Assembly (NCBI RefSeq): GCF_019974135.1
Contig: NZ_AP025017.1
Coordinates: 2,170,001-2,234,000, forward strand
Direction: 5' to 3'
Source: Actinomyces capricornis
Lineage (GTDB): Bacteria > Actinomycetota > Actinomycetes > Actinomycetales > Actinomycetaceae
DNA length: 64,000 nucleotides
A model generated the notes under the pieces. It worked only from the letters and a program-made list of their open reading frames with translations, had not been told where the DNA came from and made no database searches. A program made the translations under genes and the position numbers. Shown one piece after another: positions 1 through 64,000 of the stretch (position 1 is its first letter; each line of letters opens with the position of its first letter).

Positions 1-697
1 TGCCTCGTGCCCGCGTGCCGTCCATGGACCAGACCCGGGGAGCGCGGGCCGAGAACCACGCCATGGAGGACTCGGCCTCCACCGCGATGGGAGCATCCTC
101 GCGAGTGAGGATCCGCACCTCACCCACGCCGACCTCCAGGTCGATCGTGCTCAGCGCCGGGGCCTCCTGCGGCATCTCGCGCAGGTCGAGGATGACCTGG
201 CCCCCGGCCATCACCGGCAGCTCCCGGCCGGTGCCCTCGCCGGCCTCGACCAGGTCCTGCCAGGTGTAGGTGGTCCGTCCCACCGCCTCCTCCATCCTGT
301 TGACCGGGATGGCCCGCACGGCGGCGGGCACTGCGGCGCCCACGGCCAGGACGGGAAGGGCCACCAGCAGGGCGGGCCAGCCCAGCAGGCTCATCCAGCC
401 GCCGCGACGGCGCCCCACCCCACTGGCCACGATCCCGGCCCCCAGGATCCCCACCGGCACTCCGAGCAGGAGCAGGCCCCCGTTGACCAGGCCAACGGCG
501 CCGCGCGTCAGGAGCAGGCCGATGAGGGCCGTGGCCAGCAGGGATAGGGCCAGGACGACCAGGCTCAGGCGTCGAGCGGGCCCCCTGCGCCTCATCGGGG
601 CGGGTCGCTGAGGGAGCGAGGGCCCGCCCGGGCCGGTGTCGTGGGCCGGAGGTGCGGGGGCGGAGGGAGTGGAGTGGTACGGGGCGCTGGCATCCAT
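1..697 (-). CDS. LiaF-like membrane protein (3' end cut by window edge)
   Basis: An open frame runs on the minus strand from an ATG at 697 to the window edge with no stop, giving 232 residues. After a Pro-rich, probably cytoplasmic start come about three hydrophobic segments (roughly residues 45-65, 70-90 and 100-120). A soluble part follows containing DLEVGVGEVRI, typical of the C-terminal beta-strand domain of LiaF/DUF4097-like envelope-stress proteins. It diverges from a PspC sensor kinase, and this pairing is common in actinobacteria. I infer a membrane regulator or sensor partner of that two-component system. The C-terminus is missing, so the family call is tentative. Confidence 0.6.
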   Translation of the reverse strand, partial: MDASAPYHSTPSAPAPPAHDTGPGGPSLPQRPAPMRRRGPARRLSLVVLALSLLATALIGLLLTRGAVGLVNGGLLLLGVPVGILGAGIVASGVGRRRGGWMSLLGWPALLVALPVLAVGAAVPAAVRAIPVNRMEEAVGRTTYTWQDLVEAGEGTGRELPVMAGGQVILDLREMPQEAPALSTIDLEVGVGEVRILTREDAPIAVEAESSMAWFSARAPRVWSMDGTRARG

Positions 698-730
698 GTC
701 GTCATCCTGCGCTGCGCCCCGGGGCGCGCG

Positions 731-752
731 CGATCAGGGAACACCCTGATCG
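731..752. promoter_or_regulatory. perfect inverted repeat in divergent promoter region
   Basis: Two 9-bp arms (CGATCAGGG at 731-739 and its complement at 744-752) flank a 4-base spacer. The half-site CCCTGATCG recurs at 777-785, and a GATATC-centred imperfect palindrome lies at about 754-769. All of this is in the 136-bp gap between the LiaF-like gene and the sensor kinase. It is likely an operator for the response regulator encoded at 2302, but that is inference. Confidence 0.5.
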
Positions 753-833
753 GCCCCGGATATCGGGGGATTCCTCCCCTGATCGAGCCCCCTGAGGACC
801 CGCATCGCGGCGGGATGGGGGCATGATGAGGCC

Positions 834-2189
834 ATGACGACGACGCAGCCCGGCCGCCTTCCGGGGCGGGCCGGTCCACAGGGCCCCGCCGCCGGCCCTG
901 CGCCGTCCGCCCCCGATGCCCCGGCCTCCCAGCGCCTGGCGCTCAGGCGCCCGGGGCGGCGCCTGGCAGCTGCGCCGCCCCACGTCCCGAGGCCCGAGCC
1001 CGCCTCCTCCCGCCGGCCCGCCCTCATCGCCGGGGTGTGCGCCGGGGTGGGGGCCCACCTGGGCCTGCCCGTGCGGCAGGTGCGGCTGGCGGCCGTCGTC
1101 CTGGCCCTCGCCGGGGGAGCGGGCCTGCTGCTCTACCTCCTGCTGTGGGTGGCGGTGCCCGTGGGCGACCCCTGGGCCGAGGCCTGGGGCACCCGGTCCC
1201 CGGCCCGGCGGCGCCTGGCCTCCCGCCCCCGGGCGAGCACAACCGCCTCGCGCCGCCTGGGCACCGCCCTGGGCGGGGGCGCACTCCTTGCGGCCGCTGC
1301 CCTGGCCGCCCTGTGGCGCAGCGGCGGCCTGCGGGATGTCGGCGTCCTACTGCCCCTGGTCCTCATCGTCTCCGGCGCGGCCCTGGCCTGGTCCCAGGTC
1401 GATGCGCTCACCGGCCCCGCACGCCGGCCCGGCGCCGCGCTGCGCCTGGCCGGGGGCGTGGTGCTGGCCGCCGTGGGCATCGTGCTGTGGGTGGCCTCTG
1501 AGACCCCGCCGCGGGCGCTGCTGGCCGGTGGCCTCACCGGTGGTGCCCTGGTGGTGGGCGTCGGCCTGGTGCTGGCGCCCCTGTGGCTGCGCACCCACCG
1601 CGCCCTGGCCGAGACCCGTGCCGCCGAGGCCCGCGAGGCCGAGCGGGCCGATATCGCCGCCCACCTGCACGACTCGGTGCTCCAGACCCTCACCCTCATC
1701 CGCCGGCGCTCGGGCGAGCCGGAGGTGGTCGCCCGCCTGGCCCGCTCCCAGGAGCGCGAGCTGCGGGCCTGGCTCTACACCGACCGCCCCGAGCCGGGCA
1801 CCTCGGTGGCCGACGCCTTCCAGGACCTGGCCGGGGAGATCGAGGACCGCTACGGGGTGGCGGTGGATACCGTGTGCGTCGGCGACCGAGCCCCGGACCG
1901 CTCCACCGAGGTGGTGGTGGCCGCGGCGCGCGAGGCGCTGTCCAACGCCGTGCGCCACGGCGCCCCACCGGTCTCCCTCTACGTGGAGGCCGGGGCCTGG
2001 GGCACTGAGGTGTTCATCCGCGACCGGGGCGAGGGCTTCGATCCGGAGGACCTCGCCAGGATCGCCCCGGACCGCCACGGGGTGCGGGAGTCCATCATCG
2101 CCCGCATGGAGCGCCACGGGGGCCAGGCCCACCTGCGCCGCCTGGAGCGGGGCACCGAGGTCCGCCTGGTCCTGCCCGCCCCGGACTGA
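834..2189 (+). CDS. PspC-domain sensor histidine kinase
   Basis: A 451-residue NarL/LiaS-type kinase. A Pro/Arg-rich tail (1-56) precedes a PspC domain (about 57-112, with ALIAGVCAGVGAHLG and a membrane helix). More hydrophobic segments run to about residue 245. The dimerisation/phosphorylation box HLHDSVLQTL has its likely phospho-His at 279. An HATPase domain follows with N-box EALSNAVRHG (Asn about 371) and G-box DRGEGFD. It should sense envelope stress through the membrane part and phosphorylate the regulator encoded 112 bp downstream. CATGAT lies 6 bases before the ATG, so the message may be leaderless. Confidence 0.88.
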   Translation: MTTTQPGRLPGRAGPQGPAAGPAPSAPDAPASQRLALRRPGRRLAAAPPHVPRPEPASSRRPALIAGVCAGVGAHLGLPVRQVRLAAVVLALAGGAGLLLYLLLWVAVPVGDPWAEAWGTRSPARRRLASRPRASTTASRRLGTALGGGALLAAAALAALWRSGGLRDVGVLLPLVLIVSGAALAWSQVDALTGPARRPGAALRLAGGVVLAAVGIVLWVASETPPRALLAGGLTGGALVVGVGLVLAPLWLRTHRALAETRAAEAREAERADIAAHLHDSVLQTLTLIRRRSGEPEVVARLARSQERELRAWLYTDRPEPGTSVADAFQDLAGEIEDRYGVAVDTVCVGDRAPDRSTEVVVAAAREALSNAVRHGAPPVSLYVEAGAWGTEVFIRDRGEGFDPEDLARIAPDRHGVRESIIARMERHGGQAHLRRLERGTEVRLVLPAPD

Positions 2190-2301
2190 GGCTGTGCTCC
2201 GCCCTGCGCAAGCACTGCGGTAGCCGCAGCGGAGGCGGCGTGGAGACAGCGTGGAGACGCTGACAAGCATCGAGGAAGAAGTGAACACGACAGGAGTTCC
2301 C

Positions 2302-3018
2302 ATGACCACCCCATCCCCTTCCACCGGCCCCGCCGCCACCCACGGCGGCCACCAGGAGGGCGCCGCCCTGCGCGTCCTGGTGGTCGATGACCACGCCCTG
2401 GTGCGCACCGGGGTGCGCGCCGAGTTGACCGCCCACGCCCCGGATCTCGACGTCGTCGCCGAGGCCGACGACGTCGAGGGCGCCATCGCCGCCGTCCATG
2501 CCCTCCAGCCCGATGTCGTCCTGCTCGACGTGCACCTGCCGGGGGGCAATGGCGGGGGAGGGGCCGAGGTGGTGGCCGCCTGCCACGATGTGCCCGCCAC
2601 CCGCTTCCTGGCACTATCGGTCTCCGATGCCTCCGAGGACGTCGTCGGGGTTATTCGGGCCGGGGCCCGCGGGTATGTCACCAAGGCGATCTCCACCGAG
2701 GACCTGGCCCAGGCGGTGCGCCGTGTGGCCGCGGGGGACGCCGCCTTCTCCCCCCGACTGGCCGGATTCGTCCTGGACGCCTTCGGGGCCGGGGCGGGGG
2801 AGGTGGCGGTGGCCGACTCCGAGCTGGACCGCCTGTCCTCCCGGGAGCGGGAGGTCATGCGCCTCATCGCCCGGGGATACACCTACAAGGAGTGCGCCTC
2901 GGAGCTGTTCATCTCCATCAAGACGGTGGAGACGCATGTCTCGGCCGTGCTGCGCAAGCTCCAGCTGTCCAACCGCAATGAGCTGACCCGATGGGCGGTG
3001 GCCCGCCGCATCGTGTGA
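2302..3018 (+). CDS. LuxR/NarL-family response regulator
   Basis: 238 residues: receiver domain (acidic pair in VLVVDDHAL at 29-30, phospho-acceptor Asp about 76 in LLDVHLPG, Lys about 128 in YVTKAIS) and a C-terminal LuxR-type HTH (about 170-232, with LSSREREVMRLIARG and SIKTVETHVSAVLRKL). I chose the ATG at 2302 because AGGAG stands 5 bases before it. An in-frame GTG at 2251 or 2281 could give a longer form. It is the cognate regulator of the upstream kinase. Two 11-bp GCGTGGAGAC-type repeats precede the gene (about 2238-2259). Confidence 0.9.
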   Translation: MTTPSPSTGPAATHGGHQEGAALRVLVVDDHALVRTGVRAELTAHAPDLDVVAEADDVEGAIAAVHALQPDVVLLDVHLPGGNGGGGAEVVAACHDVPATRFLALSVSDASEDVVGVIRAGARGYVTKAISTEDLAQAVRRVAAGDAAFSPRLAGFVLDAFGAGAGEVAVADSELDRLSSREREVMRLIARGYTYKECASELFISIKTVETHVSAVLRKLQLSNRNELTRWAVARRIV

Positions 3019-3077
3019 GGGCAGTTCTCCCCGGGCGCCTCGGCCTGCGGTGCTCGGGGACCGCTGTACCCTGTGAC

Positions 3078-3243
3078 GTGCAGATACCGTGCAGATAACG
3101 TCTAGAGACCGCGTGGATGGCATCCAGATGCCGCGCAGATACCGTGCAGGCACCGTATCGATGACCGGCCGGTCGTGGGCGGGGGCCGTGCGGGTGCTGG
3201 GCGAGGGACGGTGTCGATACCGTACTGATGCCGCGGCGGCACC
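3078..3243. repeat. degenerate 11-bp tandem repeats in two blocks
   Basis: From 3078 to 3154 seven consecutive 11-base units can be read, for example GTGCAGATACC, GTGCAGATAAC, GTCTAGAGACC and GCGCAGATACC. A 12-base unit follows to 3166. The period resumes at 3211-3243 with GTGTCGATACC, GTACTGATGCC and GCGGCGGCACC. The block fills most of the 258-bp gap between the regulator gene and the DUF456 gene. A spacing of about one helical turn suggests phased protein binding. No gene is seen here. Confidence 0.75.
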
Positions 3244-3276
3244 GGCCGCCTGCGCACCGACAACCAGGAAGACCCC

Positions 3277-3762
3277 ATGGACCCGATCCTTCTCAACGTC
3301 CTCATCGCCCTGGCCATCCTCATCGGCCTGGGCGGGGCCCTGACCCAGATCTACCCCGGTCCCATCGTCGTGCTGGGGGCGGTGGTCCTGTGGGCGCTCC
3401 TCACCGGAGGAACCGCCGCCTGGGTGGTCCTGGCCATCAGCGCAGCGGCCATCATCCTCACCGGTGTGGGCAAGTACATCCTGGTGGGCCGGCGCCTGAG
3501 CAGCGCCGGCGTCCCGGGCATCTCCCTCATCGTGGGCGGCCTGGCCGGGATCGCGGGCTTCTTCCTCATCCCGGTGGTGGGCCTGCCGGTGGGCTTCACC
3601 CTGGGCGTCTACCTGTGGGAGTGGCTGCGCCGCGGCCAGGAGGCCCCCGCCCGCTCCGCCGCCTGGGAGGCCATCAAGGCCCAGGGCCTGGCCATCGTCC
3701 TGGAGCTGGCCGGCTGCCTCATCGCGGCCGCGGCCTGGGGCGCCGCGCTGCTGGTCGGGTAG
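3277..3762 (+). CDS. DUF456 family membrane protein
   Basis: 161 residues, almost entirely hydrophobic. Four to five membrane helices are visible (about 5-25, 30-50, 52-70, 85-110, 135-160), with the Gly-rich pattern of DUF456 proteins (for example LIGLGGALTQIYPGPIVVLG near the start). Family function is unknown. CAGGAAG lies just before the ATG. It stands alone between the regulator and the tRNA modification gene on the same strand. Confidence 0.75.
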   Translation: MDPILLNVLIALAILIGLGGALTQIYPGPIVVLGAVVLWALLTGGTAAWVVLAISAAAIILTGVGKYILVGRRLSSAGVPGISLIVGGLAGIAGFFLIPVVGLPVGFTLGVYLWEWLRRGQEAPARSAAWEAIKAQGLAIVLELAGCLIAAAAWGAALLVG

Positions 3763-3824
3763 CCCTGCCCACCGGCTCCCATGGTGCTCCCGCCCCGCAC
3801 CCGATCCGTGCGAGGATGCTGGCC

Positions 3825-4655
3825 GTGAGCCCGCCCTCCGAACCGATCCGGCCCACTGCGAGCCCTGCCCCCGACCCGCGCCTCCTCCACACCGTGGAGC
3901 ACCTGGCCCAGGACGGGCTGGTCATCCTGCCCACCGACACCGTCTACGGCATCGGCTGCGCCGCGCGCTCGGCCCACGCCGTCGGACGGCTCCTGGCGGC
4001 CAAGGGCAGGGGGCGCAGCATGCCCCCACCAGTGCTGGTCTCGGGTCCGGCCGACCTGAAGGCGGTGGTCGACGAGCTGCCCGAGGCCGCCCGCACCCTC
4101 ATCTCCACCTTCTGGCCCGGGCCCCTCACCCTCGTCCTGGACGCCGCCCCCGACCTGTCTTGGGATCTGGGGGAGACCGGCGGCACCATCGCGGTGAGGA
4201 TGCCCGACCACCCCCTGACCCTCCAGCTCCTGCGGGCCGCCGGCCCCCTGGCGGTCACCAGTGCCAACCGCACGGGGGCGCCGCCGGCCACCAGCGCCGC
4301 CGAGGCCAGGGCCGCCTTCTCCGGGCGGGTCCGGAGCGCCGGCTCCCCCGATCCCCAGAGCCCCCAGGACGCCGAGTCATGCGGCGCGCAGGCCTCCCCG
4401 TGCCGGGACATCCTCCTGCTCGACGGCGGCTCCACCCCCGGCCCCCTGCCCTCGACGATCGTCGACCTCTCCGGCCCCCACGCCCAGACCCCGGTCATCC
4501 TGCGCGAGGGGGTCCTCGATGCGCGCCTGGTCCAGGAGATCGCCGCCGCGCCGCCCAGCGCCCCGTCCGCCTCCGGCACTCCCATCCCGCCCGAGGCCAC
4601 GGCTGCTCCCAGTGCTGCCGATACGCCGCTGCGGACCGAGGAGGCGATCGAGTGA
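3825..4655 (+). CDS. tsaC: L-threonylcarbamoyladenylate synthase (TsaC/Sua5/YrdC)
   Basis: Makes threonylcarbamoyl-AMP from threonine, bicarbonate and ATP for the t6A37 modification of ANN-decoding tRNAs. The YrdC-fold hallmarks are visible: GLVILPTDTVYGIGC, FWPGPLTLVL, IAVRMPDHPL and VTSANRTGAPP, ending in STIVDLSG and ILREG. About 276 residues, with a low-complexity Pro/Ala tail beyond the domain (last about 40 residues). Start: GTG 3825 has GAGG nine bases upstream; an in-frame ATG at 3816 is the alternative. The stop overlaps the next start (GTGA), so it is cotranslated with the transferase gene, as is common in actinobacteria before atp genes. Confidence 0.92.
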   Translation: MSPPSEPIRPTASPAPDPRLLHTVEHLAQDGLVILPTDTVYGIGCAARSAHAVGRLLAAKGRGRSMPPPVLVSGPADLKAVVDELPEAARTLISTFWPGPLTLVLDAAPDLSWDLGETGGTIAVRMPDHPLTLQLLRAAGPLAVTSANRTGAPPATSAAEARAAFSGRVRSAGSPDPQSPQDAESCGAQASPCRDILLLDGGSTPGPLPSTIVDLSGPHAQTPVILREGVLDARLVQEIAAAPPSAPSASGTPIPPEATAAPSAADTPLRTEEAIE

Positions 4656-6043
4656 AGGTCTACCTGCTCATCCTGGCGGTGGCCGCCGCCGTGACCTACA
4701 TCGCCGTGCCCATCGTGCGGCACGTGGCCCTGGTCTCCAACGCCCTGACGCCGGTGCGCGCCCGGGACGTGCACGCCACCCCCACGCCCCGCCTGGGCGG
4801 CGTGGCCATGTTCCTGGGCCTGGCCAGTGCCGTGGCCGTGGCCAGTCAGGTCCCCTACCTGGCAGATGTCATCGACTCCAGCGCCTGGGCGGTGGTCCTG
4901 GGCGCCGGGCTGGTCTGCCTGCTGGGCGTGGTCGACGACCTGTGGGAGCTGGACTGGATGACCAAGCTCGCCGGGCAGGCCCTGGCCGCGGGCGTCATGG
5001 CCTGGCAGGGGGTCCAGCTCTTCACCTTCCCCATCGGGGGCCTGACCATCGGCTCGGCCCGCCTGTCCCTGGTCTCCACCGTCATCGTGGTGCTCGTGGC
5101 TATCAATGCGGTCAACTGGGTCGATGGGCTCGATGGGCTGGCCGCCGGCGTGGTGGGCATCGGGGCGACGGCCTTCTTCCTGTTCGCCTATGTGCTCACC
5201 CGCACCACCTCCCCGGAGTCCTACACCTCCCTGGCCGCCACCGTGGTGGCCGCCCTCATCGGGGTGTGCGTGGGCTTCCTCCCCCACAACTTCAACCCGG
5301 CCACCATCTTCATGGGCGACTCCGGCTCCATGCAGCTGGGCCTGGTCTCGGCCGCCTCCACCATCATCGTCACCGGGCAGATCGACCCGGGCGGCCTGGA
5401 GGGCTCGCGGGCCGTCCCCGCCTTCCTGCCCATCCTGCTGCCCCTGGCGATCCTGCTGCTGCCCGTGACCGACATGGTCCGCCTCATCGTCAGCCGCATC
5501 ATGGCCGGCCACAGCCCCTTCCACGCCGACCGCACCCATATGCACCACCGCCTCCTGGCAGCCGGGCACTCCCACCGGCGGGCCGTGCTGGTGATGTACA
5601 TCTGGACCGCCGTGGGCTCCTTCTCCGTGGCGGCCATGGCCTTCTTCCCCATGCACTGGGTGGTGCTGGGGGCGGCGGTCGCCGTCATCATCGGCGTGGT
5701 CGTCACCGTCGACCTCATGCCCGGGGTTCGCTCGGCCATGACCCGGCGCACCGGTGCGCGCCACGCCCGCGTCATCTCCTCCCACCTGGTCTCCGGTACC
5801 GGCCGCATCACCCGCCCGGCCCAGGGCGAGGCGCCCCCGGGCACAGGCGCCATCCCGATCGTGGCTCAGCGCCCGCCCCGGCACCAGTGGCAGGCCCCGG
5901 CCGCGCAGGCGGCCCACCGCCCCGTCAAGGACCCCGCCCACCAGGGCGCCCACCATCCCGCCGGCCAGGGCGCCCGGCCGGGCGCAGGCGGGCCGCCCCG
6001 GACCCCCGCCGCACCGGAACCGCTGCCAGGAGACCGCCGATGA
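4652..6043 (+). CDS. wecA: WecA/TagO-like undecaprenyl-phosphate sugar-1-phosphate transferase
   Basis: 463 residues with about 10-11 membrane helices. It should transfer a GlcNAc-1-phosphate-type unit from UDP-sugar to undecaprenyl phosphate at the inner membrane face, starting a wall polymer or linkage unit. Family motifs are present: Asp pair in GVVDDLWELD (95-96), NWVDGLDGLAAG (from about 155), FMGDSGSM (Asp about 223) and HMHHRL in the last cytoplasmic loop. The final about 80 residues are a Pro/His/Ala-rich tail not needed by the family. It starts with GTG overlapping the tsaC stop and ends in an ATGA overlap with the next gene. Confidence 0.87.
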   Translation: MKVYLLILAVAAAVTYIAVPIVRHVALVSNALTPVRARDVHATPTPRLGGVAMFLGLASAVAVASQVPYLADVIDSSAWAVVLGAGLVCLLGVVDDLWELDWMTKLAGQALAAGVMAWQGVQLFTFPIGGLTIGSARLSLVSTVIVVLVAINAVNWVDGLDGLAAGVVGIGATAFFLFAYVLTRTTSPESYTSLAATVVAALIGVCVGFLPHNFNPATIFMGDSGSMQLGLVSAASTIIVTGQIDPGGLEGSRAVPAFLPILLPLAILLLPVTDMVRLIVSRIMAGHSPFHADRTHMHHRLLAAGHSHRRAVLVMYIWTAVGSFSVAAMAFFPMHWVVLGAAVAVIIGVVVTVDLMPGVRSAMTRRTGARHARVISSHLVSGTGRITRPAQGEAPPGTGAIPIVAQRPPRHQWQAPAAQAAHRPVKDPAHQGAHHPAGQGARPGAGGPPRTPAAPEPLPGDRR

Positions 6044-6489
6044 GCCAGGACGCCCCCGCGACCGCCTCCAGCCGGGCCCTCCTGGAGGCCGCCGTCCGGC
6101 TCAGGCGCGTCCTGCTGATGGTCACCGGCACCCTCATTGCGGCCCAGGCCCTATGGGTCCTGGCCCTCGGCGTCCAGCGGCCCCTGGCGACGCTCCTGGT
6201 GGGTGCGCTGGCCACGACGGCGCTGCTGTCCTCCATCTGGATCCTCCTGGGGCGCATGGCCCGCTCGGGATTCGCCGCCCTGGCGGCCTGGGTGGCGGGG
6301 GGGTACCTGCTGCGCATCGGGATCCTCCTGGCGGCCCTGCTCGGCGGGCGCGCTGCAGGCCTCGACCTCACCGTAATGGGGGTCTCGCTCATCGCCGCCA
6401 TCATCGCCGGCATGCTCGCCGAGACCATCATCCTCTCGCGCGCCCGGATCCTCACCGTGGAGCCGGGAACCTCCGGCGATGGCGCCTGA
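6040..6489 (+). CDS. AtpI-like small membrane protein
   Basis: 149 residues with four predicted membrane helices (about 22-42, 48-70, 76-98 and 107-130). Position directly before atpB and the size fit the ATP synthase protein I/AtpI group, thought to help c-ring assembly or magnesium supply. The sequence is poorly conserved, so the call leans on context. The ATG overlaps the previous stop (ATGA) and AGGAG lies 7 bases upstream. Confidence 0.65.
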   Translation: MSQDAPATASSRALLEAAVRLRRVLLMVTGTLIAAQALWVLALGVQRPLATLLVGALATTALLSSIWILLGRMARSGFAALAAWVAGGYLLRIGILLAALLGGRAAGLDLTVMGVSLIAAIIAGMLAETIILSRARILTVEPGTSGDGA

Positions 6490-6540
6490 GCCCCTACCCC
6501 CGGCGGCCTGCGCGGCGCCCGGGTGCCGGGCGACCACGCA

Positions 6541-6658
6541 GCGCCGCGGCCCGCGGGTGAGGCGGCGTCATTAAGGAATGGTAGGATCGCCGCCTGATGC
6601 GGCCCCTCAGTCCTAGGGAGCCCTGCTTAGCCCCGAGCATCGACCTCAGGAGGACATC
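6541..6658 (+). promoter_or_regulatory. leader of the atp operon
   Basis: The gap before atpB contains a possible -10 (TAGGAT, 6582-6587) without a clear -35, and a strong Shine-Dalgarno AGGAGG at 6648-6653. That site is placed for a CTG at 6659, not for the GTG at 6689. The promoter call is weak; the ribosome site is clear. Confidence 0.4.
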
Positions 6659-6688
6659 CTGTCCACGCACACCGTCGCCGACGACGCC

Positions 6689-8406
<1,718 letters not shown>

Positions 8407-8410
<4 letters not shown>

Positions 8411-9222
8411 ACTCGGGAACCGCGGCCACCCGCGCCCACGTCAGGGCCGCATGGACCCCCGTGCTCAACGCCGCCGGGGTTGAGGGCCAGGAGCTGGGCC
8501 GTCAGATCCTGGCGGTGGCCCACCAGGTGGCCAAGGCACCCCTGCGCGGCCCCCTGACCGATCCGGGCCGCCAGGCCCAGGACAAGGCGGACCTGGCCGC
8601 CGGCCTGCTGAGGGGCAGGGTCGACGACCGTGTCGTGGAGCTGGTCAGCGCCATGGCGCGGGGCCGCTGGTCCGCCCCCGTGGACATCATCTCCGCGCTC
8701 CACGACCTGGGCATCGAGGCCGTCCTGCACGGGGCGCACGCCGACGGCACCATGGGCAGTATCGAGCAGGAGCTCTTCGGCGTCGTGGGCCACCTCGACC
8801 AGGACCGCGAGCTGCGTCAGGCCCTGGAGCCCTCCCGGCGCACCACCACTGAGGCGCGCGTGCGCCTGGCCGAGCAGGTCTTCGCCGCGCACATCTCCGC
8901 GCCGGCCATGAGCCTGCTGCGCTGGTGCGTGCGCCACCGCACCGAGGGCGGGCCCCGCCGCAACCTGCGCCGCGTCATCGAGCGCGCCGCCGCCATCCAG
9001 CACCGCACCATCGCCGACGTCGTCACGGCCCAGCCCATGACCAGGTCCCAGGAGGAGCGCCTGCGCGCCATCCTCACCCGCCGCCTGGGCAGCCAGGTCG
9101 AGCTCAACACCGTGGTGGATCCCGGCGTCATCGGCGGGATGCGCATCACCGTCAGGAGCCACGTCATGGACCGCACCGTGCGCAGCACCATCGCACAGCT
9201 GCGCACCCAGATGGCCGGCTAG
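8407..9222 (+). CDS. atpH: F0F1 ATP synthase subunit delta
   Basis: 271 residues, the long actinobacterial form of delta (OSCP) that connects the b stalk to the top of F1. The conserved C-terminal region is visible: [23 protein letters not shown] followed by IGGMRI. Starts at GTG overlapping the atpF stop. There are 76 bp to atpA. Confidence 0.93.
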
Positions 9223-9298
9223 CCCAACCCCGCACAGCCGCACCGCGGCGCCCCAGACCACAGACCCACTCACGCAAGGACATACGAGGAGACGACAG

Positions 9299-10930
9299 AT
9301 GGCAGAGCTGACGATCAGGCCCGAGGAGATCCGCTCGGCCCTCAGCGAGTTCGCCGCGTCCTACAAGCCCGCCGAGGTCGCCGCCCACGAGGTCGGGCAC
9401 GTCGTCTTCGCCGCCGACGGCATCGCCCACGTCGAGGGCCTGCCCGGCGTCATGGCCAACGAGCTGCTCACCTTCGAGGACGGCACCGCCGGACTGGCCA
9501 TGAACCTGGAGGAGCGCCGGATCGGCGTGGTCATCCTGGGCGGCTTCGACGGCATCGACGAGGGCCAGGTCGTGCGCCGCACCGGCGAGGTGCTGTCCGT
9601 GCCCGTGGGCGACGCCTACCTGGGGCGCGTGGTCGACCCCCTGGGCCGCCCCATCGACGGCCTGGGCGACATCGCCTCGGACTCCCGCCGCGCCCTGGAG
9701 CTCCAGGCCCCCGGCGTCATGGCCCGCAAGTCCGTCCACGAGCCCCTCCAGACCGGGCTCAAGGCCATCGACTCCATGATCCCCATCGGCCGGGGCCAGC
9801 GCCAGCTCATCATCGGCGACCGCCAGACCGGTAAGACCGCCATCGCCCTGGACACCATCCTCAACCAGAAGGCGGCCTGGGACAGCGGGGACCCGGCCCA
9901 GCAGGTGCGCTGCATCTACGTGGCCACCGGCCAGAAGGGCTCGACCATCGCCGCGGTGCGCGCCACCCTGGAGGAGCGCGGCGCCCTGGAGTACACCACG
10001 ATCGTGGCCTCCCCCGCCTCCGACCCGGCCGGATTCAAGTACCTCTCGCCCTACACGGGCAGCGCCATCGGCCAGCACTGGATGTACCAGGGCAAGCACG
10101 TCCTCATCGTCTTCGACGACTTGTCCAAGCAGGCCGAGGCCTACCGCGCCGTCTCCCTGCTGCTGCGCCGCCCGCCGGGCCGCGAGGCCTACCCCGGCGA
10201 CGTCTTCTACCTCCACTCCCGCCTCCTGGAGCGCTGCGCCAAGCTCTCCGACGAGCTGGGCGGGGGCTCGATGACCGGGCTGCCCATCATCGAGACCAAG
10301 GCCAACGACGTCTCGGCCTACATCCCCACCAACGTCATCTCCATCACCGACGGGCAGATCTTCCTGCAGTCCGACCTGTTCAACGCCGACCAGCGCCCCG
10401 CCGTCGACGTGGGCATCTCCGTGTCCCGCGTGGGCGGCGCCGCCCAGATCAAGGCCATGAAGAAGGTCGCCGGAACCCTCAAGATCACCCTGGCGCAGTA
10501 CCGCTCCATGCAGGCCTTCGCCATGTTCGCCTCCGACCTGGACGCCGCCACCCGCGCCCAGCTCACCCGCGGCGAGCGCCTCATGGAGCTGCTCAAGCAG
10601 CCCCAGCACACCCCCTACCCCGTGGCCGAGCAGGTGGTCTCGGTGTGGGCCGGCACCAACGGCTACCTCGACGACCTGGAGGTCTCCGAGGTCCTGCCCT
10701 TCGAGGCCTCCCTGCTGGACCACCTGCGCCGCAACACCGCACTGCTCCAGACCATCGCCGAGTCCGGAACGCTGAGCGAGGACACCGAGGAGGCCCTGCG
10801 CGGGGCTGTCGAGGACTTCCGCCGCACCTACCTGGCCGGCGGGCAGATCCTGGAGGCCCAGGCCGCCGGACCCGAGGAGCCGGCCGGTGCCGAGCGCACC
10901 CACGAGAAGATCGTCCTCAAGAGGGGCTGA
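9299..10930 (+). CDS. atpA: F0F1 ATP synthase subunit alpha
   Basis: 543 residues. Non-catalytic nucleotide-binding subunit of the F1 hexamer. Walker A GDRQTGKT at about 173-180, Walker B-type strand in [17 protein letters not shown], and the family signature [13 protein letters not shown] containing the arginine-finger region. GAGGAGACGACAG precedes the ATG. The C-terminal extension (about 520-543) is Ala/Glu-rich. Confidence 0.98.
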
Positions 10931-10933
10931 CAC

Positions 10934-11899
10934 GTGGCGGGAAACCAGCGCGTCTACAAGCAGCGCATCCGATCCACCCAGACCCTCCAGAAGGTCTTCC
11001 GGGCCATGGAGCTCATCGCCTCCTCCCGGATCGGCGCCGCCCGCCGCCTTGCCCAGGAGGCCTCCCCCTACGACCGCGCCCTGGGCCAGGCCGTGGCCGC
11101 CGTGGGCGCCCACGCCCACCTGGACCACCCCCTGCTGACCCAGATCTCCCAGGAGTCGGACAACCCCCGGGTCGCGGTCCTGGTGTGCACCTCGGACCGG
11201 GGCATGGCCGGGGCCTACTCCGCCGCCATCCTGCGCGAGTCCGAGCGCCTCATCGCCCAGCTGGTCGAGGAGGGCAAGGAGCCGCGCATCTACACCTTCG
11301 GGCGCCGGGCGCAGTCCTACTTCGCCTTCCGCGGCAGGGCCATCGAGCGGGCCTGGACCGGGGAGTCCGACCGCCCCACCGAGGCCACCATGGCCGAGGT
11401 CTCCTCCACCCTGCTCACCGAGTTCCTCGCCCCCGCCCAGGAGGGGGTCGGCGAGGTCTACATCGTCTTCACCCGCTACGTCTCCATGGTCTCCCAGGTC
11501 CCCGAGGTGCGCCGCATGCTGCCGCTTATCGTCGTCGGCGAGGAGGCCCCGCCCGCGGGAGGCGAGCAGCAGCCCCAGGCCGCCGCACCCGGTGCGGCCC
11601 AGGCCCCGCAGCAGGCGGCCCACCAGGGCGCCCCGGCCCTCTACGAGTTCGAGCCCAGTGCCGAGGAGGTCATGGGGGCGCTCCTGCAGCGCTACGTGGC
11701 CATCCGCATCCGCAACGCCCTCCTGCAGTCGGCGGCCTCCGAGCTGGCCAGCCGCCAGCAGGCCATGCACACGGCCACCGAGAACGCCGAGGACCTCATC
11801 ATCACCTACACGCGCCTGGCCAATGCCGCGCGCCAGGGCGACATCACCCAGGAGATCACCGAGATCGTCTCGGGTGCCGATGCCCTGGGCTCTGGCTAG
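10934..11899 (+). CDS. atpG: F0F1 ATP synthase subunit gamma
   Basis: 321-residue central rotor shaft. It has the N-terminal helix (RVYKQRIRSTQTLQKVFRAM), the Rossmann-like middle (VAVLVCTSDRGMAGAYS) and the C-terminal helix (RQGDITQEITEIVSGADAL). A Gln/Ala/Pro-rich insertion of about 30 residues (about 200-232) separates the middle domain from the C-terminal helices and makes the protein longer than usual. Starts at GTG 3 bases after the atpA stop. Confidence 0.96.
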   Translation: MAGNQRVYKQRIRSTQTLQKVFRAMELIASSRIGAARRLAQEASPYDRALGQAVAAVGAHAHLDHPLLTQISQESDNPRVAVLVCTSDRGMAGAYSAAILRESERLIAQLVEEGKEPRIYTFGRRAQSYFAFRGRAIERAWTGESDRPTEATMAEVSSTLLTEFLAPAQEGVGEVYIVFTRYVSMVSQVPEVRRMLPLIVVGEEAPPAGGEQQPQAAAPGAAQAPQQAAHQGAPALYEFEPSAEEVMGALLQRYVAIRIRNALLQSAASELASRQQAMHTATENAEDLIITYTRLANAARQGDITQEITEIVSGADALGSG

Positions 11900-13426
<1,527 letters not shown>

Positions 13427-13452
13427 GGACCCGGGGACAGGGAGGAGGAAAC

Positions 13453-13743
13453 GTGGCTCTGCGCATCGAGGTGGTCTCACCCGCCGGCCAGGTGTGGGAC
13501 GGACAGGCCTCACAGGTCCGCGTGCCGCTCATCGACGGCGAGATGGGCATCCTGCCCGGCCGCCAGTCCCTCCTGGCCCTCATGGGCCAAGGACAGCTGC
13601 ATGTCGAGGCCCTTGACGGCCAGAGGGTCACCATCGGGGTCGAGGGCGGCTTCTGTTCGGTCGACCAGGACGTCATCACCATCGCGGCCGACCAGGCCCA
13701 CCGGGAGACGCCCGGAGGAGCCCCACAGGGCACCGAGGGCTGA
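13453..13743 (+). CDS. atpC: F0F1 ATP synthase subunit epsilon
   Basis: 96 residues: only the N-terminal beta-sandwich domain (GQVWDGQASQVRVPLIDGEMGILPG) and no C-terminal helical hairpin. This short form is usual in actinobacteria, where epsilon-mediated inhibition differs from E. coli. GTG start after GGAGGAGG. Three bases separate it from the DUF2550 gene. Confidence 0.95.
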   Translation: MALRIEVVSPAGQVWDGQASQVRVPLIDGEMGILPGRQSLLALMGQGQLHVEALDGQRVTIGVEGGFCSVDQDVITIAADQAHRETPGGAPQGTEG

Positions 13744-13746
13744 GCG

Positions 13747-14184
13747 ATGGGAGTGCACGCATGGGCCGTCGTGGTCACCGCCATTGGCGCCATCGTGCTG
13801 CTCATCGCCGCCTTCCTCATCCGCCTGCGCTTCCTGGCCGGCCAGGTGGGCTCCTTCGAGTGCGCCTGGCGCAGCTCGGGGGGCTCACGCTGGTTCAGCG
13901 GCGTGGCCGCCTTCCGGCACGACTCCCTGGACTGGTACCGCCTCGTCTCGCTGTCCCTGCGCCCCACCCGCTCCTGGCCCCGCCTGGAGCTGGAGCTGCG
14001 CTCGGCCAGGCGCCGCCGGGCCGACAGCCGCGTCATCGACATCGAGTGCGCCCAGGTCCCGCAGGATCGGCTGGACTCCTCCCGGGCGGCGCACACCTTC
14101 GAGCTGGCCATGATGGAGGAGTCCCACTCCGCGCTCGTGGCCTGGGTGGAGTCCGCCTCCCCCCAGCAGCCGCGGCTGTTCTGA
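13747..14184 (+). CDS. DUF2550 family protein
   Basis: 145 residues: one N-terminal membrane helix (about 5-26), then a basic soluble domain with SFECAWRSSGG, FSGVAAFRHDSLDWYRL and SRVIDIEC. Proteins of this family follow atpC in many actinobacteria. Function unknown. It is the last gene of the atp operon. Confidence 0.8.
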   Translation: MGVHAWAVVVTAIGAIVLLIAAFLIRLRFLAGQVGSFECAWRSSGGSRWFSGVAAFRHDSLDWYRLVSLSLRPTRSWPRLELELRSARRRRADSRVIDIECAQVPQDRLDSSRAAHTFELAMMEESHSALVAWVESASPQQPRLF

Positions 14185-14226
14185 TCGGGCGGCATTCGGG
14201 GCAGCCAGCACCCGGGCCAGGGGAGG

Positions 14227-14256
14227 CGGGCCGGGGCGACAGGACGAGCCGGCCCG
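14227..14256. terminator. possible bidirectional terminator
   Basis: 8-bp perfect GC stem (CGGGCCGG at 14227-14234 with its complement at 14249-14256) and a 14-base loop, in the 117-bp gap between the convergent DUF2550 and acyltransferase-like genes. There is no T-run, as is common in high-GC genomes. Confidence 0.4.
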
Positions 14257-14301
14257 GGCCTGCGGCACTGAGCCGCTCGGCCCCGGGAGTCCTCCCGCCC
14301 C

Positions 14302-15696
14302 TCAGTCCGCCTGGGTGGCGCGCAGGGAGATGACGTGGACCACGTGCTCCAGGGGCCCGCGGGCGAAGACCGTGAACCAGGCCATCGCCGCCAGGACGAG
14401 GCCCAGGCACACTGCCAGGGCCGCCCCATTCCCAGTGCCCGGGGTCAGGGTGGCGGCGTGGATGACCACCAGGTGGGCGCAGTAGGCGGTCAGGGACATC
14501 GAGCCCACCGCGGCCAGCGGCGCCAGGACCAGGCGGGAGCGGGCGGCGATGAGCTGGGCCAGGGCGATGACGAGCATGGCCACGCCTGAGGAGCCCACCG
14601 CCTCGAAGGAGGTGTTGGCATGCGGCCTGGCGGTGATGAGGGAGGACCAGTGCGAGCTGCTCAGCGGCCCGTAGTCCGCCTCGGCCACCGGCCGGTCGGT
14701 GCCCTCCGCACCCTGGTCGCCCTGCGGGACCGGGACCGGAGCGGTCGGGCCCGGCGGGAGGTCCGAGGACGGCGGCACCGCGGGGAGACGGGAGGAGCCC
14801 GAGGATCCGGGCACCTCGGGGAGGCCTCCTCCCGGCAGCCCGGAGGGGGCGGTGCCCGGCGCGCACTGCAGGGGGTCCGCGGGGGTGACCAGTACTGGCC
14901 TATCCGGCTCGGGCAACCCCAGCGCGTGGCCGGCGGCCACCGCCCCGCCGTAGCCCAGGATCGCGCACAGCGCCCCGGCGCCGGCCAGGCGCCACAGCTG
15001 GGCGCTGCGGCCCCAGTCCAGGCGCGAGAGCCCCAGGCCCAGGAGGATGTAGGCCACCCACAGCAGGCCGGGATAGGTTCCGTAGACGAAGAAGGACAGG
15101 ACCGCGTCGTTGCCGTCATCGGTACTGCTGGACAGGCCCAGCTCGGCCAGGGACAGGGGCAGGACGATGAGGAGCACCGGTCCGATGAGGGCGATCACCG
15201 CGGACAGCGCCAGCAGGACGGATGCGCGCAGGCGCACGAAGGGCAGGGCGAGGGCCAGCCAGGCGGCGTAGAAGCCCAGGATGACGGCCACCGAGGTGTC
15301 CAGCAGCGTGCACAGGGCCCCCAGGACCAGCAGGAGGGCGCAGCGCACGAGGATGCGCAGGCGGGCGCTGACCAGGCACGCCCCGCGGTGGGGCGTGGTG
15401 CGGCCGGTCATGATGCCCAGGGAGAAGCCCGCGATGACGGCGAACAGGACCGAGGAGCGCCCGTGCACCACGGACAGCAGACCCTCGGGGCTGGTCAGCC
15501 CGCAGGAGGTGAGGCCGATATGCGCCACCACCATGCCCAGCAGAGCCAGGCCCCGGGCGGCGTCGATCCCCGTGAGGCGGGCCGGGCCCGCGGTGCCGGT
15601 GAGGTAGGGGCCGGTGGTCCGGGGCAGGGCCCAGGAGGCGGGGGATGGGGAGGGAACTGCGGCCCCCGTCCCGAGGACGGTCCTATCGGGCGACAT
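14302..15696 (-). CDS. DUF418/heparan-acetyltransferase-like multi-pass membrane protein
   Basis: 464 residues with about nine hydrophobic helices. The start of the membrane part, RLTGIDAARGLALLGMVVAHIG, resembles the DUF1624/DUF418 'heparan-alpha-glucosaminide N-acetyltransferase-like' group, which may acetylate surface glycans. A long Pro/Gly/Ser-rich loop (about 270-340) interrupts the helices and is probably extracytoplasmic. It is a single gene convergent with the atp operon. Substrate unknown. Confidence 0.65.
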   Translation of the reverse strand: MSPDRTVLGTGAAVPSPSPASWALPRTTGPYLTGTAGPARLTGIDAARGLALLGMVVAHIGLTSCGLTSPEGLLSVVHGRSSVLFAVIAGFSLGIMTGRTTPHRGACLVSARLRILVRCALLLVLGALCTLLDTSVAVILGFYAAWLALALPFVRLRASVLLALSAVIALIGPVLLIVLPLSLAELGLSSSTDDGNDAVLSFFVYGTYPGLLWVAYILLGLGLSRLDWGRSAQLWRLAGAGALCAILGYGGAVAAGHALGLPEPDRPVLVTPADPLQCAPGTAPSGLPGGGLPEVPGSSGSSRLPAVPPSSDLPPGPTAPVPVPQGDQGAEGTDRPVAEADYGPLSSSHWSSLITARPHANTSFEAVGSSGVAMLVIALAQLIAARSRLVLAPLAAVGSMSLTAYCAHLVVIHAATLTPGTGNGAALAVCLGLVLAAMAWFTVFARGPLEHVVHVISLRATQAD

Positions 15697-15860
15697 GGCC
15701 GAATGATCTCCGGTCGCCCCCCGGTTTGTCCATCCAGCGCCTCCCAGCGCCTCAGCCGCCCCTGCGATTCACCGCGTGCGGCCGCCACTGCGGCACCGGC
15801 GGGGGCACCCGCGGGCGGGGATGCGCCCCGAGGCGTGCCCCGAGCCGCTAGGGTGTCGGC

Positions 15861-16556
15861 GTGCGCCTCGTTATCGCCTCCTGCTCCGTGGACTACTCCG
15901 GACGCCTCGATGCCCACCTGCCCCGGGCCAACCGGCTCCTCATGCTCAAGGCCGACGGCTCGGTCCTGGTCCACTCCGACGGCGGCTCCTACAAGCCCCT
16001 GAACTGGATGACCGCGCCCGCGCGCCTGAGCGTCACCGAGCCCGAGCCCCAGGAGGCGGCCGACGGCGTCTCGCAGATCTGGGAGGTCGCCTCCACCAAG
16101 ACCGAGGACCGCCTGGTCATCCGCATCTTCGAGATCCACTCCGATGTCTCCCAGGAGCTGGGCGCGGACCCGGGACTGACCAAGGACGGCGTCGAGGCCC
16201 ACCTCCAGGAGCTCCTGGCCGAGCAGATCGAGATCCTGGGCCCCGGCTACCGGCTCGTGCGCCGCGAGCACCCCACCGCCATCGGCCCGGTGGACATCCT
16301 GGCCAAGGACGCCCAGGGCGGCAGCGTGGCGGTGGAGATCAAGCGCGTGGGCGGCATCGACGGCGTCGAGCAGCTCACCCGCTACCTCGAGCTGATGCGC
16401 CGCGATCCGCTGCTGGCCCCCGTCCAGGGGGTCTTCGCCGCCCAGTCCATCAAGCCCCAGGCGCGGGTACTGGCCCAGGACCGCGGTATCCGCTGCGTCC
16501 TGCTGGACTACGACGCCATGCGCGGCATGGACGACGTCGAGTCCCGCCTGTTCTGA
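15861..16556 (+). CDS. nucS: endonuclease NucS (mismatch-specific)
   Basis: 231 residues. In actinobacteria lacking MutS/MutL, NucS cuts DNA at mismatches. The N-terminal DNA-binding domain contains [17 protein letters not shown]. The C-terminal nuclease has Asp145, Glu159 and Lys161 (PVDILAKD ... VAVEIKR) plus QLTRYLE. The extreme C-terminus ESRLF matches the beta-clamp-binding tail known for this family. TAGGGT lies 6 bases upstream of the GTG, which suggests a leaderless message. Confidence 0.94.
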
Positions 16557-16587
16557 GCCGGCGGCGCCCACCGATCCAGGACCCGGC

Positions 16588-17820
16588 ATGCCAGTGACCC
16601 CAGCCCTTCCCCGCCAGGCGAGCCTGGCCCGCATCGTCTCCCAGGGCCTCGTGCCCGCCACCAGCGCCCCCGACGCCGTCGAGGCCGTTGGCCGCCAGCT
16701 GGCCATCCAGGGCCAGCAGGTCTCCGCCGTCCCCCACGTCCTCCTCGTGCGCTCCCCGGCCCTGGGCAGCCAGGTCGAGGAGGCCTTCGCCCGGGGCCGC
16801 CTGGTGCGGTCCTGGCCGATGCGCGGCACTGTGCACATCACCACGGCCGAGGACCACCACTGGCTGCGCGCCGCCCTCAGGCACCGCATGGAGGCCTGGA
16901 CCCGCCGCTCCGAGAGCGCCTACGGGGTCGATGAGGCCCTGTGCGCGCGGGCCGCCGAGGTGGCCCTGGAGCTCATCGCCGCCCAGGGGCCGGTGCCGCG
17001 CGCCGACCTGCTGACCGCCTGGCAGGAGGCCGGGCTCATGGAGGCCTTCCAGGGCACCGAGGTCTCCTCCTACCGCAGGCGCCACCTGCTGGTGCGCCTC
17101 CAGTGCGAGGGCGTGCTGGTCCAGGGCCCGCGGCGGGGCAATGAGCACCTCGTCGTCGATGCCTCGCCGCTGCCCGATGCCGACGGCGGCCCAGCGGGGG
17201 CGGGCGTGGCCGCGGGGCAGCCGGGGCACAGCGCCGCCCTGGCCGAGATCGCCCGCCGCTACGCCACCAGCCACGGGCCGATCGGCGCCGACGACCTGGC
17301 GCGCTGGACCACCCTGCCCAAGCGGCAGGCGGCCCAGGCGCTGGAGGCGGCCGTGGAGGCCACCGGCGCCTCCGACTACCCGGTGGACGCCTCGCGCGCC
17401 CAGGTGCCCCTGGTGCGGGTGCGCGCCGTCGGCGGGATGCGCGGGCGCCTGGAGCCGGTGGAGCGTGCCGGGGCGGCCACAGGTCCGGGGCCCGATGTGC
17501 TCTACATGCGCGCCGACCTGCTCGATCTGCTCGCCGAGGGCGCCACCGCCCGGGCGGCCCGGGCCACGCATGTCCTGGGCTCCTTCGACGAGCTGCATGT
17601 GGGCTACAAGGACCGCTCCTGCCTGACCGATGAGGCCGGCGAGCGCCTCATCTGCCCCTCGGCCAATGGGATGTTCCGCCCGCTGGTGGTCGACCGGGGG
17701 CGGCTGGTGGCCGTGCGGCCCTCCCAGGGGCTGATCTGGCTGGCCCAGGAGCGCCCGGCGCGCCTGGAGAGGGATACGGCCCGGGCTGTGGCCCGTATCG
17801 AGCAGCGCCTGGCCCGCTGA
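16588..17820 (+). CDS. winged-helix DNA-binding domain protein (HTH_42/YcaQ-like)
   Basis: 410 residues. Matches the HTH_42 (AlkX/YcaQ-like) family by its N-terminal GRQLAIQGQQVSAVPHVLLVRSP, the RLVRSWPMRGTVHI strand, and the C-terminal LGSFDELHVGYKDRS and GMFRPLVVDRGR. Relatives unhook DNA crosslinks or are uncharacterised regulators. The actinobacterial group is mostly annotated only by fold. Separated by 31 bp from nucS, so a DNA-repair role would fit, but that is inference. Confidence 0.75.
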   Translation: MPVTPALPRQASLARIVSQGLVPATSAPDAVEAVGRQLAIQGQQVSAVPHVLLVRSPALGSQVEEAFARGRLVRSWPMRGTVHITTAEDHHWLRAALRHRMEAWTRRSESAYGVDEALCARAAEVALELIAAQGPVPRADLLTAWQEAGLMEAFQGTEVSSYRRRHLLVRLQCEGVLVQGPRRGNEHLVVDASPLPDADGGPAGAGVAAGQPGHSAALAEIARRYATSHGPIGADDLARWTTLPKRQAAQALEAAVEATGASDYPVDASRAQVPLVRVRAVGGMRGRLEPVERAGAATGPGPDVLYMRADLLDLLAEGATARAARATHVLGSFDELHVGYKDRSCLTDEAGERLICPSANGMFRPLVVDRGRLVAVRPSQGLIWLAQERPARLERDTARAVARIEQRLAR

Positions 17821-17833
17821 TCCCCTCCGCCGT

Positions 17834-17914
17834 TGCACATCTTCGGGCCGCTTCGCCGGCGTGGCCCCCGACTTCTCCGCGAGATCACGTCGGCGCCTGG
17901 GCTGAAGATGTGCA
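17834..17914. terminator. long imperfect hairpin sharing ends with the one at 39.5 kb
   Basis: TGCACATCTTC (17834-17844) pairs with GAAGATGTGCA (17904-17914). An inner stem CGCCGGCGTG (17854-17863) pairs with CACGTCGGCG (17886-17895) with one G-T. It lies after the winged-helix gene and before nagA, so it could terminate transcription. The 17 bases 17901-17917 are identical to 39616-39632, where they form another hairpin. Confidence 0.6.
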
Positions 17915-17973
17915 GCGCGGGAGGCGGGGGAAGGAAGTTGTCTGATGTCTTGGCTGGTGCCAGACTCGGCCCC

Positions 17974-19269
17974 ATGAGCGAGGAAGCCACCAGACGCGCC
18001 TCCCAGGGCGCAGCCGCCAGCGGGCGCGGCCCCAGCAACCCCGACTCCCCCCGGGCGCTGCGGGGGCAGGTCATCACCCCCGAGCGGATCATCGAGGACG
18101 GGGCGGTCATCATCGACCAGGGGAGCATCGCCTGGGTGGGGGAGGCGGACCAGGTCGGGGCTGCCGGCCACGGCGCCGTCATCGACCACGCCGTCTGCGC
18201 CCCCGAGGGGGGCTACATCCTGCCCGGACTGGTCGACGTCCACTGCCACGGCGGCGGCGGGCAGTCCTTCCCCAATGCCACCACCCGGCAGGAGGCCATG
18301 GTCTGCGTCATGGAGCACCGCCGCCACGGCACTACCTCCCTGGTGGCCTCCTGCGTCACCGCCGCCCCCGAGATCCTCAAGGAGCGCACCCGCCTGCTGG
18401 CCGACCTGTGCCAGGAGGGCGAGCTGGCGGGCATCCACTTCGAGGGGCCCTTCGTCTCGGTGGAGCGCTGCGGCGCCCAGGACCCCACTTACATCATCGA
18501 CCCCGACACCCCGCTGACCCGCGAGCTGCTGGAGCTGGGGCGCGGGCACGTGGTCACCATGACCATCGCCCCGGAGAAGCCCGGCATCACCGGGGCCGAC
18601 GGGATCAATGCGGCCCTCATCGAGGGCGGGGCCCTGCCCTCCTTCGGCCACACCGACTCCGAGGCGGCCCCGGTGCGCGCCGCCCTGGCCGACGCCGCGG
18701 CGCGCATCGCCGCCCGCACCGAGGCGGGCCTGCCGGTGCGCTCGCAGCGCTCCACCGCCACGCACCTGTTCAACGGCATGCGGCCCATGCACCACCGCAC
18801 GCCCGGCCCGGTGCCCGAGTTCCTGGCCGCATCCCAGCGCGGGGAGTGCATCCTGGAGATGATCGGCGACGGCGTGCACCTGCACCCCGCCCTCGTCCTG
18901 GACATGTTCGAGACGCTGGGGCGCGAGAGCCTCGTGCTCATCACCGACGCCATGGCCGCCGCCGGCATGCCCGACGGCGAGTACGTCCTGGGGCCGGCCG
19001 CGGTGCGGGTCAGCCAGGGGGTGGCCCGGCTCGCCCAGGGCGAGTCCATCGCGGGCGGCACCGCCCACCTCATCGACGTCGTGCGCACCACCTGGCAGGG
19101 GGGCGTGGACCTGGTCGATGCCGTGTACGCCGCCAGCGTCCAGGGGGCGCGGATCCTGGGGGATCGCAGTGTCGGTGCGCTGCAGGCCGGGCTGCGGGCC
19201 GACGTCATCCTCACCGACGCCGGGCTGCGGCCCGTGGAGGTCCTCCGTCGCGGCCGGGCCGTGGCCTGA
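17974..19269 (+). CDS. nagA: N-acetylglucosamine-6-phosphate deacetylase
   Basis: 431 residues. Removes acetyl from GlcNAc-6-P in amino-sugar recycling (cytoplasm). Amidohydrolase fold: metal site GLVDVHCHGGGG, the metal-binding Glu in GIHFEGPF, His in SFGHTDSE and ATHLFNGM, substrate loop MIGDGVHLHP, and the catalytic Asp in LITDAMAAAG. CAGACT lies 7 bases before the ATG at 17974, so the mRNA may be leaderless. No nagB or transporter is adjacent. Confidence 0.93.
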   Translation: MSEEATRRASQGAAASGRGPSNPDSPRALRGQVITPERIIEDGAVIIDQGSIAWVGEADQVGAAGHGAVIDHAVCAPEGGYILPGLVDVHCHGGGGQSFPNATTRQEAMVCVMEHRRHGTTSLVASCVTAAPEILKERTRLLADLCQEGELAGIHFEGPFVSVERCGAQDPTYIIDPDTPLTRELLELGRGHVVTMTIAPEKPGITGADGINAALIEGGALPSFGHTDSEAAPVRAALADAAARIAARTEAGLPVRSQRSTATHLFNGMRPMHHRTPGPVPEFLAASQRGECILEMIGDGVHLHPALVLDMFETLGRESLVLITDAMAAAGMPDGEYVLGPAAVRVSQGVARLAQGESIAGGTAHLIDVVRTTWQGGVDLVDAVYAASVQGARILGDRSVGALQAGLRADVILTDAGLRPVEVLRRGRAVA

Positions 19270-19341
19270 CGCCGCGCGACCGCCCGGCCAGTCCCAACGG
19301 CCGGCGGGCCCGCTGGCTGATCGCGCCGGAGGCGGGCGCGT

Positions 19342-19851
19342 TCAGGCGCCGGCGCGGCGGACCTCCGTGATGGCGCCGGTGGTGACGTCGTAGATGATGC
19401 CGCGGGCGGTGGCGCCGCCGGGCACATGCGGGTCGGCCGCCAGATCAGCCAGGTCCTGGCTCAGGGCCTGGCCGACGTCGGTGAAGCCGCCCGGGCTCCA
19501 CTGCGGCCGCCGGCCCGTGGCCTCGGTGAGGGCCTCGAGGAGCTCCTCGTCGACCAGGCCGGTCATGCCGCAGTCGGTGTGGCGCACCACCAGGATCTCC
19601 TCGACTCCCAGCAGGTGCTGGGCGATGGCCAGGGATCGGCGGACATCCTCGGTCAGCAGGCCCCCGGCGTTGCGGATGACGTAGGCGTCCCCGGGCTGGA
19701 GCCCCAGCAGGGACATGGGGTCCAGGCGCCGGTCCATGCAGGCCACGACGGCTAGCCGGGCGCTGTCGCCCCGGGCGGGCCGGAAGCCCTCGGCGTGGCA
19801 GCGGGCCGCGCTCAGCGCCTGCTGCGCCGTCGGCCCGTGGGGATCAGCCAT
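19342..19851 (-). CDS. beta-carbonic anhydrase
   Basis: 169 residues. Interconverts CO2 and bicarbonate. Zinc ligands of the beta class are visible: Cys and Asp in VVACMDRRLDP, then His and Cys in VVRHTDCGMTG. IRNAGG is the conserved loop. This is the short form seen in actinobacteria. It starts 13 bases after the purU stop (GTG 19863 is an alternative start), so it is cotranscribed with purU. Confidence 0.9.
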   Translation of the reverse strand: MADPHGPTAQQALSAARCHAEGFRPARGDSARLAVVACMDRRLDPMSLLGLQPGDAYVIRNAGGLLTEDVRRSLAIAQHLLGVEEILVVRHTDCGMTGLVDEELLEALTEATGRRPQWSPGGFTDVGQALSQDLADLAADPHVPGGATARGIIYDVTTGAITEVRRAGA

Positions 19852-19864
19852 GACGGGGGCCACC

Positions 19865-20725
19865 TCAGGCGAAGACGACGGTGCGGTGGCCGTTGAGCAG
19901 CACGCGGTGCTCGGTGTGCCACTGCACCGCCTGGGCCAGGACCCGGCGCTCGACGTCCTGGCCCTTGGAGCGCAGCACGCTCACGGAGTCCTCGTGGGCC
20001 GCGCGGGTGACGTCCTGCTCGATGATGGGGCCCTCATCGAGATCGGCGGTCACGTAGTGGGCGGTGGCGCCGATGAGCTTGACGCCGCGCTCGTGGGCCT
20101 GGGCGTAGGGGCGGGCTCCCTTGAAGGAGGGCAGGAAGGAGTGGTGGATGTTGATGACGCCCCCGCGCAGGCGCTCGCACAGCGCGGGGGAGAGGATCTG
20201 CATGTAGCGGGCCAGGACCACCAGCTCCACGCCCAGGGACTCCACCAGGGAGAGCAGCTGCTCCTCGGCGGCGCCCTTGGTGTCCTGGGTGACCGGGATG
20301 TGGTGGAAGGGGACGTCGTAGAAGTCGGCCACGGGCCTGAGATCCTCGTGGTTGCCCACCACGCCCGCCACGTCGATGGGCAGCCCCTGGCTACGGGCCC
20401 GGAACAGCAGGTCGGTCAGGCAGTGGCCCTCCTTGGAGACCAGGATGAGCGTGCGCATGGGGCGCCCGACCTCATCGAGGCTCCACTCCATGGAGTAGTC
20501 GCGGGCGAGCTCGGCCAGGTCCTTCTCCATCTCCTGGCGCGGAACGGTGGTCAGCACCTGGACGCGCATGAAGAACAGCCCGGTGTCGGCGTCCCCGAAC
20601 TGCTTGGACTCGGTGATGTTGCCGCCGCGGCGGGCCAGGGCGCCGGTGACCGCGTGGACGATGCCGGGCCGGTCCGGGCAGGACAGGGACAGGACGAGGT
20701 GAGTGGGGGAATCGGGCTGTGCCAT
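19865..20725 (-). CDS. purU: formyltetrahydrofolate deformylase
   Basis: 286 residues. Hydrolyses 10-formyl-THF to formate and THF. An N-terminal ACT domain (about 8-85, SCPDRPGIVHAVTGAL) is followed by a formyltransferase-like domain. The latter has NIHHSFLPSFKGARPY (catalytic Asn-His region) and the catalytic Asp in ADLDEGPIIEQ. Only 14 bases separate the ATG from the end of the IS481 element, so the native promoter has been displaced. No good Shine-Dalgarno is present. Confidence 0.94.
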   Translation of the reverse strand: MAQPDSPTHLVLSLSCPDRPGIVHAVTGALARRGGNITESKQFGDADTGLFFMRVQVLTTVPRQEMEKDLAELARDYSMEWSLDEVGRPMRTLILVSKEGHCLTDLLFRARSQGLPIDVAGVVGNHEDLRPVADFYDVPFHHIPVTQDTKGAAEEQLLSLVESLGVELVVLARYMQILSPALCERLRGGVINIHHSFLPSFKGARPYAQAHERGVKLIGATAHYVTADLDEGPIIEQDVTRAAHEDSVSVLRSKGQDVERRVLAQAVQWHTEHRVLLNGHRTVVFA

Positions 20726-20734
20726 GGGGGAAGC

Positions 20735-21706
20735 CTAGCTGTTCTTCCCATGGAGGTTGTGGGCGCGGTCGATGGGTGGTTTGCCTCCGATGCTGGTGTG
20801 GGGTCGGTGGTGATTGTAGTGGTGGAGCCAGTGGGGGTAGGCCTGGGCGCGTTCCTGGTCGGAGTCGTAGTGGCGGGCGTAGGCCCATTCTTCGACCAGG
20901 GTGCGGTGGAACCTCTCGATCTTCCCGTTGGTCTGGGGCCGGTAGGGGCGGGTGTACTGGTGCTTGACGCTGCTGCCCAAAGCGGTGTTGAAAGCCTTGG
21001 AGCGGTAGCACGAGCCGTTGTCGGTCATCACTCGTTGCACGGTGATCCCCAAGGAGGCGTAGAACGCCCGGGCCCGGTGCCAGAACCCGGCAGCGGTGTC
21101 CTGGCGCTCATCGTCCAGGATCTCGGAGTAGACCAGGCGGGAGTAGTCATCGATGGCTGAATGCAGGTATGAGTACCCCATCGATGAGCGGTGGGCGCCT
21201 GCGGAGCGTTCCAGGGTGCGCCAGCCGCCGCCATCGGGGATCCGGCCGAGCTTCTTGACATCGACGTGCACCAGTTCGCCCGGGGCGCGGCGCTCGTAGC
21301 GCACGGGCCGGGGCCTGCGCAGGCGCGCACCGGTGGTCTTGTCGATGTGTCCCAGCAGTGGTGCCCGGTAGCGGTGCAGCACTTTGGAGACCGTGGACTG
21401 GGGAAGATGGAGGTGGTAGGCGATCCGGTGGGCGCCCCAGCGGCGAGTAGTGCGCAGGGCGATGATGCGCCTCTCGGTGCGCCGGGCAGTGCGCCGCGGT
21501 GAGCTGATCGGGCGGCTGGAGCGGTCCTGCATCGCCGCGCGGCCACCGGTGCGGTAGCGGGCCACCCATTTGGACACCGTGCCCCGACTGACATCGAACC
21601 GCTGGGCGACACGGGCCTGGGCCCACCCCTGGTCGATAACCAGCCTGGCGATCTTGAGCCGCCCTTGAACACTCAGAGCAGCACGAGCATGAGTAACATA
21701 TGACAC
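20735..21706 (-). CDS. IS481-family transposase
   Basis: 323 residues. N-terminal helix-turn-helix (VAQRFDVSRGTVSKWVARY), a second HTH-like region, and a DDE integrase core with Asp in VHVDVKKLG, Asp in VMTDNGSCYRS and Glu in TNGKIERFHRTL. Start GTG 21706 is set by GGAGG 5 bases upstream; the frame is open further to 21745. The last codons read into the flanking target duplication, whose CTAG supplies the TAG stop. The gene looks intact. Confidence 0.93.
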   Translation of the reverse strand: MSYVTHARAALSVQGRLKIARLVIDQGWAQARVAQRFDVSRGTVSKWVARYRTGGRAAMQDRSSRPISSPRRTARRTERRIIALRTTRRWGAHRIAYHLHLPQSTVSKVLHRYRAPLLGHIDKTTGARLRRPRPVRYERRAPGELVHVDVKKLGRIPDGGGWRTLERSAGAHRSSMGYSYLHSAIDDYSRLVYSEILDDERQDTAAGFWHRARAFYASLGITVQRVMTDNGSCYRSKAFNTALGSSVKHQYTRPYRPQTNGKIERFHRTLVEEWAYARHYDSDQERAQAYPHWLHHYNHHRPHTSIGGKPPIDRAHNLHGKNS

Positions 21707-21809
21707 GAGGACCTCCGTGGATCGAGTGAGCGTGGTAACCCACATCGATACCGGAGGTCCTCGCCTACCCCCTCACACCACGCCGCACACAACCTCCATG
21801 GGAAGAACA
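20740..21809 (-). mobile_element. complete IS481-family insertion sequence
   Basis: 1,070 bp, bounded by 22-bp perfect terminal inverted repeats (20740-20761 and 21788-21809, beginning TGTTCTTCCCATGGAGG). CCTAGC is duplicated at 20734-20739 and 21810-21815 and fits the NCTAGN target known for IS481. Intact repeats, duplication and transposase point to a recent insertion. Confidence 0.95.
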
Positions 21810-21813
21810 CCTA

Positions 21814-21856
21814 GCGCGGCGCGCAGCGCGGCATGGTGCCGTGCTGCGCGCCGCGC
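21814..21856 (-). terminator. 20-bp GC hairpin, terminator of the Ig-like protein gene
   Basis: Arms 21814-21833 and 21837-21856 pair over 20 positions with a single G-T and a 3-base loop. It follows the stop of the minus-strand gene at 21899. The IS481 target duplication overlaps its base. Confidence 0.75.
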
Positions 21857-21898
21857 GGTGGTCGGCCGCTGCGGTGAGGGCCGGGGCTCGGGAGGCGA

Positions 21899-22900
21899 TC
21901 AGGGCTGTGCGCCGCGCACGGTGATCGGGACCTGCGCCGAGCGCTGTGAGGAGCGTCCCTTGATCGTCAGCGTGTGGTCGCCCGGGGGCAGTGTGGCCGG
22001 CAGGGTCACGTCGTAGGAGAAGGTGCCGTCGGTGGCGGTGGAGTACATGTGCGGGGTTCCATCGGCGCTCCCGCCGATGCGGGTGCCGTCCTCCAGGGTG
22101 ATATCCGTCGGCTCCAGGGTCACCAGGCCCGTGCCCTCCACCGTGATCCTCTGGCCGGCGGCCGGGCTGGGGGTATCGGAGCGCACGGAGGCATTGACCG
22201 GGACCTGGGCGGAGCAGGCGTCGGCGACCTCATCGGGGTAGGAGAAGGTGGCGTTGGCCCGCTGCTCGGCCTTGTTGATGTTCTCGCTGCCGTTGACACG
22301 GATGTTGAAGTAGATGTCCTCCGGGAAGGTGTCGTCGGCGCGCCCGGTGATCGTCCAGTGCAGGACGGTGGTGCCATCGCCCTTGGTCTCCCAGACGGTG
22401 TCCTGAAGGCGCCGCTGATCGTCCCAGACCTCCATCTCGAATGTGTAGGCGCCGGTGGTGGTCACCGGGATGGAGACGGTGCAGCCATTGCGGGTGATCG
22501 TGCCGATGGACGCGGTCAGGTTCTCCGGCGGTGCGGGCAGGACTGTGATGGTCTGCGGGGCGTAGGCGGTGGTCCCCTTCGCGGTCTGGCAGTTGAGCGT
22601 GTAGGTGTAGGTGCCCGGGGTGTCGGGGACCTTGATCGTGCCCATCCACATGCTGCCGGCAGCGGCCTGCTCGGTGGTGACCGTCTGCCCGTCGCGCAGG
22701 ACGGTGACTGTCGCGGTCTCATTGGCCTCCGCCTGGGGGCAGATGTTGTCGCGGGAGAGGGTGACATTGGTGCCGACCTGGGCGGTGGGGCTGCTGACGG
22801 TGAAGGCGGGGGGCGAGGGCTCCTCCGCCGACGCTGTCGGGGCGGCTCCAAGGGCCAGGATGGCTGTCGCGGCGGCGGCCACGAGGCTGCGTGCACGCAT
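21899..22900 (-). CDS. secreted Ig-like-domain protein
   Basis: 333 residues. Signal peptide (MRARSLVAAAATAILALG..., likely cut after TASA at 25). Three beta-rich repeats follow: about 30-115 (FTVSSPTAQVGTNVTLSR ... TYTYTLNC), 118-230 and 235-333 (SPAAGQRITVEGTGLVTL ... TLPPGDHTLTIKG). Paired cysteines in the first two parts suggest disulfides. No LPXTG motif or membrane anchor, so probably released or bound through a partner. GGAG lies 11 bases before the ATG at 22900. Function unknown. Confidence 0.7.
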   Translation of the reverse strand: MRARSLVAAAATAILALGAAPTASAEEPSPPAFTVSSPTAQVGTNVTLSRDNICPQAEANETATVTVLRDGQTVTTEQAAAGSMWMGTIKVPDTPGTYTYTLNCQTAKGTTAYAPQTITVLPAPPENLTASIGTITRNGCTVSIPVTTTGAYTFEMEVWDDQRRLQDTVWETKGDGTTVLHWTITGRADDTFPEDIYFNIRVNGSENINKAEQRANATFSYPDEVADACSAQVPVNASVRSDTPSPAAGQRITVEGTGLVTLEPTDITLEDGTRIGGSADGTPHMYSTATDGTFSYDVTLPATLPPGDHTLTIKGRSSQRSAQVPITVRGAQP

Positions 22901-23354
22901 AGGGGGTTGCTCCTCTCGGCTCGTTGACTCGTGCGTGACGTGGAGAAAGGTGGAAGAAGAAGTGGAGTGGAATGGGCGGAGCCGATGAAAGACGGCGGAT
23001 GAAACGATACATGAAAAAGGCGAGTGGGCAACCCTGGGGCGGAGGCGTCGGTGGAATGCTACGTCTTCCTGCGCTCGGCCTTGTGGTTGCCTGAAAAAGA
23101 ATGACCCGAGCGTCGTTCCGCTGGGTGTCTTGTCAGGATATCTTGAGGTTTTCTTGAGGGATTTCTTAGGGTGATTGTGGGGATTGCGAATCTCCACTGC
23201 ATTGCTTTCTCATCTTCTTTCTCAAGTTGGTGGAGAGGGATTGTGGTGCCGGTGTGCAAGCAATATTCGGTGACTGTATTTCTGTCATGACGGCGATATC
23301 CAGGAGACGTGCAGCCTTGCTTCTCGTGGGGGCGGCGCCGTGAGGTGTGCGTGA
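22901..23354. other. noncoding, AT-richer leader region
   Basis: About 450 bp without a convincing gene. It should contain the promoter of the Ig-like protein gene. On the minus strand CCTCAAGA occurs twice about 10 bp apart near 23140-23160. Frames that stay open here lack codon bias and start sites. Confidence 0.5.
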
Positions 23355-23398
23355 CGAGGGGGTGCGCCCCGCCTGCGCAGGCGGGGCGCACCCCCTCG
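23355..23398 (-). terminator. 22-bp palindromic terminator after rpmJ
   Basis: A perfect inverted repeat of 22-base arms with no spacer (centre between 23376 and 23377, core GCCTGCGCAGGC) lies 32 bp after the rpmJ stop. It is the probable end of the ribosomal protein operon. Confidence 0.8.
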
Positions 23399-23430
23399 GG
23401 TGCTGTGTGTTGGCGGTGGCGCGCCGGGCC

Positions 23431-23553
23431 TCAGCCCTGGCGGGCCTTGAACCGCGGGTTCTTCTTGTTGATGACGTAGGTGTGGCCGCGGCGGCGCACG
23501 ACCTTGCTCCCGGGCTGCTTGGCCAGGGAGCGGATGGAGGCGCGGACTTTCAT
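23431..23553 (-). CDS. rpmJ: 50S ribosomal protein L36, cysteine-free form
   Basis: 40 residues, [17 protein letters not shown] then [23 protein letters not shown]. The Cys/His zinc ligands of standard L36 are absent. Such zinc-free paralogues replace the zinc form under zinc starvation and are usually Zur-controlled. Last gene of the minus-strand cluster. Start ATG 23553. Confidence 0.95.
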
Positions 23554-23618
23554 CTTGGGTTCCTTCCTGCTCGGGGTGATGGCCCGGGTCGGGTCCGGGC
23601 TGGGGGTGCGGGGTGTGA

Positions 23619-23870
23619 TCAGCGCCGTCGCTTGCCGTAGCGGCGCTCGAACTTCTCCACCCGGCCGGCGGTGTCCAGGATCCGTCCCTGCCCGGTCCAG
23701 AAGGGGTGGGAGGCGCTGGAGACCTCGACGTCGATGACCGGGTAGGTCTGGCCGTCCTCCCACTCGATGGTCTCGGTGGAGGTCAGGGTCGAGCGGGTGA
23801 GGAAGGCGAAGTCCGCCGACTTGTCGCGGAAGACGACGGGGCCGTAGTCGGGGTGGATGCCGGGTCTCAT
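23619..23870 (-). CDS. rpmE2: 50S ribosomal protein L31 type B
   Basis: 83 residues, starting [19 protein letters not shown] and ending [13 protein letters not shown]. The CxxC zinc motif of type A L31 is missing, and the inserted strand [20 protein letters not shown] is typical of type B. Lies between rpsN and rpmJ in the same operon. Confidence 0.95.
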
Positions 23871-23973
23871 GGGCGGGCTCCTTGCTCTGGGGTGCTGATG
23901 CGGCTGATCGGGGTACTGCGGGGTGGTGGCGGTGGGCTGATGGTGGGGCTTCCGGCCGGACTGCCCGGCGCCC

Positions 23974-24279
23974 TCACCATGAGGACTTCCGGATCCCGGG
24001 CAGCTCGCCGCGCAGTGCCATCTCGCGGAAGCGCACCCGGGAGGTGCCGGTGACCCGCAGGTGGCCGCGTGGGCGCCCGTCGATGACATCGCGCCGGCGC
24101 AGGCGGGTGGGGGAGGCGTCGCGGGGTAGCGCGTGCAGGGCGGCCATGGCCTCCTCGCGCTCGGCCTGGCTCAGATGGGGGTTGACGCTGGCGCGCTTGA
24201 GCTCGGCGCGGCGCTCGGCGTAGCGGGCCACCACCTGGCTGCGGCGGGCCTGTGCGGCGATCTTCGACTTCTTGGCCAT
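23974..24279 (-). CDS. rpsN: 30S ribosomal protein S14, zinc-free form
   Basis: 101 residues: [20 protein letters not shown] at the start and [35 protein letters not shown] at the end. No CxxC pairs, unlike the 61-residue zinc S14. Its ATG overlaps the rpmG stop (TGATG). Confidence 0.96.
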
Positions 24280-24449
24280 CAGCGCGACTCCTTGAACTCC
24301 ACGTGCCGGCGCACCACCGGGTCGTACTTGCGCACCACCAGGCGGTCGGGGGTGTTGCGGCGGTTCTTGCGGGTGACGTAGGTGTAGCCGGTGCCCGCGG
24401 TGGAGACCAGCTTGATGATGGGGCGCAGGTCCTTGGCGGTCTTGCTCAC
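24279..24449 (-). CDS. rpmG: 50S ribosomal protein L33
   Basis: 56 residues ending [25 protein letters not shown]. The cysteine pairs of zinc L33 are replaced. GTG start overlaps the rpmB stop (GTGA), so the two are translationally coupled. Confidence 0.95.
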
Positions 24450-24682
24450 AGCCTCTCCCCCCGGGCCAGCATCTCGGCGACGACGACGTCGATGCCCCGC
24501 TTGTCGATGATGCGCATCCCCTTGGTCGAGACCGTCAGGCGCACGGTGCGCCCCAGGGAGGGCACCCAGTAGCGCTTGTGCTGGAGGTTGGGGTTCCAGC
24601 GGCGCGAGGTGCGGCGGTGGGAGTGGGACACGGACTTGCCGAAGACCGGCGCGGCCCCTGTGACTTGGCAGTAGGTGGTCAT
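24446..24682 (-). CDS. rpmB: 50S ribosomal protein L28
   Basis: 78 residues, [20 protein letters not shown] ... [21 protein letters not shown]. Only one cysteine, so not the CxxC type. First gene of the alternative ribosomal protein operon. Start taken at ATG 24682 by homology; an in-frame ATG also lies at 24691. The likely Zur box is 13 bp upstream. Confidence 0.95.
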
Positions 24683-24694
24683 GCCATGCATTAT

Positions 24695-24709
24695 TGAGAA
24701 TGATTGTCA
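24695..24709. promoter_or_regulatory. probable Zur operator
   Basis: TGAGAATGATTGTCA is an imperfect 15-bp palindrome, 13 of 15 identical to the actinobacterial Zur-box core TGAAAATGATTTTCA as I recall it. It lies in the 53-bp gap between divergent rpmB and the CobW-like gene. Binding of zinc-loaded Zur would repress both. Confidence 0.75.
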
Positions 24710-24735
24710 CTCCCGTCAAATGGATCGAGGATGCC

Positions 24736-25983
24736 GTGCCCGACACCGCCCACTCCCTGGCCCTCATCAGCGCCGTCGACCCCGCCCTGCTGGGCCTCAT
24801 CGACCTGGCGCTCAGCGGCGAGGACGCCGTCGTCATCCGCGCGAGCCTCCTGCCCCAGGAGGGCCCCGAGGGCATCGTGCGCCTGGTGAGCACCGGCGGC
24901 CTGGACCAGGAGCCGGTGTCACTGGACCTGCCCATGCCCACCCACTGCCACACCTGCTCGCTGCGCGAGGTGCTCGTGGCCGTGGCGCAGGACCGCGCCA
25001 TCCAGGACCCCGGCGGCACCACCGTCGTCCTCCTGCCGCCGGCCATCGAGCTGGTCCACCTCGTGCCCCGCCTGGCCCAGGAGCTGGAGGAGGTCGGGCG
25101 GGCCGAGGGCCTGGACCTGCGACTGGCCGGCGTCGCCCACGCCCTGGAGGCCTCCACCGCCCAGGACGAGCTGCTCGAGCACCACCTACTCTCCGAGCGC
25201 GGCCTGGAGGCCCATCCCGAGGACGCCCGCTGCACCGGGGAGGTCCACATGGTCAACCTCGGCTACGCCGACCTCATCCTGTCCCTGGGGCAGGACGAGG
25301 CGGGGGCCGGGGCCGACCTCATCGAGCACCTGCGTCCCCACAGCACCCTCCTCCTGCCCGGCATGGACGCCCCGCTGCTGGAGTGCCTGCTGGCCATCAC
25401 CCACGACGCCGGGGCCGCCATCGGCCGCGTCCACCCCGCCACCACCCAGGCCTGGGGCGGACCCGACGAGCACGGGGTGTGGACCCTCGACCTGTTCGCC
25501 ACCCTGCCCTTCCACCCCGGACGGCTGCGTGAGCTCGTCGCCGACCTGGCCGGACACGGGCTGTGCGCCCGCGGCTGCTTCTGGCTGCCCAGCAGGCCCG
25601 GCCGCGTCTGCGCCTGGGAGGTCGCCGGGGGCGCCCTCAGCGTGGGGGATGCCGGGAGCTGGGCCGAGGTCCCCGATCTCCCCGGGGCCGGCGGGGCGCA
25701 GGCGGGAGCGCTGGCCGGCGTCGGCCTCGATGGCGGTGCCGCCTCCGGTGCTGCTCCCGCCCCGGGCAGGCCCGCCCCAGTGCCAGGCGGAGCCCCCGAC
25801 GGGGCCGCCCCGGGCGAGCCGCGCTGCCACCTGGTGGTCACCGGGGTGGGGGACCCCCAGGTGCGCGAGCAGGTGCGCCGGGCCTTCGACAGGGTGCTGC
25901 TGCGCAGCGAGGAGATGTCCCACGCCCTGGCCTGGATCGGTGTCGACGACGGCCTGGGCGACTGGTTCGGGGGCGAGGACTGA
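24736..25983 (+). CDS. CobW-like (COG0523) protein lacking a P-loop
   Basis: 415 residues. The C-terminal half has CobW_C features ([16 protein letters not shown]; a [18 protein letters not shown] strand), and [13 protein letters not shown] at about 72 sits where COG0523 metallochaperone GTPases have their CxCC motif. The expected N-terminal GxxGxGKT is absent: the equivalent strand reads [19 protein letters not shown]. It therefore probably does not hydrolyse GTP. Start GTG 24736 is chosen for GAGG 5 bases upstream; starts at 24694 or 24700 would overlap the Zur box. A Gly/Ala/Pro linker lies at about 320-365. Probably a zinc-starvation protein. Confidence 0.72.
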
Positions 25984-26000
25984 GGCGGGCTGAGCCCGTC

Positions 26001-26062
26001 CTGAGCGCCGGCGGCGCGCGGCGCCCCTGCGACGCGCCGCTGGTCGGTGCGCCGGCGCTCAG
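26001..26062. terminator. 13-bp stem hairpin after CobW-like gene
   Basis: CTGAGCGCCGGCG (26001-26013) pairs perfectly with 26050-26062, and GGCGCG/CGCGCC pair within. It begins 18 bp after the stop. Confidence 0.65.
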
Positions 26063-26105
26063 CGCACTGCCCGCCGCGCCCGCTGCGGCGGCGTTTGGCG
26101 GAACG

Positions 26106-26165
26106 GGCGTCACTTGGCGGAATGGACGTACCTTGTAGGTGTCGTCCATTCCGCCAAGTGACGCC
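26106..26165. repeat. 23-bp perfect inverted repeat with extra copies of its motif
   Basis: Arms 26106-26128 and 26143-26165 are exact complements, with a 14-base loop holding ACCT/AGGT. The segment CCGCCAAGTGACG recurs outside the stem at 26170-26182, and TTGGCGGAACGG occurs just before it. It could form alternative hairpins. It lies in the 304-bp gap before the PhnB-like gene; no gene is seen in this gap. Confidence 0.8.
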
Positions 26166-26287
26166 TCTGCCGCCAAGTGACGTCCAATCGCCCCCTGACC
26201 GCCGGCCCTGGCCCACCGCGCCCTGCCTGCTGACGACCTCCCGAGGACGGGCGGGGAGACGTCGGAGCCGGCCGGTAGGTTGGCGCC

Positions 26288-27409
26288 ATGAGCGAGCAGG
26301 AGAGCCGGCACCACCCAGGCCTGAGCGGGCAGGGGCCGATCCAGCGCATCGTCCCCGCGCTGTGGTTCGACGGCTGCGCCCCGCAGGCCGTGGAGTTCTA
26401 CACCGACGCCTTCGCGCGGGCCCTGGCCCACGATGCGCAGGCGCTCGCGGGAACCGGCATCGTGGCCACCTCCCACTACCCCGAGCAGGGCCTGGCCGAG
26501 GGGCAGGCGCGCATGGCGGGCAAGGTCCTGGAGATCCGCTTCCGCCTGGCCGGCCTTGAGCTCAGCGCCATCAACGCCGGCCCCCAGCACCGGCCCAACC
26601 CCGCCATCTCCCTCATGGTCCATCTCGATCCTCAGGCGCATCCCGACGCCGAGGCGCACCTGGACGCCCTGTGGGAGGCCCTGGCGGCTGAGGGCCGCAT
26701 CCTCATGCCCGTGGGCCGCTACCCCTTCTCCGAGCGCTTCGGCTGGGTGGAGGACCGCTACGGCGTGAGCTGGCAGCTGCTGCTGGGCCCCGCCGGGCGG
26801 GCGGTCACCGCCAGCGAGCTCGGCCGGGCCGAGGAGGCAGCGCCGTCGGACCGCGAGCGCCGGCCGGACCCGGGTGCCCGCGGCGTGGAGATCGTCCCGG
26901 CCCTCATGTTCCCCCACGGCCAGGGCCAGGCCGAGAAGGCCGCCACCCAGTACGTCGACCTCTTCGCGCGAGCCTTCGGGGCCTCGGGGAGCGCCGGGGA
27001 GCAGGGGGGCGCCTCGCAGGCGGAGGGCCCGGGGGCGCCGGTGCGATCGGGTGCTGACCAGATGTCCTTCTACCCGCCCCAGGCGGGCCAGGGGGATCGC
27101 GCCCTCATGCAGGGCTATGTGCGCCTGGCCGGTCAGCGCCTGACCCTCATGGACTCCGGTGTCCCCCACGACTTCACCTTCGGCATGGGTGTGTCGCTGA
27201 CGGTCCAGTGCGCCACCCAGGAGCAGGTCGACCTGCTGTGGGAGGGGCTCTCCGCGGTGCCCGAGGCCGAGGCCTGCGGCTGGCTCAAGGATCGCTTCGG
27301 CATCTCCTGGACGATCACCCCGGAGCGCATGACCGAGCTCATCGGACGCCCCGGGGCCTGGCAGACCATGACCACCATGAAGAAGCCCACCCTGGCCGAC
27401 TTCCGCTGA
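26288..27409 (+). CDS. tandem PhnB-like VOC-superfamily protein
   Basis: 373 residues with two PhnB/glyoxalase-fold repeats. The first (about 15-165) has IVPALWFDGCAPQAVEFYTDAF ending in FGWVEDRYGVSWQLLLG. The second (about 195-365) has IVPALMFPHGQGQAEKAATQYVDLF ending in DRFGISWTITPERM. Relatives are annotated as 3-demethylubiquinone methyltransferase-like, but the true activity is unknown. TAGGTT is 6 bases before the ATG, so probably leaderless. Confidence 0.8.
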   Translation: MSEQESRHHPGLSGQGPIQRIVPALWFDGCAPQAVEFYTDAFARALAHDAQALAGTGIVATSHYPEQGLAEGQARMAGKVLEIRFRLAGLELSAINAGPQHRPNPAISLMVHLDPQAHPDAEAHLDALWEALAAEGRILMPVGRYPFSERFGWVEDRYGVSWQLLLGPAGRAVTASELGRAEEAAPSDRERRPDPGARGVEIVPALMFPHGQGQAEKAATQYVDLFARAFGASGSAGEQGGASQAEGPGAPVRSGADQMSFYPPQAGQGDRALMQGYVRLAGQRLTLMDSGVPHDFTFGMGVSLTVQCATQEQVDLLWEGLSAVPEAEACGWLKDRFGISWTITPERMTELIGRPGAWQTMTTMKKPTLADFR

Positions 27410-27570
27410 GCCGCGCTGTGCCGTCGCCGCGCCGCGCTGCCTGGGGCCGGCCGCGCCGTCGTCGCGTCCCGACGGCGCCCGGGCCCCGCCGTCGGGACGC
27501 CTCCAGTGGGTCTCCTGCCGACCTGGCGCGGCCCCGCACAGCGCGGCCCCGCGCGGCGCGGTAGGGTAGG

Positions 27571-27652
27571 CGCGTCGCGACTGGCGCGGGGTGGATCACC
27601 ACCGGGGAGCGGCACGAATCACCAGACTCCGGGGTCGCTCGCCTGGGCCGCG
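27571..27652 (+). ncRNA. ZTP (pfl) riboswitch upstream of glyA-folD
   Basis: The stretch shows the ZTP/pfl pattern: GCGACTGGCG (27577-27586), a GTGG-loop-CCAC hairpin (27591-27602), CCGGGGAGCGGC, and after a variable part the conserved CGCCTGGGC (27640-27648). Family knowledge: it senses ZTP/ZMP when 10-formyl-THF is short and turns on one-carbon genes such as glyA and folD. A -10 TAGGGT at 27562-27567 would start the RNA just ahead of the aptamer. Confidence 0.85.
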
Positions 27653-27707
27653 GGTCGCCTCTTCTCGCGCACCCGCCCGGCCGTGCGCCCCACCACGGAG
27701 GAAGAAC

Positions 27708-29018
27708 ATGACTGCCGATGCCACGACCCCGTCCCTCAACCAGCCGCTGGCCGAGCTCGACCCCCAGATCGCCGCGGTCCTCACCGGCGAGCTGGAGCGC
27801 CAGCGCGGAACCCTGGAGATGATCGCCTCGGAGAACTTCGTGCCGCGGGCGGTGCTGGAGTGCCAGGGCTCGGTCCTGACCAACAAGTACGCCGAGGGCT
27901 ACCCCGGGCGCCGCTACTACGGGGGCTGCGAGGTCGTCGACGTCGCCGAGTCCCTGGCCATCGAGCGCGCCAAGGAGGTCTTCGACGCCCAGTGGGCCAA
28001 TGTCCAGCCGCACTCGGGCGCCCAGGCCAATGCCGCCGTCCTGCACGCCCTGGCCACCCCCGGCGATACCATCCTGGGCCTGTCCCTGGCCCACGGCGGC
28101 CACCTGACCCACGGCATGAAGATCAACTTCTCGGGCAAGAACTACCGGGCCACCGCCTACGGCGTGGACGAGACCAGCTACCGCGTGGAGATGGACCAGG
28201 TGCGCCAGGCCGCCCTGCGCGAGCGCCCCACCGTCATCATCGCCGGCTGGTCGGCCTACCCCCGGCATATGGACTTCGCGGCCTTCCGCTCCATCGCCGA
28301 TGAGGTCGGCGCCGCCCTGTGGGTGGACATGGCGCACTTCGCCGGGCTCGTGGCCGCGGGTCTGCACCCCAGCCCCGTGCCGCACGCCGACGTCGTGTCC
28401 ACCACCGTCCACAAGACCCTCGGCGGCCCGCGCTCGGGCATGCTGCTGTCCAACCGCCCCGAGCAGTGGGGCAGGAAGCTCGACTCCGCGGTCTTCCCCG
28501 GGCAGCAGGGCGGCCCCCTCATGCATGTCATCGCCGCCAAGGCCGTGGCCATGAGGATCGCCGGCACCCAGGAGTTCGCCGAGCGCCAGGCACGCACCAT
28601 CGAGGGCGCCAGGATCATCGCCGAGCGCCTCCTGGCCGACGACGTGCGTGCCGCCGGCGTCAAGCTCGTCACCGGCGGCACGGATGTCCACCTGGTCCTG
28701 GTGGACCTGGTGGACTCCGTCCTGGACGGCCAGCAGGCCGAGGACCTCCTGCACACCGCGGGCATCACCGTCAACCGCAACGCCGTCCCCTTCGACCCGC
28801 GCCCCCCGCGGGTGACCTCCGGCTTGCGCATCGGCACCCCCGCCCTGGCCACCCGGGGCTTCGGCGCCGCGGAGTTCACCGAGGTCGCCGACATCATCGC
28901 CACCGCCCTCATCCGCGGGGCCGCGGGCACCGCCGACGAGGAGCTGCTGGCCGGCCTGCGCGGGCGGGTGGACACGCTGACCCGGGCCTTCCCCCTCTAC
29001 CCGGGGCTGGAGCAGTGA
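27708..29018 (+). CDS. glyA: serine hydroxymethyltransferase
   Basis: 436 residues. PLP enzyme converting serine and THF to glycine and 5,10-methylene-[23 protein letters not shown] and [15 protein letters not shown] are family hallmarks. PLP Lys is about 236 in [22 protein letters not shown] precedes the ATG at 27708. The stop overlaps the folD start (GTGA). Expression is likely set by the ZTP riboswitch upstream. Confidence 0.97.
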
Positions 29019-29917
29019 GGGCCCCCTGGGGCGGCGCCGCCCGGGTCCTGGATGGCACGGCGGCCGCCGCGGCCATCAAGGCCGAGCTGGCCCAGCGCGT
29101 GGCCGCCCTGCGCGAGCGCGGCATCGTGCCGGGCCTGGGCACCGTCCTGGTGGGAGAGGACCCCGGGTCGGTGCGCTACGTGGCGGGCAAGCACGCCGAC
29201 TGCGCCGAGGTGGGCATCACCTCCCTGCGCGAGGACCTGCCGGCCACCGCCACCCAGGAGGAGGTGGAGGCGGCCATCGACCGCCTCAACGCGGATCCGG
29301 CCTGCACCGGCTACATCGTCCAGCTTCCCCTGCCGGCGGGGATCGATGCCAACGCCGTCCTGGAGCGCATCGACCCCGACAAGGACGCCGATGGCCTGCA
29401 CCCCACCAATCTGGGGCGGCTGGTCCTGCGCGGCTCGGGACCGATCACCTCCCCGCTGCCCTGCACCCCGCGCGGCTGCATCGAGCTGCTCACCCGCCAC
29501 GGCATCGATCTGCGGGGCAAGGACGTGTGCGTGGTGGGCCGCGGGGTGACCGTGGGCCGCTCCATCGGCCTGCTGCTGGGGCGCAAGGAGGTCAACGCCA
29601 CTGTCGACATCTGCCACACGGGCACGCAGGACCTCGCCGAGCACGTGCGCCGCGCCGACGTCGTCATCTCGGCGGCGGGCAGTCCCGCCATCATCCGGCC
29701 CGAGATGGTGGCCCCCGGCGCCGTGGTGCTGGATGTGGGCGTCTCGCGCGTCGTTGACCCCGCTACCGGCAAGGGACGGATCGCCGGGGACGTGGCCGAC
29801 GGCGTGGACGAGGTGGCCTCCTGGCTCTCGCCCAACCCCGGGGGAGTGGGGCCCATGACCCGGGCCCTGCTGCTGGCCAACGTCGTCGAGACCGCCGAGC
29901 GCTCCGCCACCCCCTAA
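29015..29917 (+). CDS. folD: bifunctional methylene-THF dehydrogenase/cyclohydrolase
   Basis: 300 residues. Converts 5,10-methylene-THF to 10-formyl-THF with NADP. The N-terminal domain has [19 protein letters not shown] (Tyr and Lys of the active site), IVQLPLP and [11 protein letters not shown]. The Rossmann part has [16 protein letters not shown], and the C-terminal signature is [13 protein letters not shown] start overlaps the glyA stop. Confidence 0.96.
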
Positions 29918-29989
29918 CTTTCGACAATTTGCATGAGATCGGCGTTTTCCGGGCCTGGAAAAGTACGATCTCATGCAAATTGTCGAAAG
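29918..29989. terminator. 24-bp perfect inverted repeat between convergent folD and acylphosphatase
   Basis: Arms 29918-29941 and 29966-29989 are exact complements and AT-rich (contain CAATTTGCATGAG). Inside, TTTTCC pairs with GGAAAA (29945-29950/29957-29962). CCCC before and GGGG after can extend the stem. It starts at the folD stop and ends 7 bp from the stop of the opposite gene, so a bidirectional terminator is likely, though the arms are much longer than usual. Confidence 0.7.
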
Positions 29990-29996
29990 GTTGGGG

Positions 29997-30293
29997 TTAG
30001 TAGGAGATGTCGAAGCGGCGGGCGCGCAGGCTCCCGGCCCGCCGCTCGGTCAGCCTCACCCCGGTCACCGAGGCCCAGTCCGGGCCGTGGTAGAGCCAGG
30101 CCACCAGACGGGCGACATCATCGGCCGGCCCCTGGGCGAGGACCTCGACATCCCCATCGGGCAGATTGCGGACCTCGCCCACCAGCCCCAGGCCCTGGGC
30201 CTCCTGGGCGCAGTGGAAGCGGAAGCCCACGCCCTGGACCCGGCCGGAGACCAGGGCGTGGATCGTGCGGGTGCGGGAATCGGTGTCAGCCAT
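29997..30293 (-). CDS. acyP: acylphosphatase
   Basis: 98 residues. Hydrolyses carboxyl-phosphate bonds. The active-site loop SGRVQGVGFRFHC contains the phosphate-binding Arg. GEVRNLPDGDVEVLAQG holds the catalytic Asn. Start ATG 30293; it diverges from xth. Confidence 0.92.
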   Translation of the reverse strand: MADTDSRTRTIHALVSGRVQGVGFRFHCAQEAQGLGLVGEVRNLPDGDVEVLAQGPADDVARLVAWLYHGPDWASVTGVRLTERRAGSLRARRFDISY

Positions 30294-30327
30294 GGGCCCA
30301 TGGTGGCCCACCCCTTAGGCTGGCGTC

Positions 30328-31170
30328 ATGCGAATCGCCACCGTCAACGTCAACGGCATCCGCGCCGCGGCCCGCAAGGGCATGGGCCAGTGGATGACCG
30401 ACTCCGCCCCCGACATCCTCCTGCTCCAGGAGGTGCGCGCCGATGAGCAGATCGCCGCCGGCCTCCTGGAGGGCTACACGGCCGCCACCTGGCCCTGCCG
30501 CATCAAGGGCCGCGCCGGGGTCAGCATCGCCGTGCGCGAGGGCGGCCCGGCCACTATCGGCGAGCTGCGCTACGGCGTGGCCCCCGAGGCCGACCAGGAG
30601 CCCGACGTCGACTCGGGCCGCTGGCTGGAGGCCGACCTGGCCCTGGCCGACGGCTCCGTTCTGACCGTCATCTCCGCCTACCTGCACTCCGGGCAGCTGG
30701 GCACCGAGAAGATGGATCAGAAGTACGCCCACCTCGACCTGGTCGATGCGCGCATGGCCGCCCTGCTCCAGGCCGCGCAGCAGGGCGGTCCCCAGGTGCT
30801 CATGGCCGGCGACCTCAACGTCGTGCGCTCCGAGCGCGACATCAAGAACTGGAAGCCCAACCACAACAGGATCGCGGGCGTCATGGATGAGGAGATCGCC
30901 CACCTGGAGTCCTGGTTCTCCTCGGGCTGGGTGGATGTCTCGCGCGCCCTGGTGGGTCCGGAGGCCCAGGGGCCCTACACCTGGTGGTCCCAGCGCGGCA
31001 AGGCCTTCGACAATGACGCCGGATGGCGCATCGACTACCAGGTCGCCACCCCGGCCCTGGCCGAGCGGGCCACGGGCCTGAGCATCGACCGCGCCCCCGA
31101 CTACGCCTCGCGCTGGTCCGACCACGCCCCGCTGGTCATCGAGTACGACGGCGTGTACGACGGCGTCTGA
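30328..31170 (+). CDS. xth: exodeoxyribonuclease III
   Basis: 280 residues of the exonuclease III/AP endonuclease (EEP) family for base-excision repair. Motifs: ATVNVNGIRAA, LLLQEVRA (metal Glu), GDLNVVRSERD (catalytic Asp and Asn), WRIDYQVAT and WSDHAPLVIEY (catalytic His). TAGGCT lies 6 bases before the ATG, so probably leaderless. Confidence 0.94.
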   Translation: MRIATVNVNGIRAAARKGMGQWMTDSAPDILLLQEVRADEQIAAGLLEGYTAATWPCRIKGRAGVSIAVREGGPATIGELRYGVAPEADQEPDVDSGRWLEADLALADGSVLTVISAYLHSGQLGTEKMDQKYAHLDLVDARMAALLQAAQQGGPQVLMAGDLNVVRSERDIKNWKPNHNRIAGVMDEEIAHLESWFSSGWVDVSRALVGPEAQGPYTWWSQRGKAFDNDAGWRIDYQVATPALAERATGLSIDRAPDYASRWSDHAPLVIEYDGVYDGV

Positions 31171-31250
31171 GCCTCCCGCATCCTCCCGCCGTCCCCGGTA
31201 CCGCTCGACGGCGGCCGGGGGCGGATCGGCGGCGGAGGGACGGCGCAAGG

Positions 31251-31296
31251 ACGGCGGTGGGGCCGGCCGCTATCGCGCAGCCGGCCCCACCGTCGT
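31251..31296. terminator. 17-bp stem terminator between convergent genes
   Basis: 31251-31267 pairs with 31280-31296, core CGGTGGGGCCGGC, with one G-T and a 12-base loop. It separates xth from the ABC permease gene. Confidence 0.8.
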
Positions 31297-31377
31297 TGGG
31301 CAGTGCCATCCGGCAGCGCCAGGAGGCGCAGCGGGCCGCAGGGGACCGGGGACTCCCTCCGCGCCCTTGGCGGGCCC

Positions 31378-32736
31378 TCAGTAGCGGATCGCGTCGATGG
31401 GGCGGATGCGCACCGCCACGATCGCCGGGATGATCCCCGCCAGCGCGCCGACGCCCGTGGCCGAGAGCAGCCCGATGAGGGCCGCGGTCATGGGGAAGGG
31501 CGGGCGCACATGCGGCTCGATGCCCAGGATGGGGGCCAGGGGTACCACCTGTATCCCCACCACGGCGATCGCGATCCCCACGATGCCCGCCAGGACCGTG
31601 GCCACCACGGACTCCAGCATGATGGAGAAGAAGATCCGCTGACTGGTGGCCCCGAAGGAGCGCCGCACCCCGATCTCATTGATGCGCTGGCGCACCGTCA
31701 CCAGGGAGATGTTGACCAGGCTCAGCGCCCCCAGGATCATGACGAACAGGCCGGAGATCGTCACCACGCGGGTGAAGGTGCTGGAGGAGTCCACGCCCCC
31801 CTGCCCCTCCAGGTTGGATCGGACCTGGGCGGAGCCGGCGCCGAACTGCGCATTGAAGTCGTTGCGCACCAGGGCGCGCATCTCGGCATCCCCGCTCTTG
31901 CCGACCCACAGTTCCAGGGTGGGGGAGGGGCGGGTGAAGTCCTTGGGCAGCAGCGGCTCCAGGGAGTCGCGCAGGACGAAGGCCGTCAGCGGCTCGGGGA
32001 CGGGATTGCCGGTGGCGTCGTACTGCTGGGGCTCGGCAGGCAGGACGCCCACGATGGTGAAGGTCGCCCGGGTCGGCAGGTAGGACTCGACCGTTACCGG
32101 CCCGTCCATCCTCTCGATGCCCAGGCGCTGGAGCACGCTGGGGCTGACCACCAGGGAGGGGGACAGGTCGTCGGCGTCGTCCTGGTTCAGCCAGCGGCCC
32201 TGATCGGCGTAGGAGCGGTGGATCTGCTCGTACTGACCGCTGACGGCGGTGGTGTCCACCTTGGCGGGACCGTCGGGGAAGGCCAGGCGCAGGGGGATCT
32301 GGTAGGTCGTGGCGGCGTAGGTAACCTGGTAGCGGTCCACGAAGGTGTCCATGGCGGCGCTGATCTTCTCGGTCTGCCGGTTGGCGGTCACGGGATCACC
32401 GCCGGCGGCGCCGCCCGGTCCCGCCTGGAGCGCCGATCCCCGGCCGCCATCGGCGCCGCCCGAGCCGCCGGTGCCGTCAGCACCGCCGGCATCGGCCGGT
32501 GCGCCGATCTCCTCGTCGGCCTTGGTGGGGGAGACCGTCAGGCTCACCGTCCCCGGCTCCCCGGAGAAGCGCGCGAGGTACTCCTGGATGGTGTAGACGC
32601 TGATCTCCCCGAAGGCGATGACGAAGGTCATGGAGGCCACCGCAGCGGCCACCCCCACCAGGGACAGCAGCACGCGCAGTTTGCCCACCCGCACCTGCCC
32701 CCAGGCCTCGACCAGGGCGCCGATGATCTCACTCAT
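31378..32736 (-). CDS. MacB-type ABC transporter permease
   Basis: 452 residues. N-terminal membrane helix (about 22-45), a large outer MacB-like periplasmic-type domain (about 50-325), and three C-terminal helices in the FtsX fold (FVMILGALSLVNISLVTVRQR, then IGVRRSFGATSQRI coupling loop). A Gly/Ala/Asp-rich insert (about 77-112) sits in the outer domain. ATG overlaps the stop of the ATPase gene (ATGA). Forms an export or lipoprotein/peptide-handling transporter with the two upstream genes. Confidence 0.85.
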   Translation of the reverse strand: MSEIIGALVEAWGQVRVGKLRVLLSLVGVAAAVASMTFVIAFGEISVYTIQEYLARFSGEPGTVSLTVSPTKADEEIGAPADAGGADGTGGSGGADGGRGSALQAGPGGAAGGDPVTANRQTEKISAAMDTFVDRYQVTYAATTYQIPLRLAFPDGPAKVDTTAVSGQYEQIHRSYADQGRWLNQDDADDLSPSLVVSPSVLQRLGIERMDGPVTVESYLPTRATFTIVGVLPAEPQQYDATGNPVPEPLTAFVLRDSLEPLLPKDFTRPSPTLELWVGKSGDAEMRALVRNDFNAQFGAGSAQVRSNLEGQGGVDSSSTFTRVVTISGLFVMILGALSLVNISLVTVRQRINEIGVRRSFGATSQRIFFSIMLESVVATVLAGIVGIAIAVVGIQVVPLAPILGIEPHVRPPFPMTAALIGLLSATGVGALAGIIPAIVAVRIRPIDAIRY

Positions 32737-33518
32737 GCCAGTTCTCCTTGGTGGGCGGGGATGGGGGCGGTGGGGTGCTGGTCGGGGACGGTCTCCTGGA
32801 ACTCCTCCAGGGAGCCGACCCGGTGGGAGGAGACCTCGATGCGGGTGAGCACACCGTGGTCGAGCCGGTACTGGGTGCGGGCGCGGGCGGCCACGGCCAG
32901 GTCGTGGGTGATCATGACCAGGGCCGCACCGGTCTGCTCGCACTGGGACTCCAGCAGGCCCATGACGGCGTTGCCGGTGTCCACGTCCAGGGCGCCGGTG
33001 GGCTCATCGGCCAGGATGATGCGGGGCCTGCGGGCCAGGGCCCGGGCGATGGCCACCCGCTGCTGCTCGCCACCGGAGAGGCGATCGATACGACCACCGA
33101 TCTTGGGCCCCAGGTCCACGGCCCGCAGCAGCTCCTCGGCCCGGGCGGTGCGCCCCCAGAAGGCGGTCCCGCGGGCGTACAGGAGGGGGGCGGCGACGTT
33201 CTCCGTGGTCGAGAGCCCGGGGATGAGGTTGAAGGACTGGAAGACGAAGCCGAAGGCCTGACCCCGCAGGCGCGCCCGGCGCGCCTCGCCCATGCGGGTG
33301 GTGTCCCGTCCCTCCAGCAGGTAGGTACCGGAGGTCGGCTTGTCCAGCAGGCCCAGGATGTTGAGCAGGGTCGACTTGCCGGTTCCCGAGCGGCCCACGA
33401 TGGCGATGTGGTCGCCGGGCTCGATCCGCAGATCGACTCCCTTGAGGATCTCCAGCCGCTCGCCGTCGGGCATCTCGAAGGTGCGCGTGACGCCGCTGAT
33501 GTCCACCAGGGCGGTCAT
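32733..33518 (-). CDS. MacB/LolD-type ABC transporter ATP-binding protein
   Basis: 261 residues. Walker A GRSGTGKST, Q-loop FVFQSFNLIPGLSTTENV, signature LSGGEQQRVAIARAL, Walker B IILADEPTGALD and H-loop MITHDLAVA are all intact. The last about 35 residues are an extra tail. Stop/start overlaps with both neighbours. Confidence 0.94.
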   Translation of the reverse strand: MTALVDISGVTRTFEMPDGERLEILKGVDLRIEPGDHIAIVGRSGTGKSTLLNILGLLDKPTSGTYLLEGRDTTRMGEARRARLRGQAFGFVFQSFNLIPGLSTTENVAAPLLYARGTAFWGRTARAEELLRAVDLGPKIGGRIDRLSGGEQQRVAIARALARRPRIILADEPTGALDVDTGNAVMGLLESQCEQTGAALVMITHDLAVAARARTQYRLDHGVLTRIEVSSHRVGSLEEFQETVPDQHPTAPIPAHQGELA

Positions 33519-34585
33519 GAGGTGATCTCCTCACCCTTCTCGTCGTAGCACACCGAGCCGTCGGGCTCGCAGCTGTTGGGCTCGCCCTTGCGCTTGACGT
33601 CCTTGCCGGGGACGAACTGGAGGATGGTGTCCCCCTCGGACAGGCCCTCGGTGACCTGGATGCTGCTGCCGTCGTTGATGCCCAGGCTCACCTCGGTCTT
33701 GGTGGCCGAGGCGGGGTCGGCGGGGTCGGACAGGAGCCATACGACGCCGGTGGAGTAGTTGCCCTCCACGGCCGAGACCGGGACGAGCAGGGCGTCGGTG
33801 GCCGAGCCGGCGTCGATGTTGATAGTGGCCTTCAGGCCGGGGAAGACCTGCTGGTCGGAGGGCACGGAGCAGCGCACCTCGACCTTGTTGCCGTCCTCGG
33901 GGGTGGCGGCGGGCTCCCCGCCACCGGCCGCGGGGTTGGCCGAGGTGGTGGTGTCAGTGTTCCTGGTGCCCACCTTGAGGTCGGTGCAGGAGAAGGGCGC
34001 GGGCCCGGAGTCCACCGAGACGCTGGCCTCGGAGGGCGGGCTGGTCAGGCGGTACTGCTGGGAGGCGGTGACGGTGCCCTTGGCGGAGTAGGTGCCGGGG
34101 GCGACGGTGGCCACGACCGTGCCCACGGGGGTCTCCTGATCGCGGATGACCTTGTACTTCACCGTGCCCGAGGCGGGGGCGTAGACATCCACCCAGGTGG
34201 TCTTGGGCTCGGGCTGGGTGGTGCGCTGGTTGCCCTCCTCGTCGACGGAGGTCGTGGGCTCCTGGGTCTCGACCTTCTTCAGGGTCATGATCGGCTCGCC
34301 CGCGGACACGGTGGCGCCGTCCTCGTAGATGAGGCGCGCCACGCTGCCCGCCAGGGTCGACTTGGCCTCCACGGGGGCGTCCTCGACGATCTGGCCCTCG
34401 ACGCTCACGGCGTTGGAGATATCGCCCTTGGCGACCGTGACCGTGGGGGCGGCAACGGTGAAGCCGGGCTGGAGGGTCTGCTCCGATGAGGCGTCCTTGG
34501 AGGGGAAGAAGGCGATCTTCGTCAGGGCCACGGCGATGACGACGGCGATCAGCGCCTTGAGGGTGGGCACGATGTAGCGTTTCAC
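33515..34585 (-). CDS. HlyD/MacA-like periplasmic adaptor protein
   Basis: 356 residues. N-terminal membrane anchor (about 7-25) and a biotinyl-lipoyl-type hairpin region (AKSTLAGSVARLIYEDGATVSAGEPIMTL and VYAPASGTVKYKVIRDQETPVG). A beta-barrel domain then runs to the C-terminus with LLVPVSAVEGNYSTGVVWLL. Two cysteine pairs are present, unusual for the family. GTG start. First gene of the three-gene ABC operon. Confidence 0.82.
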   Translation of the reverse strand: MKRYIVPTLKALIAVVIAVALTKIAFFPSKDASSEQTLQPGFTVAAPTVTVAKGDISNAVSVEGQIVEDAPVEAKSTLAGSVARLIYEDGATVSAGEPIMTLKKVETQEPTTSVDEEGNQRTTQPEPKTTWVDVYAPASGTVKYKVIRDQETPVGTVVATVAPGTYSAKGTVTASQQYRLTSPPSEASVSVDSGPAPFSCTDLKVGTRNTDTTTSANPAAGGGEPAATPEDGNKVEVRCSVPSDQQVFPGLKATINIDAGSATDALLVPVSAVEGNYSTGVVWLLSDPADPASATKTEVSLGINDGSSIQVTEGLSEGDTILQFVPGKDVKRKGEPNSCEPDGSVCYDEKGEEITS

Positions 34586-34772
34586 GATGGGTCTTCTCTC
34601 ATGTGAATGAGGGATCGGGAGAAATCGCCCTCATCGTATGCGCTGCTGTGCGCCCGCCGATTCATGCTGGAGGATGAGCCGCATCCGGCGGCTGGGTCAT
34701 CCCAGTGGATGAGGCATGTGGTCCTGTGGTGCCGAGGGCCGGGGGGACCGTGCCGTCGGAGGTGGAGAACCA

Positions 34773-34794
34773 CCGGGGGCGGCGCCGCCCCCGG
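34773..34794 (-). terminator. 11-bp palindromic terminator after galK
   Basis: Perfect GC palindrome (CCGGGGGCGGC then its complement), 27 bp after the galK stop on the minus strand. The rest of the 236-bp gap holds the ABC operon promoter, where TACGAT at 34633-34638 (minus strand) is a possible -10. Confidence 0.65.
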
Positions 34795-34821
34795 GATGGG
34801 AGCGGCGGGCGGCGCCGGCGG

Positions 34822-36135
34822 TCAGGCCAGGCGCCCGGCGGGGGCGCCGGGCAGGGCGTTGAGGAAGGCCGGGGGGCGGAAGCCGGCGGTGGCGTAGGCC
34901 CGGGCGACGGCGCGGGCCACCTCTGGGACGGCCTCGGCGTCCACCAGGGCGATGGCCGACCCGCCGAAGCCGCCCCCCGTCATGCGCGCCCCATGGGCCC
35001 CCGCGGCCCGGGCCGCCTCCACCGCGGTGTCCAGCTCGGGGCCGGTGCACTCGTAGTCCACGCGCAGGGACTCGTGCGAGGCGTCCATGAGGGCGCCGAC
35101 GGCGGCCAGCGCCTCACCGCTGAGGGCATCGGCCTGCTGCAGGAGGGCCACCAGCTCCCTGGTGCGGGCGATCTCGGTGACGACGTGGCGCACCCGGCGC
35201 ACCAGGACCTCCGCGCGCTCGGGGTCCGGGCCGCCGTCCCTCCCAGCGCTGCGCCGCAGGCGCTCCAGGGTCTCATCGAGGTCCTGGGGGGCGATGTCGG
35301 CCAGCAGGTCGACCCCCAGGATGCGGGCCGCCTCCTCGCAGGCCTCGCGCCGCGCCCCGTACTGGCCGTCGGTCAGGGAGTGCTCGGCCCTGGTGTCGAT
35401 GACCAGCAGGGCCAGCCCCTGGGCGGCCAGGTCGAAGGGCACATGCTCCACCGAGCCGTCGCGGCAGTCGAGCTCCAGGGCGTGGCCCTCGCGGCAGCGC
35501 AGGGAGGCGGACTGGTCCATGCCCCCGGTGGGGGCCCCGGCCATCTCGTTCTCGGTGCGCACGCACACCCCGACCAGGCGGGCGCGGCCGGCGTCGTCGG
35601 GCTCCTGGACGGGCCCGGCCAGCCCCAGGCCGGCCACCTCGTCGATGGCGACTGCGGCCGCGCACTCCAGGGCCGCGGAGGAGGACAGGCCCCCGCCCAG
35701 GGGGACGCAGGAGACCAGCGCGGCGTCGAAGCCCGGCAGACCGGTGAAGCCCTCGCGCTCCAGGGACCAGGCGACCCCCGCGATGTAGGAGGCCCACTGG
35801 GTGACCTCGCCGGGGGTGCCCTTGGGGCCGATCGCGTCGAGGTCGAGGACCTCGACGGCCTCGGCGTCCCGGGAGGAGACCAGGCGGATGGTCCGGTCCG
35901 GGCGACGGCGCAGGGCCAGGTAGGCCCGGTGGGGCAGGGCGATGGGCAGGGCCAGGCCCCCGTTGTAGTCGGTGTGCTCGCCGATGATGTTGACGCGCCC
36001 CGGGGCGTACCACACGCCGTCGGGCTCGGCGTCGAAGGCCTGGCGGAACAGCTCGGCGGCGGCGCCGGCCGCCTCCCGGGGCTCCAGGGCGGGGGAGAAG
36101 GCGGGCGGTGCGGGGGAGTGCGACGGTGCGCTCAT
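34822..36135 (-). CDS. galK: galactokinase
   Basis: 437 residues. Phosphorylates galactose at C1 in the Leloir pathway. GHMP-kinase motifs: signature GRVNIIGEHTDYNGG, phosphate loop PLGGGLSSSAALE, catalytic Asp region GGMDQSASL, and C-terminal MTGGGFGGSAIAL. 93 bp downstream of a DeoR-type regulator on the same strand. No galT or galE nearby. Confidence 0.95.
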   Translation of the reverse strand: MSAPSHSPAPPAFSPALEPREAAGAAAELFRQAFDAEPDGVWYAPGRVNIIGEHTDYNGGLALPIALPHRAYLALRRRPDRTIRLVSSRDAEAVEVLDLDAIGPKGTPGEVTQWASYIAGVAWSLEREGFTGLPGFDAALVSCVPLGGGLSSSAALECAAAVAIDEVAGLGLAGPVQEPDDAGRARLVGVCVRTENEMAGAPTGGMDQSASLRCREGHALELDCRDGSVEHVPFDLAAQGLALLVIDTRAEHSLTDGQYGARREACEEAARILGVDLLADIAPQDLDETLERLRRSAGRDGGPDPERAEVLVRRVRHVVTEIARTRELVALLQQADALSGEALAAVGALMDASHESLRVDYECTGPELDTAVEAARAAGAHGARMTGGGFGGSAIALVDAEAVPEVARAVARAYATAGFRPPAFLNALPGAPAGRLA

Positions 36136-36228
36136 GGGCTCTCCTGAGGTGGTGTGGCGTGTGGGTGGTGTCGGTCGGTAGCTGTCAGGCGTGGGGGCGG
36201 GTGGGCAGGGCGGTCGCGGCCGGGCGGC

Positions 36229-37077
36229 TCAGGCGGCGATCCGCAGGGCGGCTCCCGACTCGTCGAGGGCGGCGGTGGTCTCGGCGTCGGGCTCGGACTC
36301 GGTGACCAGGACGCCGATGTCCCGGGTGGCGCAGAAGGAGCGCAGGCCCAGCACCCCCCACTTGGAGGCGTCGATGGTGGCCACCACGGTGCGCCCGGCG
36401 GCGACGAGCGCCTGGTTGGTGGAGGCCTCCATGAGGTTGGGGGTCATGAGCCCGTCCTCGGGGGTGAAGCCGTGCGCCCCCAGGAAGACCCACTCCACGC
36501 GCAGGGTGCGCAGGGAGTCGACCGCCACCAGTCCCACCAGGGCGTTGGAGGGCGTGCGCTCCCCACCGGTGAGGATGATCGAGGGGGCCTCGCTCCCCTC
36601 GGCGCGGGAGGCGTCGGCGGCGTCGAAGAGCAGCTGGGCCGCGGGTAGGGAGTTGGTGATGACGGTCAGGGTGGGGAAGTGGTCGAGCTCGGTGAGGGCC
36701 CGGGCCAGGGCAAGGGTGGTCGTGCCCCCCGAGAGGGCCAGGGAGTCCCCGGGGCGCACGAGCGCCGCGGCCTCGACGCCGATGCGCCGCTTGGCGTCGG
36801 GGTGGAGGGTGGACTTGGCCTGGAAGCGGGGCTCCAGGGAGGTGGCGCCGGCGGCCACGGCCCCGCCGTGGACCCGCTCGACCCGGCCCTGGGAGACCAG
36901 CTCGGTGATGTCGCGGCGCACGGTCATCTCCGAGATCCCCAGCTCCTCGACGATGTCGGCCACGCGCACGCCACCGGTGGCCGCCACGCGCTCCAGGATG
37001 TGCTCCTGGCGCTGGCGGGCGAGCATCGGCGAGGGTCGGGGGCCTGTGGCGGTGGGGGCGGTGTGCACGGTGCCCAT
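36229..37077 (-). CDS. DeoR-family sugar-phosphate-sensing repressor
   Basis: 282 residues. N-terminal winged HTH (RQEHILERVAATGGVRVADIVEELGISEMTVRRDITEL) and a C-terminal DeoR sugar-phosphate isomerase-like domain with LALSGGTTTLALARAL and ATIDASKWG. Start ATG 37077; an internal Met about 17 residues in is possible. It likely controls galK, judged from position. Confidence 0.9.
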   Translation of the reverse strand: MGTVHTAPTATGPRPSPMLARQRQEHILERVAATGGVRVADIVEELGISEMTVRRDITELVSQGRVERVHGGAVAAGATSLEPRFQAKSTLHPDAKRRIGVEAAALVRPGDSLALSGGTTTLALARALTELDHFPTLTVITNSLPAAQLLFDAADASRAEGSEAPSIILTGGERTPSNALVGLVAVDSLRTLRVEWVFLGAHGFTPEDGLMTPNLMEASTNQALVAAGRTVVATIDASKWGVLGLRSFCATRDIGVLVTESEPDAETTAALDESGAALRIAA

Positions 37078-37381
37078 CCTGCCAGATACCCCAGGTTCGC
37101 ACGAGTGCGCACAGAGTCGAACATCTCCGTGTGGTGTTCTCCGGGCTGCATCCCCCGGATGTGATCCGCGGCCCTTGGGAGTGACCGCCGCCGAATAGGA
37201 CCTTGGTGCCATGGCACGGTAGGGTGACGGGAGCTCTATCGCAGCCATCGCCGATGCGATCGCCGCGGGGAGCCGCTGATCACCCGGCCGGCACCGACGG
37301 CGGGGCGGCGGAGTCGTTGACGACCGCCCGGGGACGCCATGAGGCCTTCCGGGGGCGGACAGAGGTGAAGGAGGCCGGGAG
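37078..37381. other. divergent intergenic region, regulatory
   Basis: 304 bp between the DeoR gene and the RNA-ligase-like gene, without a gene. It contains GAACA (37119-37123) and TGTTC (37135-37139) as a spaced inverted repeat, the palindrome GTGCCATGGCAC (37206-37217), and a possible -10 TAGGGT (37220-37225). The inverted repeat is a candidate repressor site. Confidence 0.4.
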
Positions 37382-37948
37382 ATGAACGTTCCCGCACCCG
37401 ACGCGGGCCAGTGCGTCATCGGTGTGGCCATCGCCCTGCCCGAGCCGGAGGCCGCCAGGGTCCGCGCTGTGCGCGAGGCCGCCGGCGACCCGCTGGCCGC
37501 CGTGGTACCCCCGCATATCACCCTGCTGCCCCCGACCGCCGTCGAGATCGCGAGCATGGGGGCCATCACCGCCCACCTGGAGCGGGTGGCCGCCCGCACC
37601 GCGCCCTTCACCATCCACCTCCAGCGGGTGGGCACCTTCCGCCCGGTCAACCCCGTGGTCTTCCTCGAGCTCAGCCGCGGGGTGGCCCAGTGCGATGACC
37701 TCCAGGGCGCCGTTCGCGACGAGGGCGGCCCCCTGGCGCTCCCCCTGAGCTACCCCTTCCACCCCCACGTCACCCTGGCCCACGAGATCGACGACGAGGC
37801 CCTGGATCATGCCGCAGGCGCCGCGGCGGACCTGGACATCCGCTTCACCGCCTCCAGCCTCCACCTCTACCGCTTCACCGGCCAGGGGGGCTGGCAGATC
37901 GTGGCGGCCCCGGCCTTCGCCTCCTCGGCGCTGAGCCCGGCGCCCTGA
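37382..37948 (+). CDS. 2'-5' RNA ligase/cyclic phosphodiesterase-like protein
   Basis: 188 residues with two HxT motifs that define the 2H phosphoesterase fold: His45-Thr47 in VPPHITLLPP and His129-Thr131 in HPHVTLAH. Relatives act on 2'-5' bonds or cyclic phosphates of RNA. The true substrate is unknown. GGAG shortly before the ATG. Abuts the YihY gene. Confidence 0.85.
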   Translation: MNVPAPDAGQCVIGVAIALPEPEAARVRAVREAAGDPLAAVVPPHITLLPPTAVEIASMGAITAHLERVAARTAPFTIHLQRVGTFRPVNPVVFLELSRGVAQCDDLQGAVRDEGGPLALPLSYPFHPHVTLAHEIDDEALDHAAGAAADLDIRFTASSLHLYRFTGQGGWQIVAAPAFASSALSPAP

Positions 37949-39094
37949 GTGAATCGAGTGATGCGCATGGACCGTGTCAAGACCTGGACCGCCCGCCTCA
38001 TGGACCTCTACCAGCGCTCGCGCCTGGGACGCACGCTGGCGCGCTACTCCATGGCGCGCGGGGGCCTCATGGCCGGTGGGATCGCCTACACCGGGCTCTT
38101 CTCGGTCTTCTCGGCCCTGGCCATCGGCGTGACGGTGCTCATGGCCACCATCGGGGGCAGGCCGGCCCAGCGCGACGGGGTCATCTCCGCCATCGACTCC
38201 ACCCTGCCCGGCGTGGTGGACACCGGCAATGGCGGACTGGTGACCGTCGAGCAGCTCACTCTGGATTCCGCGCTCAACGTCGGCTCCATCGTGGCCGGCC
38301 TCATCCTGCTCTACTCCGCGGTCAGCCTCATGGGCACGATCAGGATCGCCCTGCGCGCCATGTTCGGCATGGTGCACCAGACCCGGGGCTTCGTGACCAT
38401 CCAGGCCGCCAACCTGCTGTGCTTCGTGGTGGTCATGGTCGCCGTCCTGGTCACGGCGGTGGCCTCCGTGGCCACCTCCCTGCTGGCCGGCAGCCTGAGC
38501 CGGGGTCTGGACGTGCCCGCCGCCCTGACCGGCTCCGGAGCACGGGTCGCGGGCCTGGCCATCTCCTTCCTCATCGACGCCGCCGTGCTGGCCCTGGTCA
38601 TCACAGTGTGCGGCATCCGCCCGCCCCGCCGGGACCTGCTGCAGGGCTGCGCCCTGGGGGCGGTGGCCTTCGGAGTGCTGCGCCAGGCCGGCAGCAGCGG
38701 GGTGGGCTCAGCGGCCGAGAACCCACTGCTGGCCTCCTTCACCGCCATCATCGTGCTCATCGTGTGGATGCACCTGGCCAGCCGCGTCCTGCTGCTGACG
38801 GCGGCCTGGATGGCCAACCCGCCCCAGCCCCAGATGGTGGACCACCCCGATGAGGTCCACGCCCATGAGCGCCCCAACTACGTGACCCTGAGCGTGCCGG
38901 CCACGCTGGCCTGGCCGCGCCAGGCCATGACCGGCAACCTGGAGGCCGACCCCACGGAGCATCCCGACTACGTCGCGCCGGTGCCCCTGGAGGAGGGGGC
39001 GATCCGGGTCTCCACGCCTGCGACCTCCGAGCCGGTCCAGGGCGCTGCCAAGAGGGGCCGGGAGGCCCTCGATGGCGTCGCGGACGACCGCTGA
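37949..39094 (+). CDS. YihY/BrkB-family membrane protein
   Basis: 381 residues with six membrane helices between about 40 and 290 and the family pattern MAGGIAYTGLFSVFSALAIGV, LILLYSAVSLMGTIRIAL and ASFTAIIVLIVWMHLASRVLLL. The last about 90 residues are a soluble charged tail. It starts at GTG immediately after the previous stop; an in-frame ATG follows at 37961. Once thought to be ribonuclease BN, now a membrane protein of unknown function. Confidence 0.87.
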   Translation: MNRVMRMDRVKTWTARLMDLYQRSRLGRTLARYSMARGGLMAGGIAYTGLFSVFSALAIGVTVLMATIGGRPAQRDGVISAIDSTLPGVVDTGNGGLVTVEQLTLDSALNVGSIVAGLILLYSAVSLMGTIRIALRAMFGMVHQTRGFVTIQAANLLCFVVVMVAVLVTAVASVATSLLAGSLSRGLDVPAALTGSGARVAGLAISFLIDAAVLALVITVCGIRPPRRDLLQGCALGAVAFGVLRQAGSSGVGSAAENPLLASFTAIIVLIVWMHLASRVLLLTAAWMANPPQPQMVDHPDEVHAHERPNYVTLSVPATLAWPRQAMTGNLEADPTEHPDYVAPVPLEEGAIRVSTPATSEPVQGAAKRGREALDGVADDR

Positions 39095-39291
39095 GGCAGC
39101 GGCTGCCTGGTGACCGCCAGCGGCTGAGCGGGCGGTAGTCGACCGGCGCCGGGCTGCACGGGTGTGGTCCGGGCCTTGAAGGGGTGCTGCCGGGGGCGGG
39201 TCCGGCGCGGGCTGGGCCGTCGTGGGCGCTCCCGGGGGCCGCCCGCTGCTGCCGGCGGGGTGGGCTCAGGTCGCGGGGGTGGCCGCACTTT

Positions 39292-39387
39292 GCAGGGGAT
39301 GTCTGCAGATCGCAGGGGTTGTCAGTGCTTTGGATCCCTGGGACCCCTCCGATCTGCAGACATCCCCTGCGATTCACCGACAACCCC
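39292..39387. repeat. interleaved inverted repeats (pseudoknot-like order)
   Basis: Arm a (39292-39312) pairs perfectly over 21 bases with a' (39350-39370). Segment b, GGGGTTGTC (39315-39323), lies inside a-a', but its exact complement b' (39379-39387) lies outside it. The order a-b-a'-b' permits a pseudoknot or two alternative structures. It lies in the 879-bp gap between the YihY and manC genes. Confidence 0.75.
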
Positions 39388-39535
39388 GCTATTCGCAGGC
39401 AGGGCCGGTGATCTGTAGGAGGTGGCGTGACCTGTGGCCCTCCCACTTCCCGGTCGGGGCCTGCGGGCTCCGGATCGCCCTGGACATGGTCGGGTGATGA
39501 CGTCGTCGGAGGGGGCTGACGCTCGCCGGTGCTGT

Positions 39536-39631
39536 GCTGCACATCTTCACGGTCCAACCCATTGGTGGATTGGTGTTATTCCGCGGTTCGTGAGGAGCCC
39601 ATTCGGCTGTGGGATGCTGAAGATGTGCAGC
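39536..39631. repeat. 14-bp hairpin ends shared with the 17.8 kb hairpin
   Basis: GCTGCACATCTTCA (39536-39549) pairs exactly with 39618-39631. TGCACATCTTC and the 17-mer at 39616-39632 are identical to the hairpin at 17834-17917, while the loop between differs. Confidence 0.7.
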
Positions 39632-39973
39632 GAGGAGCCCCGCGGGCCAGCTCTGACAGGTGGGAAGCTCTCCCGATGGACCGCCGACGACCTCCAGGCA
39701 GTGGCCCCATCGCCGCCTTGAGCGGGCCGGGCGGCCGGGGGTGAGCACGGGCGGGTCCGGGATGGTGCGCGGCCGCTGGGGCGCATCGGTGGTGGCACCA
39801 CTGACGGGGCGCACCGGCGCTGGAGGCCGGCCGGGACGCGGCAGGCGAAGGCGGGTCGGGGCGGGCGGCGCGAGGGGAGCTGCGGCGAGCACGGTGATGG
39901 CCTGCGGAGCTGTGGTCCGGGCCTCAGGCAGCGGTGCCGCGGGCTGTGCCCCCGGGGCCGCTACCCTGGCGTG

Positions 39974-41206
39974 ATGAGCGATGACCGTCACGACGCCGCA
40001 CCGCCCGACCCCTCACAGGCCGGCCTGGCCGGCCCTGCCGCCGAGGAGGTCGGCCCCGCCCTGGACGCTGGTGGGCCCGAGCGCCCGGTGCACGTCATCA
40101 TCCCCGCCGGCGGTGCGGGCACGCGGCTGTGGCCGCTGAGCCGCCGGGAGCGGCCCAAGTTCCTCCTGGACCTCACCGGCAGTGGGCGCAGCCTCCTGCA
40201 GGCCACCGTCGAGCGCCTGGCGCCCCTGGCGGCCAGCACCACGATCGTCACCGGGCAGGCCCACCTCGCGGCCGTCGCCGAGCAGCTGGGGCAGGTGCCG
40301 CGCGAGAACCTGCTGGCCGAGCCCGCCCCCCGCGACTCCATGGCGGCCATCGGCCTGGCCGCTGCCATCATCGCCCAGCGCCACGGCGAGCAGGCCGTGG
40401 TCGGCTCCTTCGCCGCGGACCACACGATCGCCGATGAGGAGGCCTTCCGCGACGCGGTGCGCCAGGCGGCCGTGCTGGCCCAACAGGGCTGGGTGGCCAC
40501 CATCGGCATCGAGGCCACCGGCCCCTCCACCGCCTTCGGCTACATCCACGCCGGGGAGCCCCTGGGGGTGGCCGGTGCGCCCGCGGGGCGCCGGGTCCTG
40601 GGCTTCACCGAGAAGCCCGACGCCGACACCGCCGCCGCCTACCTGGCCAGTGGCGACTACCGCTGGAACGCCGGCATGTTCGTCTCCCGCGCCGGAGTGC
40701 TTCTGGACCACCTGGCCCGCTACCGGCCCGCCCTGGCCCAGGGCTTGCGCACCATCGCCCGGGCCTGGGACACCCCCGAGCGTGAGGAGGTCCTGGCCCG
40801 GGTGTGGCCGGGGCTGGAGGCCGTGGCCATCGACCACGCCATCGCCGAGCCCGCCGCGGCCGCCGGCGCCGTGGCCACGGTGCCGGCCGCCATGGGCTGG
40901 GATGACGTCGGCGGATTCGAGGCCCTGTCCCAGCTGGCGGCGCCCCGTACCAGGGGTGCTGCCGCAGGCGCCTCGGTCCTGGATCTGGGCCAGGGGGCGG
41001 TGGAGGGCGAGCGGGTCGAGGCCATCGACTCCCCGGGCGCCCTGGTGGCCACTGCCACGGGACGGCGGATCACCCTCCTGGGGGTGCCGGGGCTGGTCGT
41101 CGTCGAGACCCCCGACGCCCTGCTGGTGACCACCCCCGAGCGCGCCCAGGAGGTCAAGGCGGTGGTCGACCGGCTCAAGGAGACGGGCCGCGACGAGCTT
41201 CTCTGA
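39974..41206 (+). CDS. manC: mannose-1-phosphate guanylyltransferase
   Basis: 410 residues. Makes GDP-mannose from mannose-1-P and GTP for wall glycans. N-terminal pyrophosphorylase motif PAGGAGTRLWPLSRRERPKF, later FTEKPD, RWNAGMFV and AMGWDDVGGFEAL. The C-terminal isomerase domain of bifunctional forms is absent. ATG 39974 chosen because TACCCT ends 6 bases upstream (leaderless pattern); GTG 39971 is the alternative. Confidence 0.92.
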   Translation: MSDDRHDAAPPDPSQAGLAGPAAEEVGPALDAGGPERPVHVIIPAGGAGTRLWPLSRRERPKFLLDLTGSGRSLLQATVERLAPLAASTTIVTGQAHLAAVAEQLGQVPRENLLAEPAPRDSMAAIGLAAAIIAQRHGEQAVVGSFAADHTIADEEAFRDAVRQAAVLAQQGWVATIGIEATGPSTAFGYIHAGEPLGVAGAPAGRRVLGFTEKPDADTAAAYLASGDYRWNAGMFVSRAGVLLDHLARYRPALAQGLRTIARAWDTPEREEVLARVWPGLEAVAIDHAIAEPAAAAGAVATVPAAMGWDDVGGFEALSQLAAPRTRGAAAGASVLDLGQGAVEGERVEAIDSPGALVATATGRRITLLGVPGLVVVETPDALLVTTPERAQEVKAVVDRLKETGRDELL

Positions 41207-41439
41207 TCCCGCAGGAGGCCACTTATGGTTCTCCGGTGTGGTTCTCCCGTGGCCCCCAGCGGTCATTGAATTCGTGACGAGTGGATGTCGCTGCTATCAG
41301 ACGTTCTGTTGAACAAAAAGCGTGCGCGGCGAAGCGCGTTCAGGTGCGATTCGTCAGATGTATGGCGCCGCGGTGGGGCGTGGGTGGCGCATGTGCTGAT
41401 ACGGCATTGATGAGACGCTGATATGACGAGGTGATGGCA

Positions 41440-41489
41440 AAGCAATACGGTGTGGTACCCAGGTACCCGGGTACCACACCGTATTGCTT
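41440..41489 (-). terminator. 21-bp hairpin after the WXG100-like gene
   Basis: Arms 41440-41460 and 41469-41489 are exact complements with an 8-base loop. GGTACC occurs three times across arm and loop (41454, 41462, 41470). The hairpin begins 12 bp after the stop of the minus-strand gene. The remainder of 41207-41501 shows no gene. Confidence 0.8.
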
Positions 41490-41501
41490 CGCGCGGGCGG
41501 C

Positions 41502-41801
41502 TCAGGCGATAGCCGTCACGGGGGTGAGGTGGCGCGCGTCGGTGACGCCGTTGGCCGTGGCGTTGTTGTTGTGGTTGGTGGCCACGTCGGAGGCGCCGGC
41601 GGCGAGGGCGTCCTCGAAGGCCACCAGCTTGGGCTTGAACTCGTCCCAGGCCGCACGGAAGGCGGTGGCGTTGGGGCTCTCCCACACCGCCGCGCTCAGG
41701 GAGCTGTCGGTGGTGGTCTGGATGTTGTGGCACAGCTGAACGTTGTTGCTCAGGGTGTCGTAGAGGGCGGCCAGGGTGTCGAGGTCTGCCTGCAAAGACA
41801 T
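41502..41801 (-). CDS. WXG100-like (Esx) small secreted protein
   Basis: 99 residues, all helical, with the size and central turn of EsxA-type type VII secretion substrates. In the turn the motif is Trp40-Glu-Ser (AVWESPNATAF) where WxG is usual. The helices are LQADLDTLAALYDTLSNNV and ATAFRAAWDEFKPKLVAFEDAL. AAGGAG lies 6 bases before the ATG. It diverges from the Tad/EccC operon that ends with a type VII ATPase, so it is the likely substrate. Relaxed WXG motif noted. Confidence 0.72.
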   Translation of the reverse strand: MSLQADLDTLAALYDTLSNNVQLCHNIQTTTDSSLSAAVWESPNATAFRAAWDEFKPKLVAFEDALAAGASDVATNHNNNATANGVTDARHLTPVTAIA

Positions 41802-41894
41802 GAAGAACTCCTTGTTGGTCCTTGGGAAACTGGCAACTCGCGGCGTGCGCCGAGAGCAACAACGTCGTCGATAATCGAGTGTGTTGTCGCCCAT

Positions 41895-41924
41895 ACCCTG
41901 ACACGGGAGCACCCCATCGTGCAA
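41895..41924 (-). promoter_or_regulatory. candidate promoter of the WXG100-like gene
   Basis: On the minus strand TTGCAC (41919-41924) and CAGGGT (41895-41900) are 18 bases apart. Just upstream lies the small palindrome GGAGAAAACTCC. A similar pair, TTGTCA (41954-41959) and CAGGGT (41978-41983), faces the Tad operon. Both are weak matches. The rest of 41802-42038 is noncoding. Confidence 0.4.
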
Positions 41925-42038
41925 GGAGAAAACTCCCCATGAGATTTTAGCGGTTGTCACGCGCCCAATGACCCCCTCAGGGTCACGATTGCGATACGGT
42001 ACTGCCGCCCCATCGCCCACTGAGAGGTGCCCCTCACC

Positions 42039-42749
42039 ATGGCCCAACCCCAGGATGGACGCGCCATGCGCCGCCATGACCGTGATGCGCGCGGCCTGAG
42101 ATCCACCCAAGCCGCCAAGGCCGACAGCGCCGGCCGGCTGCCCTCCGCGCCCCGCGAGAGGCGGCCACTGCTGGCCGTGCTGGCGGTCCTGCTCATCGTG
42201 GGCGGCGCGGCACTGGCGGGGTTCCTGGCCACCCGGCTGGACCACAGGGTCGAGATGCTCGTGGCCGCCGACACCATCAGGGCGGGCGAGGTCATCGAGC
42301 GCGAGGACCTGGTCTCCACGCCCGTCTCCTCCGGCCTGGGTACCCTCATCCGCACCGATCAGGTCGATCAGGTCGTGGGCAGGACCGCGCGCGTGGAGAT
42401 CGCCAAGGGTCAGCTCCTGGACACTTCCCAGCTCGCGGCCGCGGCGATCCCGGGGGAGGGCAGGCAGGTGGTCGGCGTCTCCCTGGAGGTCGGCCGCTTC
42501 CCCGCCAACGGCTTCAAGGCCGGGGACCTGGTGGATGTCATCGACGTCAATGGGCAGTCGGTCTCCATCAGGGGGGCGCAGGTCCTCGACGCCGTGCCCA
42601 CCTCCGGCACGGACGGGGACTGGAACTCGGGGGCGGTGGTCTCCATCATCGTCAACGAGGCGGATGCGGCCGCCCTCGCCTCAGCGGGTGCCGGTGGCGG
42701 CATCGCCGTGGTCCTGTCCACCTCGGATCAGCCGATCCAGGAGGGCTGA
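42039..42749 (+). CDS. cpaB: SAF-domain (CpaB/RcpC-like) pilus assembly protein
   Basis: 236 residues: basic N-terminus, one membrane helix (about 42-64) and a SAF domain (about 70-135, ADTIRAGEVIEREDLVSTPV), then a beta-rich end. CpaB/RcpC proteins belong to Tad pilus assembly in the envelope. First gene of the operon; its stop overlaps the next ATG (TGATG). In-frame GTG at 42027 is an alternative start. Confidence 0.82.
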   Translation: MAQPQDGRAMRRHDRDARGLRSTQAAKADSAGRLPSAPRERRPLLAVLAVLLIVGGAALAGFLATRLDHRVEMLVAADTIRAGEVIEREDLVSTPVSSGLGTLIRTDQVDQVVGRTARVEIAKGQLLDTSQLAAAAIPGEGRQVVGVSLEVGRFPANGFKAGDLVDVIDVNGQSVSIRGAQVLDAVPTSGTDGDWNSGAVVSIIVNEADAAALASAGAGGGIAVVLSTSDQPIQEG

Positions 42750-43507
42750 TGCTGGTCTCGATCGCCTCGGTCAAGGGGGCTCCCGGCGCCACGACCGCAG
42801 CGCATGTCATCGCCGCGATCTGGCCCCGGCCCGTGCTGCTGGCCGAGCTCGACCCCGCGGGCTCGGACCTGCTGTACCGGGCCCGCACCGAGCAGGGCCA
42901 GCCCCTGGACCCCAACCGCGGCGTGGTCTCCCTGGCCGCCGCGGTGCGCAGGGACCCCGCGGCCCGGGTGGAGGAGCACCTGACGGTCATCAGCGGTGGC
43001 CTCGACGTCCTGCTGGGCCTTGCGCGCCCCGACCAGGCCACCGCGATCGGAGCCGGATGGGCGGGCCTGGCCGCCAGCCTGCGGCGCCACGGGGACGTCA
43101 TCGCCGACGTCGGCCGCATCGCACCGGGGGCACCGAGCCTCGGGGTGGCCCTGGCCTCCGATATCACGGTGCTGGTCACCCGTCCCGGCGTGGAGAACTA
43201 CGGGCACCTGCGGGAGCGCCTGCTGTGGATGCTCAACGACGCCGGTCACCGCGCTGAGCGGCTGCGGCTGGGCGTCATCCTCATCGCTCCGTGGAAGAAC
43301 CGCCACGAGGGCGCGGACCTGGCCCGCCTGCTGCACTCCAGCGGTGTCAGTGCCCCGGTCCTGGGAGTGCTGGCGCACGATACCGGTGCGGCCGATGCCC
43401 TGGCGGGGCGCCGGGCGCTCCCATTGGGGCGCAGCCTGCTGGTCAGGTCGGCGCGCACCCTGCTGCCCGCCCTGGCCGACCTTCCGATGAGTGGAGCGGT
43501 GCGATGA
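42749..43507 (+). CDS. CpaE-like MinD/ParA-fold protein with altered Walker A
   Basis: 252 residues. The N-terminus SIASVKGAPGATTAAHVIAA is the ParA/MinD P-loop position, keeping the signature Lys but with GATT where GKT/S is expected. LLAELDPAGSDL and DVGRIAPG follow as in the family. CpaE proteins place Tad pili. The altered loop suggests weak or no ATP hydrolysis. Overlaps both neighbours. Confidence 0.75.
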   Translation: MLVSIASVKGAPGATTAAHVIAAIWPRPVLLAELDPAGSDLLYRARTEQGQPLDPNRGVVSLAAAVRRDPAARVEEHLTVISGGLDVLLGLARPDQATAIGAGWAGLAASLRRHGDVIADVGRIAPGAPSLGVALASDITVLVTRPGVENYGHLRERLLWMLNDAGHRAERLRLGVILIAPWKNRHEGADLARLLHSSGVSAPVLGVLAHDTGAADALAGRRALPLGRSLLVRSARTLLPALADLPMSGAVR

Positions 43508-44820
43508 GCGTTGACCAGAACCTTGTGCGCCAGATGCGCGAGGAGGTCGCCGATCTCCTGGCCCAGCAGCGGCGCGACGACGCCACCTCGGGCATCCCCC
43601 CGATGAGCCCGGAGGACGAGCGGCAGTTCGCCCGTGCCCTCATCGGCCGCGTCCTGGAGCAGCACGCCCGGGGCGAGATCGCGGCGGGGCGCAGCCCCCT
43701 GAGCGCTCAGGACGAGGAGGAGGTCTCCCAGGGGATCCACGCAGCCCTGTTCGGTGTGGGCCGGCTCCAGCCGCTCCTGGAGGACCCCGACGTCGAGAAC
43801 GTCGATATCAACGGCTACGACAACGTCTTCATCCAGTACGCCGACGGCCGTGAGGAGCGCGGGGCGCCGGTGGCCGACTCCGATGACGAACTGGTCGAGC
43901 TGGTCCAGGTCCTGGGCTCCTACTCGGGACTGGCCTCCCGTCCCTTCGACTCGGCCAACCCCCAGCTCGACCTGCGCCTGCCGGACGGCTCGCGCCTGTC
44001 GGCCGTCATGGATGTGTGCTCCCGTCCGGCGGTCTCGGTGCGCCGGGCCCGCCTGGATCGCGTGGGCCTGGAGGACCTGGTGCGGCTGGGAACCCTGACC
44101 CCGCGCCTGGCGGCCTTCTGCTCCGCCGCGGTGCGCGCCCGCAAGAACATCATGATCGCGGGGGCCACCAACGCGGGCAAGACCACCTTCCTCAGGGCGC
44201 TGGCCAACGAGATCCCGCCCAGTGAGCGGCTCATCACTGTGGAGCGCGCCCTCGAGCTGGGACTGGGGGAGTTCGCCGACCTGCACCCCAATGTGGTGGC
44301 CTTCGAGGAGAGGCTGCCCAACTCCGAGGGGGCGGGGGCCATCTCCATGGCCGACCTGGTGCGCCGCTCCCTGCGCATGAACCCCTCGCGGGTCATCGTC
44401 GGTGAGGTGCTGGGCGATGAGATCGTCACGATGCTCAACGCCATGAGCCAGGGCAATGACGGCTCACTGTCCACCATCCACGCCAACTCCTCCTCCGAGG
44501 TCTTCAACCGCATCGCCACCTACGCGATCCAGTCCGCGGAGCACCTGCCCCAGGACGCCACCAACCTCCTCATCGCGGGCGCGGTGGACTTCGTCATCTT
44601 CCTGACCCGGGAGAACCGCTTCCACCAGGGCGGCAGGATGCGGCGCTACGTCGCCTCGGTCCGCGAGGTCAACGGCGTGGACGGGCGCGTGCTCTCCAGC
44701 GAGATCTTCGCCGACGACCGCAGCGGCATGGCCCAGCCGGCCGCGCCCATCTCCTGCGTGGCCGACCTCATGGCCGCAGGCTATGACCCCGCCGCCTCCT
44801 ACGCCGGGAGGGTGGCATGA
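43504..44820 (+). CDS. tadA: TadA/CpaF secretion ATPase
   Basis: 438 residues. Hexameric type II/IV secretion ATPase that powers pilus assembly. Walker A AGATNAGKTTFLRAL at about 219, Asp box with RLITVERALELGL, Walker B SRVIVGEVLGDE, and His box GNDGSLSTIHANSS. ATG start overlaps the previous stop. The N-terminal about 90 residues are helical. Confidence 0.94.
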   Translation: MSVDQNLVRQMREEVADLLAQQRRDDATSGIPPMSPEDERQFARALIGRVLEQHARGEIAAGRSPLSAQDEEEVSQGIHAALFGVGRLQPLLEDPDVENVDINGYDNVFIQYADGREERGAPVADSDDELVELVQVLGSYSGLASRPFDSANPQLDLRLPDGSRLSAVMDVCSRPAVSVRRARLDRVGLEDLVRLGTLTPRLAAFCSAAVRARKNIMIAGATNAGKTTFLRALANEIPPSERLITVERALELGLGEFADLHPNVVAFEERLPNSEGAGAISMADLVRRSLRMNPSRVIVGEVLGDEIVTMLNAMSQGNDGSLSTIHANSSSEVFNRIATYAIQSAEHLPQDATNLLIAGAVDFVIFLTRENRFHQGGRMRRYVASVREVNGVDGRVLSSEIFADDRSGMAQPAAPISCVADLMAAGYDPAASYAGRVA

Positions 44821-45698
44821 CTGACTCGACGGCCATGGTCGCCATCCTCTCCGGGGCGCTCATCGGCGGGGGCCTGTTCCTCCTGGTCGGCTTCTTCATG
44901 GGCGCCGACATGCTTCCCGACTCGGGGCGGGGGCAGAGCAGCGGCCTGATCAAGAGCATGTCCAAGCGGACGCTGGCCGCGGTCGGAGTCGGCGTGCTCA
45001 TCCTGGTCCTCACGCGGTGGATCGTGCTGGCCGGGGCGGGAGCATGCCTGGTGATCGTCTGGCCGCTGCTCTTCGGCGGGGCCAAGCAGGAGAAGCTCGC
45101 CGCTGCACGGATCGACGCCCTGGCCACCTGGACGGAGTCGCTGAGGGACACGATCGCCGGCGCGGTGGGCCTGGAGCAGGCCATTCCCGCCACGGTGTAC
45201 GCCGCGGCGCCTGTCATCCGGGACGATCTGGCGCTCCTGGCGGATCGGATGCGTGTGCGCGTGCCCCTGCCGACGGCGCTGCGCCAGTTCGCCGACGACC
45301 TCGACGATCCCACGGCGGACCTCATCGTCGCGGCCCTCATCGTCAACGCCCGCCTGCGCGGCCCGGGCCTGCGCCAGTTGCTGGGGGCCCTGGCCGATAC
45401 CGCGCGCGCCGAGCTCGACATGCGCCAGCGGGTCTCGGCCTCGCGTGCGGGGACCCGGCGCTCGGCCCAGATCGTGGTCATCTTCTCCGTCGTGGTGATG
45501 CTGGGGCTGGCGCTGTTCAACAAGGACTTCGTCGCGCCCTACGCCTCGATCCAGGGCCAGCTGGTGCTCCTGGTCGTCATCGGCCTGTTCGCCATCGGGA
45601 TGATGTGGATGCGCGTCCTGGCCGGAGTGCGCCTGCCGCGCCGCTTCCTGACAGTGCGCGCGGTCGACGTCGGTCCTGAGGGGGGTGCGGTGCGATGA
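44817..45698 (+). CDS. tadB: TadB-like type II secretion F-domain membrane protein
   Basis: 293 residues. Hydrophobic pair near the N-terminus (about 8-30 and 55-85) and at the C-terminus (about 220-265). Between them is a cytoplasmic T2SSF domain (about 100-215, LEQAIPATVYAAAPVIRDDLALL). Inner-membrane platform of the pilus with TadC. Overlaps both neighbours. Confidence 0.88.
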   Translation: MTDSTAMVAILSGALIGGGLFLLVGFFMGADMLPDSGRGQSSGLIKSMSKRTLAAVGVGVLILVLTRWIVLAGAGACLVIVWPLLFGGAKQEKLAAARIDALATWTESLRDTIAGAVGLEQAIPATVYAAAPVIRDDLALLADRMRVRVPLPTALRQFADDLDDPTADLIVAALIVNARLRGPGLRQLLGALADTARAELDMRQRVSASRAGTRRSAQIVVIFSVVVMLGLALFNKDFVAPYASIQGQLVLLVVIGLFAIGMMWMRVLAGVRLPRRFLTVRAVDVGPEGGAVR

Positions 45699-46618
45699 TC
45701 ACCTGGATCCTCCTGGGAGGCGCCTTCAGCGGCGCGGGCCTGCTGCTGCTCGTCATCCTCATCGCACCGCCCGCGGTGCAGCCCGCCGCGGCACTGGCCG
45801 AGCTCGATACGCGCCGTGACGAGGACCGCCTCCGCCAGGATGTCCGTCGCCTCAACCCCAGGGAGGGCGCCACACCGGCATGGATGGACACGCTGGGCAT
45901 CCGGGCCGCCGCGATCCTGAGGCGCTCGGGGATCGAGATCTCCCCCCTCACCGGTGACCTGGCGGTCCTGGGACGCTCCCTGGAGCGCCACCTGGCCGTC
46001 TCGCTGCTGATGGGGGTGGGCGCCTTCGTCGCCCCGCTGCTGATCGTGGCGCTCCTGGAGACCATTGGCGCCCCCATGAGCTGGACGACGCCGCTGCTGG
46101 TCAGTGTGCTCCTGGGCCTGGCGATGGGAGCTCTGCCCACGGTCCGCCTGCGCCGTCAGGCGGAGGAGGCGCGGCGGGACTTCCGCCACGTGGTGGGCTC
46201 CTACCTGGATCTGGTCTCCATGTCCATGTCCGCCGGCCGCGGTGTGCCCGAGGCCCTGGACTCGGCCTCCAGCCTCTCCGACGACCCGGCCATGGTCCGT
46301 ATCCGTGACGCCCTGGACATCGCCCGGCTGCGGGGGGAGACCCCGTGGGCGGCGCTGGGGCAGCTGGGCACCCAGCTGCGCATCTCCGAGTTGAGGGATC
46401 TTTCCGCGGCACTGGCCCTTGTGGCCGAGGATGGGGCGAAGATCCGCGAATCCCTGGCCGCCAGGGCCTCCAGCATGCGCCGCAAGGACCTGGCCGATGC
46501 CGAGGGCAAGGCGGGGGAGAACTCCGAGTCCATGCTGGTGGCCCAGCTCGTCATCGCCATCGGCTTCATCGTCTTTCTCATCTACCCGGCTCTGACCGGG
46601 ATCCTGGGCAATTCCTGA
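45695..46618 (+). CDS. tadC: TadC-like type II secretion F-domain membrane protein
   Basis: 307 residues. Helices at about 4-25, 107-128, 130-150 and 280-303, T2SSF domain between (DLVSMSMSAGRGVPEALDSAS ... ISELRDLSAALALVAEDGAKI). Platform partner of TadB. Starts in an overlap with tadB. Confidence 0.88.
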   Translation: MITWILLGGAFSGAGLLLLVILIAPPAVQPAAALAELDTRRDEDRLRQDVRRLNPREGATPAWMDTLGIRAAAILRRSGIEISPLTGDLAVLGRSLERHLAVSLLMGVGAFVAPLLIVALLETIGAPMSWTTPLLVSVLLGLAMGALPTVRLRRQAEEARRDFRHVVGSYLDLVSMSMSAGRGVPEALDSASSLSDDPAMVRIRDALDIARLRGETPWAALGQLGTQLRISELRDLSAALALVAEDGAKIRESLAARASSMRRKDLADAEGKAGENSESMLVAQLVIAIGFIVFLIYPALTGILGNS

Positions 46619-46657
46619 TTGCCCGGCAGTTCACCAACCACAGGAAGGGAAGGAATC

Positions 46658-46867
46658 ATGCTTCACCTGATCTGCACACTCCAGATCCTCTCGGGCCGCC
46701 TGCGCGATCGCCTCTCGCAGCCGTCCTCCGATGAGAGGGGCGCCTCGACCGTCGAGTGGGTCATCATCACCGGCATCCTCATCGCCCTGGCCGCCGTTGC
46801 GGGGCGGGCGGTGTACGCCATGGTCTCGGAGGCCTCCAGCAACCTGCAAGTGCCGACCGTTCCCTGA
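46658..46867 (+). CDS. Flp-like prepilin
   Basis: 69 residues. DERG|ASTVEWVIITGILIALAAV shows a class IV prepilin cleavage site (after Gly) with Glu at +5 and a hydrophobic helix. Probably the major pilin, following tadC as in other Tad loci. AAGGGAAGGA precedes the ATG at 46658. Confidence 0.8.
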   Translation: MLHLICTLQILSGRLRDRLSQPSSDERGASTVEWVIITGILIALAAVAGRAVYAMVSEASSNLQVPTVP

Positions 46868-47271
46868 TGATCCCGACCCGGATGCGCCGCCTGCGGGACA
46901 GGAGGGATGAGACGGGGGCCTCCAGCGTGGAGCTGCTCGTCTTCTTCCCCCTGCTCCTGCTCATCGTGCTGTTCACGGTGCAGGTCGCACTGAGCTGGTA
47001 CGGCAATGAGGTGGCGATCACCACGGCCCGGGAGGTTGCTCGCGAGATCCGCAGTGGCAGCAGCCCGGAGAAGGCGGAGGCGGACGGTATCGCCTACGCC
47101 CATCGGGTGGGGGGCAAGGCGCTGGCCGAGGTCGAGGTGTACACAGTCATCAAGGGCAACGAGGTCGTCGTGGTGGTCTCGGGGGAGGCGATGGACGTCG
47201 TCGCCGGCCTCGCACCGCGCGTGGAGGCCTCGGTGACCTCGCAGCTGGAGACCTTCCGGGAGGACACGTGA
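46867..47271 (+). CDS. TadE-like pseudopilin
   Basis: 134 residues. ETG|ASSVELLVFFPLLLLIVLF is a prepilin-type site with Glu at +5 and a TadE-like helix, followed by a small beta-rich domain. Overlaps the pilin stop (TGATG) and the next start. Confidence 0.85.
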   Translation: MIPTRMRRLRDRRDETGASSVELLVFFPLLLLIVLFTVQVALSWYGNEVAITTAREVAREIRSGSSPEKAEADGIAYAHRVGGKALAEVEVYTVIKGNEVVVVVSGEAMDVVAGLAPRVEASVTSQLETFREDT

Positions 47272-47735
47272 GTGCGATGGGCGCCGCGGGCCGGCTCCGG
47301 AGCCCGGCATGCCGTCTCAGCAGATGCCTCGCCCGCCTCAGGGGCGGGGAGTCGGGAACGATGTCCGTGGAGATGATCATCCTGGTTCCCGTGCTCTTGC
47401 TCATCGTCATGATCGCGGTTGCGGGGGGCAGGCTGGTCTCGACCGAGAGCATGGTGCAGGCGGCGTCTCGTGATGCCGCCCGGGCCGCCTCCATGGAGCG
47501 GTCCTCCAGCGCGGCCTCCGCGGCCGCCAACGCCAGCCTGGCGGCTGCCGACACCGCCAGGGCCAACTGCTCCTCCACAACGAATGTCGGCAGCTTCGGG
47601 CGCGGCGGGGTGGTGCGGGTGACGGTCAGCTGCCGAGTGGAGCTGGCTGATCTCGGGCTGGTCTTCCTGCCCGGCAGCACGCAGGTCGAGGCGACCTCGA
47701 CCGCACCGGTGGACACATGGAGGGGAACGAGATGA
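47268..47735 (+). CDS. TadE/TadF-like pseudopilin
   Basis: 155 residues. ESG|TMSVEMIILVPVLLLIVMI again gives Gly cleavage and Glu at +5. A second half rich in Ala/Ser and with two cysteines follows (RANCSSTT, TVSCRVEL). GTG start overlaps the previous stop. Confidence 0.8.
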   Translation: MSAMGAAGRLRSPACRLSRCLARLRGGESGTMSVEMIILVPVLLLIVMIAVAGGRLVSTESMVQAASRDAARAASMERSSSAASAAANASLAAADTARANCSSTTNVGSFGRGGVVRVTVSCRVELADLGLVFLPGSTQVEATSTAPVDTWRGTR

Positions 47736-48199
47736 GCATGCGGCGCCGGCGCCAGTCACCGTGGCTGAGAATGCCCTCCTTCACGCAGGAGCGCGGCTCG
47801 GTCTCCGTCTTCGCGATCATCATCGCGGCCGTCCTCATCCTGGTGGCGGGCCTGTGCATCGAGGGCGGGAGGGTGCTGACCGCTCGCGCCTCCATGACCG
47901 ACGACGCCGAGCAGGCCGCCCGCGCGGGGGCCCAGCACCTGGCCGACAGCAGTGTCCGCTCAGGAGGCGACATCGTCCTGGACACCTCCGAGGCCCAGGC
48001 TGCCGCCCGCGGCTACCTGGTCCAGACCGACCATGCCAATGACTCCGAGGTGGTGGTCACCCCCAAGACGGTGACCGTCACCATCGAGCACAACGTGCCC
48101 ACCTCCATGCTGCGCCTGGTGGGCCTCGATTCAGTTCATGTCACGGCGACCGGCCAAGCCCGGGTCGCTGTGGGAATCTACGGGGAGGAAGACCTGTGA
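47732..48199 (+). CDS. TadG-like pilus-associated protein
   Basis: 155 residues. ERG|SVSVFAIIIAAVLILVAGLC has the Gly site and helix but Phe at +5 where the three previous proteins have Glu, as in Rv3660c-neighbourhood/TadG-like proteins. Start ATG 47732 after GGAGG; overlaps both neighbours. Confidence 0.78.
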   Translation: MSMRRRRQSPWLRMPSFTQERGSVSVFAIIIAAVLILVAGLCIEGGRVLTARASMTDDAEQAARAGAQHLADSSVRSGGDIVLDTSEAQAAARGYLVQTDHANDSEVVVTPKTVTVTIEHNVPTSMLRLVGLDSVHVTATGQARVAVGIYGEEDL

Positions 48200-50871
48200 G
48201 TGCCGAATCCGCTCTTGTGAGAGGCCCTGAGCGCTTCCGGGCGCCTGCGGGCCAGGACAGGCCCTCGCCCCTGCGCTCCATCCTGGCCGCGGGTGTGCTG
48301 CTCCTGATCATCGTGGGCCTCCCCCTCCTCCTGCTCCAGACAGTGGGCCTGCCCCCGGTGCCCCGGGAGTTCCACGCCTCCATGCTGCTCCAGGCGGTGT
48401 CCCTGGAGGTGCTGCTCGGAGTGCTCTACTGGGTGCTGTGGCTGGCATGGCTGCAGTTCACCGTGTGCACCGTGGTGGAGATCGTCTCGGCGGTGCGCGG
48501 GCAGGGGATGCCGGTGCATGTGCCCCTGTCCGGAGGCATCCAGGGCCTGGTGCGCAGGCTCGTCATCTCCATGCTGCTGGCCAGTGCCCTGAGTGCGCCC
48601 GCCGCGGCGGCCGTGCCCGCACTGCCCTCCCACGCCGCGGCCCAGGCGGCCGCCTCCGCCCAGGAGATGGGGGCGGCGGGCGCCGCAGGCCAGGGCACCA
48701 CCGGGGTGCAGCCGGCCGCAGGCGGGATCGCGGGGCAGGACGCCTCCGGCCACGAGGCCGGGCAGAGCAGCGAGCATGTGCGCTACATGCTGGGGGATAT
48801 CGAGCTGGACCCGGAGACCGGCCAGCAGCTGGTGGGCCAGCGGGTGTACGTCGTCCAGCCCCCTGACGGGCGCTACCACGACAACCTGTGGGACATCGCC
48901 GAGCGCAACCTGGGCGAGGGGCGGGGCTACCAGGAGATCTACGACCTCAACGCGGGGCGTCTCCAGCCCGATGGCCGCTCCCTGGAGCTGGCCCGGCTCA
49001 TCCAGCCCGGATGGCTGCTGGTCATGCCCGATTCCGCGGAGTCCGTGGAGCGCGTGGTGGCGGTGCCCGTGGAGAACCCGGCGCCCCCGCCCCAGATGCT
49101 GGACCGCTCCGCCGCCGTCCAGGAGGCGGAGAACCGGGTCAGTGCCGTCCAGGACGTCGCCCCGGCCCAGATGCCCGCTGTCGGCTCCCTGCTGGCGGCC
49201 TCGCTCGTGGCACTGCTGGCGCGCCGGCGCCGTCAGTGGGTGGGCGCCGCGCCGGGGGAGGAGGCCGGCGAGCTCGAGAGGCTGCTGCGCGTGGGGGCCG
49301 ACGAGGCCCGCTCCCTGCGTCTGGACGCGGTGCTGCGCTCCTTGAGCGCCATGGAGGAGCCGCCCCGGCCCTACGCCGTGGCCATCAACGACACCGCCTG
49401 CTACATGCGCCTGAGCCAGCCCCGGATGGAGGCCCCGGCGCCCTGGCAGGTGCAGGACGGGGGCCTGACCTGGGCGATCCCCGCGGGCCAGGAGCCCGCG
49501 GTCCCGGCCGGGGTCCCACCGCTGCTGCCCGGCCTGGTGACGATCGGACGGGATGCCAGCGGTGCCGACATCCTCATCGACCTGGCCGCGGCCGATGGGG
49601 AGGTCGGCGTCGTGGGAGACCCCATGATGGCCGCCGAGATGGTGGGGGCGCTGGCCCTGGAGCTGTGCACCAACCCGTGGTCGGAGGGCGCGGAGGTGGC
49701 GGGCTCCGGACTGCCCCCGGTGCTGCACGAGATGCTGGGCGGGCGCCTGCAGTCCCCCCATGAGCTGGTGCACTCGGCCGGTGCTCGGGAGACCGACGGC
49801 ATCCTCACCGGCCGGCATGAGGCGCCCACGACCTTCATGCTCGTCGCCGGGGGCGATGTCCTTCCGCCGCTGCCCCCGGGCCGCAGCCTCGCCCTGGTGC
49901 GCACCGGCAGTGACCGCGGCGCGCGATGGAGGATCGAGATCGACGCCTCCGGCACCGCCCGCATCGACCCGCTGGGCATCACGGTGACGGCCACGCGCGC
50001 CACGGAGCACGAGCTGGCCGGCCTCGCCGAGCTCCTGGCGGCCCCGGCCCCGGTGGATGGCGGCCGCCCGCCTGTGCCGGACCCGCCCCAGCCCCCGGTG
50101 ATGACGGCGGTCATGCGCACGGCACCGGTGCGCATCCATATCCTCGGCGAGACCCTGGTGGAGGCCGGGGGCGCCGTGGACCGCGCCCGCCGCAGCATCC
50201 TGACCGAGGCCGCGATCTGCGTGGCCCTCCACCCCCAGGGCATCCGCCCCGAGGTGCTCGGTGCGATGATCTGGCCCCTGGGGGTCACGGGCGACGTCAT
50301 CGAGGCCACTGTGGAGCGGCTGCGCACCTGGCTGGGCACTGATGCCGACGGAGCCCCCCACCTGCGCCAGGATGCCGAGGGCCGCCTGCACATGGGCCCG
50401 GGAGTGGTCATGGACTGGGATGTGCTGCGCTCCCTGCTGGAGGCCTCCCGGAAGGACCCCCGGCGCGAGGCCGAGCTGCTCATCGAGGCGCTGCGCCTGG
50501 TGCGCGGCCCCATCGGGCAGGGCATGCCCAAGGGCCACTACGGCTGGGTGGCCCGCGTGCGCACTGCGCGCCAGTACGACGCCCTGGTGGTGGATGCCGC
50601 GCATCGCCTGGTCGAGCTGCTCGGGGACACCGATCCCGGTGGCGCGGCCGGTGCGGTCGATATCGGCCTGAAGGTGGTGGACCTCAACCAGGAGTTGTGG
50701 CGGGACCGCCTGCGCCTGGCCGCCAGGCGGGGGAGCTCCGAGCTGGAGCGGGACATCCACGTGCTCATGGAGGCCTCCGGGGTCGATGACCTCACTGCCC
50801 TGGATCCGGCGACGGCGGCTCTGATCGAGGACCTGGCGCCCGGCATGTCGGTGCGGCGCATCGGCGCCTGA
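48196..50871 (+). CDS. LysM- and BTAD-domain membrane protein of the Tad locus
   Basis: 891 residues. Three membrane segments (about 28-52, 65-90, 120-140) and an Ala/Gly-rich outer linker lead to a LysM-like region (about 218-282, YVVQPPDGRYHDNLWDIAERNLG ... WLLVMP). Another helix follows at about 334-349, then a cytoplasmic part ending in a BTAD/SARP-like helical domain (about 640-885). Such LysM-BTAD proteins close many actinobacterial Tad operons; role unknown, maybe linking wall and pilus state. GTG overlaps the previous stop. Confidence 0.83.
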   Translation: MSAESALVRGPERFRAPAGQDRPSPLRSILAAGVLLLIIVGLPLLLLQTVGLPPVPREFHASMLLQAVSLEVLLGVLYWVLWLAWLQFTVCTVVEIVSAVRGQGMPVHVPLSGGIQGLVRRLVISMLLASALSAPAAAAVPALPSHAAAQAAASAQEMGAAGAAGQGTTGVQPAAGGIAGQDASGHEAGQSSEHVRYMLGDIELDPETGQQLVGQRVYVVQPPDGRYHDNLWDIAERNLGEGRGYQEIYDLNAGRLQPDGRSLELARLIQPGWLLVMPDSAESVERVVAVPVENPAPPPQMLDRSAAVQEAENRVSAVQDVAPAQMPAVGSLLAASLVALLARRRRQWVGAAPGEEAGELERLLRVGADEARSLRLDAVLRSLSAMEEPPRPYAVAINDTACYMRLSQPRMEAPAPWQVQDGGLTWAIPAGQEPAVPAGVPPLLPGLVTIGRDASGADILIDLAAADGEVGVVGDPMMAAEMVGALALELCTNPWSEGAEVAGSGLPPVLHEMLGGRLQSPHELVHSAGARETDGILTGRHEAPTTFMLVAGGDVLPPLPPGRSLALVRTGSDRGARWRIEIDASGTARIDPLGITVTATRATEHELAGLAELLAAPAPVDGGRPPVPDPPQPPVMTAVMRTAPVRIHILGETLVEAGGAVDRARRSILTEAAICVALHPQGIRPEVLGAMIWPLGVTGDVIEATVERLRTWLGTDADGAPHLRQDAEGRLHMGPGVVMDWDVLRSLLEASRKDPRREAELLIEALRLVRGPIGQGMPKGHYGWVARVRTARQYDALVVDAAHRLVELLGDTDPGGAAGAVDIGLKVVDLNQELWRDRLRLAARRGSSELERDIHVLMEASGVDDLTALDPATAALIEDLAPGMSVRRIGA

Positions 50872-50881
50872 GGGGACGGCA

Positions 50882-53800
50882 GTGCAGTTCTTCATCACGG
50901 CCCTGCGGCCCGAGGATCCCGATCCCTCGCCCCAGGACCTCATCGTCGTCGCCCAGCCCGACTCCACCGTGGCGGACCTGGCCAGCGTCCTGGACCGGTA
51001 CACCCCGAGGACCCCCTCCGCCCAGCCCCTGCGACTGGTGGTGGCGGGCGGCGAGGCCCGTGAGGAGCCGGCGCCGACCCTGTGGTCGGGCTCGACCCGC
51101 CTCGATCCCCAGGCGGTCCTGGGCGGCGGGCCGATCCACGACGGCATGGTTCTGGGGCTGGGCGCGCCCCGCCCCGACGACGTGGAGCCCGGCGGCGTCG
51201 TCGAGCTGCGGGTGATCTCGGGCTGGGGCGCGGGCGCGGTCCACCGGCTGGGCCTGGGGCGCTACACCCTGGGCGGACCGGGCTGCGACATCCCGCTGGA
51301 GGGCCTGGAGGAGCAGGTGGCCGACCTGGCGGTCCAGGCGGGCGGCCGGGTGGTCCTCACCGCGCCGGAGGAGGTCGCCGAGCGCCCCCTGCCTCCGGCG
51401 CCCCCTCGGGTCAGGCCCCTGCCAGGGCCGCTGGTGCTGCCCGCCGACCGGCAGGAGGAGCCCCAGGACAAGCCGCGACGTCGCCGGCGCCGGCGCAAGC
51501 GCAACCAGGAGGAGCAGGAGGCCGATGGCCCGGTGCTGCAGGGGCGCGAGTCCCTGGATCCCGAGGGGCCCAGGAGCTACCTGGAGCTTGACCGGCGCCC
51601 CCTGGAGGGCCCCACGCCCTGGGAGGAGGGCGCGGTGCTCACCGTGGGCGAGGTCCAGCTCACCGTGGGCGAGGTCCCGCGGATCAATGCGGTGATGACC
51701 CCGACCCCCGGGGCCACCACGATCGATTTCAACCGGCCTCCGCGCCTGGCCCGTCCGCTGCGGCGCACCGAGTTCGCCCTGCCGCGTGAGCCCCAGAACC
51801 CGCGCAAGCCGCCCTTTCCCTTCGCCCTCATGCTCTCGCCCCTGGTGATGGGGCTGGGCATGTTCCTCCTCACCCGCCGTGTCTACTCCCTGATGTTCAT
51901 GATCCTCTCCCCGATCATGATGATCGCCAACCAGGTCCAGGGCCGCTCCAACTCCAGGAGGAACTACGAGGACCAGCTGGCGCGCTACGAGCAGGAGCGG
52001 GAGATCGCCGAGGACGCCGCCTTCCGGGCGCTGACCGAGGAGAGGCGCCTGCGCCGCCTGGACTCGCCCGACCCCGCGGAGATCCTCCTGCGGACCACGG
52101 GGCCCCGGGCCGACCTGTGGGAGCGCCGCCCCTCGGATCCCGACTGGCTGGAGCTGCGGGTGGGGACGGCGGACCTGGCCAGTGACGTCATCCTGCAGGA
52201 TCCGCAGCGGCCCCGCCATGAGGAGCGCCTGCGCTGGACGGCCCCGGATGTGCCGGTGACCGTGCCGCTGGCGACGCTGGGCGTGGTCGGCGTCTCGGGG
52301 GCGAACCGTGACCGCGTGGCGCCCTGGCTGGCCGCGCAGGCCGCGGCCCTGCACTCGCCGGCCGAGCTGGAGATGGTGCTCATCATGGATCCCGGCCAGG
52401 GGCGGCAGGCGCATGAGCGGTGGCATTGGGCTCGCTGGCTGCCGCACCTGCGCAACGCCGAGGGCATGGGGGCCCGCGCGAAGGTGGGCGTGGATGATGA
52501 GTCGGTGATGCGGCGCATCAACGAGCTCGCCGATCTGGTGGAGTCCCGTTCCAACCAGGACGGCGGCGGCCGGGGCGCCCCGGCGATGGGCCAGGTCCTG
52601 GTCATCCTCGATGGTGCGCATGCGCTGCGCCAGCGCCCCGGGATGATCCGGGTGCTGCGCGACGGCCCGGGGGTGGGGGTGCGCCTCATCTGCGTGGATG
52701 CCGATCGCACCTCGCTGCCCGAGGAGTGCCGGGCGGTGGTGTCCACCGGTCCCGATATCCCCTCGGTCTCGCAGACCGATCTTGATGAGATCGAGCAGGT
52801 GCTGCTGGACTTGGTGCCCGCGGGCTGGTGCGAGCGGGTGGCCCGGGCACTGGCGCCCGTCCACGATGTCTCGGCCGAGGGGGCGGAGGGGGCCATCCCC
52901 ACCAGCTCCCGGCTCCTGGATGTGCTGTCCATGCCCGAGCCCGATGCCCAGCTGGTGCTCCGGGCCTGGGAGCGCTCCAGCCGCACCACGCGCGCTGTGG
53001 TGGGGGAGGACGCCGAGGGGCTGTTCTGGCTGGATGTGCGGGCCGATGGCCCCCACGCCCTGGTGGCGGGGACGACGGGGTCGGGTAAGTCCGAGCTGCT
53101 CCAGACCCTCATCGCCTCCCTGTGCGTGGGCAATACGCCGGAGTCGATGACCTTCGTCCTGGTGGACTACAAGGGCGGTGCGGCCTTCAAGGACTGCGCG
53201 CGCCTGCCGCACACGGTGGGCATGGTCACCGACCTCGATGGGCACCTGACCTCCCGGGCGCTGGAGTCCCTGGGGGCGGAGCTGCGGCGCCGCGAGCACC
53301 AGCTGGCCGGTGCGGATGCCAAGGACATCGAGGACTATGTGGCGGCGATGCAACCGGGGGATGAGCCCATGCCCCGGCTGATGATCATCATCGACGAGTT
53401 CGCCGCCATGGTCTCCGAGCTGCCGGACTTCGTCACCGGCCTGGTGGACATCGCCCGCCGGGGGCGTTCCCTGGGGGTGCACCTGGTGCTGGCCACCCAG
53501 AGGCCTGCGGGCGTGGTGACCGCGGAGATCAAGTCGAACACGAACCTGCGCATCGCCCTGCGGGTGACCGACGAGGCGGACTCCCAGGATGTCATCGAGC
53601 ACTCGGCCTCGGCGCATATCCCGCCGTCGATCCCGGGGCGTGCCAACGCGCGCCTGGGGCATGCCAGTCTGCGCCAGTTCCAGTCCTCCCGCGTGGGGGG
53701 ACGCCCGCGTGGGGCGACGCCGCGCGCGGAGCTGCGGGCCGCGGACCTGAGCCTCATGGAGCTCTCCCGCCCGGAGGCGGCCCCGCCCCAGGTGGAGGAG

Positions 53801-55600
53801 GATGCGACGATCCCCACGGATCTGGCCACCCTGGTCAACGCCATGGGGCAGGCCCATGCCTCGACGGGACGGCCGCGGCCGCACAGCCCTTGGCTGCCGC
53901 CGCTGCCCGAGGTGGTGACGCTCACCGAGCTGGAGCATTGGACCCCGGTCCAGGAGGCGGGGACGCCGGTGCCGCATGAGGATGACGACGTTGAGGCGGC
54001 GGAGGTGGCGGCCCCGGCCCGGCCGGGCGGCGTCGAGGGGGCTGGGGAGGCGGACAGTGATGCGGCTGTGCGCGAGGCGGGTTTCCTGCCGCCGCTGCTG
54101 CTGGGCCTGGAGGACCTGCCTCGTGACCAGGACCAGCGGCCCATGGTGTGGGACTACTGCCGGGAGGGGCACCTGGGGATCGCGGGGGCGCCGCGCTCGG
54201 GGCGCTCCAGTGTGCTGCGTGGGATTGCGGTGGCGGTGGCTCGTACGGCCTCGGCCGAGGAGGTGCATCTGTATGGGATCGATGCGGGGACGGGGGCGCT
54301 GCTTCCGTGCATGTCGTTGCCGCATTGCGGGGCGGTGGTGACGCGCGATCAGCCTGAGCGGGTGCGGCGCCTGCTGGATGTGCTGGGTCGGGAGGCGGCC
54401 AGGCGCCAGCAGCTGCTGGCCGCCCAGGGGTATGCGGCGCTGTCCGAGCAGCGTGCGGCGGCGCCGTCGGAGGAGCGGATCCCCTACTTGGTGCTGCTCA
54501 TCGACCGGTGGGACTCCTTCACGGCGACGTTTGAGTCTGTTGATGGTGGGGCGCTGCTGGAGCGGGTGGAGACGCTTATGCGCGAGGGGCCTGCGGTGGG
54601 CGTGCGCGTGGTGGTGGCCGGTGACCGCACGCTGTTCCGGGGGCGTTTTGGGATGATGCTGGAGGATCGTCTGGTGCTGCGGCTTCCTGCCGCCGAGGAC
54701 TACGAGGTGGTGGGGATGCGTCCGCGCGATGTGCCGTTGACGATGCCCGATGGGCGGGCCTTCCGCAGTGGGGTGCGTCCTCGCGAGGTTCAGCTCGCGC
54801 TGCTGACGGCGCAGACCGCGGGAACCGCGCAGGTGGCGGCGATTCATGCGGCTGGCCGTGAGAGCGTGGAGCGCTGGGGCGAGACCCCGCGCAGCAGGCG
54901 CCCGGGGAGGGTCGATGAGCTGCCGGTGATGATCTCGACGGCGGATGCGCTGGAGCTGGGGCCGGAGTTGGCGCCGGGGTCCTTTGCCCTGGCGGTGGGC
55001 GGGGACAACCTGGGGTTGCTCCCGCTGTCGATGGAGGAGGCGGGCAACGGGGTCCTGGTGGCGGGGCCGCGCCGTTCGGGGCGCTCGACCGCCCTGTACT
55101 TCGGGGCGTACACGGCCGTGGAGGGCGGGGTGCATGCGGTGCTCGTTCTGCCGCGCCGCTCCCCGTTGGCCGGCCTGGCCTCGCACCCGGGGGTGCTGGG
55201 GGTGCTGGATTCGACGGCGAAGCCTGAGGATCTCAAGGGCCTGCTGTCCAGGCACGGCCCGGAGACGCTCATCGTGATCGATGACTATGACATCCTGGGC
55301 AATGACCACGTGCTGTGCGCGACGATGGAGGAGCATTTCAAGGGGGCGCGGGATAGCGCCGGCGGCATTCTCGTGGCCAGCGGTGTGGAGGAGGCCCAGG
55401 GAATGTATGGGGGTCTCATGGCGAGGCTCCGTCGAACTCGTACGGGGATCGTCATGGCGCCGCGCAGCGCCGACGATGGTCAGGTTCTCTCCGCTCGCCT
55501 TCCTCGCTCCGTTGGTGGAGCAGTGCCCGCCGGCCGGGGGATTTCCATCTCACCCGCGGGGTGGGTGTGGAGCCAGGTGCCCCGGATGGATGTCAGCTGA
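50882..55600 (+). CDS. EccC/EssC-type FtsK/SpoIIIE ATPase of type VII secretion
   Basis: 1,572 residues. N-terminal FHA-like region (about 1-160) and Arg-rich linker, as in EssC. Two membrane helices (about 312-355) are followed by a non-ATPase domain and three ATPase modules. Module 1 is complete: Walker A AGTTGSGKSELLQ (about 730), VLVDYKGGAAF and Walker B LMIIIDEFAAM (about 834). Modules 2 (GAPRSGRSS, about 1101) and 3 (GPRRSGRST, about 1394) have Arg for the Walker Lys. GTG start 10 bp after the LysM/BTAD gene puts it in the Tad operon. Third-base preference changes towards G/T from about 54 kb. No EccB/D or EssA/B in the window. Confidence 0.88.
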   Translation: MQFFITALRPEDPDPSPQDLIVVAQPDSTVADLASVLDRYTPRTPSAQPLRLVVAGGEAREEPAPTLWSGSTRLDPQAVLGGGPIHDGMVLGLGAPRPDDVEPGGVVELRVISGWGAGAVHRLGLGRYTLGGPGCDIPLEGLEEQVADLAVQAGGRVVLTAPEEVAERPLPPAPPRVRPLPGPLVLPADRQEEPQDKPRRRRRRRKRNQEEQEADGPVLQGRESLDPEGPRSYLELDRRPLEGPTPWEEGAVLTVGEVQLTVGEVPRINAVMTPTPGATTIDFNRPPRLARPLRRTEFALPREPQNPRKPPFPFALMLSPLVMGLGMFLLTRRVYSLMFMILSPIMMIANQVQGRSNSRRNYEDQLARYEQEREIAEDAAFRALTEERRLRRLDSPDPAEILLRTTGPRADLWERRPSDPDWLELRVGTADLASDVILQDPQRPRHEERLRWTAPDVPVTVPLATLGVVGVSGANRDRVAPWLAAQAAALHSPAELEMVLIMDPGQGRQAHERWHWARWLPHLRNAEGMGARAKVGVDDESVMRRINELADLVESRSNQDGGGRGAPAMGQVLVILDGAHALRQRPGMIRVLRDGPGVGVRLICVDADRTSLPEECRAVVSTGPDIPSVSQTDLDEIEQVLLDLVPAGWCERVARALAPVHDVSAEGAEGAIPTSSRLLDVLSMPEPDAQLVLRAWERSSRTTRAVVGEDAEGLFWLDVRADGPHALVAGTTGSGKSELLQTLIASLCVGNTPESMTFVLVDYKGGAAFKDCARLPHTVGMVTDLDGHLTSRALESLGAELRRREHQLAGADAKDIEDYVAAMQPGDEPMPRLMIIIDEFAAMVSELPDFVTGLVDIARRGRSLGVHLVLATQRPAGVVTAEIKSNTNLRIALRVTDEADSQDVIEHSASAHIPPSIPGRANARLGHASLRQFQSSRVGGRPRGATPRAELRAADLSLMELSRPEAAPPQVEEDATIPTDLATLVNAMGQAHASTGRPRPHSPWLPPLPEVVTLTELEHWTPVQEAGTPVPHEDDDVEAAEVAAPARPGGVEGAGEADSDAAVREAGFLPPLLLGLEDLPRDQDQRPMVWDYCREGHLGIAGAPRSGRSSVLRGIAVAVARTASAEEVHLYGIDAGTGALLPCMSLPHCGAVVTRDQPERVRRLLDVLGREAARRQQLLAAQGYAALSEQRAAAPSEERIPYLVLLIDRWDSFTATFESVDGGALLERVETLMREGPAVGVRVVVAGDRTLFRGRFGMMLEDRLVLRLPAAEDYEVVGMRPRDVPLTMPDGRAFRSGVRPREVQLALLTAQTAGTAQVAAIHAAGRESVERWGETPRSRRPGRVDELPVMISTADALELGPELAPGSFALAVGGDNLGLLPLSMEEAGNGVLVAGPRRSGRSTALYFGAYTAVEGGVHAVLVLPRRSPLAGLASHPGVLGVLDSTAKPEDLKGLLSRHGPETLIVIDDYDILGNDHVLCATMEEHFKGARDSAGGILVASGVEEAQGMYGGLMARLRRTRTGIVMAPRSADDGQVLSARLPRSVGGAVPAGRGISISPAGWVWSQVPRMDVS

Positions 55601-55910
55601 GAAAGGCGCGCGAATAGTCGGTAACCCGGCCGCTGTTGAGAATCCCGATGGAACGTTCCGGCTCATGACTCGCCAGGAGTACGATGCGATGGCATCCGAG
55701 GTGCAGAACATGACCAAGAATGACGGGGAGACGGATGCCGAGTTCAACGCTAAAAAAGAAGCGGCTCAGAAAAAGTTGAAGGATATTAACAGTGATTTAC
55801 GCGGAATAGCCGGGGTGGAATCGGGATACCGCAACATGGTCACAGTCGGAGATGTTGAGAGTGCCTACAAAGGTAGTTTTGTGGATTTCTATGATCCCGA
55901 AAAAAAGTAA
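55590..55910 (+). CDS. small charged protein overlapping the EccC-like gene end
   Basis: 106 residues from ATG 55590, overlapping the ATPase stop by 11 bases. A short N-terminus (MSAEKGARIVGNPAAVENPD) leads to a charged helical part (TDAEFNAKKEAAQKKLKDIN) and a polar end with YKGSFVDFYDPEKK. AT-richer than its neighbours. I do not recognise the family. It could be a secretion partner or the 3' remnant of a larger secreted protein. Confidence 0.5.
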   Translation: MSAEKGARIVGNPAAVENPDGTFRLMTRQEYDAMASEVQNMTKNDGETDAEFNAKKEAAQKKLKDINSDLRGIAGVESGYRNMVTVGDVESAYKGSFVDFYDPEKK

Positions 55911-55946
55911 TTACATTTGCTCTCCAATATTGTTGAGGTTCAAATT

Positions 55947-56693
55947 ATGTGTCGATCTATGTCTCCAGTAGTGGCGCTATCAGTCGCGAGCATGCTATTC
56001 ATTTCAGGGTGTAGTTCGTCTCAACCAGTTCTGAGCGCAAGGGACTACATGCTTCGTGCAGAGGACGTTTCCGGTGCGGTGTCATCTGAATTCACCGATG
56101 CCTTGTCGATCGAGATGGGGTGTTGGCCCATGGAGACTCTTTTCGATAGAGCGCGTTCATATCGTGAGGGTTACCCTCGCGCTGATGTGAGTATTGAGAT
56201 TGACGAGGGTGCGATTGTTCAGGAGTCCCTGATATACGATGCGTCTCCCCCTGGTATTTTACACGACTTTCATTATGCTATTGAATCATGTTCCACGATG
56301 AGTCCTTTTGAGTATCATAGTGGGAAGTCGTCCGCTGAGGTGAGTGAGGCGGTGGAGTTTATCGATGAGGGCGAGCTGCCGGATGGGGTTGTGGGGTTCA
56401 AGAGTGTGGTGACAAATATGGAGACCGGCGAGAAGAAGACGAACGAGTGTGTGTTCCTTCGCTTCGATCATGAGGGGAAGAAGGGGCTGATCTACTTGGC
56501 GGTGACGAATCCGTCGGGTGAGCCTGCCGACCTGTCTCCAATGGATCTGATCGATCCTGCCTTGCGCAATGCGGAGGCAGCCCTGGACCACACAGGCCTG
56601 GACTCTTCGACACCCTCTCCTGCGCCCACCACCACCGCTGGCACCTCAGAAGCCCCATCTGCAGCCGGCTCGCCAATACAATCCAGTGAGTGA
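55947..56693 (+). CDS. lipoprotein, first member of mosaic array
   Basis: 248 residues. Signal peptide with lipobox FISGC (Cys about 22). The mature part has an N-terminal module ARDYMLRAEDVSGAVSSEF and a C-terminal module VFLRFDHEGKKGLIYLAVTN / EPADLSPMDLIDPALR, ending in a Ser/Thr/Pro tail. Start ATG 55947 after GAGG. Its first third is nearly identical to the broken copy at 56753, and its last half to the gene at 58202. Two cysteines in the mature part may form a disulfide. Function unknown. Confidence 0.75.
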   Translation: MCRSMSPVVALSVASMLFISGCSSSQPVLSARDYMLRAEDVSGAVSSEFTDALSIEMGCWPMETLFDRARSYREGYPRADVSIEIDEGAIVQESLIYDASPPGILHDFHYAIESCSTMSPFEYHSGKSSAEVSEAVEFIDEGELPDGVVGFKSVVTNMETGEKKTNECVFLRFDHEGKKGLIYLAVTNPSGEPADLSPMDLIDPALRNAEAALDHTGLDSSTPSPAPTTTAGTSEAPSAAGSPIQSSE

Positions 56694-56752
56694 GGTTCGT
56701 TCGTGATATTGAAAACTGACCGCATCTGCTAAACAATGTTGTGGAGGTTCAA

Positions 56753-57070
56753 ATGCTGCGTCGATCCATGTCTCCAGCAGCGGCACTATCAGTTGCGAGC
56801 ATGCTCTTCATCTCAGGGTGCAGTTCGTCTCAACCAGTTCTGAGCGCAAGGGATTACATGCTTCGCGCAGAGGACGTTTCCGGTGCGGTGTTATCTGAAT
56901 TCACTGATTCCTTGTCAATCGAGGCGGGGTGTTGGCCCATGGTGACTCTTTTCGATAGAGCGCGTTCATATCGTGAGGGTTACCCTCGCGTTGATGTGAG
57001 TATGGCCGGCTTTGAACGAAACCGTATTCCGGAGCGTTCTTGGGTGGAGTTTAGCGCGGATGCGGTATAG
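56753..57070 (+). pseudogene. lipoprotein paralogue truncated by IS630-like insertion
   Basis: Starts MLRRSMSPAAALSVASMLFI with lipobox FISGC and matches the first copy through GYPRVDVS. At 57001-57002 (TA) an insertion sequence begins, and the frame ends 23 residues later at 57070 in IS sequence. The 3' half is not found after the element, so a deletion accompanied or followed the insertion. Confidence 0.8.
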
Positions 57071-58152
57071 AATGGGTGTATGAGGGTTGATGTGACGTCG
57101 GAAGAACGCGAGGTCCTTTTGAGGTGGAGAAGCGCAATGACACTCTGATTCTCGTGAGATTGAAAGCCGGGGCGATTCTCTACGCTTCCCGAGGTGTTGA
57201 TACGGGCGTCATTTTTGAGATGGTCGACCGCACCGCAAGGAACGTGGGGGAATGGCTCTCGGATTGGCGGCGCTCCAGGCTGTGCTCGGTGGTGAGCGGT
57301 CATGGCGGCAACCAGAAAGCGGCCGAGCTCACCAGGGATCAAAAGGCCCAGCTCGAAGAGGTACTGAGGCTGCCGCCCGAGCAGTCGGGGATCAAGGCTC
57401 AGTTCTGGGACGTGCCAGCCCTGCGTGATGTGGTTCAGGCCAGGTTCGGCGTCCAGTACGCCCCGGAGTCGTCCTACCAGCTGCTGATGCGTTTCTTGGG
57501 CATGAGCCTCAAGCTGGCCGACCCCTTCGAGAAGCGCTGCGACGAGGACGCCATCACCGAGCGCATGGCCCAGATCCGCCAGGAAGTCGCCGACCTGCTG
57601 GCCGGCGGGTGGGAGGTGTGCACCGTCGATGAGGTCCGCATCGAGCACGAGGCCGAGACCCGCCGCATGTGGCTGCCCAAGGGCGAGCGGACCAAGATCC
57701 ACGTCGATCGCACGCGCTCGGCGCACTCCTTCTTCGGGGCCTTGAGCCTGCGCAATAAGAAGATGAAGGTCTACCCCATTGAGGGAAACCAGAACGCCGA
57801 GCAGATCATCATGGCCCTGACTCGCTTGATCAAGCAGACAGGCACCGGCAAGATCGCCGTGGTGCTGGACAACGCCGGGTTACATCACGCCAGGGCCCTC
57901 AAGGAAATGCTCAAACCAGGAGGCCAGTTCGAGAACCTCAGACTCATCTACCCACTTCCCTACGCACCGGACCACAACCCGACCGAGCACGTCTGGAACG
58001 CCGCCAAGGCCAGCATCGCCAACATCCAGAAAGACACCCCCGAGGACACCTGTGCAGCATTCATCGACTACATCAACAGCCGCACCTTCGACTACGACTT
58101 CGAACACCTCCCAATAAAAACCCAAACAAACGATCTTGTTTCATGACCGCCA
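57003..58152 (+). mobile_element. IS630-like insertion sequence
   Basis: About 1,150 bp flanked by TA at 57001-57002 and 58153-58154, the target rule of the IS630/Tc1 group. Imperfect terminal repeats begin TGGCCGGCTTTGAA on the left and TGGCGGTCATGAA on the inverted right end. Carries one transposase gene ending 6 bp from the right end. Exact ends are tentative. Confidence 0.75.
57080..58146 (+). CDS. IS630-family transposase, probably needing a -1 frameshift
   Basis: The main frame (GTG 57124 to 58146, 340 residues) has DDE motifs: Asp in CTVDEVRIEHE, Asp in VVLDNAGLHHA, Glu in DHNPTEHVWN. An upstream ATG at 57080 starts a typical IS630 N-terminus (MRVDVTSEEREVLL) in the frame one base away. 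It can join the main frame by slipping back one base at CCTTTTG (57115-57121). So either frameshifting is programmed, or a one-base change has damaged the gene. Confidence 0.8.
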
Positions 58153-58201
58153 TAAGAAAAGTCCCATGAATGACGCCAATAGTTTTATGAAGGAGGTGCA
58201 T

Positions 58202-58939
58202 GTGCTGATCCGAAGAATGATCTGTTCGCTGATGGCTGTGCTGCTGCTTGTGGCTGGATGCTCACTGGGTGGGGAGCGTGATCCTCGTGAGATGACGGCC
58301 GAGCGGATGCTGGAGGTTGCTGATGTTCCGGGTGCCACGTCATCAGAGATTACGAGAATCGACGAAATGACAGGATGTATAGATATGAGGCCGGTGCTGC
58401 ACAGATTCTATTCACGTGGAGAAAAATACCCTCCTACAACTATTCGACTTGATTCCAGTAACGGAGTACTCGTACAGCAAACTCTTATATATGAGAGTAC
58501 AGGGAGTAATCCGCTCCGCGATGTTCAGTATGCGATAGATGAATGCATTAAGACGGCTCCTATGAAATACAGAATAGATTTTCAAGCTACTGAACTCTTT
58601 GAGCCCCTTGCTCAGAATGTCGTTCCGTATGGTGTTCTGGGGTACACCAACGTTGTCACGAACGAGAATGCTGGCACGAAGAGCACGACGCAGCGTGTTT
58701 TTCTTCGCTTCGATCATGAGGGTAAGAAGGGGCTGATGTACTTGTCGGTGACGAATCCGTCGGGTGAGCCTGCCGACTTATCTCCGATGGATCTGATTGA
58801 TCCTGCCTTGCGCAAGGCGGAGGCAACCCTGGACCACACAGGCCTCGGGTCTTTGACGCCCTCGCCTGCGCCCACCACCACCGCCGGCACCTCAGAAGAC
58901 CCATCTGCAACCGGCTCGCCAACCCAGGCCAGCGAGTAG
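58202..58939 (+). CDS. lipoprotein, third member of mosaic array
   Basis: 245 residues. Start GTG 58202 after AGGAGG. Lipobox LVAGC (Cys about 18). The N-terminal half is only distantly like the first lipoprotein, but from VFLRFDHEGKKGLMYLSVTN to the SPAPTTTAGTSE tail the two are almost identical in DNA. AT-rich middle (58360-58620). Lies right after the IS630-like element. Confidence 0.75.
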   Translation: MLIRRMICSLMAVLLLVAGCSLGGERDPREMTAERMLEVADVPGATSSEITRIDEMTGCIDMRPVLHRFYSRGEKYPPTTIRLDSSNGVLVQQTLIYESTGSNPLRDVQYAIDECIKTAPMKYRIDFQATELFEPLAQNVVPYGVLGYTNVVTNENAGTKSTTQRVFLRFDHEGKKGLMYLSVTNPSGEPADLSPMDLIDPALRKAEATLDHTGLGSLTPSPAPTTTAGTSEDPSATGSPTQASE

Positions 58940-58972
58940 AAGCTTCCCGATTATCAGGATTCCTGCACCAAG

Positions 58973-59020
58973 TACACTGTGCAGACCAGATACACCGTGC
59001 AGACCAGATACACTGTGCAG
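58973..59020. repeat. 18-bp tandem repeat, 2.7 copies
   Basis: TACACTGTGCAGACCAGA at 58973-58990, again with one change at 58991-59008, and a partial copy to 59020. It fills most of the 122-bp gap between convergent lipoprotein and secreted-protein genes and may mark their end. Confidence 0.8.
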
Positions 59021-59061
59021 AAGTGCGCCGGTGCAGTGCTCTCCAGATGAGAGTCAAGAGG

Positions 59062-60123
59062 TCAGGGGGCCGAAGGCTTACCAGTGCTGTTAAGCACCTG
59101 GGCCTCGGCCACAGGAATACCCACCGTGCTCGTCGTCGTCACCGCGTCAAGAGCGCCACCAGCGCCATCCGACGCAGTAAATTCCGTCCGGTACGACACG
59201 GAGATCTTTACTGGCGTGGTCCCTCCAAGATGAGCACTGGAACGAGTGAAGGTCACCGAGCAGTCCGTCGCACCAGCATCCTGCGCCCATGGCCGTCCAA
59301 AACCCTCGCAGTCCTCCACCAGATCAGGTCCCGACAGGCTCAGCCCACTCGACCGGGCCGTGACCGTCGCCGTTACCGGGCCAGCGGTCGCCGTCGCAAT
59401 CACCTCCGCCGGGGTCTCAGTGGCCCACACCCACGTCTGGAAGCCCACCAGTGTGCCACCGGAGCTGCCAAGCCTGGGATTGTAATCCACGTGAGGGTCC
59501 GGAATCGACACCGCATCCCACGCCGCCTCCGCCAGCGTCCTGCCGTCGATCAGGGGCGCCGGCGGCGTCCCGCCCGCGGGAACGAACACAGGGCCATTAT
59601 TGGCGAAGAACTCCGAGGATATCCTCCGGTACTCCTCCGAAGACATATCACTGCTACTGCTCCAGCGGCACTCTGGGGAGTACCAGCGGCCCTCCGTGTC
59701 ATCCTTGTGCTGATCCAGGTCGGGGTAGTCGCTCTTCCAGTCCTCCGCGCTCTCGCCAGTCATGGCCGCGGTGGCGGCAGTGCCCTGGGAATTGAGCCAC
59801 TCGTACTTTTCCTTCCCGGTGGACCCCGGCGAGTAGCTGCACACGGGCTCCACCGTGGCCGCTGCTGTCGTCGAGGACTCGGAGGTTATGGCTCCGCCAC
59901 CGCCGCCCGATCCACCTTCGGAATACGTGTATACCACGGAGACCGTGATCTGCTGGCTCCCGCCCGAACCGCCCGCCGAGCCCGCAGCAGTGCCAGCGGC
60001 TGAGGACTGCCCCCCGTCGCCGTGGGCCAGCCCGCCCGGGAGCAGGGCCAGCACTGCGCAGAGCGCCGGGATGAGCGAGCGGCCCGGACGCGGCGGATAT
60101 GATCTGGTGGTGCTGCTCCTCAT
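59062..60123 (-). CDS. secreted Ser/Gly-rich protein, family A copy 1
   Basis: 353 residues. Signal peptide (about 1-35, LIPALCAVLALLPGGLAHG), Ser/Gly/Thr-rich linker, then a domain with four conserved cysteines. The C-terminal block has GTLVGFQTWVWAT, SSGLSLSGPD, CEGFGRPW and CSVTFTRSSAHLGGTTP, ending IPVAEAQVLN. Paralogous to the genes at 60955 and 63840. ATG overlaps the stop of the lipoprotein gene upstream (ATGA). Function unknown. Confidence 0.75.
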   Translation of the reverse strand: MRSSTTRSYPPRPGRSLIPALCAVLALLPGGLAHGDGGQSSAAGTAAGSAGGSGGSQQITVSVVYTYSEGGSGGGGGAITSESSTTAAATVEPVCSYSPGSTGKEKYEWLNSQGTAATAAMTGESAEDWKSDYPDLDQHKDDTEGRWYSPECRWSSSSDMSSEEYRRISSEFFANNGPVFVPAGGTPPAPLIDGRTLAEAAWDAVSIPDPHVDYNPRLGSSGGTLVGFQTWVWATETPAEVIATATAGPVTATVTARSSGLSLSGPDLVEDCEGFGRPWAQDAGATDCSVTFTRSSAHLGGTTPVKISVSYRTEFTASDGAGGALDAVTTTSTVGIPVAEAQVLNSTGKPSAP

Positions 60124-60821
60124 GCGGTGCACTCGTTCTGCGACTCGAAGATACTGCCGATCATCTTCCACTTCCCATCAGAATTATCCAGGATATAGCG
60201 GTGCTGGTAGCGCCCTTGTTGGGAAGGGTCGGTGGTCTCCTGACCGGCGCCGTTGAAACTGCGCACATCCCGACGATCCGTGCAAGCCACCACCTCAGCG
60301 CGCGCGGGCGCGTAGGCATCCTGCACGTCGACGTAGAGGAAGGCCACATGCACCGGGCCGGAGAGTCGCTCACCGGGCTCCAGCGCCGCATAATTGCCCT
60401 GGAAGAACGCTAGTTCATCGCCCTTGGCCAACTCCTCCGCCCCCTGAGTACCCGCACCGGTACCCGCCGGGGTGAACCACACGTTCCAAGTGAACTGGTC
60501 ATAGGCGACAAAGGCCTTGAGGGCATCCTGCTGCTTCCCGTTGAGGTCCTCTGGGATGGACGTCACTTCATAGCCGATCTCCTCATTGGACAGGGACTGC
60601 GTGGTCACCTCCTGCGTCGAGGCGCTCGCCGAGGCGCTAGCCGCAGCATGCTCCTGCTCGCCGGCGGTATCCGGGGCGGAGGCCTGCGGTGAGAAGGCCG
60701 GGACCGTGGGCTGCGAGGTGGATGACCCGCCATCGGCGGAGCAGGCAACCGCACCTCCCGCCGCGATCAGCAGCGCACAGCCAGCCGCAATAGAGCGACG
60801 AACGGTACCAGAAGCAGTCAT
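60120..60821 (-). CDS. lipoprotein, family B copy 1
   Basis: 233 residues. Lipobox AVAC (Cys about 27), Ala/Ser/Thr linker to about 75, then a small domain with EIGYEVTSIPEDLNGKQQDA, YDQFTWNVWF, VACTDRRDV and a final NEC. The same plan is seen in the two B proteins to the right. GGAGG precedes ATG 60821. Coupled to the A1 gene. Confidence 0.75.
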   Translation of the reverse strand: MTASGTVRRSIAAGCALLIAAGGAVACSADGGSSTSQPTVPAFSPQASAPDTAGEQEHAAASASASASTQEVTTQSLSNEEIGYEVTSIPEDLNGKQQDALKAFVAYDQFTWNVWFTPAGTGAGTQGAEELAKGDELAFFQGNYAALEPGERLSGPVHVAFLYVDVQDAYAPARAEVVACTDRRDVRSFNGAGQETTDPSQQGRYQHRYILDNSDGKWKMIGSIFESQNECTA

Positions 60822-60954
60822 GATGATCCCTCCACATCGACAGATCAATGTTGTGATCGTACATGACAGTCCGGCCAAGAGCCAGGTGTCGTCCTACCCA
60901 TGGCCCCTCAGGCGCAGGTGCGATCAAGGAGGGAGAGAGGGAGGACGTCAGTCG

Positions 60955-62037
60955 TCAGTTGTCACTCCCGTTGAGGGTCTGCGCCTCAGCCACGGGGATG
61001 TCGAACTGCGAGTTCGTTGTCACCGAGTTCAGGCTGCCACTGGTGCCGTCCGAAGCTGACCACGTGACCCCGTAGGTCACCTGGACTTTCAGCGGTGTTG
61101 TGCCGCCCAGGTGAGCGCTGGAGCGAGTGAAGGAGACCATGCAATCGCTTGTGGCGCCATCAGGCTCGTTCGGCGTCCACTCCCGGCCAAATCCGGTGCA
61201 GGACACCTCGCTATCGGGTGCGGACAGGTTCAGGCCCGAGGACGAGGCCGTCACCTCCGCTGAGGAGTCCCCGGCAGTTGCCGTAGCCGTGATAGAGGTC
61301 GGCGTGTCACCTGTGGCCCACACCCAGGTGTTATAGCCCACCAGCGTTGCGCCGTTCTGGCCCAGCTTGGGGTTCGTCTCGACTGTGGGGGCGGGGATGG
61401 TGATCGCCTTCATCGCAGCGCGGGCCAGGACGCTTCCAGGAATAGGGGGAGTCGGGGGCTTGGAACCTGCGGGCACCCATAGCCTTAACTCTGTGTTGGC
61501 CGTATAGAAAGCACGAAACGCGGCCCGGAACTCCTCATCATTAGCCGCCCTGGAGCGATCGCAGTAGCGGATATGCCACATGCCGCCCTCATTGGCTCTC
61601 GCCTCTGAATTCGGGTAGAGTCGGTCGGCCGCCTCCTTGGCCTTCGCGTCGTCCTTCTTCTTCTCGTAGATGGAATTCACCCACGCCCGCGCCTCTGTTC
61701 CGCTGATATACGGCTTGTGGTAGCAGATTGGCAGTACCGTGGCCTCCACCTGCTGTGACGTGGTTCCCGATCCGTCGGCTCCAGGTGCCCCTCCAGAGCC
61801 ACCAGAGGCCGTGGTCGACTCCACTGACACGGTGATCGTCACGGATCCATCTCCCGACTCCTGGGCACTACTACCCGTGTTGTTGGTCATAGCAGCAGCC
61901 TGGGAGGCTGTAGTCAGTGCTACCAGGCTCACGATCGGAAGAAGCACGCCGATCAGGGCGGCCTTCCCGACGGAATGGCGGCGCAATACTGTCAACAACT
62001 GCCGAGCCCCTCTTGCCTGGCGATTGCGACGATCCAC
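60955..62037 (-). CDS. secreted Ser/Gly-rich protein, family A copy 2
   Basis: 360 residues. Basic N-terminus, signal helix (about 26-48, ALIGVLLPIVSLVALTTASQ), linker and four-cysteine domain. C-terminal block TLVGYNTWVWATGDTPTSI, SSGLNLSAPD, CTGFGREW, CMVSFTRSSAHLGGTTP, IPVAEAQTLN. GTG start after AAAGGAGGG, 46 bases inside the end of the B2 gene, so the two are translationally linked. Confidence 0.77.
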   Translation of the reverse strand: MDRRNRQARGARQLLTVLRRHSVGKAALIGVLLPIVSLVALTTASQAAAMTNNTGSSAQESGDGSVTITVSVESTTASGGSGGAPGADGSGTTSQQVEATVLPICYHKPYISGTEARAWVNSIYEKKKDDAKAKEAADRLYPNSEARANEGGMWHIRYCDRSRAANDEEFRAAFRAFYTANTELRLWVPAGSKPPTPPIPGSVLARAAMKAITIPAPTVETNPKLGQNGATLVGYNTWVWATGDTPTSITATATAGDSSAEVTASSSGLNLSAPDSEVSCTGFGREWTPNEPDGATSDCMVSFTRSSAHLGGTTPLKVQVTYGVTWSASDGTSGSLNSVTTNSQFDIPVAEAQTLNGSDN

Positions 62038-62696
62038 CTGTCGCCCTCCTTTGTCATCTCTATCGTCTCAGCATAACGACCATGATCGTTGGGGTTGCTC
62101 ACGTCTTCGCCGTCCGCAGATACCTTCCGTGTCTGAGTTTTGTCGGAGCATGTCCCGACGATCGCGGTGCTCGTCTCGGCACTGACTTCAACATGGGTGA
62201 TGTCGACGATGTAGGTGCCCTCATAGTGCTCCCCGGCGGCCTTCAAATGGTTGTAGGTATTGGTGTAGGATTCCAGGGCCTGGCCGGTGAGGACTATCTG
62301 TGCCTCATCCATTCCGTTCATGGTGCGAACAGTTCCCCATGTGACATGGTCGTAATAGGCGAAGTCGCGGGCGACGGCGATCTGCTCTGGGGTCAGATCT
62401 GATGGGAGGGAGGTGATGGTGTAGCTGATGTCGGGCCGGGAGAGCTCCTCGGTGGTGATCGAGGTGCTCGAGCTCGTCGCCGTGGCGTCGGCCCCGGAGG
62501 GGGTGTCGGTAGTGGAGCCCTCGGAGGAGGCTGAGGGTGGGGCCCCTGAGGCCTGTGCTGTGGTCTGGGGCGTGTACTGGGCCAGGGTTGTCGGGTCCGA
62601 GGCCTGCTGCCCGCCTGAGGAGCAGGCCCCCACCGCGGCCAGGGCCAGGAATGCGGCCAGCACCCCTCCTGCTGCCCGGTTGCGTGCACTTCCCAC
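61992..62696 (-). CDS. lipoprotein, family B copy 2
   Basis: 234 residues. Start GTG 62696, set by GGAGGG 6 bases upstream. Lipobox AVGAC (Cys about 25), linker, then ISYTITSLPSDLTPEQIAVA ... MNGMDEAQIVLTGQALES ... IVGTCSD and a final GSC. Residues 1 to about 90 are identical to copy 3; the C-terminal domain differs. Its 3' end overlaps the A2 start. Confidence 0.8.
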   Translation of the reverse strand: MGSARNRAAGGVLAAFLALAAVGACSSGGQQASDPTTLAQYTPQTTAQASGAPPSASSEGSTTDTPSGADATATSSSTSITTEELSRPDISYTITSLPSDLTPEQIAVARDFAYYDHVTWGTVRTMNGMDEAQIVLTGQALESYTNTYNHLKAAGEHYEGTYIVDITHVEVSAETSTAIVGTCSDKTQTRKVSADGEDVSNPNDHGRYAETIEMTKEGDRWIVAIARQEGLGSC

Positions 62697-62831
62697 GATG
62701 AGCCCTCCCATCACGTGACCTTACCGTTACCATCGCGCAATCTACCCACAGCAGCTCCCATGATCCAGCAGGCACCACGACCGCCCCCGGGGAGCCCTGC
62801 CCATGACCGCGCACCGACGACCCGCATCCCC
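62426..62831. repeat. direct repeat copy 1 (938-bp offset)
   Basis: 62426-62750 matches 63364-63688 without a difference that I can see, and similarity continues with few changes to about 62831/63769. It covers promoter, ribosome site, signal peptide and linker of family B genes 2 and 3. Confidence 0.9.
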
Positions 62832-62929
62832 GCCAACAGGCCAACGACACTCCCTGTAGGGTGACTTACCTCATAGTTCCTAGCCTTGGGTGGGTTCGGA
62901 TACCTCGGCGGTCTCATGGCATGCGGCCA

Positions 62930-63634
62930 TCAGCAACTTCCGTGCTCCTCATTCCTGTCAGCCGTGACGATCCACCTGTCGCCCTCTTTCGCCATGTCAC
63001 TCACCGTCACCCCGCGACCCCATCCGTTAGATTCAGAGACATCCTGGCCGTCTGTGGAGATTACTTGGACCGCTGTTCTGTCGGAGCATGTTCCGACGAC
63101 TGCCGTTCCGGTTTCGGGACTGATCTCCACGTAGGTGACATCGACGGTGTAGGAGCCCTCGAGGTGCTGTCCTGAGTTTTCCAGTCTGTTGTAAGTGCTG
63201 GTGAAGGTCTCCAGGGCCTGGCCGGTGAGGACTGTCTGTGCCTCATCCATTCCGTTCATGGTGCGGAAAATTTCCCATGTGACCTGGTCGTAGTAGGCGT
63301 AGTCGCGCAGGACGCTGATCTGCTCGGGCGTGAGGTCGGTCGGTAGGGATGTGATGGTGTAGTTGATGTCGGGCCGGGAGAGCTCCTCGGTGGTGATCGA
63401 GGTGCTCGAGCTCGTCGCCGTGGCGTCGGCCCCGGAGGGGGTGTCGGTAGTGGAGCCCTCGGAGGAGGCTGAGGGTGGGGCCCCTGAGGCCTGTGCTGTG
63501 GTCTGGGGCGTGTACTGGGCCAGGGTTGTCGGGTCCGAGGCCTGCTGCCCGCCTGAGGAGCAGGCCCCCACCGCGGCCAGGGCCAGGAATGCGGCCAGCA
63601 CCCCTCCTGCTGCCCGGTTGCGTGCACTTCCCAC
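62930..63634 (-). CDS. lipoprotein, family B copy 3
   Basis: 234 residues. Same start arrangement (GTG 63634, GGAGGG) and the same signal peptide and linker as copy 2. The domain then diverges: INYTITSLPTDLTPEQISVL, TFTSTYNRLENSGQHLEGSY, VVGTCSDRTA, final GSC. A -10 like TAAGGT at 63656-63661 (minus strand) is also duplicated before copy 2. Confidence 0.8.
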   Translation of the reverse strand: MGSARNRAAGGVLAAFLALAAVGACSSGGQQASDPTTLAQYTPQTTAQASGAPPSASSEGSTTDTPSGADATATSSSTSITTEELSRPDINYTITSLPTDLTPEQISVLRDYAYYDQVTWEIFRTMNGMDEAQTVLTGQALETFTSTYNRLENSGQHLEGSYTVDVTYVEISPETGTAVVGTCSDRTAVQVISTDGQDVSESNGWGRGVTVSDMAKEGDRWIVTADRNEEHGSC

Positions 63635-63769
63635 GATGAGCCCTCCCATCACGTGACCTTACCGTTACCATCGCGCAATCTACCCACAACAGCCCTCGCG
63701 ATCCAGCAGGCACCACGACCGCCCCCGGGGAGCCCTGCCCATGACCGCACACCGACGACCCGCATCCCC
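63364..63769. repeat. direct repeat copy 2 (938-bp offset)
   Basis: Partner of 62426-62831. Sharp loss of identity begins inside the coding sequence at the linker/domain border (first difference at 63363 against 62425). Confidence 0.9.
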
Positions 63770-63839
63770 GCCAACAGGCCGAGGACAACTCGTCGGTGCC
63801 CCTGCGGGTGACCCGCCTGAAAGCCCTGGCCTTGGGTGA

Positions 63840-64000
63840 TCAGTGATCCCCACTCGCGTTGAGGGTCTGGGCCTCGGCGACCGGGATCGGCGTTGTCGAG
63901 GAGGTGGTGATATGGCCCAGGCTTCCGCTTGCGCCAGTATTGGAGTCCCATGAGGCCGCGTAGGTCGCAGACACGGTCAAGGGGGTCGTGCCGCCATGAA
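63840..64000 (-). CDS. secreted protein, family A copy 3 (start beyond window)
   Basis: Only the last 53 codons are present, reading HGGTTPLTVSATYAASW and ending TPIPVAEAQTLNASGDH. They align directly with the ends of A1 and A2 (HLGGTTPLKV ... IPVAEAQTLN). It is the third A copy, upstream of B3 in the same direction. Confidence 0.85.
   Translation of the reverse strand, partial: HGGTTPLTVSATYAASWDSNTGASGSLGHITTSSTTPIPVAEAQTLNASGDH

Follow-up and report, generated by a model that had tools for sequence, protein, structure and literature searches.

Gene content of the array and of the neighbouring locus

The analysed stretch of 64,000 nucleotides from the Actinomyces capricornis chromosome (the window) ends in a minus-strand array of genes from two exported families, A and B. 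The array lies 3.5 kb past a contiguous locus encoding a Tad/Flp pilus machine, a LysM-type protein and an EccC-type ATPase. All six open reading frames of the original prediction (A1, A2, A3, B1, B2 and B3) were found where it had placed them, on the minus strand. The sequence was followed into the chromosome (locus L003, C1:2224001-2244000; window coordinate equals L003 coordinate plus 54000), which showed that the array is real and extends past the window end. The extension beyond 64,000 completed A3 (344 aa, TTG start, 63840-64874 on the window scale) and added, outside the window and upstream of A3, a fourth B gene, B4 (64868-65569), which overlaps A3 by 7 nt. The features are as follows.

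41502..41801 (-): putative WXG100-type small protein with a VWESP motif, oriented away from the Tad operon; family assigned via a relative at locus L014
42027..42749 (+): SAF/CpaB-like protein (Pfam SAF, 37.2 bits), resembling the SAF proteins of named Tad plasmids
42749..43507 (+): CpaE/TadZ-like protein, so named for its position and a low similarity; Pfam gives no match
43291..44820 (+): CpaF/TadA ATPase (Pfam T2SSE, 103 bits); the longest ORF probably begins ahead of the true start
44817-45698 and 45695-46618 (+): TadB and TadC (Pfam T2SSF, 30.6 and 31.8 bits)
46658..46867 (+): putative Flp-type pilin, 69 aa (Flp1_like, 20.7 bits; cut-off 33.5)
46756-47271, 47268-47735 and 47717-48199 (+): minor pilins TadE, TadF and TadG (Pfam TadE/Tad)
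48196..50871 (+): LysM-type protein, 27-30% identical to annotated LysM / BTAD proteins of named Tad plasmids
50882..55600 (+): FtsK-type ATPase (FtsK_SpoIIIE, 178.5 bits, over the cut-off), putatively EccC/EssC-type of a T7SS
59062..60123 (-): A1, secreted, 353 aa from ATG (369 aa if from GTG 60171); N-terminal hydrophobic stretch, Ig/PKD-like C-terminal domain
60120..60821 (-): B1, lipoprotein, 233 aa; AVAC lipobox, predicted NTF2-like domain; stop within the ATGA of the A1 start
60955..62037 (-): A2, secreted, 360 aa; structure model with mean pLDDT 82.4
61992..62714 (-): B2, lipoprotein, 240 aa; VGAC lipobox, 46-base overlap with A2, NTF2-like in its structure model
62930..63652 (-): B3, tandem copy of B2
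63840..64000 (-): 3' end of A3; complete at L003 9840-10874, with B4 at L003 10868-11569

With A3 complete and B4 before it, the 5' to 3' order is B4-A3, B3, B2-A2, B1-A1. The proposed B-A repeats are thus present as three pairs, each an NTF2-like lipoprotein gene directly 5' of an Ig/PKD-like secreted gene on the same strand, but strict alternation of A and B fails at B3, a further B that has no A of its own. The stretch from roughly 100 nt ahead of the gene to roughly codon 100 is 90-100% identical in B3 and B2, and the remainder has diverged. All three A starts overlap the stop of the preceding B gene. The two overlaps described earlier are there: ATGA between B1 and A1 (60120-60123), and 46 bases between the B2 stop, which ends at 61992, and the A2 start, a GTG at 62037. 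A1 could start either at ATG 60123, as in the ATGA overlap, or at GTG 60171, which would overlap B1 by 52 nt. Translational coupling of the two cistrons, as originally proposed, would be consistent with these overlaps.

The upstream locus carries a T2SSE and two T2SSF matches over the cut-off, TadE/TadG minor pilins and a CpaB-like SAF protein, as expected of a Tad/Flp locus. The 69-aa Flp-type ORF has a STVEW motif common to the eight relatives listed, and the relative that places the WXG100-type protein scores 17.3 bits against a Pfam cut-off of 27.3. Pfam detected neither LysM nor BTAD in the LysM-type protein and no FHA domains in the EccC-type ATPase, whose best NCBIfam match is the T7SS-specific TIGR03928 (512 bits; cut-off 778). 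Using the LysM-type gene as a marker, we found EccC adjoining it in 20 of 21 marker-bearing Actinomyces genomes.

The A and B proteins

Neither family had been recognised from the sequence, and the complete window proteins of both indeed score below all Pfam and NCBIfam cut-offs. The four cysteines noted in A are invariant in A1, A2 and A3; in an alignment of 48 A proteins, C280 and C299 never vary and C159 is conserved in at least 90%. The HLGGTTP motif is exact in A1 and A2, but A3 reads LHGGTTP. Each of A1-A3 has one N-terminal hydrophobic stretch, nothing later that is equally hydrophobic, and no LPXTG. A1 and A2 give no Pfam match to PKD (PF00801), and a Foldseek search with an A model returned nothing at E <= 1e-3. 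Among the 48 aligned proteins a single one, P0103, gives a PKD score (22.5 bits; cut-off 23.5). This protein links the window A proteins to Streptomyces families, and 10 of its 105 matches carry a precomputed PKD annotation. The Streptomyces proteins annotated as 'ATP/GTP-binding protein' or 'PKD domain-containing protein' are homologous, as the A profile reaches Streptomyces A at E 1.9e-28; they differ in a diverged N-terminal half, and the window A proteins are without any PKD score.

For B, two conserved cysteines had been claimed. The lipobox cysteine and C189 are present in all 28 aligned rows, and C240 is conserved in at least 90%. The structure model of B2 has an NTF2-like fold and places B nearest to the ARC6 intermembrane adaptor. 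This likeness is one of predicted fold: against the ARC6/PARC6 intermembrane-space domain (PF13355, NTF2-like superfamily; Pfam cut-off 22.8 bits), B2 scores 15.1 and B1 13.2, and B3 gives no match. B differs from ARC6/PARC6 in being a lipoprotein of bacteria and in having a conserved cysteine pair of its own.

Pairing across the class and the Tad/Flp setting

Within the class, 75 of 246 genomes carry A-like genes. A B-like ORF, defined here by a lipobox and a C-terminal cysteine, directly precedes 72 of 81 unique full-length A genes, compared with 72 of 745 control genes; four of the nine A genes that fail this rule also directly follow a B-like ORF. The B-A pair is also present in Streptomyces, Cutibacterium and Micrococcus. 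Distances among A and among B proteins are correlated (Mantel r 0.73-0.78), a correlation that linked inheritance alone would yield. Together with the export signals in both proteins, these observations give good support to the earlier suggestion insofar as it associates A with B outside the cell, and since the pair is kept across the class, the array is more than chance. We found no match of either family to an unrelated known function. A is seldom without B; B-like genes without a neighbouring A do exist (B3 here, and others at, for example, loci L087, L107 and L114).

The original prediction overlooked the genomic context: B-A goes with Tad/Flp loci and, in Actinomyces, also with an EccC-containing T7SS-like locus, as in this window. 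On six named plasmids B-A lies at the head, at the end or inside the Tad/Flp pilus operon, and the plasmid records shown label the two proteins 'hypothetical', 'ATP-binding' or 'ATP/GTP-binding'. Described actinobacterial Tad/Flp loci, the C. acnes plasmid tad (PMC5696575) and the M. luteus chromosomal tad clusters (PMC4322843), share the CpaF, TadB, TadC and TadE-G core, with an Flp pilin that in the window is putative, and the available text of these two papers does not name B and A as Tad parts. Tad plasmids also encode SAF, CpaE-like and LysM/BTAD proteins similar to those of the window, with B-A at the operon end or inside. Compared with those loci, the window has in addition the putative EccC and WXG100-type genes, and its B-A genes number three pairs and one single B. 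An EccC/EssC-type ATPase and a WXG100 gene adjoining a Tad set, the arrangement to which the window's putative genes correspond, are known from T7SSg and T7SSh (Garrett et al. 2024, PMC11217815); in the available text they are described in Bacillota, unlike the Actinomyces locus, and only T7SSa and T7SSd are named for Actinomycetota. The word Actinomyces is absent from the main text of that paper, and among the literature matches listed no title concerns a T7SS of Actinomyces.

A proposed envelope module

We consider it moderately probable that B tethers A outside the membrane and that the pair is a two-gene envelope module, an accessory of the actinobacterial Tad/Flp machine. B would be exported and held by its lipid anchor at the membrane's outer face, displaying its NTF2-like adaptor domain. 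A, made from the next, overlapping cistron, would be exported by Sec and would combine a variable N-terminal half with a conserved Ig/PKD-like C-terminal domain ending V-x-E-x-Q. B may then hold A at the surface, where A would act as a surface or pilus-associated subunit for the Flp-pilus machine. In the available text of PMC5696575, the probable C. acnes A homologue (APS60_12625), matched by gene order and a mass difference of 0.15 kDa, is a protein of the surface-sheared and secreted fractions. In Actinomyces, where the locus includes the putative EccC ATPase and WXG100-type gene, B-A has multiplied beside it and beside DUF6571 genes. Several observations speak against this reading: 7 of 20 remote pieces with neither Tad nor EccC genes, two Actinomyces genomes with an intact A and no marker gene, one with the marker and no A, the B-like genes that lack a neighbouring A, the closeness of most A genes to DUF6571 genes described below, and the A fold without a Foldseek match. 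The number of A matches per genome, 0 to 16 with fragments counted in, points to a variable accessory more than to a core component.

It is also conceivable, though rather unlikely, that the pair serves T7SS substrates, docking, protecting against or helping to release a nearby DUF6571-type substrate, with the Tad linkage inherited; the literature text searched makes no mention of DUF6571. In nine single-contig Actinomyces genomes, 29 of 37 A genes have a DUF6571 gene within 10 kb (rotation mean 1.5) and 19 of 37 have the marker within 30 kb, and for most A genes DUF6571 genes are closer than the Tad locus. A and DUF6571 are both present in 24 of 49 genomes (A only in 2, DUF6571 only in 3, neither in 20), and their match numbers correlate (rho 0.85, n=49; 0.53 in the 24 with both). 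However, blastp clustering, as distinct from a profile search, placed a DUF6571-cluster gene on none of 20 remote pieces, the six plasmid stretches name none, and all nine DUF6571 matches of the A. capricornis genome are more than 440 kb from the array. DUF6571 loci also hold other lipoprotein families, which qualify just as well as candidates for immunity or accessory functions.

A further reading is that B-A works on its own as an extracellular adhesin or ligand-binding pair, with variable islands carrying it near Tad and T7SS genes but no functional tie to them. This would account for the variable number of A matches and their many fragments, for a GC3 in the array (0.73-0.77) below that of the Tad-EccC genes (0.87-0.93), and for the 7 of 20 remote pieces that carry neither Tad nor EccC genes. 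The faster divergence of the N-terminal half of A (mean identity 34%, against 57% in the C-terminal half; 44 pairs) also fits. We regard this as improbable, as the same-operon position in several genera and the co-occurrence in Actinomyces are hard to obtain by hitch-hiking. Decay has left traces: an A remnant at C1:75604 in the same genome, truncated A genes in relatives, and a broken substrate-type gene and a transposase adjoining the array. Even so, it is very improbable that the array consists mostly of decaying duplicates with at most one functional pair, given that all seven genes are open and retain the lipobox, the conserved cysteines and the overlaps.

A bolder extension, to which we give little credence, is that the Flp/Tad machine and the EccC ATPase of Actinomyces make up a single hybrid apparatus for secretion, with B-A pairs as exchangeable extracellular docking units, each for particular substrates, and the array as their repertoire. 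ARC6-type domains bind a partner's tail; by analogy, the conserved C-terminal tail of each A would be what its B recognises.

To our knowledge, Gram-positive Tad/Flp machines are without the outer-membrane parts that organise the Gram-negative ones, and what replaces such parts outside the Gram-positive membrane is, as far as we know, unclear. The lipoprotein/secreted pair, found at Tad/Flp loci again and again within the class, offers a concrete candidate for such an extramembrane part. For T7SSg and T7SSh, the available text of PMC11217815 leaves open whether Tad and T7SS genes lie together for a functional reason or by coincidence. With its contiguous Tad-LysM-type-EccC locus, Actinomyces carries that question into 20 species genomes of one genus.

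The array and its overlaps

The array lies in a complete genome of 3.17 Mb, on which the window spans G000:C1:2170001-2234000, and the closest named protein matches to the window come from Actinomyces bowdenii. The gene set of the original prediction, A3, B3, B2, A2, B1 and A1, is present:

From 59062 upward, minus strand: A1, B1, A2, B2, B3 and the 3' part of A3.

Sequence past 64,000 completes A3 and adds a further lipoprotein gene, B4. The in-window genes keep the proposed order, but the full run reads B4-A3, B3, B2-A2, B1-A1, with B3 as an extra gene. Divergent from B4 are genes that, by their sequences, appear to encode a basic-membrane-type lipoprotein and an ABC transporter. The overlaps of A starts with B stops were described correctly, 46 nt at B2-A2 and 4 nt at B1-A1 (52 nt if an earlier GTG is taken as the A1 start), and the B4-A3 junction supplies a third of 7 nt. 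Between a point some 100 nt upstream and roughly codon 100, B2 and B3 share 90-100% identity; beyond it they diverge. The pattern suggests gene conversion or partial duplication. GC3 is 0.73-0.77 in the array genes, compared with 0.87-0.93 in the Tad-EccC genes of the window.

In Actinomyces bovis (L014), a B-B-A run stands with an opposing B-A pair, so an extra tandem B recurs elsewhere. The same genome as the window also holds a remnant of an A C-terminus (G000:C1:75604-75846; stretches L007 and L121), 1.7 kb from a DUF6571 gene.

Pairing of A with B across the class

In a sample of the class comprising 246 genomes and 104 genera, a profile built from 48 A proteins detected A in 75 genomes and 27 genera. 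Among 49 Actinomyces genomes, 26 carry A, with 1-16 matches each, fragments counted. The fetched loci held 139 A matches, of which 81 were unique and full-length by profile; the remainder, including many remote A aligned in the C-terminal half alone, were excluded. For each A gene we sought an ORF ending near its start, with a lipobox and Cys within the last eight residues. The rule was identical for control genes, and qualifying ORFs were favoured in both sets. Such a B-like ORF precedes 72/81 A genes versus 72/745 other genes. Three of the nine misses (L012, L015, L104) have B by profile, failing the lipobox pattern alone; three (L037, L038, L044) have a B-like gene downstream of A instead; in L011 a contig end cuts the locus and leaves a B stub; in L086 the A follows another A, in a B-A-A run; and L068 is without explanation. 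The expectation that A and B do not occur apart holds for most A genes, but some B-like genes, such as B3, have no adjoining A.

Remote and Actinomyces B align with a probability of 98.6% over 132 columns. The Actinomyces B profile matches 27 of 28 remote B proteins, selected beforehand by the lipobox and Cys rule, at E <= 1e-3 with those 28 as the search set; the 28th is a spurious ORF. The B-A pair is class-wide.

Tad loci, plasmids and DUF6571 genes

The window contains a second locus:

41.5-55.6 kb: one locus, from a putative WXG100-type gene to a probable EccC gene.

Divergently from the WXG100-type gene run SAF, a CpaE-like gene, CpaF, TadB, TadC, a putative Flp, TadE, TadF, TadG, a LysM-type gene and EccC. 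The LysM-type gene, used here as a marker, occurs in 21/49 Actinomyces genomes, and EccC adjoins it in 20 of these, including the window's genome (the exception is L140; in L131 and L141, both counted, EccC is broken into pieces). Intact A and marker are both present in 20 of the 49 genomes, A only in 2, marker only in 1 and neither in 26 (Fisher p 1.6e-10, relatedness ignored); with fragments included the counts are 20, 6, 1 and 22 (p 2e-7). Directly 3' of EccC, at 55590-55910 (+), is a T7SS-type protein remnant; its 101-aa alignment with the end of a 454-aa relative from L122 shows 38% identity. Two related lipoproteins (55917-56693 and 58136-58939, +) flank a DDE transposase (57124-58146); their relatives elsewhere lie beside EccC and T7SS-type proteins of ~678 aa.

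Twenty remote pieces of 16-20 kb, hand-picked for family diversity, contain Tad genes in 11 cases, an EccC-like gene in 2 more and neither in 7. Ten further remote Tad stretches include one EccC-like gene (L151), divergent from SAF. Annotation of two Streptomyces plasmids gives the order B, A, SAF/FlgA, a CpaE-like hypothetical protein, CpaF, two T2SS-F, a short Flp-size ORF, TadE, TadE/TadG, a hypothetical protein and LysM. A is labelled 'ATP-binding' or 'hypothetical' there. Several Streptomyces plasmid records, L152 among them, annotate A homologues as 'ATP-binding' or 'ATP/GTP-binding protein', but a scan of A relatives gave no such domain. Plasmids of Cutibacterium modestum and C. acnes have the same operon with B-A at its end (SAF is not among the genes listed for C. 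acnes p11-79; the gene tables used are not complete), and Micrococcus luteus pCW.Ay has the pair between pilin genes and a BTAD gene. Profiles confirmed B and A on 6/6 plasmids. Among the pairs compared, the window's LysM-type protein, SAF, CpaE, CpaF, TadB and TadC each have a plasmid counterpart. Among 72,556 plasmid records, 220 carry relatives of one Streptomyces A by tblastn. The B-A pair goes with Tad loci.

The main competitor to a Tad role is that B-A pairs are accessories of nearby DUF6571-type T7SS substrates, with the Tad linkage inherited. DUF6571 proteins are large and have small partners, WXG-like by eye, that matched no Pfam family. In nine Actinomyces genomes of one contig each, a DUF6571 gene lies within 10 kb of 29/37 A genes (rotation mean 1.5), and the marker lies within 30 kb of 19/37 (rotation mean 0.7). 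The window array is exceptional in that all nine DUF6571 matches of its genome are > 440 kb distant. A full-length DUF6571 gene has several partial copies nearby in L119 (G254:C10:65001-85000), and likewise in genomes G279 and G268; the copies span approximately positions 340-560 of the model, an arrangement as in polymorphic cassette arrays.

Known systems and proposed working

Tad/Flp loci and T7SS are known kinds of system. In the part of Garrett et al. 2024 (PMC11217815) consulted, Tad neighbours are reported for T7SSg and T7SSh, as at the window's EccC locus, but in Bacillota; for Actinomycetota, T7SSa and T7SSd alone are named. Neither B-A as a Tad/Flp or T7SS accessory nor the Actinomyces Tad-EccC arrangement was found among the matches listed in the open-licence literature, which is weak evidence because open-licence papers alone were covered.

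One A homologue may already have been detected at the cell surface. On C. acnes p11-79, LysM, B and A lie 3' of TadE4. The portion of PMC5696575 consulted gives TadE1-TadE4 of p09-9 as APS60_12595-12610, and counting genes onward in steps of five places A at APS60_12625. In strains 11-79 and 09-9, secreted and surface-sheared fractions yielded this 'hypothetical protein, signal peptide' of 30.7 kDa, as they did TadE2 at 12.9 kDa (PMC5696575). The p11-79 masses are 30.55 kDa for A and 12.88 kDa for TadE2. Gene order and mass give APS60_12625 as a putative A homologue.

For a Tad role of the pair, we suggest the following as its most likely working. B would be translated, exported and lipidated; export and lipidation are predictions that follow from the sequence. 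A would be made next from the overlapping gene, exported and captured by B, which would place the pair on the outer face. We infer this translational coupling and capture, as well as a pilus role in which B would be the tether and A the exposed element, both serving the Flp machine. The pairs may then have diversified, for substrates, by duplication and conversion.
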